Notes under the pieces: model-generated
The model's input: only the letters and a program-made list of their open reading frames with translations
Told to the model about the DNA's origin: nothing
Database searches by the model: none
Source: a virus
IMG/VR virus record: IMGVR_UViG_3300040943_000030
Span: 1-29,402 of that record
DNA length: 29,402 bases
Reading direction: 5' to 3' (one strand)
Position numbers and translations under genes: made by a program
Part shown: positions 1 through 29,402 of the stretch, piece after piece
Position numbering within the stretch: position 1 is the stretch's first letter
How the letters are laid out: each line of letters begins with the position of its first letter

Positions 1-192
1 GACACGCCGCAGAACTACGCCCGCGGCATGGAGCACGCCCGCGCGCTGGCGGAGACTATCAACGTCAACATCTACGCGCAGACGAGCGATCCGGCGGAGC
101 ACGCGCGGAAGTTCATCGAAGAGACGAACCGGCTGAAGTCTCAGAGGCAGCAGGTGCAGTCGGGGCAGGTGTACGTGACGGGAGGATACTAG
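1..192 (+). CDS. C-terminal end of a tail protein, possibly tape measure (partial)
   Basis: An open frame enters from the left edge in frame 1 and ends at TAG 190-192, giving the last 63 residues of a larger protein. The visible part is polar, charged and predicted helical, with a Glu/Arg/Gln-rich stretch (EETNRLKSQRQQ) and a short tail ending VTGGY. There is no recognisable motif. In contractile-tail gene clusters the gene just before the Dit-like and plug proteins is usually the tape measure protein, so this is the likely identity, but it rests on gene order only. The next gene starts two bases after the stop. Confidence 0.5.
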   Translation, partial: DTPQNYARGMEHARALAETINVNIYAQTSDPAEHARKFIEETNRLKSQRQQVQSGQVYVTGGY

Positions 193-193
193 C

Positions 194-946
194 GTGGCGG
201 GGCAGGGCTGGCGGCCGCCGCAGTGGGCCTCGCAGCCTCAACTGGTCTACGTGTCCTACACGGAGCCGACGGCCACCGTGGGCGTTTCTACTACCACGCT
301 CGGCGTCTCGAACCTTGAGACGGGCGGGACTCCGATCCCACCGGTGACGACTCCGGGCCAGCCTGTCATATTCTACTTCGACGCCGTGTTCTCGACGGAC
401 CACTACCTCACCCGAAGGTTCACGCAGCACCCGGTGCAGAATAACACGTCGATCACGGACCACTCGTTCAACCTTCCGGACAGAGTGGTTATCGGCGTCG
501 GCTTCTCAGACGCGATGCAGTCCTTCTCCAACGGACAATATACTTCATCGATAGACGCCTTCACGAAGTTCGTGGCGCTGAAGGAGCAGGGCCAGCAACT
601 TTACCTCGCGACCCGCTTGAAGCAGTACGGCGTGATGGGCATAGAGTCGATCAGAGCGGCGGACACGCTGGAGACCTCCAATGGAGTGAAGTTTGTCATA
701 ACCTTCATCCAGATCATCATCGCGCAGACGAGCACGACGGTCGTGCAGAGCAGCCGCCCGGACTCCTCGCAGCAGACGAGCACCGGGAACACGCAGTCGG
801 TGACGGTCCCGACTTCCATCTACGGCACCAACACGACCTTGACGCCCGCGGCGACCCCGCCGAGCGCGCCGGTCACTCCGAACCCCAACCCGAACTGGAA
901 CAGCGACCCCGTGGGCTGGATCGGAACTTTGCAGCCGAGCCCCTAG
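194..946 (+). CDS. Dit-like baseplate/distal tail protein
   Basis: A 250-residue protein starting at GTG 194, behind a good ribosome binding site (GGGAGGAT at about 180). Residues about 60-180 resemble the N-terminal domain of Dit-like phage baseplate proteins. The marker is the stretch around residues 69-95 (TRRFTQHPVQNNTSITDH), which matches the family pattern of a beta-strand, a D/QHPV turn and an S/D-ITDH strand. The last ~60 residues are rich in Pro, Thr, Ser and Asn and look like a flexible tail. Such proteins form the ring joining the tail tube end to the hub and plug. It is followed two bases later by the plug gene. The family call is from pattern memory, not from a search. Confidence 0.65.
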   Translation: MAGQGWRPPQWASQPQLVYVSYTEPTATVGVSTTTLGVSNLETGGTPIPPVTTPGQPVIFYFDAVFSTDHYLTRRFTQHPVQNNTSITDHSFNLPDRVVIGVGFSDAMQSFSNGQYTSSIDAFTKFVALKEQGQQLYLATRLKQYGVMGIESIRAADTLETSNGVKFVITFIQIIIAQTSTTVVQSSRPDSSQQTSTGNTQSVTVPTSIYGTNTTLTPAATPPSAPVTPNPNPNWNSDPVGWIGTLQPSP

Positions 947-948
947 CG

Positions 949-1293
949 ATGCAGCAGATCATCCCGCTCCCGAACCCGCCGCAGCCGAACTTGACGCAGA
1001 CGCTCACCTTGTCCGTGGACGGGAGCCCGCTCACCCTGATGCGCGTCTTGCGCTATAACGAGATCGCCGGGTACTGGTGCGAAACGCTCTCCGACTCGGC
1101 CGGGAACCTGCTGCTCGACTCCGTACCGCTGCTCACTGGGAACGGGCCTGCGTGCAACATTTTACGCCAGTACAGCTACCTTCAGATCGGTTCGGAGTAC
1201 ATCCTCAACGTGTCCGGATCGGAGACTCCGAACTATCCCAACAACCAGAACCTCGGCTCCGGCTATTTAGACATCTGGGGAGACACGCCGTAG
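949..1293 (+). CDS. Baseplate plug protein (Pam3 gp18-like)
   Basis: A 114-residue beta-rich protein. It opens with QTLTLSVDGSPLTLMRVLRYNEIAGYW and continues with DSAGNLLLDSVPLLTG, a pattern typical of the baseplate plug family (Pam3 gp18 type): two beta-strands with an LRYNE-like turn, an aromatic W, then D-x-x-G-x-x-L-L. The length is normal for the family. In contractile minimal baseplates the plug sits in the tail tube lumen above the spike. Its position between the Dit-like protein and the hub fits this role. The start ATG follows the previous stop by two bases, so coupling is likely. Confidence 0.7.
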   Translation: MQQIIPLPNPPQPNLTQTLTLSVDGSPLTLMRVLRYNEIAGYWCETLSDSAGNLLLDSVPLLTGNGPACNILRQYSYLQIGSEYILNVSGSETPNYPNNQNLGSGYLDIWGDTP

Positions 1294-1294
1294 C

Positions 1295-2347
1295 ATGGGC
1301 GGAACCTCCACAACATACCCGCAGGTCGGCACCGGGCAGACCGTCAACTCCCAGGGCCTGTACGGGCGCAAGTACTCGCTCCAGGTGCTCACGCCGCAGT
1401 CGGACGGCTCGACCACCGTGTTCACGGTCAGCGACAGCTCGTTCGAGCCGGAGGCGCTGCGCATCACCTTCGACGTGCGCACGCTGGTTTTCCAGAACGC
1501 CTACTGGTTCGCCGACATCGACATCTACAACCTCGGGCCGGCGACCTCCATCGGGCTGATCAAGGACGCCTACGCGGTCAAGCCGGGGATGAACGTCATC
1601 CTGAGCGCCGGGTACCAGAACGGCAACTACGGCATCATCTGGCAGGGTCCGATCCTCCAGCCGACGTGGACGCGGGAGAACGTCACCGATTACCGGCTGA
1701 CGCTGCACTGCATAATCGGGCTGCTCCAGGCGATCAACGGGCAGACATTGAGCGCCGTGTACTCCGGGTTCAACCAGGCGCAGATCGTGACCTCGATGAT
1801 CGAGTCGCTCGGGCTGCATTTAGAAACCCCGCTGCCGTCCAAGCTGAGCGACACGCAGCTGAAGTACGACAGCGTTGTGGCGGGGAACCCGGCGCAGGTG
1901 CTGGACGAGATCACGAAGGCGAACGACCTCGTCTGGTTCATGAAGCAGCGCGGACTGGCCGCGACGGACACCGGCATCTACGTCGGCGACCCGGCGGAGG
2001 GGGTGGACACGGCCACCTCGGACTTCACATTCACCCCGTCCAACGGGCTGCTCGGAACGCCGGTCCAGAACCAGAACGGAGTAGATTTCTCCGTGCTGCT
2101 CAACCCGTTCGTGGTGACGAAGCTGCCGCTCCAGGTGGTGTCCATCGACCAGGCTCTCATCGAGCAGATACCGTACCAGCCGAACGCCGCCGGCTACCCG
2201 CCGTACCCGCTCAGCCCTCCGCTGAAGTACGCCGTCCTCCAGGTGAGGCATAGGGGCGATTCGCGCGGCGACCTGTGGCAGACGGACATCAAGGGCGCGG
2301 TCAACCAGGGCGCGCTGATCACGAAGCTGATCGGGTCGTCGCAATGA
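1295..2347 (+). CDS. Baseplate hub protein
   Basis: A 350-residue protein placed between plug and spike, where hub proteins (functional equivalents of gp27/gpD) are encoded. The N-terminal third shows the repeated beta-strand pattern of tail-tube-like hub domains, including KPGMNVILSAGYQNGNYG followed by IIWQGPILQPTWTRENVTDY (residues about 92-132), where a tube-like fold wraps around the spike. This is followed by a helix-rich region (MIESLGL..., LDEITKANDLVWFMKQRG) and C-terminal beta-strands ending in VLQVRHRGDSRGDLWQTDI. It probably forms a trimer that carries the spike. Its stop codon overlaps the spike start (ATGA, 2344-2347). Confidence 0.65.
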   Translation: MGGTSTTYPQVGTGQTVNSQGLYGRKYSLQVLTPQSDGSTTVFTVSDSSFEPEALRITFDVRTLVFQNAYWFADIDIYNLGPATSIGLIKDAYAVKPGMNVILSAGYQNGNYGIIWQGPILQPTWTRENVTDYRLTLHCIIGLLQAINGQTLSAVYSGFNQAQIVTSMIESLGLHLETPLPSKLSDTQLKYDSVVAGNPAQVLDEITKANDLVWFMKQRGLAATDTGIYVGDPAEGVDTATSDFTFTPSNGLLGTPVQNQNGVDFSVLLNPFVVTKLPLQVVSIDQALIEQIPYQPNAAGYPPYPLSPPLKYAVLQVRHRGDSRGDLWQTDIKGAVNQGALITKLIGSSQ

Positions 2348-3024
2348 GCAACGGGCAGACGCTCGACTTCCTCTCGCTTTCGCAGTGGCTCGGGCTCCCG
2401 ACCGACGAGGTGGGGAGCGCCGTCAAGCAGGCGATGGCTTCCCTGCGAGTGGCCATGGTCTGCATCGTCCAGAAGTTCGACCCCGGGGACGGAGCAACCA
2501 CTCCGCCCATCGTGACCGTGCTCCCTGCGGTGATGGAGAAGACCTACCAGAACGTGGGCGGCGTGATGACGCCCCAGGACTTCAAGTGGACGCACCCGTT
2601 TCGCGCCACCGTCGTGGTCGCGGGCGGCGGAGGGTGGCTCCAGACATTCCCGATCCAGGCCGGCGACGAATGCTTCGTCATCTTCAACGACAACGCGCTG
2701 GACGCGTGGCGGCAGTCTGGCGGAGCGAACAACGTGCAGCTTCCTCCGCTCAGGCGGCACAACTTCGCCGACGGCGTGGCGATCTTCAGGCCTCACTCGG
2801 CCGCCGTGCCGATCCCCGACTACAACACCTCCTCTGCCGAACTCCGCAACCTTTCCGGAACGATAAAGCTGACTGCGAGCAGCCTCGGCATAACCGTGAC
2901 CGGGAACCTTGGCGTGACCGGAAACCTCGTGGTCAACGGCACGATAGTGAACGACTCGACGACCTACTCGACGCACGTCCACCCCGTGGGCAGCGGGCAG
3001 ACGGGCGCGCCGGAGAACCCGTAA
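2344..3024 (+). CDS. Baseplate central spike, gp138-type
   Basis: A 226-residue protein. I chose ATG 2344 because it overlaps the hub stop by four bases; an open frame extends further upstream but only as a shadow of the hub gene. Residues about 28-170 resemble the gp138 N-terminal OB-fold family: ASLRVAMVCIVQKFDPGDGATTPPIVTVLPAV, then a G-rich strand GGGGWLQTFPIQAGDECFVIFND. The C-terminal part has the repeating beta pattern of a needle (GITVTGNLGVTGNLVVNGTI) and ends with HVHPVGSGQTGAPENP. The H-x-H motif binds iron at the tip of phage spikes. This protein would puncture the outer membrane during contraction. The stop overlaps the next start (TAATG). Confidence 0.82.
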   Translation: MSNGQTLDFLSLSQWLGLPTDEVGSAVKQAMASLRVAMVCIVQKFDPGDGATTPPIVTVLPAVMEKTYQNVGGVMTPQDFKWTHPFRATVVVAGGGGWLQTFPIQAGDECFVIFNDNALDAWRQSGGANNVQLPPLRRHNFADGVAIFRPHSAAVPIPDYNTSSAELRNLSGTIKLTASSLGITVTGNLGVTGNLVVNGTIVNDSTTYSTHVHPVGSGQTGAPENP

Positions 3025-4466
3025 TGGCCGCCAGCCTGTTGCAGGCGTGGAAGCAGGGAGGCTCGGCATCTGGCATCGTGTCATCCCTCGGCACGATCAC
3101 GTCCAGCGCCGGAGGATTCACCTCGCCAACTACGAACGCGAGCCTGCTGCTACTGGTGGCTTTCGTGTCGTCGAACACGGGCGGCGTGGCGATGAACGCG
3201 CCCGTCGTCTCTGGAGGCTACGGCGGCACGTTCACGAGCGGTCTGGACGGGCCGAGCAGCTTCGCCCAGGACGCGGGGAACGACGTGGCCGGCTCGACGC
3301 TTTGGTGGATCGCCAACGCGCCCCCGATGAGCCCGTCGCAGACGATCACGGTGGAGGCGATCAACGAGGGCGGCGGGAGCGGGACGGTCTCCGTGGAGTA
3401 CGTCATCGCGGAAGTCGGCGGGATAGAATACCCGATCGTCACCGAGTTGGTGATGTCCGGCGCGTCCGATGACATCTCGGGGGTGTCGAACAGCGGCACG
3501 GGCGGAACGCCCGACGTCCCGTTCGGGTTGACGACGGCGAACGCGGACTTGATCCTCGTCATCCTGAGCGCGGCCGGAGCGGGGTCGACGAACCTCACGG
3601 CCGGAAGCGGCTACACGCTCGGCATCAGCGCGACCGTGGCCACCTACGGGCAGGTGGAATACCAGTTAAACGCAGCACCTGGACAGACCACGGCGGCCTT
3701 CACCGGGACGGAGCCTTATTGGGGCACGGTGGCGATGGCGTTCGCCGCCGGAACGGGCACGGCCCCGGCGTTCACCAGCCCGGCCAACGCCACATTCACT
3801 GCAGGCGCGAACAGCGCATTCGCCGTGACCACGAGCGGTTCGCCCGCTCCGAGTCTCACGAGTGTTGGCACACTGCCCGCGGGAGTGACCTTCCACGACA
3901 ACGGCGACGGCACGGCGGCGCTGGGCGGCCTGGTCAACTTCGGGGCCACGGGAGTCTACGGCCTCATGTTCACCGCCTCGAACACCAACGGCACGGCCAC
4001 GCAGGACTTCACTCTGACGGTGCTCCCACCTTCCGGCAGCGCGGGAACGACTGCCAGCGGCCAGGGTTCGGCAACCTCCGCGCAGACCGCGAACGTCTTC
4101 ACCTACCGCACGCTCGGGCCGAACAACGACCCGGTCTGGACCAGCTACTACTCGAACGTCTACGCCGTCGCGCAGGCGATAAAGACAATTATCGATTTAT
4201 TCATGGGCGAGTGGTGGGAGAGCGTGCTGGACGGGACGCCGATGTTCCAGAAGATGCTCGGCGCCCCGGGGTCGGCCACGCAACAAGTCAGTTTGCTGCT
4301 CCAGCAGAGGATTCTGGGCACACCGTATGTCACCGGAATCAGCGACCTGACCGTGAACTTCGACGCGCCGTCGCGAATATTCTCGATGACGTGCACGGCG
4401 CAGACGGCCTTCGGGCCGACGAACGTAGTCTACTCGCCGCAGCCGCCGTCGCAGGGGATACCGTGA
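3024..4466 (+). CDS. Fusion: Ig-like/adhesin N-terminus with gp25-like baseplate wedge C-terminus
   Basis: A 480-residue protein starting at ATG 3024 inside the spike stop. Three parts are visible. Residues 1 to about 248 form a Gly/Ser/Thr-rich beta-sandwich with paired hydrophobic strands. Residues about 250-335 look like a putative Ig-type domain (SPANATFTAG, GTLPAGVTFHDNGDGTAALGG, FTASNTNGTATQDFTLTV). After a low-complexity linker, residues from about 359 match the short baseplate wedge family: YRTLGPNNDPVW, a helix, FMGEWWESVLDGTPMFQKML, then LLQQRILGT and beta-strands. The wedge part alone would normally be a gene of about 100-130 residues. The fusion hangs an adhesin-like module on the wedge. 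The reading frame is unbroken throughout. Confidence 0.68.
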   Translation: MAASLLQAWKQGGSASGIVSSLGTITSSAGGFTSPTTNASLLLLVAFVSSNTGGVAMNAPVVSGGYGGTFTSGLDGPSSFAQDAGNDVAGSTLWWIANAPPMSPSQTITVEAINEGGGSGTVSVEYVIAEVGGIEYPIVTELVMSGASDDISGVSNSGTGGTPDVPFGLTTANADLILVILSAAGAGSTNLTAGSGYTLGISATVATYGQVEYQLNAAPGQTTAAFTGTEPYWGTVAMAFAAGTGTAPAFTSPANATFTAGANSAFAVTTSGSPAPSLTSVGTLPAGVTFHDNGDGTAALGGLVNFGATGVYGLMFTASNTNGTATQDFTLTVLPPSGSAGTTASGQGSATSAQTANVFTYRTLGPNNDPVWTSYYSNVYAVAQAIKTIIDLFMGEWWESVLDGTPMFQKMLGAPGSATQQVSLLLQQRILGTPYVTGISDLTVNFDAPSRIFSMTCTAQTAFGPTNVVYSPQPPSQGIP

Positions 4467-4564
4467 TTATCTGGGCTTTCTGCATTTCCTGCATGTGCGA
4501 GGGAGTGCTGGCATCGCCATCGGACCTGAAAATGTTCCAGCGCAAAAACTATGTCCGCACATAA
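4463..4564 (+). CDS. Possible 33-residue small protein
   Basis: A short frame opens with GTG 4463 overlapping the stop of the wedge fusion (GTGA) and ends with TAA 4562-4564. The peptide begins with a hydrophobic segment followed by three cysteines (FCISCMCEG) and ends in a basic stretch (QRKNYVRT). The coupling geometry is like that of its neighbours, but there is no homology that I recognise and it is short. It could equally be the remains of a disrupted gene, because the following bases are AT-richer than the cluster. Confidence 0.25.
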   Translation: MIIWAFCISCMCEGVLASPSDLKMFQRKNYVRT

Positions 4565-4660
4565 TGCATTTGCGTATGATCTTGTGAGTGTTAGTTGGAT
4601 TGTGCCTGTACATGGCCCTGCTTCATTATAACGCGACTGCAAATTTGCAGGTGAACTGAC
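4565..4660 (+). other. AT-richer gap inside the baseplate cluster
   Basis: This stretch is the largest non-coding gap in an otherwise overlapping gene cluster and is clearly AT-richer than its flanks. It contains a TATAAC hexamer (4627-4632) just before a perfect 14-bp palindrome (4637-4650). A 15-codon frame (4612-4659) ends in ANLQVN, close to the last residues of the downstream J-like protein (ANVQVNSV). The gap may hold a secondary promoter and operator, or be the scar of a recombination event. No convincing -35 box is seen. Confidence 0.4.
4637..4657 (+). repeat. 21-bp direct repeat, copy 1, containing perfect palindrome
   Basis: The first 14 bases, CTGCAAATTTGCAG, are a perfect inverted repeat. 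They are followed by GTGAACT. The 21-base unit recurs at 5868-5888 with a single mismatch, so the two copies flank the J-like baseplate gene. Copy 1 ends three bases before that gene's TTG start, so its AGGTGA also provides the ribosome binding site. Confidence 0.8.
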
Positions 4661-5896
4661 TTGGCATATTTTCCTCCGTTTATTGGGCCTAGTGGGCTGA
4701 GTCTGCCGCAGTATCAGGACTACCTCGGGCTCTACACTTCCGCTTGGCTCTCCATCTACGGCCCTGGAGAGTATTTGGGCATCGACGCCGCCGGTTACCA
4801 GCTGTGCTCGATGTTCGCGCTTTCCATGAATGACTTGGGAAACGCCGTGCAGCAGGATTACAACAACCGCAGCCCGGTCACCGCCGTGGGCGCCGCACTC
4901 GACACGGACGTGGCCTACAACGGCCTGGTGCGCAAGGCGGCCAGCTACTCCACCTGCCCGGTCACGATCACCGGCACGGCCACGGTCATCTCGAACGGCA
5001 AGGTGCAGGACTCGGTTCCGCAGCAGGGCTACCTCTGGGATCTGCCGCCGACGGTCATAATCCCATCCGGCGGGAGCATCACGACGGTCGTTACCTGCGA
5101 GGTCATCGGCGCGGTCAACGCCATCACGGGCCAGATCAATTTGATAGCGACCCCGACCGCTGGGTGGGTGAGCGTGACGAACGCCTCGCCCGCCACCTTG
5201 GGCCAGCCGGTAGAGACCGACTCGCAGCTCAGGACGCGGCAGGCCATCTCCACGGAACTGCCATCGATCACTCTGCTCGCGGGCACTGCTGCCGCCGTTG
5301 CCGCGGTCCCCGGTGTCGTGGACTCGCTCTGCCTGGAGAACCCGACCGGATCGGCCATCACCACATGGCCTCTGCCATCCTCTGGCCCGAGCTGGTACGG
5401 CCCGCCGCACTCGGTAACGTGCATCGTAGAGGGCGGGACGCTTCTGGACGTGGCCACAGCTATCTACAACAACCGCGGCATAGGCCCGCTGACGAACGGC
5501 ACGACGACGCAGCCCGTGGTCGACCCCTACACCGGAGCGACGTTCGACGTGGGGTTCTACCTGCCGACGTTCGTCCCAGCCTACGTCGTGGTCAACGCGC
5601 ACGCCCTGACCCCGGCGTTCAACTCGGCGGTCGAGGCCGCGATAGTGACGGCGGTGGTCAACTACCTGAACGGCCTGCAATTAGGCGGCACGATCTCCTG
5701 GGGCGCGCTGATGGCCGTAGCGATGTCGCAGGCGGGGAACCTGGAGGTTCCGATCTACGACGTGACGGACCTGTACGTCAGCCTGACGCAGACCTCGCCG
5801 CCGTTCGCGTTCACAACGGACGCTGACATACCCATGAGCAATCCGTGGGACACGGCGGAGGGGCTGGCTGCAAATGTGCAGGTGAACTCGGTCTGA
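4661..5896 (+). CDS. Baseplate wedge protein, gp47/J-like
   Basis: A 411-residue protein matching the baseplate J/gp47 family. Visible hallmarks are an N-terminal helical part followed by TDVAYNGLVRKAASYSTCPVTITGTATV (residues about 80-112), the internal VIGAVNAITGQIN segment, GQPVETDSQLRTRQ (residues about 185-197), which is the conserved E-(S/T)D-x-x-x-R-x-R segment of this family, and VPGVVDSLCLENPTG. It is one of the wedge proteins that triggers sheath contraction. The only plausible start in this frame is TTG 4661, preceded by AGGTGAACTGAC. Its end overlaps the next gene as TGATG. Confidence 0.85.
   Translation: MAYFPPFIGPSGLSLPQYQDYLGLYTSAWLSIYGPGEYLGIDAAGYQLCSMFALSMNDLGNAVQQDYNNRSPVTAVGAALDTDVAYNGLVRKAASYSTCPVTITGTATVISNGKVQDSVPQQGYLWDLPPTVIIPSGGSITTVVTCEVIGAVNAITGQINLIATPTAGWVSVTNASPATLGQPVETDSQLRTRQAISTELPSITLLAGTAAAVAAVPGVVDSLCLENPTGSAITTWPLPSSGPSWYGPPHSVTCIVEGGTLLDVATAIYNNRGIGPLTNGTTTQPVVDPYTGATFDVGFYLPTFVPAYVVVNAHALTPAFNSAVEAAIVTAVVNYLNGLQLGGTISWGALMAVAMSQAGNLEVPIYDVTDLYVSLTQTSPPFAFTTDADIPMSNPWDTAEGLAANVQVNSV
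5868..5888 (+). repeat. 21-bp direct repeat, copy 2
   Basis: This copy differs from the one at 4637-4657 at one position, giving CTGCAAATGTGCAG plus GTGAACT. It lies inside the last codons of the J-like gene and encodes part of its ANVQVNSV tail. The mismatch breaks one base pair of the palindrome. Confidence 0.75.
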
Positions 5897-7029
5897 TGCC
5901 TTATCCCCTCTTCAACGTGACCGGCCTCACCGCCCCGGACGAGAGCATCGGCGCATCTTCGGCGCAGGTTCCGTGCTCACCGGGCGACGTGTTCTTCCTC
6001 ACCGGGACGATCCAGTACCTCTCCGGCGGGATGCAGCCGCGTTTGTACATCAACTTCTACGACGCCTCGGGCAGCCAGATCACGATACTCCACGGCTCGC
6101 TCGCCATCTCCCAGCAGCTCGCGGTGCTGACCGACAACGGCTGGCACATACAGTTCCAGAGCGGCCCCGCGCCGCCCCTGGCCGCGACGGTGAACGTCGG
6201 CACCGACTGCCAGTACGTCGTGGGCCACACGGCGTCCGTCACCTCGTGGCAGGTTTCGGACTGCCGCGTCGCGCAGAACGGCAACCCCCTGTACCTGCCG
6301 CTGGTGAATTACGATTCGTCGCTGACTTCCTACTCGCTGGGCCAGCAGTTCGTGTTCCCGCTCTACTACCTGAGCCTGTTCACGTCGCAGTACAAGAACG
6401 CGCAGAACCTCTACGCCTGGGCGGCGGCGCTGATCCAGCCGGTGACGGACTTGCTGGCGTGCGTCCAGCAACTCTACCAGGCGTTCGCCCTGCCCCTGAC
6501 CACAAACGCGCCACGCGGCAGTCGAGCGCAGTACGCGTTCAGACCAGGAGGGGGCCAGACGCTGCCCGCTTCCGGCGCTCCCGTGGACCCCGTCGTCCCG
6601 GCTTCCGGGGCGCAACTCGACATCATCGGCACGATCGTAGGGGCGAGCAGGCGCCTGCCGTTCCAACCCGTCACCGGGAGTCCTCCGGTCCCGGTCAGCC
6701 CGATCCTGGACGACGCCGATTACCTGACCCTGATCCAGGCGAAGATCGCGCAGAACCAGTGGGACGGGCAGGTCGGCTCGCTCTACGTCCTCTGGGGTTA
6801 CTTGTTCCCCGGAGGGCACATAACCGTGCTCGACAACCAGAACATGACGGCGAACATCATCCTGTCGGGCACGTTCACGCCGATCGCCCTCCAGATGATC
6901 GAGAACGACATGATCATCCCCAGGCCTCAAGGGGTCGAGTACATTTACGGCTCGCCGCTGCTTCCCGTGTTCGGGGCGGACGTGGACAACTCGCTCATCG
7001 CCGGGGCGGACGTGGGCTATGCGACGTAA
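5896..7029 (+). CDS. Baseplate wedge protein with DUF2612 domain
   Basis: A 377-residue protein starting at ATG 5896 within the J-like stop. From about residue 135 it follows the DUF2612 layout: LTSYSLGQQFVFPLYYLSLFTSQ, a helical stretch with LIQPVTDLLACVQQLYQAF, then LDIIGTIVGASRRLPF (about 240-255), DADYLTLIQAKIAQNQWDG, YLFPGGHITVLDNQNMT and MIIPRPQGVEYIYG. Proteins of this type (gpI/gp7 role) follow J in many contractile baseplates and connect the wedge to the fibres. The first ~130 residues are an extra beta-rich domain that may bind carbohydrate or another baseplate part. It ends 15 bases before the fibre gene. Confidence 0.72.
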   Translation: MPYPLFNVTGLTAPDESIGASSAQVPCSPGDVFFLTGTIQYLSGGMQPRLYINFYDASGSQITILHGSLAISQQLAVLTDNGWHIQFQSGPAPPLAATVNVGTDCQYVVGHTASVTSWQVSDCRVAQNGNPLYLPLVNYDSSLTSYSLGQQFVFPLYYLSLFTSQYKNAQNLYAWAAALIQPVTDLLACVQQLYQAFALPLTTNAPRGSRAQYAFRPGGGQTLPASGAPVDPVVPASGAQLDIIGTIVGASRRLPFQPVTGSPPVPVSPILDDADYLTLIQAKIAQNQWDGQVGSLYVLWGYLFPGGHITVLDNQNMTANIILSGTFTPIALQMIENDMIIPRPQGVEYIYGSPLLPVFGADVDNSLIAGADVGYAT

Positions 7030-7044
7030 GGGAAGGAACCTCTG

Positions 7045-7578
7045 ATGGCCGGAAGCACTAATTTGATCCAAGTGAACCCGACGGCGGCGAACCAGCAGTC
7101 GGACGCCACCTACGACTCCTACTCGCTGGTCACGGGCGGCGTACCCTACGAGGGGATACTGCCCTCGGCCTACCTGAACAAGAAGGACTTCCAGCTCACG
7201 ACCTTCATGGCGGCGTTCGCCGGGATGCTCGTGGCAAAGGGGTACTCGCCGAATGACGGCTCCGCCAACCCGTCCACCGCCATCGCCAACCTTGTCGCGG
7301 TGCTGATGAACGTGCTCACGGCCGCCGACATGGCCCCCATCGTCGCCATCGGGAGCGCCGCCGGCTACATCGTCTTCCCCGCCGTTCTGGGAGGATTCAC
7401 CGTGCAGTGGGGCCTGGCGACGACGAACGTGACGACGTTCACGAGGGCGTTCACGGTGAAGCCGATCGTGGTCGTCAACTCGGGAACGGGCGTTGGCAAC
7501 CTGTCCGCGTGGGACACGACGAGCTTCACGGTGGACGCGACGAGCGGCAACACGACATGGATCGCGATGGGGAAATGA
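7045..7578 (+). CDS. Short tail fibre, gp53-like C-terminal domain
   Basis: A 177-residue protein with a strong ribosome binding site (GGAAGGAAC at about 7032). Its C-terminal ~65 residues follow the gp53-like tail-fibre tip: VLGGFTVQWGLATTNVTTFTRAFTVKPIVVVNSG, then SFTVDATSGNTTWIAMG. Family landmarks are the GGF-x-(V/I)QWG strand, the FTRAF turn and the W-IA-G ending. The N-terminal half has GVPYEGILPSAYLNKKDFQLTTFMAAF and probably attaches to the baseplate. It is the last gene of the cluster without a signal peptide. Its stop overlaps a run of ATGs opening the next gene. Confidence 0.75.
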   Translation: MAGSTNLIQVNPTAANQQSDATYDSYSLVTGGVPYEGILPSAYLNKKDFQLTTFMAAFAGMLVAKGYSPNDGSANPSTAIANLVAVLMNVLTAADMAPIVAIGSAAGYIVFPAVLGGFTVQWGLATTNVTTFTRAFTVKPIVVVNSGTGVGNLSAWDTTSFTVDATSGNTTWIAMGK

Positions 7579-10500
7579 TGATGAGACTCAAATGGTTCCT
7601 GGCGCTGCTCCTGCTGGCCCCGTTCGCTTGGAGCCAGAAGACGGGCACGGCCTTCACGTGGTACTGCCCCGACTCCTCCACATCGTCTACGGCTTACGTT
7701 TGCGTTACCACGCCGTCGTTCACGCCAGCCGCCGGGGACTCGGTATTGCTCACCGGGGTCAACCAGAACTCCGGGGCGAGTCCCACGCTCAGCGTGAACG
7801 GGGTCGCGCACCCTATATCCGTGAACCAGGGCAACGGGGGAGTGTCGCTCGGAGCGCTGCAGGCCGGGGCGAGCGTACTGATGACGAACACCGGATCAGC
7901 ATGGCAGATGCAGGGACAGTCCGGGGCCGGGGCCACCTTGGCTACCGCGGCCAGCCAGTGCGAGTTGTCAGTCGCCGCCGGGTCCACGGCGACCACCTTC
8001 GGCTCGTGCGCAGGTTCTAGCTCCACCAACTGGTCGGCGCTCGTCGCCAACTCCCCGATGGTCTCGGGGCCGTTCCAGGTGTCCACGGGCGGCTCCATCG
8101 TCCCGATCAACTCGGGCGTGATTCAGGCGACGGCGGCACCGTGGAGTGGCCTGACCGGGACGGCGCCGTCCACGACGGTGAACGGAACGGCGTGCCAGAT
8201 CGGCGGAAGTTGTTCGCCCAACACTCCGGTCGGGCAGGTCACCGGTACATTCACTTCCGGCAGCAACGGGTTTGGCACGGGCGCGTTTTCGTCCACCTAT
8301 ACGCTGCCAGCGGCCAGTGCTGGAGCGCTTGGTGGAGTCAACTCCATTACTTCCTCACTTCACAACTGGGTGAGTTACATCGACACGAGCGGCCTGCCCC
8401 ACCAATCGCGCCCGGCATGCGCTGACTTGAGTGATTCGTCCAGCGGATGCAGCACGGCGGCATACTCGCTGCCAGCCGCCACTTCCTCCACTTTGGGTGG
8501 GGTTAAGCCTGACGGTACGAGCATCCTCAACACGGCTGGGGCGATTTCGGCGACGGCGGCGTCGGTGGGCGCGGAACCGGCCCTGGGCAATCCAGAAACG
8601 ACGGGTTACGTGCTTTCGAGCACGACCGCTGGCGTGCGGTCATGGGTGGCGAACGGAAGCGGAGGCGCAGTCTTCTCGGTCTCGAACAGCGACAGCACGC
8701 TTACCGTAACTCCTACCACTGGCGCGGTGGTGGCCTCGCTGAATTTGGGCCACGCGAACACATGGACGGCGGCACAGACCTTTCCCGGCGCGACCTTCTC
8801 CGGCTCGGGCGCGGGCTACTTCGCGCTGACTCAAGGCGCGGATAACTGCGTAGCCAATCAGCCCACAGGCTCCGTTTGCTGGGAGGCTCCGGCCTCGGGC
8901 GTGACTTCTTACCACGGCCTGTTCGCGGTGACGCCTTCCTCGGGCATCCCGCACTACGCCTATTCCTCGCCCACGATCACGGAGACGATCTCGGCCATCA
9001 CTCCATCGGACGCGACGGGGAACACGACGGGCACCGGCAACTTCGTGCTCGCGACTTCCCCGACATTCGTCACCGGCTTGAGCAGCCCTGCTATCACCGA
9101 CAGCGGCATCTCGCAGTATGGCGTGCTCTTTGCGGGATCGGGAGGCTTGCTCTCTGGCATTCCTGCGGATTTCTACTACAACGACACCGGCTACGACAGC
9201 TTGCCAACGCTGCAACTTGGCGTGCGCGGCTCGCAGGCCATCGACGCCCATTTTGAGGTTTATGGCAGCAACGACACTTCGGCGCACTTCCACAACGTCG
9301 GCACGACCGGGACGGGACTCTCCGCTGACGGCGGAATCATCTCATTGTCCGCCGTTCCGACGGGAGCAGCGCTTGGTTCCGGCGTCATCATGGGCACGCT
9401 ACAGTTCGGCGGTTCCGATTCGACTTCGGACACGGAAGCTACCGGCGCGATCATCAGCGCGTGGACGACGCAGGCTTGGACCAGTTCGGCTTTCGGCTCG
9501 CAGTTGAAGTTCTACACGACTCCGAACAGCTCCACGACTCTGACGCAGGCATTACTCCTCGATCAGAATCAGGCGGCGACGTTTGCTGGCGCGGTAACAA
9601 TTTCTGGGCAACTCCTCGCCACAGAGCCAACTGGCTCGGTTTGGGGCAGCGCGACGGGCGGGGCGAAGGGCGCGGGCACGATCAATGCGGCTGGATTGTA
9701 TGTCAACGGCGCGGCGGTCGGCACGAGCAGCGGCACGGTCACTTCGTCCGGCTACTCCAGCGGCACGCCCTTGGCGGCGTTCTCCACTTCCACGAACATC
9801 ACGCCAGCAACTTCCTCCAATGTAATCGCACTGTTCGGCTCCGGCTCCTGCTCTGGTTATCTCAAGAGCGACGGAACCTGCTCCACGCCGGGCGGTTCTG
9901 GAACGGTAACGGTCGTCAGTTCCGGCTCGCTGACGAGCACGGCCTTGGTCACGGGCGGCGGCACGACCACACTGCAAACGCCCTCGACGACTTCCACGCT
10001 GGACGCGAGCGGAAACCTCGCGGTGGCGGCTGGCGGATCGCTGGGCAGCGCGGACAGCGGCAGCCCGAAGTTCACCTTCGCCTCGAACAAGGCCACGTTC
10101 AACCAGCCGCTGTACCTCGGCACGGCCAGCAACCAATTAGTAACCGGGACTGGCAGCAACCTGACAACCCTGACTTTCCCGGCCTCGTCCGGTGCGGTCA
10201 CGCTCACGTTCCCGATCACGAGCGAGTACATGGTCGGCGCGAACTCCGACACGACGACTACGCACGTCCTGCACGCCACGTCGGTTGCGGGAGTGTTCAA
10301 CTCGACGGCGATTGCGGCTGGCGATTTACCGGGCGGCGCAGGCGAGCTTCTGGCTGGCGCAACGCCCGCCTTGACCTATACGCCGACCTTGGGCGTGAGC
10401 GGCACTGCTGGTAGCTTGTCCATGTTCCCGGCGACCGGAAACTTCACGACGACGTGGGCGAGCGGAGCGACTGCGAGCAACACGATTCAGGGGTTCGCGG

Positions 10501-11546
10501 CTGTGCCGACAACCGGACACCTGATTGACTGCACGGTCACGAGCACGACCTGCTTGCTGCATGATAGTGGCGTGGTGACGGCTAACGTGGTCAATGCTTC
10601 CTCGCCTGGGGCTGGCATAGCCCACTTCGCCGGATCGACGCAGACGGTGACCAGCAGTGCGGTCGTGAACGGCGACATCACGAGCATGGCGGAATCGAAG
10701 CTGACGGGATCAGCGACGGCAACGACGATCACAGAGGTTGCAGCAGGAGATGTGGTCACGCGGGCCGGAGTTGAAACCGGGAACCTCACCGCGCCTTACG
10801 TGATCGAGAACACGAACTCGACGAACAACAACACGAGCATCGGCGCTTTGATCGGAGCGGCGGGCACTTCCACTGGCGGCATCGGGGAACTTGTGTTCGA
10901 CGTTTCGGGCACGGGCGACATCGTGCGCTGGTACTCGGGCGGGTCGGTGTCGGCGGGCGTGTACACGGTCGGGACTTTGGAAGGCCATTTGAGCGCGGCG
11001 GGAGCCCTGACTCTGGCGAGCACGGTGAGCGCGACTGGCGGTAATTTTAGCGGACTAACCGCTTCGTTGCCAGTTTGCACCGACGGCAGCAAGAACCTGT
11101 CGAGCACCTGCACGAACCTCATCACGGGCGCGATGATGGCGAACGCCACAGTCACGGCCACGCAGCTTGCCGCACAGTACAGCAAGGGATCGTGCACGGA
11201 GGTCTGGGGCGGCACGGGAACCTCGAACGTGCTGACGGCTGGCGACGACGCCATCTCGAACAACACCTGCTACAACGATTCTGGAGTGACGCGGACGATC
11301 ACGGCGGTGAAGTGCCGGAGCGACTACTCGTCCAACACCACGACCGTCAATCCGTCATTCGGCTCGGCTGGAACGGGCACGACGGTTTGCAGCGGCACGC
11401 TTCAGTGCGGGAACAGCTATGCCTACAGTTCCTCGTGCTCGGTGTCGAACGCGAGCTGGACGACCGGGACGGGCATTGATCCGGTGATGGGCACGCCCGA
11501 CACGCACAGCACAAGTCTCGCAGTCATTATCGAATATACCTATTAG
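7575..11546 (+). CDS. Large secreted tail-fibre-like protein
   Basis: A 1,323-residue protein. The start lies in a triple ATG (7575, 7578, 7581) overlapping the previous stop. The N-terminus is a clear Sec signal peptide: MMMRLKW, a leucine-rich core, then AFAWSQ with likely cleavage after WS. The rest is fibre-like: low-complexity Ser/Thr/Gly/Ala sequence with repeated turns such as YTLPAASAGALGGV and YSLPAATSSTLGGVKPDGTS, and several GYLKSDGTCSTPGGSGTVT-type elements of the kind seen in phage fibres. The C-terminal ~130 residues contain many cysteines (CTEVW, NNTCYND, VKCRSD, TVCSGTLQCG, SSCSV) and may form a disulfide-stabilised tip. A signal peptide on a fibre is unexpected, because virion proteins normally assemble in the cytoplasm. 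Confidence 0.72.
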   Translation: MMMRLKWFLALLLLAPFAWSQKTGTAFTWYCPDSSTSSTAYVCVTTPSFTPAAGDSVLLTGVNQNSGASPTLSVNGVAHPISVNQGNGGVSLGALQAGASVLMTNTGSAWQMQGQSGAGATLATAASQCELSVAAGSTATTFGSCAGSSSTNWSALVANSPMVSGPFQVSTGGSIVPINSGVIQATAAPWSGLTGTAPSTTVNGTACQIGGSCSPNTPVGQVTGTFTSGSNGFGTGAFSSTYTLPAASAGALGGVNSITSSLHNWVSYIDTSGLPHQSRPACADLSDSSSGCSTAAYSLPAATSSTLGGVKPDGTSILNTAGAISATAASVGAEPALGNPETTGYVLSSTTAGVRSWVANGSGGAVFSVSNSDSTLTVTPTTGAVVASLNLGHANTWTAAQTFPGATFSGSGAGYFALTQGADNCVANQPTGSVCWEAPASGVTSYHGLFAVTPSSGIPHYAYSSPTITETISAITPSDATGNTTGTGNFVLATSPTFVTGLSSPAITDSGISQYGVLFAGSGGLLSGIPADFYYNDTGYDSLPTLQLGVRGSQAIDAHFEVYGSNDTSAHFHNVGTTGTGLSADGGIISLSAVPTGAALGSGVIMGTLQFGGSDSTSDTEATGAIISAWTTQAWTSSAFGSQLKFYTTPNSSTTLTQALLLDQNQAATFAGAVTISGQLLATEPTGSVWGSATGGAKGAGTINAAGLYVNGAAVGTSSGTVTSSGYSSGTPLAAFSTSTNITPATSSNVIALFGSGSCSGYLKSDGTCSTPGGSGTVTVVSSGSLTSTALVTGGGTTTLQTPSTTSTLDASGNLAVAAGGSLGSADSGSPKFTFASNKATFNQPLYLGTASNQLVTGTGSNLTTLTFPASSGAVTLTFPITSEYMVGANSDTTTTHVLHATSVAGVFNSTAIAAGDLPGGAGELLAGATPALTYTPTLGVSGTAGSLSMFPATGNFTTTWASGATASNTIQGFAAVPTTGHLIDCTVTSTTCLLHDSGVVTANVVNASSPGAGIAHFAGSTQTVTSSAVVNGDITSMAESKLTGSATATTITEVAAGDVVTRAGVETGNLTAPYVIENTNSTNNNTSIGALIGAAGTSTGGIGELVFDVSGTGDIVRWYSGGSVSAGVYTVGTLEGHLSAAGALTLASTVSATGGNFSGLTASLPVCTDGSKNLSSTCTNLITGAMMANATVTATQLAAQYSKGSCTEVWGGTGTSNVLTAGDDAISNNTCYNDSGVTRTITAVKCRSDYSSNTTTVNPSFGSAGTGTTVCSGTLQCGNSYAYSSSCSVSNASWTTGTGIDPVMGTPDTHSTSLAVIIEYTY

Positions 11547-11548
11547 CC

Positions 11549-12496
11549 ATGCGACGAATCTTACTCATCCTCGCCTTGCTTCTGCTCGCTGGTTCTGCGG
11601 CCAGCGCCCAGACTCTCATCGGGAACTGCGACGACTATACGAATTCGCCGCCGTCCTGCACGGTCACTTGGTCGGGCACGGCTACGCTGATCGAGGCATC
11701 GTGCAGCATTATCGGCAACGCGCCCACAGATACCTTAAGCCTGGGCTGGCACGCCATCGAGGCCAATGCCGATGCGGACTACCTTTGGACATACTACGCC
11801 TATGGCTCGTTCTCCGGCGGAACCGATACAGTTTCATGCGCAAGCGGCGGCGCCTTCCTCACCGTGCAGGTCTTCAGCGGGACGCCAACTGGATTCAATC
11901 CGGCGGATGGCAGCAATAATAACAATGGCAACGGCCAAGACCCCGGCAGCCTGTTGCCTTCGCAGTCCGGAGACTTGTTCATCTCGACCTATGGAGGGTT
12001 CGACGGCAGCGGAGATTGCAGTTCGGTAAGCACGGGCACCATAGCGAACGACGACTATAACCCTTCCACCGCTTCGCAGGCAGACGCCTACTACCACAAC
12101 ACAGGCAGCGGGGCCATCGACATGGTGTGGACCTGCGCCGATGGCGACGATGCGGAGTCGAACGTCGCCGCCTTCAAGACCAGTGGGAGCGTGACCAAGG
12201 CCGCCACGCCGACTTGCACGCCGAGCAGCGGGACGGTGCCGCAGACCGTGAGCTGTTCCAGTTCGTCGGCCACGTTCGTAACATGTTATGCGGTCAGCCC
12301 AACGAATCCGGTGACGAATGGATTTGGATTGGCCTGTACTACAGGCTCGTTTGCTGAGAGTTTCACCGTTTCCGTGGCCGAAACAATCAACGTGGTCGCC
12401 GGAACTTCCTACACGGCAGACAGCAACGTGGCTTCCTATACCTATACAGGCGGCGGCAGCGTGAAGCGCCACCGCGCCTCGGTCGTGCAGAAATGA
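11549..12496 (+). CDS. Secreted protein with chitobiase C-terminal-like domain
   Basis: A 315-residue protein with a Sec signal peptide (MRRILLILALLLLAGSAASAQ, cleavage likely after ASA). Residues about 25-205 are a cysteine-containing beta-sandwich with an Asn-rich loop, similar in style to the N-terminal module of the wedge fusion at 3024. Residues about 215-305 resemble the chitobiase/beta-hexosaminidase C-terminal-type Ig fold: ATPTCTPSSGTVPQTVSCSSSSA, later ESFTVSVAETINVVAGTSYT and NVASYTYT. This fold is a non-catalytic adhesion module in many secreted proteins. The C-terminus is basic (VKRHRASVVQK). It overlaps the next gene by four bases (ATGA). Confidence 0.65.
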   Translation: MRRILLILALLLLAGSAASAQTLIGNCDDYTNSPPSCTVTWSGTATLIEASCSIIGNAPTDTLSLGWHAIEANADADYLWTYYAYGSFSGGTDTVSCASGGAFLTVQVFSGTPTGFNPADGSNNNNGNGQDPGSLLPSQSGDLFISTYGGFDGSGDCSSVSTGTIANDDYNPSTASQADAYYHNTGSGAIDMVWTCADGDDAESNVAAFKTSGSVTKAATPTCTPSSGTVPQTVSCSSSSATFVTCYAVSPTNPVTNGFGLACTTGSFAESFTVSVAETINVVAGTSYTADSNVASYTYTGGGSVKRHRASVVQK

Positions 12497-14781
12497 GGAT
12501 AACCCTTCTGATCTTGCTGGCCGCGAGCGTCATGGCGCAGACCCCGCGCCGACTCGTGACCTCTGCTGTGGACGAAACCAAACTGGCAACGCTTGCTGGC
12601 AACACGAGGCCCGAGGCGACCGTCCCGGCAAACGACAAGGGCAAGGTGGCCGATAGCTTCGCCATGAACCACATGGTCATGGTGCTGGCCCGCGCTCCTG
12701 AACAATCGCAAGCACTGGCCGCCGACGTGGAGACGCGCTACGATCGAAAGCATCCGAACTACCGCAAATGGCTCACGGCGGCTCAGTTCAACGCGCAGTG
12801 GCCGACGCATCCTGACGACCGGAAAGCCATCACGACATGGCTGAAGTCGCACGGCTTCACGGTCAACGGCGCGAGCAATCTGACGATAGATTTCTCGGGT
12901 ACGGCGGGACAGGTCACAGGCGCCTTCCACACCGAGATTCACAACCTGACCGTGAACCGCAGGAAGCCGAATGGCAACATGGGCCTCGGCCCAATGACCA
13001 GCGAAAACCACAGGGGCAATGTCAGCAACCCCCAAGTCCCGGCTGCCTTGGCTCCCGCAATTGTCGGCATCATGGGGCTGAGCAACTTCAACCCCGAGCC
13101 GCAGATAATTCTTACTAATGGCGCCGGGACACTGCAAAACGTCATGCCGTTCGATTTGGAGACGATTTACGGTTTCCTCCCACTCTTCAGTTCCGGGATC
13201 AGCGGGCAGGGGCAGACGATCACGCTGGTCGAAGATTCAGATTTGCAAGAACCTTCGGGTGGCCCGTGGAATGGCGACTGGCTAAATTTCCGTTCGGTTA
13301 GCGGACTCAGCACTTACACCAGCACCCTAACGCTGACCCACCCGCAGGTCAGCGGGCAGCCTACATGCAGCGATCCCGGCGTCACGCCTGACGTTCTTGA
13401 GGCCGCCGTGGATGTTGAGTGGGCGAGCGCAGCAGCCCCGAGCGCCAATCTCGTGCTCGCGTCCTGCTTTGCCGGGGACAGCGGATTTGGGGACGGCATC
13501 ATCATCGCGATTCAGAACTTGGTCAACCTGCCTTCCCCGCCGACGATCATGAGCGTCAGTTACGCACTGTGCGAACCCGCGAACGGGCCTGCCGCGAACT
13601 TGGCTTATTATGACGCGTTACAACAGGCGGCGTCGGAGGGTATTTCAGTTTTCGTGGCCGCGGGGGACTGGGGGGCGAGCATTTGCAGCTTTGGCAGCGA
13701 CGGCCTCTCTGCCGTGTTCGGCTTCAGCGTGAACGCGATTGGCTCGACACCCTACGCCACGTCGGTGGGCGGGACGGACTTCGGGGACACTTACGCCGGA
13801 ACGATAAATTCCTATTGGAACGCGACCAATAACTCGGTGTATGGCACCGCAGGCGGCACTTACGTGCCGGAGATTCCGTGGGACGATTCCTGCACCAGCC
13901 CGCTCATAGCCTCGTATCTCGGCATTCCAATCTACGGCTCGACTAGCGTATGCAACACGATCAAGGATGGCAACTTTCCTGTCACGGGTTATGGAGGCGC
14001 GATTTACACAGCGGGAAACTCCCAGTCCATTCTCGCGGGCAGCGGAGGACCGAGCAGTTGCGCTACCGGGCAGGCTGTTCCCGTTGGCGGCACAGTCGTG
14101 AACGGCACTTGCGCCGGATGGCCGAAACCTTCATGGCAATCCGTTCTCGGCAATCCCTCAGATGGCGTGCGCGACCAGCCAGACGTGGCGATGTTCTCCG
14201 GGGGAGGCACTTGGACGCATTTTTATATGTATTGCAACTCGGATTCCGAAGGTTGCTATGGAACTGGCGGCACACTCAACCCTCCTACGCTCTGGGGCGG
14301 CGTTTTGGGGACCAGTTTGGGTACGCCCATCTGGGCCGGGATTCAGGCTTTGATAAACCAGAAGATCGGCACAACGCAGTCGGGGCTTGCGAATCCTATT
14401 TTGTACCAATTAGCACGGGCGGAATACGGATCAGGTGGAAACAGTCAGTGCAACGCAAGCCTTGGAAGTTCAATAGGCAGTTCGTGTGTCTTTCACGACA
14501 TCACCGCAGGCGATAACGCGACAAGTTGTGGTGATCCGGGAGCTGCCTCGACTTACGTCAATTGCTACGATCCCGACGATTCCACATATCAATACTTCGG
14601 CGTGTTGAGCACGAGTGACAGCGCCTACCAACCAGCCTACCCCGCCACTTCCGGCTGGGACTTCGCCACCGGCCTCGGGAGCGTCAACGTCTACAACCTG
14701 GTCGAGGCTTGGGCGGGACTGTCGAGTCCGAACAAAGTGATAGGTGGGAGTGCGGTTTTCGGGGGGGCGGGGGTGCAATGA
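12493..14781 (+). CDS. Secreted sedolisin-family (S53) serine-carboxyl peptidase with pro-domain
   Basis: A 762-residue protein. It has a short signal peptide (MRITLLILLAASVMAQ) and a pro-kumamolisin activation domain at about 50-195 (HPNYRKWLTAAQFN, VTGAFHTEIHNL). The catalytic domain of the kumamolisin/sedolisin type follows at about 215-755. The expected triad is present: Glu303 and Asp307 in LEAAVDVEW, and Ser608 in GTSLGTPIWAG. The oxyanion Asp is at 392 in AAGDWGAS. C-terminal calcium-site residues appear as CVFHDITAGDN and SGWDFATGLGS. Length and domain order are complete. Known enzymes of the family are self-processing and active at low pH. It probably cleaves proteins outside the cytoplasm; the target is unknown. 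Finding it in a phage tail region is unusual. Confidence 0.9.
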   Translation: MRITLLILLAASVMAQTPRRLVTSAVDETKLATLAGNTRPEATVPANDKGKVADSFAMNHMVMVLARAPEQSQALAADVETRYDRKHPNYRKWLTAAQFNAQWPTHPDDRKAITTWLKSHGFTVNGASNLTIDFSGTAGQVTGAFHTEIHNLTVNRRKPNGNMGLGPMTSENHRGNVSNPQVPAALAPAIVGIMGLSNFNPEPQIILTNGAGTLQNVMPFDLETIYGFLPLFSSGISGQGQTITLVEDSDLQEPSGGPWNGDWLNFRSVSGLSTYTSTLTLTHPQVSGQPTCSDPGVTPDVLEAAVDVEWASAAAPSANLVLASCFAGDSGFGDGIIIAIQNLVNLPSPPTIMSVSYALCEPANGPAANLAYYDALQQAASEGISVFVAAGDWGASICSFGSDGLSAVFGFSVNAIGSTPYATSVGGTDFGDTYAGTINSYWNATNNSVYGTAGGTYVPEIPWDDSCTSPLIASYLGIPIYGSTSVCNTIKDGNFPVTGYGGAIYTAGNSQSILAGSGGPSSCATGQAVPVGGTVVNGTCAGWPKPSWQSVLGNPSDGVRDQPDVAMFSGGGTWTHFYMYCNSDSEGCYGTGGTLNPPTLWGGVLGTSLGTPIWAGIQALINQKIGTTQSGLANPILYQLARAEYGSGGNSQCNASLGSSIGSSCVFHDITAGDNATSCGDPGAASTYVNCYDPDDSTYQYFGVLSTSDSAYQPAYPATSGWDFATGLGSVNVYNLVEAWAGLSSPNKVIGGSAVFGGAGVQ

Positions 14782-15674
14782 AACGACTGCTTCAAATCGC
14801 TTTGCTGACGGCGCTCGCCGGGAGCGCGTTCTCCCAATCGTTCATGAACATCACGGCCGCGAACATATACGGCGCTGGAGGAGTCCTGCTGCCATCGGGG
14901 ATACTCGTCTGGCAGGCCACGGACAGCGGCGGGAACCCCGTGAGCTACCAGGTGAACGGCGGAGGGCAGCAGATCACGTACCCGACCGTGTGCCCGATAG
15001 TGAACGGGGCGATCACGGGCGGCTGCCAGGTGGCGAACACGAGCACGACGAATCCCATGAACATTTGTTTTGCTTTGACCATAAAGGATTCGAACAACGT
15101 CGTGATCTCTCCCGCCGCGAACGGCAACGCGTGCGTGCAGCCGCAGACCTCGAACTACTGGTGCGCGAACGGCGCTTGTAACTTCGACCAGTACGTGCCG
15201 ACGAACCCTTCCGTGATCACGGCCAAGCTCGCCACGCCGCAACTCTACTCGCTCGGAGGCATCTACCAATCTAACTGCCCAGCGCTGACCCCGGTGGTTA
15301 CTGGATGGCTGAGCACGGGATACCCGAACTGCGCGCCCTTTCCTGCTCCGCCACCCCCCGCTCCTACGTTCTTTCTGCTCGGGCAGACGGGGACCGCAGC
15401 CACGGCATGTGACAACCACGTGGCCTCGGGCGTCGGACAGTTGCAGCAGTACGGCTCCTCCCCTGAAGCGGCATATCAGGTCACGTTCTCGAACGGAGCT
15501 GCCTACTGCGACGCGAACTACGCCGTGGAGGTGACGCGCAAGAGCGCCGCCGCCGGGTTCGGCAACGGCTTCCTGAACGTGGTCAATCAGACGGCATTCG
15601 GGTTCCTTATCGTGTCGAGCGACACGACGGAAGTCACGAGCACGATCTTCTGGACGGCGGCGGGCTACCAATGA
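14778..15674 (+). CDS. Secreted cysteine-containing protein of unknown function
   Basis: A 298-residue protein starting at ATG 14778 inside the protease stop. A signal peptide is clear (MKRLLQIALLTALAGSAFSQ). Residues 20-145 form a beta-rich region resembling a carboxypeptidase-like or fibre beta-sandwich (NIYGAGGVLLPSGILVWQATDSGGNPVSY). Paired cysteines (CPIVNGAITGGC, WCANGACNF) suggest disulfides. A Pro-rich linker (PFPAPPPPAPTFF) leads to a C-terminal beta domain (residues about 215-298) ending in FWTAAGYQ. I do not recognise the family. Its context suggests a role with the other exported proteins. It overlaps the next gene by ATGA. Confidence 0.6.
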   Translation: MKRLLQIALLTALAGSAFSQSFMNITAANIYGAGGVLLPSGILVWQATDSGGNPVSYQVNGGGQQITYPTVCPIVNGAITGGCQVANTSTTNPMNICFALTIKDSNNVVISPAANGNACVQPQTSNYWCANGACNFDQYVPTNPSVITAKLATPQLYSLGGIYQSNCPALTPVVTGWLSTGYPNCAPFPAPPPPAPTFFLLGQTGTAATACDNHVASGVGQLQQYGSSPEAAYQVTFSNGAAYCDANYAVEVTRKSAAAGFGNGFLNVVNQTAFGFLIVSSDTTEVTSTIFWTAAGYQ

Positions 15675-16564
15675 AAATTACCTGCAAACTTGCAGTCTTC
15701 CTCTGGCTCGCTTGCGCGGCGGCGTTCCCGCAAGCCACGCTCACCACGCCGACACCCGGAACCCAACTCAGCGGGAGCACGGTGACGTTCGACTGGACTT
15801 GCTCCTCCTGCGGGGCGACGGCCTACTGGCTCGACCTCGGGACGACGGCTGGCGGGAACAATTACTACCAATCCGGCAATCTGGGAAACGTTCTGACTAT
15901 CACCGTGCAGAGCCTCCCATTGAACGGCACAACAGTCTATGCCACCCTGTACTCTCTGGTGAGCGGCGTATGGCAGCACGGCGTCTACACGTATTCGTCG
16001 CTGAACGGAACGGCCGGGGCCGCCGTCATGCAGACTCCGACGAACAACTCGACTCTGGACACAAACCACATAACGTTCACATGGGCGGCAGGAACGAGCG
16101 CAACTGCCTACTGGATCGACATAGGGACCACCGTGGGCGGGAACAATTACATCCAGTCCGGCAATCTGGGGAACGTTCTCACGAGCACTCAGGCGACCGG
16201 GTTCCCGGCCAACGGTTCGACTATGTATGTCACGCTCTATTCTCTGATCGGTGGCCAGTGGTTCAACAACAGATACAGCTACGTGCTCGCTCCGCACTAC
16301 ACGCTCCCCGCGTGGACCGCCCCTACGGGAAGTGATCCTGCCGCTAGTTACAATATCTATCGTGGCTATCCTTCGACCGGAAGTTGCACAGGAAGCAGCA
16401 CGCCGGTCAGCATGACGAAGATCGGATCGGTCACGGCTCCGACTGTGACCTATACGGATCAGGTAGTAGCCCTGTTCTACAACTACGACTACTACGTAAC
16501 GGCAGTGGACTCTGCGGGAAAAGAAGGTCCGCCGTCGAACGTGATCTGCGTGGTGATCCAATGA
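15671..16564 (+). CDS. Secreted protein with two tandem repeat domains and an FN3-like domain
   Basis: A 297-residue protein with a signal peptide (MKITCKLAVFLWLACAAAFPQ). Two copies of a ~95-residue unit follow. The first (about 22-112) contains TAYWLDLGTTAGGNNYYQSG and the second (about 118-205) TAYWIDIGTTVGGNNYIQSG, each followed by NLGNVLT and ATLYSL or VTLYSL. The copies also resemble each other in DNA, for instance around 15864-15898 and 16147-16181. The last ~85 residues look like an FN3 domain (SYNIYRG, YDYYVTAVDSAGKEGPPSN). This type of repeat is common in secreted proteins. A dispersed 14-bp palindrome lies inside the signal peptide coding region (15682-15695). The next gene starts inside the stop. 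Confidence 0.65.
   Translation: MKITCKLAVFLWLACAAAFPQATLTTPTPGTQLSGSTVTFDWTCSSCGATAYWLDLGTTAGGNNYYQSGNLGNVLTITVQSLPLNGTTVYATLYSLVSGVWQHGVYTYSSLNGTAGAAVMQTPTNNSTLDTNHITFTWAAGTSATAYWIDIGTTVGGNNYIQSGNLGNVLTSTQATGFPANGSTMYVTLYSLIGGQWFNNRYSYVLAPHYTLPAWTAPTGSDPAASYNIYRGYPSTGSCTGSSTPVSMTKIGSVTAPTVTYTDQVVALFYNYDYYVTAVDSAGKEGPPSNVICVVIQ
15682..15695 (+). repeat. Dispersed 14-bp palindrome, copy 3
   Basis: CTGCAAACTTGCAG lies in the signal-peptide coding region of the gene starting at 15671. Six outer bases on each side pair; only the central AC dinucleotide breaks symmetry. It is the same sequence, read on the other strand, as the copy at 27596-27609. Confidence 0.7.
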
Positions 16565-18228
16565 GATGCGTACTTATCCTGTTTCTGAGCGCGGCCTGTT
16601 TTGCCGCTGGCGGCTCCTGTCCCAATGGAACGAACTATCCGAATGCTTCGGGCGCGTTGGTCACCCTTGCCTCGCTTGGCGTGACCTCTTGCTATTACGC
16701 TTCGTCGCTCTCCGGGGCGTCGGACAGCAATTCCGGCACTAGTGAATCAAGCCCGTGGCTGCACATTCCGGGGATGCCAACCTGCACGGCCACTTGCGGC
16801 ACGGTGCAATCAGCAGGCGTTCCCGCTGGAACCGGGATCATCATCGAGGGCGGATCGACTTACCACTTCGGCAACTCGTCCGCGACTCCATACGCAGGCG
16901 GTGGCGGCATCAACTTCACTTGGAGCGGCACGAGCAGTCATTACACGTACATCGGCGTCGATCTCGGATGGCCGAGCACGGGATGGACGCGGCCCGTTTT
17001 CACGGGCGACAACTCGCCGAGCACGAGCGTGGTCGGCAGTTGCGCCTACCAAGTCACGAACGGCAACGACATGGTTGCCTTCAGCGGCACGGTTTATAAC
17101 ATCCTTGACGATTTCGAGTTCACTGGGTTCTGCTGGAACACCACGCAATCATCGAACGAAGGTGGCGCGATCATGCTCACCTTCAACTCCAGCGGCAGCC
17201 CGAACGGGCACATTGTTTCGAGAAACTACGTTCACGGATGGACCCATACTTCGGCTGGCACGCAAGGTGGCGGCGGGATCGCATTTTACAGCTATAATCA
17301 GGAGCCCGGAATCACCTATGAATACAACGTCATCGACGGTTCGGATTCCGACCCGTACTCGCTGATTTCGATGAAAGGCGACGTTTATCAGTTCAATTAC
17401 AACGTCGTTCGCTACAACCAAGGAGAAAATTCATCTTCTGGCTGCTATCGGGTTCACGACAATCTCTGGGAGTATATGAACAACGTGACGGATGGCTCGT
17501 CGCACTCGGACGTGCTCCAGTGCTACGGGGAAACGTCCCACGGCTCGTCAGATCCGAATCTTTTCTACAACAACATCTTCCGTTACATCGGGACGCTCGG
17601 GAGCCAGGCGCTTTCCGCGAACACGCTGTGGCTCGCCCCGCCTACCGGACAGACAGACTACGTCTTCAACAACGTCATCCATGACCTGTACGCGAACTCG
17701 AACTACTTCAACATCAGCCAAGCATCGCCTCCCATCGGCGGCGGGAATGTGGCTTTTTATAACAACACTTTCGTGAATCCTCCGTTCAATTCAGCATGGC
17801 CCTGCCCCGCTCCGGCTCCCGGATCGGTTAGCTCCCAGAACAATCACTGGATCACGACCTACACTTCCACGATGGACGGATGCTCATTCAGTAGCGAAAC
17901 TACTGATCTGTTTATGACGCCCACTCTTGCCGCTACGCAGGGCTACACGTCAGCGAACGACTACGCGCCCACGGCATCCAGTAATTCCACGGTCGGGGCC
18001 GGGACGAACAATGCGACATTCTGCAACGGACTGAACGATTCCGTATCCAAGGCGGCCTGCCTTCAGGGGTTCACTGGCGTGGCGTACAACGCCACCAATC
18101 ACACTGTAGTCGTTCCAGCCATTCTCGGAGTTAATCGTCCTTCCACTGGCGCGTGGAACGTGGGCGCGTACCAGTTTGCGGCTACGGGGCCGAACGCCCC
18201 GACTGGCTTGACCGTGACGGTGCATTAA
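16561..18228 (+). CDS. Secreted right-handed beta-helix protein
   Basis: A 555-residue protein starting at ATG 16561 in the previous stop. A short signal peptide (MRCVLILFLSAACFAAGG) is followed by a layout typical of pectate-lyase-like beta-helices: SCYYASSLSGASDSNSGTSESSPWLHIPGM, then GTGIIIEGGSTYHFG, and repeated short strands ending in N or G such as GHIVSRNYVHGWTH, ITYEYNVIDGSDSD, NVVRYNQGEN, NLFYNNIFRYIG, YVFNNVIHDLY and VAFYNNTFVNP. No catalytic residues can be assigned by eye. Such proteins bind or cleave polysaccharides, as in phage tailspikes or secreted lyases. The C-terminus ends in NAPTGLTVTVH, which resembles the first strand of an FN3 domain. Confidence 0.72.
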   Translation: MRCVLILFLSAACFAAGGSCPNGTNYPNASGALVTLASLGVTSCYYASSLSGASDSNSGTSESSPWLHIPGMPTCTATCGTVQSAGVPAGTGIIIEGGSTYHFGNSSATPYAGGGGINFTWSGTSSHYTYIGVDLGWPSTGWTRPVFTGDNSPSTSVVGSCAYQVTNGNDMVAFSGTVYNILDDFEFTGFCWNTTQSSNEGGAIMLTFNSSGSPNGHIVSRNYVHGWTHTSAGTQGGGGIAFYSYNQEPGITYEYNVIDGSDSDPYSLISMKGDVYQFNYNVVRYNQGENSSSGCYRVHDNLWEYMNNVTDGSSHSDVLQCYGETSHGSSDPNLFYNNIFRYIGTLGSQALSANTLWLAPPTGQTDYVFNNVIHDLYANSNYFNISQASPPIGGGNVAFYNNTFVNPPFNSAWPCPAPAPGSVSSQNNHWITTYTSTMDGCSFSSETTDLFMTPTLAATQGYTSANDYAPTASSNSTVGAGTNNATFCNGLNDSVSKAACLQGFTGVAYNATNHTVVVPAILGVNRPSTGAWNVGAYQFAATGPNAPTGLTVTVH

Positions 18229-18230
18229 GT

Positions 18231-20723
18231 GTGCGCAGCCTCCTCAAATTCGCCTGCGTCCTGCTCACGACTTGCTGTTTCGCGCAAGGGCCGCAGACCT
18301 ACGCGGCGAGGACGGACAATTGCGAGGTCGGGACGGAATCCGGGTGCGTCGCGGGAGTCGGAGTGGGCCACGCGGGAGCGCCCATTAGCTTCCTCCTGAC
18401 GGGAACAGGACCGTTCGCGGCGAACGCGCCAGCGAACACCGCCACTACGGATAAAGACTTCGGCTCGTTCCTGCTGCTTGTGACCGATCAAAGTACACAT
18501 CTGACGACCAACAGCTTCCAACTCGGCTCGGATGGAGAACGCGATCTGTTTGAGCAGAACTCGAACATGCTCATGGTCTACTCAGTCGGAGGCGGCCCTT
18601 ATCTCTATTACCTAAACAAGACGGCGATCCGGGCTGCTGAAGCGGGCGGAACACCGATCTCGCCCTCGAATCCCGGCGTGACCAAGAGCCAGATCGTCGG
18701 CGGCTCGATCAGCGGAAGTCCGTGCACTTCTGGCTGCACCGTGCTCAACTCGGGGGGCGCGGAGGTATTCAGCCGAGGACAGGCGTACACCATCTTCGAG
18801 CTTTGGTCGGACGGTCTGACCATTTACAAGGACGTGATCAACCCGAGCACAGACACGTTCACGCGAACGCTTTACGCGAACCTTGGCAACGCTTTCCCCA
18901 AAACCTACTTTAGTACATGGAACGGGGAGTTTACGACAGCGACAGACGGCTCAGTAGCCCTTGCGATGGCGGGCGGGATGGATTGGAAGGGGAGCACGGC
19001 CTACGTTACCGGAGACTACACTTCGTTCATCTATCCGCAAACGGGGAATTCCGCCAATCATGCCTTCCAGGCGACCGTCGGCGGAACGACTTCCGGCACG
19101 GAGCCGACGTGGTCGACCTGCACTTCGACCTGCACGGATGGAGGGGTGACGTGGACAAACATTGGCTCAGTCAACGGGCAAGGGCCGGGATTCGACGCTG
19201 TAGTGTATTTAGCGGGAACCGGATATTACGCTTTGAATACTCGGCTCGGGCAGGTGCGATCTGGCACGACCGTCGCGGGCACTTGGACAACTACCGACAC
19301 GGTGATCTGCGGCAAGTACGGGACCAACCCATGCCCCTTGACCGACCTGATGACGCTGCACGGGAATGGAGCAGACCTTAATTCGGCCTACATGTCGCTG
19401 ACGCCGACGCATGGCGGCGGGACGCCCGTGCTCACGCCGGGGACGGCTAATTGCCTGAACACGAACGCGACGTACTACGGGGCATACAGCGCGGGCAAGA
19501 CCTATTCCAAGACGAGTCCCGCGCACCAGACGGTTTACGATCCCTCGCACGGCGCGCCGTACAGCTACTACGAGTACGTCTACGCCACCCCGACGGCGGG
19601 GAACGCTCCCCCGAACTCGACCTACTGGCAGTTGGCCGACGTCTACTGCTACACCTACACTTGGCAAGTAGCCACGCTGAACATCAACGTCAGCACGCAG
19701 ACGAGCGGGGCCAGCCACACCTCCGGCCACCAGGCGCAGGGCTACTTGAACTACTGGGCGGACAATGACCAGTACCAGCATCTTTTCTCGCAGCCGATGG
19801 TTTATCAGAGCGTGAGCGGGACGATTGACGAAGTGCCCTATCCGACCATTGGCGGTAGCGGTTCAACCGGATGGTTGAGCCGGGACATCCTGCCAAATGG
19901 CTTCCCTTCAGATCACCATGACTCCTACCGCGATTCCGGGCTGACGGATACGCCTCCGATAGTAGACTTCGCCACGCAGGTTCCGACGATCTCCAACGGC
20001 GCACTCACTGGACTGGCGTACTACGGTGAAGTGGTGGGAGAGTGCACGGGCCTCGGGACTTGCCCGCTGGGAACGACCTATAGGTTCTCGCACATCTATA
20101 ACACCGGGATGAACCAGAGCTTCGAGGCGCAGAACAACATCGGGAACGCCTCGCAGGACGGCCAGTGGGCATTGGTCGGCACGGACATGATGGGGACGCG
20201 CGGCTCGACCTCGCCCGCGTGGGCCGGGAGCGCGGCTTACGCGCTCGGGGCCACGATGTACCCGACCTCGAACAACGCGGGGAAATACGACTTCCAGGTC
20301 ATCGCCGCTGGCACCACTTCCGGCACGCAGCCTGATTGGGACGCCGCCTGCGCCACCTCCTGCGTGGACGGCGGGGTTACATGGAAGAACCTGAAGGCAT
20401 CATGCGACCAACTGCGTGCCGGGTTTTCACCGTCCGCCAGCACGGCGTTCTCCGGTGGATCGGCCGTCTACCCCGTGTCGAACAACCCGAACAACGACGT
20501 CTACCTCACGGCGGCCGGAGGGACGACGGGCGCGACGGTTCCCAACTGGCAAGTATTTTGTCCGTCATACGGAAATTGCCCTTCGCTCGACGGGACGGTG
20601 CAATGGACGAACGAGGGTCCGAACGATTGCAGAAGTGACGCGATGCTGATCGACCTCATGTCGGCCGCGCCGCTGACGGGCGGCCCGCTCGCCCCAACCG
20701 GATTGTCTGTGACTGTGCACTAG
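18231..20723 (+). CDS. Large secreted protein with three carbohydrate-binding-like repeats
   Basis: An 830-residue protein. I chose GTG 18231, two bases after the upstream stop, because it starts directly with a signal peptide (MRSLLKFACVLLTTCCFAQ). The body has beta-propeller-like segments (FDAVVYLAGTGYYALNTRLGQV, GTYRFSHIYNT style). Three ~62-residue units occur near residues 250-312, 662-725 and 730-800. They share YxxG..xYPxxxN, an aromatic, G-TTSGTxPxW and D-G-V-T-W. These look like small carbohydrate-binding modules often seen in phage fibres and chitin-binding proteins. The protein ends in APTGLSVTVH, matching the previous protein's tail. The role is probably binding a surface or exopolysaccharide (inference). 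Confidence 0.62.
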   Translation: MRSLLKFACVLLTTCCFAQGPQTYAARTDNCEVGTESGCVAGVGVGHAGAPISFLLTGTGPFAANAPANTATTDKDFGSFLLLVTDQSTHLTTNSFQLGSDGERDLFEQNSNMLMVYSVGGGPYLYYLNKTAIRAAEAGGTPISPSNPGVTKSQIVGGSISGSPCTSGCTVLNSGGAEVFSRGQAYTIFELWSDGLTIYKDVINPSTDTFTRTLYANLGNAFPKTYFSTWNGEFTTATDGSVALAMAGGMDWKGSTAYVTGDYTSFIYPQTGNSANHAFQATVGGTTSGTEPTWSTCTSTCTDGGVTWTNIGSVNGQGPGFDAVVYLAGTGYYALNTRLGQVRSGTTVAGTWTTTDTVICGKYGTNPCPLTDLMTLHGNGADLNSAYMSLTPTHGGGTPVLTPGTANCLNTNATYYGAYSAGKTYSKTSPAHQTVYDPSHGAPYSYYEYVYATPTAGNAPPNSTYWQLADVYCYTYTWQVATLNINVSTQTSGASHTSGHQAQGYLNYWADNDQYQHLFSQPMVYQSVSGTIDEVPYPTIGGSGSTGWLSRDILPNGFPSDHHDSYRDSGLTDTPPIVDFATQVPTISNGALTGLAYYGEVVGECTGLGTCPLGTTYRFSHIYNTGMNQSFEAQNNIGNASQDGQWALVGTDMMGTRGSTSPAWAGSAAYALGATMYPTSNNAGKYDFQVIAAGTTSGTQPDWDAACATSCVDGGVTWKNLKASCDQLRAGFSPSASTAFSGGSAVYPVSNNPNNDVYLTAAGGTTGATVPNWQVFCPSYGNCPSLDGTVQWTNEGPNDCRSDAMLIDLMSAAPLTGGPLAPTGLSVTVH

Positions 20724-20730
20724 GAGAATC

Positions 20731-21390
20731 ATGAAAATCATCATCACCGCAGTTCTCTCGCTCGCCCTGGTCGGCTGTATGACTCCGACTGCCCAGCGCG
20801 CCAACACTCCTGCCCCGCCCTCCATCGAGCCGCGCCCGCTCACCGCCACTGCGACGGCGCACTCCGTTACCCTCGGGGGATGCACGGATACGGCGGCGGG
20901 CGTGCAGTTTAATTTCTACAAGGGAACGGCCTCCGGCGGGGAGAGCGCGACGGCACTGAATGCTTCGCCGCTCGCGACCTGCTCCTACACCGATACGGCG
21001 GTGACGGCTCTGCAGACCTACTGGTATGTCGCCAAAGCCTATCTGTCGACCGCCAGCCCGAGCCTTTCAGGGCCGTCAAACGAGGTGAGCGCCACGATCC
21101 CAGCCGACGCGCAGCCCCCGGCGCCCACCGGCCTGACGGTCGAGACTGTCACGGAGAACCGCGTGCCGTTGAAGTGGACGCCTGTAAATTTGCAGGGAAT
21201 CAGCTACGATGTGTTCCGGGGAGTGGAACCGAAACTGCCCGACCCGAAACAGCTGGCGAGCGGGCTCACAGCGGCGTCCTATGTCGACACGAAGCCGGTC
21301 AAGGGGCAGACCCGGTACTATGGCGTCAAGTCGGCGCTTGGAACTAAAGTCAGCGCCATGAGCGCGACCCTGGCGGTAACCGTACCATAG
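20731..21390 (+). CDS. FN3-domain lipoprotein
   Basis: A 219-residue protein with its own ribosome binding site (AGGAGA at about 20723). The N-terminus is a lipoprotein signal: MKIIITAVLSLALVGC with lipobox LVGC, so Cys16 would be lipidated. A Pro-rich linker follows, then two FN3-like domains, one about 35-125 (TATAHSVTLGGC..., YWYVAKAYLS, GPSNEVSATIP) and one about 130-219 (PPAPTGLTVETVTENRVPLKW, YDVFRG, YYGVKSALG). It would sit in a membrane facing the periplasm or outside. It is the last gene of the signal-peptide block. A copy of the dispersed palindrome is inside the gene (21182-21195). Confidence 0.75.
   Translation: MKIIITAVLSLALVGCMTPTAQRANTPAPPSIEPRPLTATATAHSVTLGGCTDTAAGVQFNFYKGTASGGESATALNASPLATCSYTDTAVTALQTYWYVAKAYLSTASPSLSGPSNEVSATIPADAQPPAPTGLTVETVTENRVPLKWTPVNLQGISYDVFRGVEPKLPDPKQLASGLTAASYVDTKPVKGQTRYYGVKSALGTKVSAMSATLAVTVP
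21182..21195 (+). repeat. Dispersed 14-bp palindrome, copy 4
   Basis: CTGTAAATTTGCAG differs from the perfect copy at 4637 by one base. It is within the second FN3 domain of the lipoprotein gene, where the bases also encode VNLQ. Confidence 0.6.
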
Positions 21391-21399
21391 GAGGAAACG

Positions 21400-21753
21400 A
21401 TGGACTCTAGCCTGGTATTCACACACCTAGCCTTTGGAGCGATCTGGGGCGCGGTGCTACACTACGCGCAGATGAGCAAGTCGCTGCCGTGGGTGACACA
21501 GAAGACGACGGCGATCAATATCAGCTTTCGCGCTCTCATGGCGCTGCTCACCGGCCTCGGCATCCACGGCGCCTACGTCGGCAACGCCTCGACCGGATGG
21601 CAGATCGCGATAGCCATCCCGTCGCTGGCCGTGCTCGGGCACTCGCTCGTGCAGGTCATCGGTCAGTACTTCGTTCAGCAGGGCTGGCTCACGGCCTTCC
21701 AGCTTCAGCAGTTCATAAAGGACTTGCCACCGGCTTCATCGAACAAGCAATAA
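21400..21753 (+). CDS. Small membrane protein, holin candidate
   Basis: A 117-residue protein behind a strong ribosome binding site (AGGAGG at about 21390). Three hydrophobic segments are visible, near residues 5-23 (FTHLAFGAIWGAVLHYA), 41-61 (ISFRALMALLTGLGIHGAYVG) and 67-92 (WQIAIAIPSLAVLGHSLVQVIG), followed by a polar tail ending in SSNKQ. Size and topology fit a phage holin and it precedes two more small membrane proteins. There is no diagnostic motif, so the assignment rests on topology and position. Confidence 0.5.
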   Translation: MDSSLVFTHLAFGAIWGAVLHYAQMSKSLPWVTQKTTAINISFRALMALLTGLGIHGAYVGNASTGWQIAIAIPSLAVLGHSLVQVIGQYFVQQGWLTAFQLQQFIKDLPPASSNKQ

Positions 21754-21762
21754 GGAGGCTCC

Positions 21763-21996
21763 ATGCTGGCTTTACTGCAAATCGGTCTGCACAGGTACGG
21801 GTTCTTCGGGATCGAGGGATTGGCGGGGATCATCGTGGGGGTGATCATCCTGATCATCCTCTGCGCGATCCTGTTCAAGATTTGGGGGCTGCTCGCGCCG
21901 AAACTCGGACTCGACCCCACGTGGGTTCAGATCATCTTCTGGCTGCTCGTCCTGCTCGTGTTCGTTTTGTTCCTGCACGTGTTCGGGTTGTACTGA
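21763..21996 (+). CDS. Small two-helix membrane protein, holin-like
   Basis: A 77-residue, very hydrophobic protein with a strong ribosome binding site (AAGGAGG at about 21752). Two membrane helices are visible: residues about 16-43 (GIEGLAGIIVGVIILIILCAIL...) and about 53-76 (WVQIIFWLLVLLVFVLFLHVF). The short linker contains KLGLDPT. It could be a second holin, an antiholin or a general small membrane protein. No family is recognised. Confidence 0.5.
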   Translation: MLALLQIGLHRYGFFGIEGLAGIIVGVIILIILCAILFKIWGLLAPKLGLDPTWVQIIFWLLVLLVFVLFLHVFGLY

Positions 21997-21999
21997 ACG

Positions 22000-22470
22000 A
22001 TGTTCCATTTCGGCATCCCGATGTTCGCCATGACCAACGAGGACAGACCTGTGCCCGAAGAAAGCGCGAGCCACACCGAGCGCCATTCCAGTGTAGACAC
22101 CGTCGGGCCGCAGCCACCGACCAACGGGATCGACCTTCACTGGCGCTGGCAGTCCGTGGCCGTGGTTTGCACCATCTGCACACTGGTGGGCGGGTTGATC
22201 GCCTTCAGCTTCGGGCAGTTCAGTTCCGTCGTGCAGGACAGGCAGGCGTTCTCCGACCGCATGACCGACAGCGAGAAGGACCGACGGGAGATGCACGACG
22301 AGATCAACAAGCTGAACGACAAGATCGCGGCCATGCGCGATGAGCAGGTCAAGAACTCGGAGTTCCGCACGAACTCGAAGCAGGATCTTCAGGATATAAA
22401 GGACATGCTGCGGGCGCACATGCAGGGGCGCGACTACGTCGTGAAGCACCACGCGGAGGAGCAGCCGTGA
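22000..22470 (+). CDS. Single-span membrane protein with coiled coil, i-spanin-like topology
   Basis: A 156-residue protein if translation starts at ATG 22000; in-frame ATGs at 22021 and 22030 are alternatives and none has a good ribosome binding site. A polar N-terminus is followed by one membrane helix (about 51-71, SVAVVCTICTLVGGLIAFSF) and a long charged helix (about 80-140, TDSEKDRREMHDEINKLNDK...) that should form a coiled coil. This layout is that of an inner-membrane spanin, but many phage membrane proteins share it and no lipoprotein partner gene with typical features is adjacent. It overlaps the next gene by four bases (GTGA). Confidence 0.45.
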   Translation: MFHFGIPMFAMTNEDRPVPEESASHTERHSSVDTVGPQPPTNGIDLHWRWQSVAVVCTICTLVGGLIAFSFGQFSSVVQDRQAFSDRMTDSEKDRREMHDEINKLNDKIAAMRDEQVKNSEFRTNSKQDLQDIKDMLRAHMQGRDYVVKHHAEEQP

Positions 22471-22631
22471 GCCTGCCCCTGGACCTTTGGGAAGGCCAAC
22501 TGCGCGAGGTCAACGCAGCCGTCAGCTTCTCACTCGCCAAAGAGCAGAACCCGGAGCGATGGGAACTGCTCGCCGATTTTCTGCACGGGCTGGAGTGCGC
22601 GCTGCAACGACTGGACAGGCTCAAGCCGTGA
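22467..22631 (+). CDS. Hypothetical 54-residue protein
   Basis: A short gene starting at GTG 22467 and ending at TGA 22629-22631. Both ends overlap neighbours as GTGA, which supports it being translated. The protein is helical and amphipathic (LWEGQLREVNAAVSFSLAK, ERWELLADFLHGLECAL), ends in QRLDRLKP and has no signal peptide or membrane segment. I do not recognise a family. Its place between the membrane protein and DUF5675 suggests a function with them. Confidence 0.6.
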   Translation: MSLPLDLWEGQLREVNAAVSFSLAKEQNPERWELLADFLHGLECALQRLDRLKP

Positions 22632-23071
22632 CCGCCTTCTTCGTGCGGCGCCGCCAGTCCACGTCGCTCTCCGTCACTGGGGAACTGCTCTACTGCGGCG
22701 CGCATTTCTGCTTCACATTGGAGCCGGCCTACGGGTTGGCCGGGGTCAAGCCGCGCGCCATCCCCGCCGGAACATACCCGCTCGACATCCGGTTCTCGCC
22801 GCGCTTCAACCGCGACATGCCGCACGTCGAGCAAGTTCCCGACTTCACCGAGATCATGCTCCATCCGGGGAATTTCCCGAGGGACACGGACGGGTGCTGC
22901 CTGGTCGGGACGACTCTCGGGATAAACTTCGTCGGAGAGAGCGACGCCGCGTTCGCGCCGCTATACGCCAACATCGAGACGGCGCTGGCCTCGGGACCGC
23001 AGACCATCACGTTCGCGGACCCGGTCGCGGGCCAAGCGTCCGATTTGGACGGACAGGTGGGAATAGGTTAA
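22628..23071 (+). CDS. DUF5675 family protein
   Basis: A 147-residue protein. GTG 22628 was chosen because it overlaps the previous stop (GTGA); the longer open frame upstream has no supporting site. The family signature is clear: FTLEPAYG..., RAIPAGTYPLDIRFSPRFNRDMPHVEQVP, FTEIMLHPGNFPRDTDGCCLVG. The HPGN...DT-x-G-C motif (about residues 79-92) recalls the His...Cys arrangement of L,D-transpeptidase-like folds, so a role at the cell wall is possible, but no activity is established that I can cite. DUF5675 genes are often near phage lysis genes, as here. Confidence 0.8.
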   Translation: MTAFFVRRRQSTSLSVTGELLYCGAHFCFTLEPAYGLAGVKPRAIPAGTYPLDIRFSPRFNRDMPHVEQVPDFTEIMLHPGNFPRDTDGCCLVGTTLGINFVGESDAAFAPLYANIETALASGPQTITFADPVAGQASDLDGQVGIG

Positions 23072-23087
23072 AAAGGAGAACTCAAAA

Positions 23088-23606
23088 ATGAAAACACTCG
23101 TACTGATAGCAGCGATCCTCGCAAGCGCGGTTTGCTTCGGACAGCAGCAATCGGCGTTCATCGATACCACATACTCTTTCGGACTGACGCCCGTGACGTT
23201 GCCCGGAGTGGGCACGACCGTTGCCGGGGCCGAGTCTGATATCCTCGTGAGCCTTACGCCGAACAACGACGTGGGGCCGACTACGCTCATCAGCAACGAT
23301 ACGTTCGTCGGCGGACGCTACGACCGCGTGATCCCGCAAGTAGCGACTTGGCTCCAGAACCACACCGCGCTCACGGGATACAACTATCAGTTCGGAGTCA
23401 CGAGCAGCCTCGGAATCGTAAAAGGCGCTGCGAACCACTGGGGCGAACGGGCCGGGTTCTTCCTGCGCTGGGCGCCGTCGGGTTCAACGAGTTTCAGTTT
23501 GGCGTTCGAGGTCCAAGCCAACCACTTGCCGGGAATAACTGACCAAGTTCCAAAGCAGTCAAGTTGGCTTCCGAGCGTCGCGCTCAGTCCGACGTTCCGC
23601 TTCTGA
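23088..23606 (+). CDS. Predicted outer-membrane beta-barrel-like protein
   Basis: A 172-residue protein with a strong ribosome binding site (AAAGGAGA at about 23071). The signal peptide is MKTLVLIAAILASAVCFGQ. The mature part has alternating beta-strands (YNYQFGVTSSLGIVKG, RAGFFLRWAPSG, TSFSLAFEVQANHL) and ends with SWLPSVALSPTFRF. A C-terminal Phe with alternating hydrophobic residues is the recognition signal for outer-membrane insertion in Gram-negative bacteria. It is the last plus-strand gene of the late cluster. Possible roles are alteration of the cell surface or exclusion of other phages, but this is inference. No terminator-like hairpin is visible after the stop. Confidence 0.65.
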   Translation: MKTLVLIAAILASAVCFGQQQSAFIDTTYSFGLTPVTLPGVGTTVAGAESDILVSLTPNNDVGPTTLISNDTFVGGRYDRVIPQVATWLQNHTALTGYNYQFGVTSSLGIVKGAANHWGERAGFFLRWAPSGSTSFSLAFEVQANHLPGITDQVPKQSSWLPSVALSPTFRF

Positions 23607-23636
23607 CTATCACGCCCGGAGCTACTTCTTTTCCGT

Positions 23637-23777
23637 TCACGGCGTTTCCTTTCCGAGCAGCGCAGCCCTCCGTTTCTTGCACAGGCGGCGCTCAACGGCC
23701 ATCCCTATCCAGAATCCGCAGAACGCGCACCACAATTCGGAAACGAGCATCATCCAAGCAGGATAGCAGGGCGTCAC
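23637..23777 (-). CDS. Small one-helix membrane protein
   Basis: A 46-residue protein. I start it at GTG (minus 23777-23775), which overlaps the upstream stop as GTGA; a longer open frame to 23930 only shadows the neighbour. One hydrophobic segment (about 11-28, LVSELWCAFCGFWIGMAV) is followed by a basic stretch (ERRLCKKRR) and the tail AALLGKETP. The tail is a degenerate copy of the AALPGKE ending shared by three neighbouring genes. No family is recognised. Confidence 0.5.
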   Translation of the reverse strand: MTPCYPAWMMLVSELWCAFCGFWIGMAVERRLCKKRRAALLGKETP

Positions 23778-23959
23778 GGTTTCTCCTTCCGAGTCTCGGG
23801 CGCGACTCCGCGCTCTAACTGACGTAGCATCAAGTCCCATGTAGCCTTGACGTTCTCTAGGTCCTCTTGCGTAAAATATTCCGGCACCCACAATCGAATA
23901 AGGCTGTCGTGTCCACTTGTGCAACCGCATTCGTATAGTTTAAGAATTGGCTTGTTCAT
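23774..23959 (-). CDS. Hypothetical 61-residue protein
   Basis: A compact protein, MNKPILKLYECGCTSGHDSL then WVPEYFTQEDLENVKATWDLM, ending in PETRKEKP. The N-terminal CGC may bind metal together with the His. It starts at ATG 23959 inside the stop of the XRE gene (ATGA) behind GAAGGAGAAG, a good ribosome binding site. The downstream small gene starts inside its stop. No family recognised. Confidence 0.6.
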   Translation of the reverse strand: MNKPILKLYECGCTSGHDSLIRLWVPEYFTQEDLENVKATWDLMLRQLERGVAPETRKEKP

Positions 23960-24360
23960 TTCTTCTCCTTCCCGGGCAGCGCAGCGAGGGCGCTAGGGAA
24001 TGATCGTTTAATTTCGGCTCTAGTCCAACTTGTTGTTATTCCAGTGACGCGACGAATCAGTTTCGAGAATGGTACGAATTCCACGCTCAGACCAATATCA
24101 TAGACTGCCGCCAATCGCTTCAAAGCAGTCAATGTATGCTTGCCGTAATACGGGTTTTCCATTCTCGACACGTTAGCCTGTTCCATCCCCGCCAGTCGCG
24201 CCGCTTCGACTTGACTTAATCCTCGGGCGTCACGAATAGAACGGAGTTGGAAAGCGATTCCCTTGTCGATGTGAGAGGCCACGAATCTTGCGCGTGTTTC
24301 ACGACCGCGAGCCAAGCGCTTTTCGCACCCCTTGACGGTCAGAATCTTACGAGTTCCCAT
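23956..24360 (-). CDS. XRE-family helix-turn-helix regulator
   Basis: A 134-residue protein. I chose the ATG at 24360 because GGAAAGGAAACGA directly precedes it, although the frame is open to 24438. The XRE-type DNA-binding domain spans about residues 36-92: AFQLRSIRDARGLSQVEAARLAGMEQANVSRME, followed by the conserved HTLTALKRLAAVYDIGL helix. The last part (SVEFVPFSKLIRRV) is like that of antitoxin-type or phage regulators. The protein ends in FPSALAALPGKEKK, the shared gene-end cassette. It may regulate early phage genes, but its operator is not identified. No toxin partner is seen. Confidence 0.88.
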   Translation of the reverse strand: MGTRKILTVKGCEKRLARGRETRARFVASHIDKGIAFQLRSIRDARGLSQVEAARLAGMEQANVSRMENPYYGKHTLTALKRLAAVYDIGLSVEFVPFSKLIRRVTGITTSWTRAEIKRSFPSALAALPGKEKK

Positions 24361-24577
24361 TCGTTTCCTTTCCGGGCAGCGCAGCGAGGGCGCTCCTGAC
24401 TCTTCCAAGCAATAGCGCACAACTTGGCGTGTCCTCATCGACTAGATTGCCAAGATATCGCTCACAGGCTTGCAGGGCATCCCGCAGGCCGTCGCGCGTT
24501 GGACACTCGAACTTTTCAAGCTGTCCGCAATCCATACATTGATGCGTTGCAATTCCGAAGCGATGAGAATGCGTCAT
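24347..24577 (-). CDS. Small zinc-finger-like protein, partial copy of neighbour's C-terminus
   Basis: A 76-residue protein. It starts at ATG 24577 inside the stop of the larger upstream gene (ATGA). A possible metal site is CMDCGQLEKFEC. The stretch LEKFECPTRDGLRDALQA and the end SALAALPGKE resemble parts of the upstream protein (TEKVPCPTCDGLR, RDGLRDALQAL and GLAALPEKE), so this gene looks like a shortened, rearranged copy of that gene's 3' half. Its end overlaps the XRE gene by 14 bases. Function unknown. Confidence 0.6.
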   Translation of the reverse strand: MTHSHRFGIATHQCMDCGQLEKFECPTRDGLRDALQACERYLGNLVDEDTPSCALLLGRVRSALAALPGKETNGNS

Positions 24578-25554
24578 GGTTTTTCCTTCTCGGGCAGCGC
24601 AGCGAGGCCGCCTTGGGCTTCTTGAATTATTTGGTTCAGACGGGATTCAATCACTAGACGACTGTAACGCAGGCCGTCGCACGTTGGACACGGAACTTTT
24701 TCAGTTGCGGGCTCCTTCATAGACAGAAGTAGTTTTTCAGCCGCTTTCAATTCTTCACCGAATTGCGGCCCTTGGTACGGTCGTCCGTGGATATGCTCCA
24801 TCACACACATACTTTCTATCTCAGGTAGAGCAAGATTCAGTTTTGTGACGAGTGCTTGCAGCGCATCCCGCAGGCCGTCGCGCTCGGCCCCTAGTTTCAC
24901 AATCTCCTCGTGGAAGGTGAGCACCTTCAGTTCCGCCGTTTCCGCTCGGGTCTGCCAGTAACCGCGCTCGGCTTCGGCTTTCACTCTCGCATCACGTTCC
25001 GCCTTCAACTGTGCGTCGTGCTGTTCCTGAATGTTCGTCAGGCCGCTGCCATCGTCTGCCGCCTTTATTTCCCCTTTCAGGACTTCAATTTCGTCCTTAG
25101 CTTGGTCGCGCTCAGCTCGCAGGCTGATTACTTCATGGACCGATGCCTCGACGCCACCGCCACAAGTCGGGCATTTCCCGGTCGCCATCGAATCAAGATC
25201 AGACATGATTTTCGGCTGTGGCTCGGCTCGCAGGCGGGCCAGCATCTCGGCAGCTTTCTTCGCCGCATCCACCGAAGTACCATCGCCAGTTCCTACCAGC
25301 GGCAGGAGATAAGCGGCGATTTGCTCGTGCGCCTTTTGCTCGGATTCCAGTTCGGCTCGCAGGCGGGCCAGTTCCGGTAGCAACGTAAGGGCTTCTCTTG
25401 CGTAAGTTTGGGCCGCGTGCATTACTTCTTGGAGCATAGCGATTCGGCAATCTTCGTGACTGCCTTTGAATCCCGGTATCGTGAACCCTCCGGCAATCAA
25501 ATCAAGTAAACGCTTGAGTTCTGCGGTTTCATCAATCTTTTCCGTTGTAGACAT
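24574..25554 (-). CDS. Coiled-coil protein with two CxxC zinc-ribbon motifs
   Basis: A 326-residue, mostly helical protein, rich in Ala, Glu, Arg and Leu. Long coiled-coil segments are visible (LARLRAELESEQKAHEQIAAYLL, ISLRAERDQAKDEIEVLKGEIKA, AERDARVKAEAERGYWQTRAETAELK). Two CPTC motifs occur, one near residue 130 (KCPTCGGGVEAS) and one near 290 (PCPTCDGLRYS). It resembles the variable phage proteins encoded in early regions (Ead/Ea22 style) whose function is unclear. The start at 25554 has GGAG a few bases upstream. The C-terminus carries the GLAALPEKE cassette. Confidence 0.65.
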   Translation of the reverse strand: MSTTEKIDETAELKRLLDLIAGGFTIPGFKGSHEDCRIAMLQEVMHAAQTYAREALTLLPELARLRAELESEQKAHEQIAAYLLPLVGTGDGTSVDAAKKAAEMLARLRAEPQPKIMSDLDSMATGKCPTCGGGVEASVHEVISLRAERDQAKDEIEVLKGEIKAADDGSGLTNIQEQHDAQLKAERDARVKAEAERGYWQTRAETAELKVLTFHEEIVKLGAERDGLRDALQALVTKLNLALPEIESMCVMEHIHGRPYQGPQFGEELKAAEKLLLSMKEPATEKVPCPTCDGLRYSRLVIESRLNQIIQEAQGGLAALPEKEKP

Positions 25555-25876
25555 ATTTTTCTCCGTCCCATTCCACGTTGAACTCCGCTAGTTTCTGTTC
25601 TGCTAGGCGCAGGCGGGCTGTCTCGCTCGCGGCGTAGGCTTCGGCAAACTCCACAACTTCGGCATCCATTCGGTATGCCAATTCGAGCGTAACTCCTGCT
25701 GCGAGTAGGTCATAACCGTTGTAACGCTTGGCTCGCCAATTCTTCCACATTTGCTCCGCGCTCTCGGCTGGGCTGGGCGCGGCTCGTTCGTCCTCCAAAA
25801 TCATGCAAGGATTGTGGCAGCTAGGCTTACAAACGTGCGGGGCTGGCTTCTCGCGGGCTGCTCTGGGGGCGGTCAT
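25532..25876 (-). CDS. Hypothetical 114-residue protein
   Basis: A protein starting at ATG 25876 inside the stop of the PAPS-reductase-like gene (TGATG). It has a cysteine-containing N-terminus (HVCKPSCHNPCMILEDERA), which may bind metal, and a helical C-terminal half (YDLLAAGVTLELAYRMDAEVVEFAEAYAASETARLRLAEQ). It ends in EWDGEKYVYNGKD, and its last bases contain the ribosome binding site of the next gene, which it overlaps by 23 bases. No family recognised. Confidence 0.6.
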   Translation of the reverse strand: MTAPRAAREKPAPHVCKPSCHNPCMILEDERAAPSPAESAEQMWKNWRAKRYNGYDLLAAGVTLELAYRMDAEVVEFAEAYAASETARLRLAEQKLAEFNVEWDGEKYVYNGKD

Positions 25877-26685
25877 CAGAATGCCTCGCAACTTTCCGAA
25901 CAACCTCCGTCGGCCTCTTGGTCTGGCAAAGGCGGCAAAGTCATCAGTTTCGACATTGCTACGATGTCTTTTGCAGAGCGATGTCCACGATAGAAAGTGC
26001 GCGGAGTGCCGTCTACGTTATGCCCGTTAAGCGGATAGGACATTTCCATTTCGCTCCACCAATCGAATGTGCGCTCGTTCTCTTGCGCGATCCTGACTAG
26101 TTTGGTGATGTTCTTCTTGTGGCAGCAATCGCAGTTTCCTTGGTGCTCCAGCAATCCGAGATCGAAAAATTGATCTTTCCACCAGTCCAGCACTTCCGGC
26201 TTCGTGGTAGGCCACGTATAGGCCAACGGGTAGATAATCCCGTCTTTCGGCTTGATGCGCTTCGGCTCGTCAATCCGCATCCCCTGAGCAATGAGGTAAT
26301 CCGTCCAGCCGATACTCTGCAAGTAACTTCGGATAGCATTGGCCTTGAGTTCGCGGGTACAGTGCAGGTAGTTCATGTTAGGGATTCCGTACTTTTGAAT
26401 CACAGCTTCAAACGGTTCTCCTCTGCGACTAGCCGTAGCGTAATCGACTACCCGATGGGTACAAGCCACACCCACTTCGGGATGTGTTACAGCCTCAACC
26501 CAGACGATGCCAAGCCGCCATTCACGGTCGCAGCGATCTACAAAGCGGAGCGTTTCTTCGCGCTCCTTCCCGGTATTGGCGAACGCAAAGATGAGTTCGT
26601 GCGTTGCGCTCCACTCCCGCTTCATATGCCACGCCATCTTTGCAGATGTGCGACCGCCGGAAACGCTACCAAGTATGCGGCTCAT
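25876..26685 (-). CDS. Phosphoadenosine phosphosulfate reductase-family protein (PP-loop)
   Basis: A 269-residue protein. Its N-terminus carries a PP-loop, VSGGRTSAKMA (residues 8-18), of the adenine nucleotide alpha-hydrolase superfamily. Family segments follow: IFAFANTGKEREETLRFVDRCD, LHCTRELKANAI (about 107-118), AQGMRIDEPKR and IIYPLAYTW. Cysteines occur as CDCC at 185-188 and CSESC at the C-terminus (262-266), plus Cys109. Such phage proteins are often annotated as PAPS reductases, but some members act in DNA or tRNA sulfur modification, so the substrate is not clear. There is no DndB/D/E-like gene in the window. It begins with GGGGAAAC a few bases before the ATG. Confidence 0.85.
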   Translation of the reverse strand: MSRILGSVSGGRTSAKMAWHMKREWSATHELIFAFANTGKEREETLRFVDRCDREWRLGIVWVEAVTHPEVGVACTHRVVDYATASRRGEPFEAVIQKYGIPNMNYLHCTRELKANAIRSYLQSIGWTDYLIAQGMRIDEPKRIKPKDGIIYPLAYTWPTTKPEVLDWWKDQFFDLGLLEHQGNCDCCHKKNITKLVRIAQENERTFDWWSEMEMSYPLNGHNVDGTPRTFYRGHRSAKDIVAMSKLMTLPPLPDQEADGGCSESCEAF

Positions 26686-26715
26686 TGTTTCCCCGCTCCC
26701 TTCGGCGGATCACCG

Positions 26716-26973
26716 TTACCACCACCATTTCCGATTGTTGCGTTTACGCTGTATTTCTTCTACTTGACTCATGATACGCAACGCTGTACCAATGTCATTT
26801 TTAAGTCTGCGATTCTCGTCCGACAATCTTCTATTCTCATCCGCCAACATTGGGTCAACTCTTTTGATAAAACAAAAAAGGGGTGTAGAGCAAGCGTGTG
26901 TAATCCCGAGAAATAAGGGCCACAAACAAATCGGACAATATCCGGTTTCGATAGGGCTACCAGTGCTACTCAT
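26716..26973 (-). CDS. Small zinc-finger and coiled-coil protein
   Basis: An 85-residue protein behind a good ribosome binding site (AAGGGAGA). The N-terminus has a CPIC motif and later Cys and His residues (YCPICLWPLFLGITHACSTPLFC), resembling a small zinc ribbon. The second half is a charged helix with a near repeat (ADENRRLSDENRRLKNDIG) and a basic tail ending in three Trp (NNRKWWW). No family recognised. It is separated from the PAPS-family gene by a spacer that also occurs twice elsewhere in this operon. Confidence 0.6.
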   Translation of the reverse strand: MSSTGSPIETGYCPICLWPLFLGITHACSTPLFCFIKRVDPMLADENRRLSDENRRLKNDIGTALRIMSQVEEIQRKRNNRKWWW

Positions 26974-26996
26974 TTGTCTCCCTTCGGCGGATCACC

Positions 26997-27203
26997 CTAT
27001 GAGCAGCAACAGTCTTTCGTCACTTCGACCGCATTGCTCGGATACGGCAACTTGTGAACCTGGTTGTAGGCCGCGAACCTCACCCCGCCCGCGTAGCTGT
27101 CGGCTCGGGCTTCGGCATCACCGTACCCAGCGTTCTTGTAGGCGTTAAACATTGATTCGCGGATTTTCTCAATCAAACGGTCAACTGCATCGTGCTTTTT
27201 CAT
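26997..27203 (-). CDS. Hypothetical 68-residue protein
   Basis: A short, mostly helical protein: MKKHDAVDRLIEKIRESMFNAYKNAGYGDAEARADSYAG, then a beta-like C-terminus ending VTKDCCCS. It has a ribosome binding site (GGGAGACACGCG) in the repeated spacer. There is no signal peptide and no known family. Three consecutive cysteines at the end are unusual. Confidence 0.6.
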   Translation of the reverse strand: MKKHDAVDRLIEKIRESMFNAYKNAGYGDAEARADSYAGGVRFAAYNQVHKLPYPSNAVEVTKDCCCS

Positions 27204-27230
27204 CGCGTGTCTCCCATTGGCGGATTACCC

Positions 27231-27581
27231 CTACTTCTTCGCGGCCGTCACCGCGTCCGTGCGCTCGTCCACGACGATCTGCGAGCCTTCCGGCAAGCCC
27301 GCCTCCTTCGTCCAGACGGGCAGTCCCGCGTTGTAGTCGTTGACCGCCGCCTGCGCCTTGTCCTGCGCCTGCTTGCACTGAACGACCGATTGGCACACTT
27401 GGTCCTTGATGTACGCGGCCTCGTCCTGGTACTGCCTCGCCTTGTGCCACGCGGCCAGAACTTTGAACTTGACGGCTTCGGGGACGGGTTTGGACTCCTC
27501 GGCTTTCGGTTGCTCGGACGGCTTCTGCTGGGCTGCGGCGATCATGGTCAAGAGCAGCGCGAGCGGTATCAACTTCTTCAT
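27231..27581 (-). CDS. Small exported helical protein
   Basis: A 116-residue protein with a signal peptide (MKKLIPLALLLTMIAAAQQ). A Pro/Glu/Lys-rich segment (KPSEQPKAEESKPVPEA) is followed by a helical part with two Cys (QVCQSVVQCKQAQDKAQAAV), which may pair, and a short C-terminal strand (EGSQIVVDERTDAV). It may act in the periplasm, but no family is recognised. The ribosome binding site is AGAGGAGAA, and a 14-bp palindrome (27596-27609) lies just upstream. It is the only exported protein in the early block. Confidence 0.65.
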   Translation of the reverse strand: MKKLIPLALLLTMIAAAQQKPSEQPKAEESKPVPEAVKFKVLAAWHKARQYQDEAAYIKDQVCQSVVQCKQAQDKAQAAVNDYNAGLPVWTKEAGLPEGSQIVVDERTDAVTAAKK

Positions 27582-27595
27582 TTCTGTGTTCTCCT

Positions 27596-27609
27596 CTGCA
27601 AGTTTGCAG
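27596..27609 (-). repeat. Dispersed 14-bp palindrome, copy 5
   Basis: CTGCAAGTTTGCAG on the plus strand reads CTGCAAACTTGCAG on the minus strand. It lies between the stop of the frameshifted gene (27615) and the ribosome binding site of the exported protein gene (start 27581), a plausible regulatory position. Confidence 0.7.
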
Positions 27610-27614
27610 TCACT

Positions 27615-27975
27615 TCAAAAGGGTAACGAATCATCTTTGATCGCTTCGTGTTTCACTGCCTTCCCCGGCGGCAGGCGCTTGATCTTTGAGCGCGACCTTC
27701 ACCGATTCCTTCTCGACTTTCAATTCCACTTTCAGAACCTTGTCTCCGATCCTGCGCAAGTACGACTGTTTGCCGTGCTTGTGCATGACCGCGATCAGGG
27801 CTTGCTTGCGCGTCACTTCTACTTCCGTGGCAGCCATGCGCTCGTCGCGGCCTTCCCGATAATCCAGAGCCGCGTCTTCGATCTCTTTGATTCCAACGTC
27901 CATACCGGGCAAGGCGTCTTGGCGGGCGATCTTGTTTACTTTCTGAGTGGGCTTTTTTGCGGCTTTCTTCGGCAT
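27615..27975 (-). pseudogene. Phage protein of unknown function with apparent +1 frameshift near the 3' end
   Basis: The conceptual frame from ATG 27975 runs to a stop at 27631 and encodes 114 residues: a basic N-terminus (PKKAAKKPTQKVNK), then LPGMDVGIKEIEDAALDYREGRDERMAATEVEVTRKQALIAVMHKHGK, a helical motif known from phage hypothetical proteins, and charged beta-like sequence. Its last ~16 residues look out of frame. In the neighbouring frame the same DNA encodes LPPGKAVKHEAIKDDSLPF and stops at 27615. That ending closely matches the RusA tail (LPPGKALKHEAINDSELPF). A single-base shift around 27682-27686 (AAAGATC on the minus strand) would restore it. This could be a real mutation, programmed frameshifting, or a sequence error. 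Good ribosome binding site (AGGAGAG). Confidence 0.6.
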
Positions 27976-27995
27976 ACTATTCTCTCCTGTGATTT

Positions 27996-28472
27996 TCAGA
28001 ATGGAAGTTCAGAATCGTTGATCGCTTCGTGCTTCAGTGCTTTGCCCGGAGGCAGGTCGTCCATCTCCGAGAATGTGATCGTAGCTCCCGGTTGCCCGAA
28101 ATCTTTTCTGGCGCTGATAATTACTACTTGAGAATCGTCAACCCACACGATTCCAGTGAGCGCATCGAGGACCGACCTCAAAAGTTTGTCGAGGTCTGGC
28201 TTGGTGACTTTCTGCGTCACTGATTTCTTCGCCGACTTCGGCTTCTGAAAGCGGAACGACACGCACAGCTGAAATGCCACCGACTTTCCAGCTTGCTCGA
28301 ACTTCGCCCGCTCCATCGCCGCCAGAGCTGCCCCGGCGACCTCTTGGCGCCACGGCTTCGTCCTCTTGTTCGCTGAGGTCAGCACGGCGCGCTTCCAACC
28401 TTTAGGTATGAAGGCTCGCATCGAACCCTGCGGTGCGGGAATGCCATAAACTGTGAACGTCAATACGCTCAT
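27996..28472 (-). CDS. rusA: RusA-type Holliday junction resolvase
   Basis: A 158-residue protein starting at ATG 28472, which overlaps the HNH stop (ATGA). The frame stays open upstream, but the RusA N-terminus (VLTFTVYGIPAPQGSMRAF) begins here. Diagnostic residues are in KPDLDKLLRSVLDALTGIVWVDDSQVV (residues about 91-117), which has the conserved acidic residues Asp93, Asp95, Asp103 and Asp112/113. RusA dimers cut four-way junctions during phage recombination and genome processing. The length is slightly long for the family because of an extra tail. The tail ends in INDSELPF, like the acidic C-terminal tip of SSB proteins. Confidence 0.9.
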   Translation of the reverse strand: MSVLTFTVYGIPAPQGSMRAFIPKGWKRAVLTSANKRTKPWRQEVAGAALAAMERAKFEQAGKSVAFQLCVSFRFQKPKSAKKSVTQKVTKPDLDKLLRSVLDALTGIVWVDDSQVVIISARKDFGQPGATITFSEMDDLPPGKALKHEAINDSELPF

Positions 28473-28921
28473 GCGAATCTCCGTTCTTGTTTGGATAGAC
28501 TCCAATAACGTGCCATGCGTCGTTGTCGACGGCAAGTGATACAAACTCGCCTTCGAACGCCTTGTGTGTAGAGATTATTTCCCGAGAGCAGATGACCGTT
28601 CAAGCAATGCGTTTTGCGCGCATTTTCGGCGGGGGGACTGTCCGTTCTTCGGACATTGTCTCTAGGAGTCGTGACTTTAATATGCTCCGGCCTTATACAG
28701 ATCGTCACTTCGCAGAGGTGATCTGGCTGCATCCCCTCTGGTATGTTTCGTCCAACTAACCACAGAGAGAATCGATGTGCTCGAACAGTTTTCCCCTCAA
28801 ACCAGAATGCTCCGTAACCATCTCCGGAACACCCGGCTAGCCACAACCAGCAGTGCCCTAATTCTGGATGCTTAGGGGGTAAAGGGCCATTTTTGTTTAC
28901 CTTATCCCAGAAGCGTTTCAT
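28469..28921 (-). CDS. HNH endonuclease
   Basis: A 150-residue protein resembling phage HNH (HNH_3-type) nucleases. Landmarks are RAHRFSLWLVGRNIPEGMQPDHLCE (about 47-71), IRPEHIKVTTPRDNVRR (about 77-92), and a C-terminal cysteine-rich segment (THCLNGHLL, RVCITCRRQR) that may bind zinc. The expected H/D-H/N residues are present at His49, Asp67-His68, His80 and Asn89. It could be homing-type or a packaging or recombination nuclease; position alone does not decide. It overlaps the RHH gene at its start and rusA at its end by four bases each. Confidence 0.82.
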   Translation of the reverse strand: MKRFWDKVNKNGPLPPKHPELGHCWLWLAGCSGDGYGAFWFEGKTVRAHRFSLWLVGRNIPEGMQPDHLCEVTICIRPEHIKVTTPRDNVRRTDSPPAENARKTHCLNGHLLSGNNLYTQGVRRRVCITCRRQRRMARYWSLSKQERRFA

Positions 28922-29064
28922 TTCTTAATCCCCACCGTCTTTTCAATCAGTTTAATGATCCACTTTGGGAACGAAAGCCCCTCAGTGGCCGCAGCTGCTT
29001 TCGCTTTATTCATCAAAAGCACTGGAACGTCTCTGACGTATAAAGTTTTGGTTTGCTCGTCCAT
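28918..29064 (-). CDS. Ribbon-helix-helix (CopG/Arc-like) DNA-binding protein
   Basis: A 48-residue protein with a good ribosome binding site (AAGGAAAAC). The pattern TLYVRDVPVLLMNKAKAAAATEGLSFPKWIIKLIEKTVG is that of a ribbon-helix-helix domain: a short beta-strand with alternating residues (KTLYVRDV), helix 1 and helix 2 ending in hydrophobic residues. Such proteins are small dimeric repressors, often autoregulating. It is the first gene leftwards from the divergent promoter region, and a palindrome lies 27 bases upstream of its start. This makes it a candidate for a regulator of the early operon (inference). Confidence 0.75.
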   Translation of the reverse strand: MDEQTKTLYVRDVPVLLMNKAKAAAATEGLSFPKWIIKLIEKTVGIKK

Positions 29065-29199
29065 GTTTTCCTTTTATCATTGATAGAGATGCATGTCAAG
29101 CATTATTTGCTTGACATGCTAGCACGCGATTTGCTAGATTGTTTCCAGTACAGCAATGAGGCGATATGCAAACCAATCAAAATCAAGGGAGGTGTACTC
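29065..29199. promoter_or_regulatory. Divergent promoter/operator region with 12-bp inverted repeat
   Basis: The region separates two divergent genes. A perfect inverted repeat has arms GCATGTCAAGCA (29091-29102) and TGCTTGACATGC (29108-29119) around a five-base loop TTATT. Each arm holds a consensus -35 hexamer: TTGACA at 29111-29116 on the plus strand, and its mirror at 29094-29099 on the minus strand. On the plus strand TAGATT (29135-29140) is a plausible -10 at 18-base spacing. On the minus strand, AT-rich sequence GATAAAA at about 29072-29078 is a candidate -10 at 15-16-base spacing. A repressor bound to the repeat would cover both -35 boxes. Confidence 0.68.
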
Positions 29200-29402
29200 G
29201 TGAAAGAAATCGTAGTTACTACTCAATCTGAACTGGACGCACTGCCAAAGAAGTTCGATGAATACACGCGTATCATAATTAAGGATACAGCTGGTAAATG
29301 GCTTTCGGTCGTGGCGCGGGGGAACTCTTCGGTCGTGGCGTGGGGGAACTCTTCGGTCGTGGCGCGGGGGAACTCTTCGGTCGTGGCGTGGGAGAACTCT
29401 TC
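29200..29402 (+). CDS. Octapeptide-repeat protein (partial, cut by window end)
   Basis: A gene starting at GTG 29200 with a very strong ribosome binding site (AAGGGAGGTG). The first 35 residues (MKEIVVTTQSELDALPKKF..., IIIKDTAGKW) form a short N-terminal domain. From residue 36 the sequence is a perfect tandem of SVVARGNS and SVVAWGNS. The DNA unit is 24 bases long, begins at 29305 and repeats at 29329, 29353 and 29377. Such short-repeat proteins are known in phages and probably form a beta-solenoid. The gene runs off the window, so length and C-terminus are unknown. Confidence 0.72.
   Translation, partial: MKEIVVTTQSELDALPKKFDEYTRIIIKDTAGKWLSVVARGNSSVVAWGNSSVVARGNSSVVAWENS
29305..29402 (+). 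repeat. Tandem 24-bp coding repeat
   Basis: Four copies are visible, the last cut by the window edge. Copies alternate strictly at one base: CGG (Arg) in copies 1 and 3, TGG (Trp) in copies 2 and 4. This gives a 48-base higher-order unit. Copy 4 also has GAG (Glu) in place of GGG (Gly). The unit is in phase with the reading frame. Confidence 0.9.

Follow-up and report, generated by a model that had tools for sequence, protein, structure and literature searches.

Predicted export signals on a cysteine-rich gene block at the tail-fibre locus of a contractile-tailed phage

The stretch analysed here, which we call the window, is a complete IMG/VR virus record of 29,402 bases and is that of a contractile-tailed phage. 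Its baseplate genes are followed by a gp53-like short tail fibre, whose N-terminal motif is conserved in related loci, and then by a block of eight genes. Lying directly after the baseplate J, gpI and short-fibre genes and before the lysis genes, this block occupies the tail-fibre locus. The features of the window are:

194-7029, + strand: baseplate genes, with Pfam and PHROGs matches and without signal peptides, comprising
194-946, + strand: Dit-like protein (Pfam/PHROGs)
949-1293, + strand: Pam3 gp18-like plug (Pfam/PHROGs)
1295-2347, + strand: hub (Pfam/PHROGs)
2344-3024, + strand: spike (Pfam/PHROGs)
3024-4466, + strand: gp25-type wedge with a long N-terminal extension (Pfam/PHROGs)
4661-5896, + strand: baseplate J (Pfam/PHROGs)
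5896-7029, + strand: DUF2612 gpI-like protein (Pfam/PHROGs)
7045-7578, + strand: gp53-like short tail fibre/adaptor without signal peptide (phrog_1396 tail fiber protein, E=2.8e-5)
7575-11546, + strand: tail-fibre-like protein of ~1322 aa with 22 mature cysteines and a Sec signal, MMRLKWFLALLLLAPFAWS|Q
11549-12496, + strand: 315-aa protein with Sec signal and 10 cysteines; chitobiase-C-like tail by eye
12493-14781, + strand: signal, pro-kumamolisin prodomain (PF09286, E=4.8e-21) and S53 serine-carboxyl protease, 14 cysteines
14778-15674, + strand: signal and cysteine-rich domain with 8 invariant cysteines; in related phages the same domain is the N-terminus of long fibres
15671-16564, + strand: Sec signal, two repeats of a ~90-aa domain (by eye) and FN3-like C-terminus, even cysteine number
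16561-18228, + strand: signal and beta-helix-like protein (by eye), 12 mature cysteines, diversifying
18231-20723, + strand: 830-aa protein with signal, GTG start, two phage head-decoration-like domains (phrog_20658, E=1.3e-10) and 18 cysteines
20731-21390, + strand: lipoprotein (lipobox LVGC) with a weak FN3-like C-terminal half (fn3 E=0.07, below cut-off)
21400-22470, + strand: membrane/holin-like and spanin-like genes closing the block (by eye, from hydrophobic segments)
23088-23606, + strand: extra Sec-signal gene outside the block, beyond the holin-like genes, C-terminus ...TFRF

The original prediction described eight consecutive, closely packed signal-peptide genes at the tail-fibre position, most of them with paired cysteines. 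All eight plus-strand ORFs are present, the first starting at 7575 or 7578, each with a predicted Sec or lipoprotein N-terminus, between the gp53-like short fibre on one side and the holin-like genes on the other. The packing is as tight as claimed: from the start at 7575 onwards the junctions measure -4, +2, -4, -4, -4, -4, +2 and +7 bases, that is, -4 at five junctions, +2 at two and +7 at the last. A scan covering sigma-70-type promoters only found no plus-strand promoter-like site within the block, and terminator-like matches were not above those in shuffled sequences, falling below the shuffle mean.

Signal peptides were assigned by a rule that looks for a basic n-region, an uncharged hydrophobic core and an AxA site or lipobox. 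By this rule the eight N-termini combine a basic n-region and a hydrophobic core with an A/S|Q or AxA site, the N-terminus of 20731-21390 being the lipobox. On annotated Granulicella plasmid proteins the rule recovered 10 of the 17 proteins expected to be exported and gave 1 false positive in 14; it is therefore conservative. The mature proteins contain, in gene order, 22, 10, 14, 10, 4, 12, 18 and 2 cysteines (the lipidated cysteine of the 20731 protein being left out), so that the count is even in 8 of 8.

The S53 protease has a profile match to kumamolisin 1t1e (3e-43), and its catalytic residues E303, D307, D392 and S608 are conserved with Granulicella S53; among plasmid records it comes closest to proteases of Granulicella plasmids (34% over 96%). 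That the cassette generally includes such a protease is unsupported: 22 related records lack the prodomain, and the only other S53 found in IMG/VR adjoins a response-regulator-like gene, apparently in host flank. Searches of Pfam, PHROGs and further families gave no match for 11549-12496, whose C-terminus, KRxRAxVxQ, is common to a protein of locus L062 (15695-16477), and profile searches gave no family match for 15671-16564 and no firm one for 21400-22470. Lipoproteins occupy a place similar to that of 20731-21390 in loci L008, L012 and L087. For the fibre tip and for the cysteine-rich domain, AlphaFold gave models with mean pLDDT values of 31.5 and 40.6, too low for use. Host flank or other non-phage DNA was rejected as the origin of the block, given that the record is viral, that baseplate genes precede the block and RusA, HNH and repressor-like genes follow it, and that a sibling contig is 97.7-98.6% identical to the window at the nucleotide level over the aligned parts. 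A defence island was likewise discarded, with no PADLOC match.

The same block was then sought in other phage contigs. An IMG/VR search with the DUF2612 protein gave 49 loci, and signals were found to recur downstream of the gp53-like anchor across related ones. In 27 non-redundant loci with this anchor, the window being one of them, the signal rule matched 1 of 185 genes upstream versus 34 of 43 downstream, where only genes of at least 150 aa were counted. Since the rule matches so few genes upstream of the fibre position, the signals in the block are not a product of chance. Bacillota-type loci from the same search have downstream genes without signals, gene calling being poor where these loci are AT-rich, and no signals were found by this rule on the fibres of Burkholderia Magia, Proteus ZX7 and Bordetella IFTN9, related phages of Proteobacteria. 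Several downstream genes that the rule misses resemble lysis or small genes.

Two N-terminal domain families lie behind the signals. One is the cysteine-rich domain ITAANI...CNFDQY, represented in the window by 14778-15674, which shares 64-32% identity with the N-termini of proteins bearing signals in L062, L063/L064, L003, L036/L037, L066 and L067; the last two are unrelated phages, in which the domain directly follows a long tape-measure-like gene. The other, INPxxQINWP, was counted in 18 genes across the first set of loci, and a second scan added more loci. In phage G012 (~72.5 kb) apparent signals are carried by five long genes, of which three lie closer to the head genes and the other two at the fibre position.

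Even cysteine numbers tend to mark bacterial extra-cytoplasmic proteins and not cytoplasmic ones (PMC7678975). Mature signal-bearing proteins hold 1.91 cysteines per 100 aa, three times the density in structural proteins without signals from the same loci (0.59; Mann-Whitney p=1.2e-14). Among signal-bearing proteins of at least 250 aa the even-to-odd ratio is 34:2 (n=36; p=1e-8), with the proviso that these are not fully independent, because many have N-terminal domains in common; for size-matched non-signal structural proteins it is 42:46. Mature proteins were cut at the first [AGSC]|Q site, a rule adopted once a simpler one had placed some cleavage sites wrongly; under that simpler rule, with proteins of every size counted, the ratio is 29:13 (p=0.02). 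At the cleavage sites, A stands at -1 in 37 of 49 and Q at +1 in 37 of 49, the latter figure following in part from the cut rule itself. Conservation is lower in the signal regions than in the mature domain next to them (27% vs 44% and 42% vs 58%), as would be expected of signals and not of docking helices. The even-cysteine bias appears best explained by an oxidising compartment.

None of the block members in the window has a direct match to the tail-fibre families of PHROGs; homology to fibres is seen through their relatives. The signal-bearing protein of L037 matches PHROG tail fibres (phrog_454, E=8e-31; further matches at 2e-30 and 4e-27), and L024 matches another tail-fibre family, phrog_7032 (E=1e-9). 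The C-terminal 147 aa of the window fibre (7575-11546) are 73% identical to the C-terminus of a signal-bearing fibre, L062:9528-15692, whose shaft is unlike that of the window fibre and whose N-terminus corresponds to another protein of the window, that of 14778-15674. Modular exchange of this kind, with a common tip on differing shafts, is typical of receptor-binding proteins.

Divergence within the block is also seen at close range. Most genes compared with the sibling phage are 97.6-100% identical, and two block genes are replaced or diverged. The beta-helix-like protein has 58% identity to its sibling copy, in which the mature cysteines go from 12 to 16, a change by pairs. The S53 slot holds an unrelated gene with an apparent signal peptide and a similar C-terminal tail peptide; 15671-16564 is 97.6% identical, and the 18231-20723 protein retains its signal. 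The C-terminal peptide common to the S53 protein and its replacement, KVxGGSxxFGGxGV, was considered as a docking tag and is not general.

A parallel is found in cultured phages. Among Tunturi_1 to Tunturi_4, the phages covered by our comparison (Tunturi_5 was left out), Tunturi_1 and Tunturi_2 carry predicted signals on gp12, gp13, gp14, gp16 and gp17, gp14 being annotated as tail spike or pectin lyase (PMC11924767). The term signal peptide is absent from the main text of that paper. Like the window, these two phages have signal-bearing, cysteine-rich fibre/spike genes with overlapping ends (gp12-gp17) after a tail protein; unlike it, they are podophages with different proteins and without S53. 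The mature cysteines of the five Tunturi_1 proteins number 20, 10, 20, 1 and 32, and between the two phages gp17 ranks with the structural proteins that diverge most, with an indel. In Tunturi_3 and Tunturi_4, whose hosts are of the same genus, the block is absent from the stretches examined. A search for the host by prophage, made on genome contigs, gave Bacillota sequences only. The host of the window phage is likely to be an acidobacterium, a link that is indirect, since it is based on the Granulicella S53 similarity and the Tunturi parallel. The phages as a group form a soil family, probably of Acidobacteriota, in which most genes at the fibre position have export signals and paired cysteines.

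Taken together, signal peptides, cysteine parity and recurrence in phages, including cultured Acidobacteriota phages, give good support to the prediction that a co-directional set of phage proteins is exported. This part of the original prediction stands; its framing of the block as a separate secretome does not, because several members show homology to tail fibres, together with swapped tips, which points to the phage's own receptor-binding locus, equipped with export signals. At the sequence level, predicted signals, operon-like layout, recurrence, the paired-cysteine pattern, fibre homology and tip swapping are all established.

We propose, with a confidence that is evenly balanced, that the block is a Sec-exported, disulfide-bonded receptor-binding (tail-fibre/tailspike) cassette whose products would most likely join virions at lysis. 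The genes would be transcribed late as one unit, and the host Sec pathway would carry the products across the inner membrane, with removal of the signal peptide. Folding would take place in the periplasm with all cysteines paired, presumably after oxidation by host Dsb enzymes. When holin, endolysin and spanin open the cell, the mature disulfide-stabilised fibres, spikes and S53 protease would meet the released virions, and docking would most likely occur outside the cytoplasm, on short non-exported adaptors, namely the gp53-like protein and, in relatives, a ~130-aa protein. This departs from the accepted picture, in which the fibres of tailed phages are put together in the cytoplasm, and that counts against it. 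That receptor-binding proteins across a lineage follow such a route, with Sec export, periplasmic oxidation and no attachment to virions before lysis, is quite possible, at somewhat short of an even chance.

The pro-domain protease and the lipoprotein are odd virion parts and count against incorporation into virions, and no single docking domain is common to all eight block proteins. The proteins may instead be exported and disulfide-bonded and never placed on virions, being displayed at the surface of the infected cell or secreted into its surroundings as receptor-masking decoys against superinfection or progeny re-adsorption, or as matrix-loosening enzymes and lectins, with fibre modules borrowed for their binding specificity. 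The signal and cysteine data fit this reading equally, the mixed cargo of a protease with prodomain and a lipoprotein suits it, and the signal-less short gp53-like fibres could then act as virion fibres. The block, however, sits at the usual fibre locus, neither the window nor the ~72.5-kb record G012 showed a further long fibre gene, and tip swapping and fast divergence between near-identical phages suit receptor binding. Because no other long fibre gene is seen and divergence is concentrated in block genes, we rank virion incorporation, a toss-up in itself, above a purely secreted role, which we regard as plausible and less probable.

Two further readings fare worse. It is improbable that the block is a lysogenic-conversion (moron) cassette of secreted proteins expressed by the lysogen to the benefit of its host, like lambda Lom or Bor. 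Morons commonly occupy the site between fibre and lysis genes, and the plasmid relatives of the S53 protease would fit, but the block is packed into a late gene run with four-base overlaps and without an internal promoter-like site of the sigma-70 type. Moreover, of 22 related records, most of them fragments like the window itself, only 2 gave an integrase match, and Tunturi_1 and Tunturi_2 carry the block yet have no predicted integrase or recombinase (PMC11924767). These last two observations make lysogenic conversion less likely, and secretion by lysogens, as first suggested, is disfavoured as a general role. Very improbable is the idea that the hydrophobic stretches are helices anchoring cytoplasm-assembled fibres to the virion. 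Every one is indeed a short hydrophobic N-terminus on a structural-looking gene; the cleavage-site statistics (with the caveat on +1 Q) and the lipobox, the divergence of the signal regions relative to the adjoining domain, the strong even-cysteine bias and the presence of a pro-kumamolisin protease all argue against it.

With ordinary fibre and tailspike loci of tailed phages the block has in common its genome position, fibre-type repeats, C-terminal tip exchange, beta-helix members and rapid diversification; it differs in its Sec/lipoprotein signals, its high, even-count cysteine density and its several separate proteins. Filamentous phages have virion proteins with cleavable signal peptides, the coat proteins pIII and pVIII, and their assembly is an extrusion at the membrane without lysis, whereas the phage here is a lytic tailed phage. 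Sec export is known for Sec-exported and SAR endolysins, such as Lys44 of fOg44 (PMC6116005). These too are cases of a tailed phage using host Sec for a protein of the lytic cycle, but they are muralytic enzymes and not receptor-binding proteins. In a literature search of partial coverage we found no description of exported tail fibres or of signal peptides on tail-fibre cassettes.

Incorporation of these proteins into virions, if true, would reveal a new way of assembling tailed phages. Exported fibres would change the view of virion completion in a large group of soil phages, because on present understanding both the folding and the assembly of fibres are cytoplasmic, and disulfide-locked fibres could suit acidic soil. 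Should the proteins stay off the virion, they would form an arsenal exported during lysis, also new at such scale. Tunturi_1 on Tunturiibacter offers a cultured system in which the question is testable now.

The lambda protein Lom has a signal peptide and goes to the outer membrane (PMC12309495). Lom and similar morons resemble the block in being phage proteins with a signal peptide encoded beside fibre genes, but Lom is a single small barrel, while the block consists mostly of large fibre-like proteins in a late cassette. The extra Sec-signal gene at 23088-23606, which is 100% identical in the sibling phage, possibly encodes a small outer-membrane barrel and may be the Lom-like part of this genome.

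Many loci of related phages, L019, L005 and L024 among them, encode a conserved protein of about 130 aa that has no signal peptide, carries the sequence MASETTTPNIGLQxPAFNQANWQVPTNYNWNLLDLI and is located after the gp53-like gene, immediately before the exported fibre. This protein, which is absent from the window, is a possible docking adaptor. For the product of window 3024-4466, the gp25-type wedge match is restricted to residues 362-469 and is preceded by an N-terminal extension of about 360 aa in which Ig-like sequence was recognized by eye; at the related loci L062 and L063, the likely gp25-type wedge counterparts are standalone proteins of 124 and 142 aa, respectively.

Within the exported block, the C-terminus of the S53 protease (12493-14781) has the tail KV(I/L)GGSxxFGGxGV in common with the product of L098:1-741, the gene that occupies the S53 slot in the sibling phage and that is unrelated to the protease. 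Another C-terminal peptide, APTGLxVTVH, is found in the products of both adjacent genes 16561-18228 and 18231-20723, and resembles the start of an FN3 domain.

Signal peptides are also encoded outside the block. The small signal-bearing protein of window 23088-23606, which ends in TFRF, is possibly a Lom-like outer-membrane barrel; signal-bearing genes of similar size and location are present in related phages (L008:19116-19700 and L012:15879-16457). On the early (minus) strand, window 27231-27581 encodes a signal-peptide protein of 116 aa, which the sibling contig G002 carries as well. As observed in the related phage G012 (locus L101), three signal-bearing, cysteine-rich genes at record positions 20052-25772 form a second such run, which is close to the head genes.
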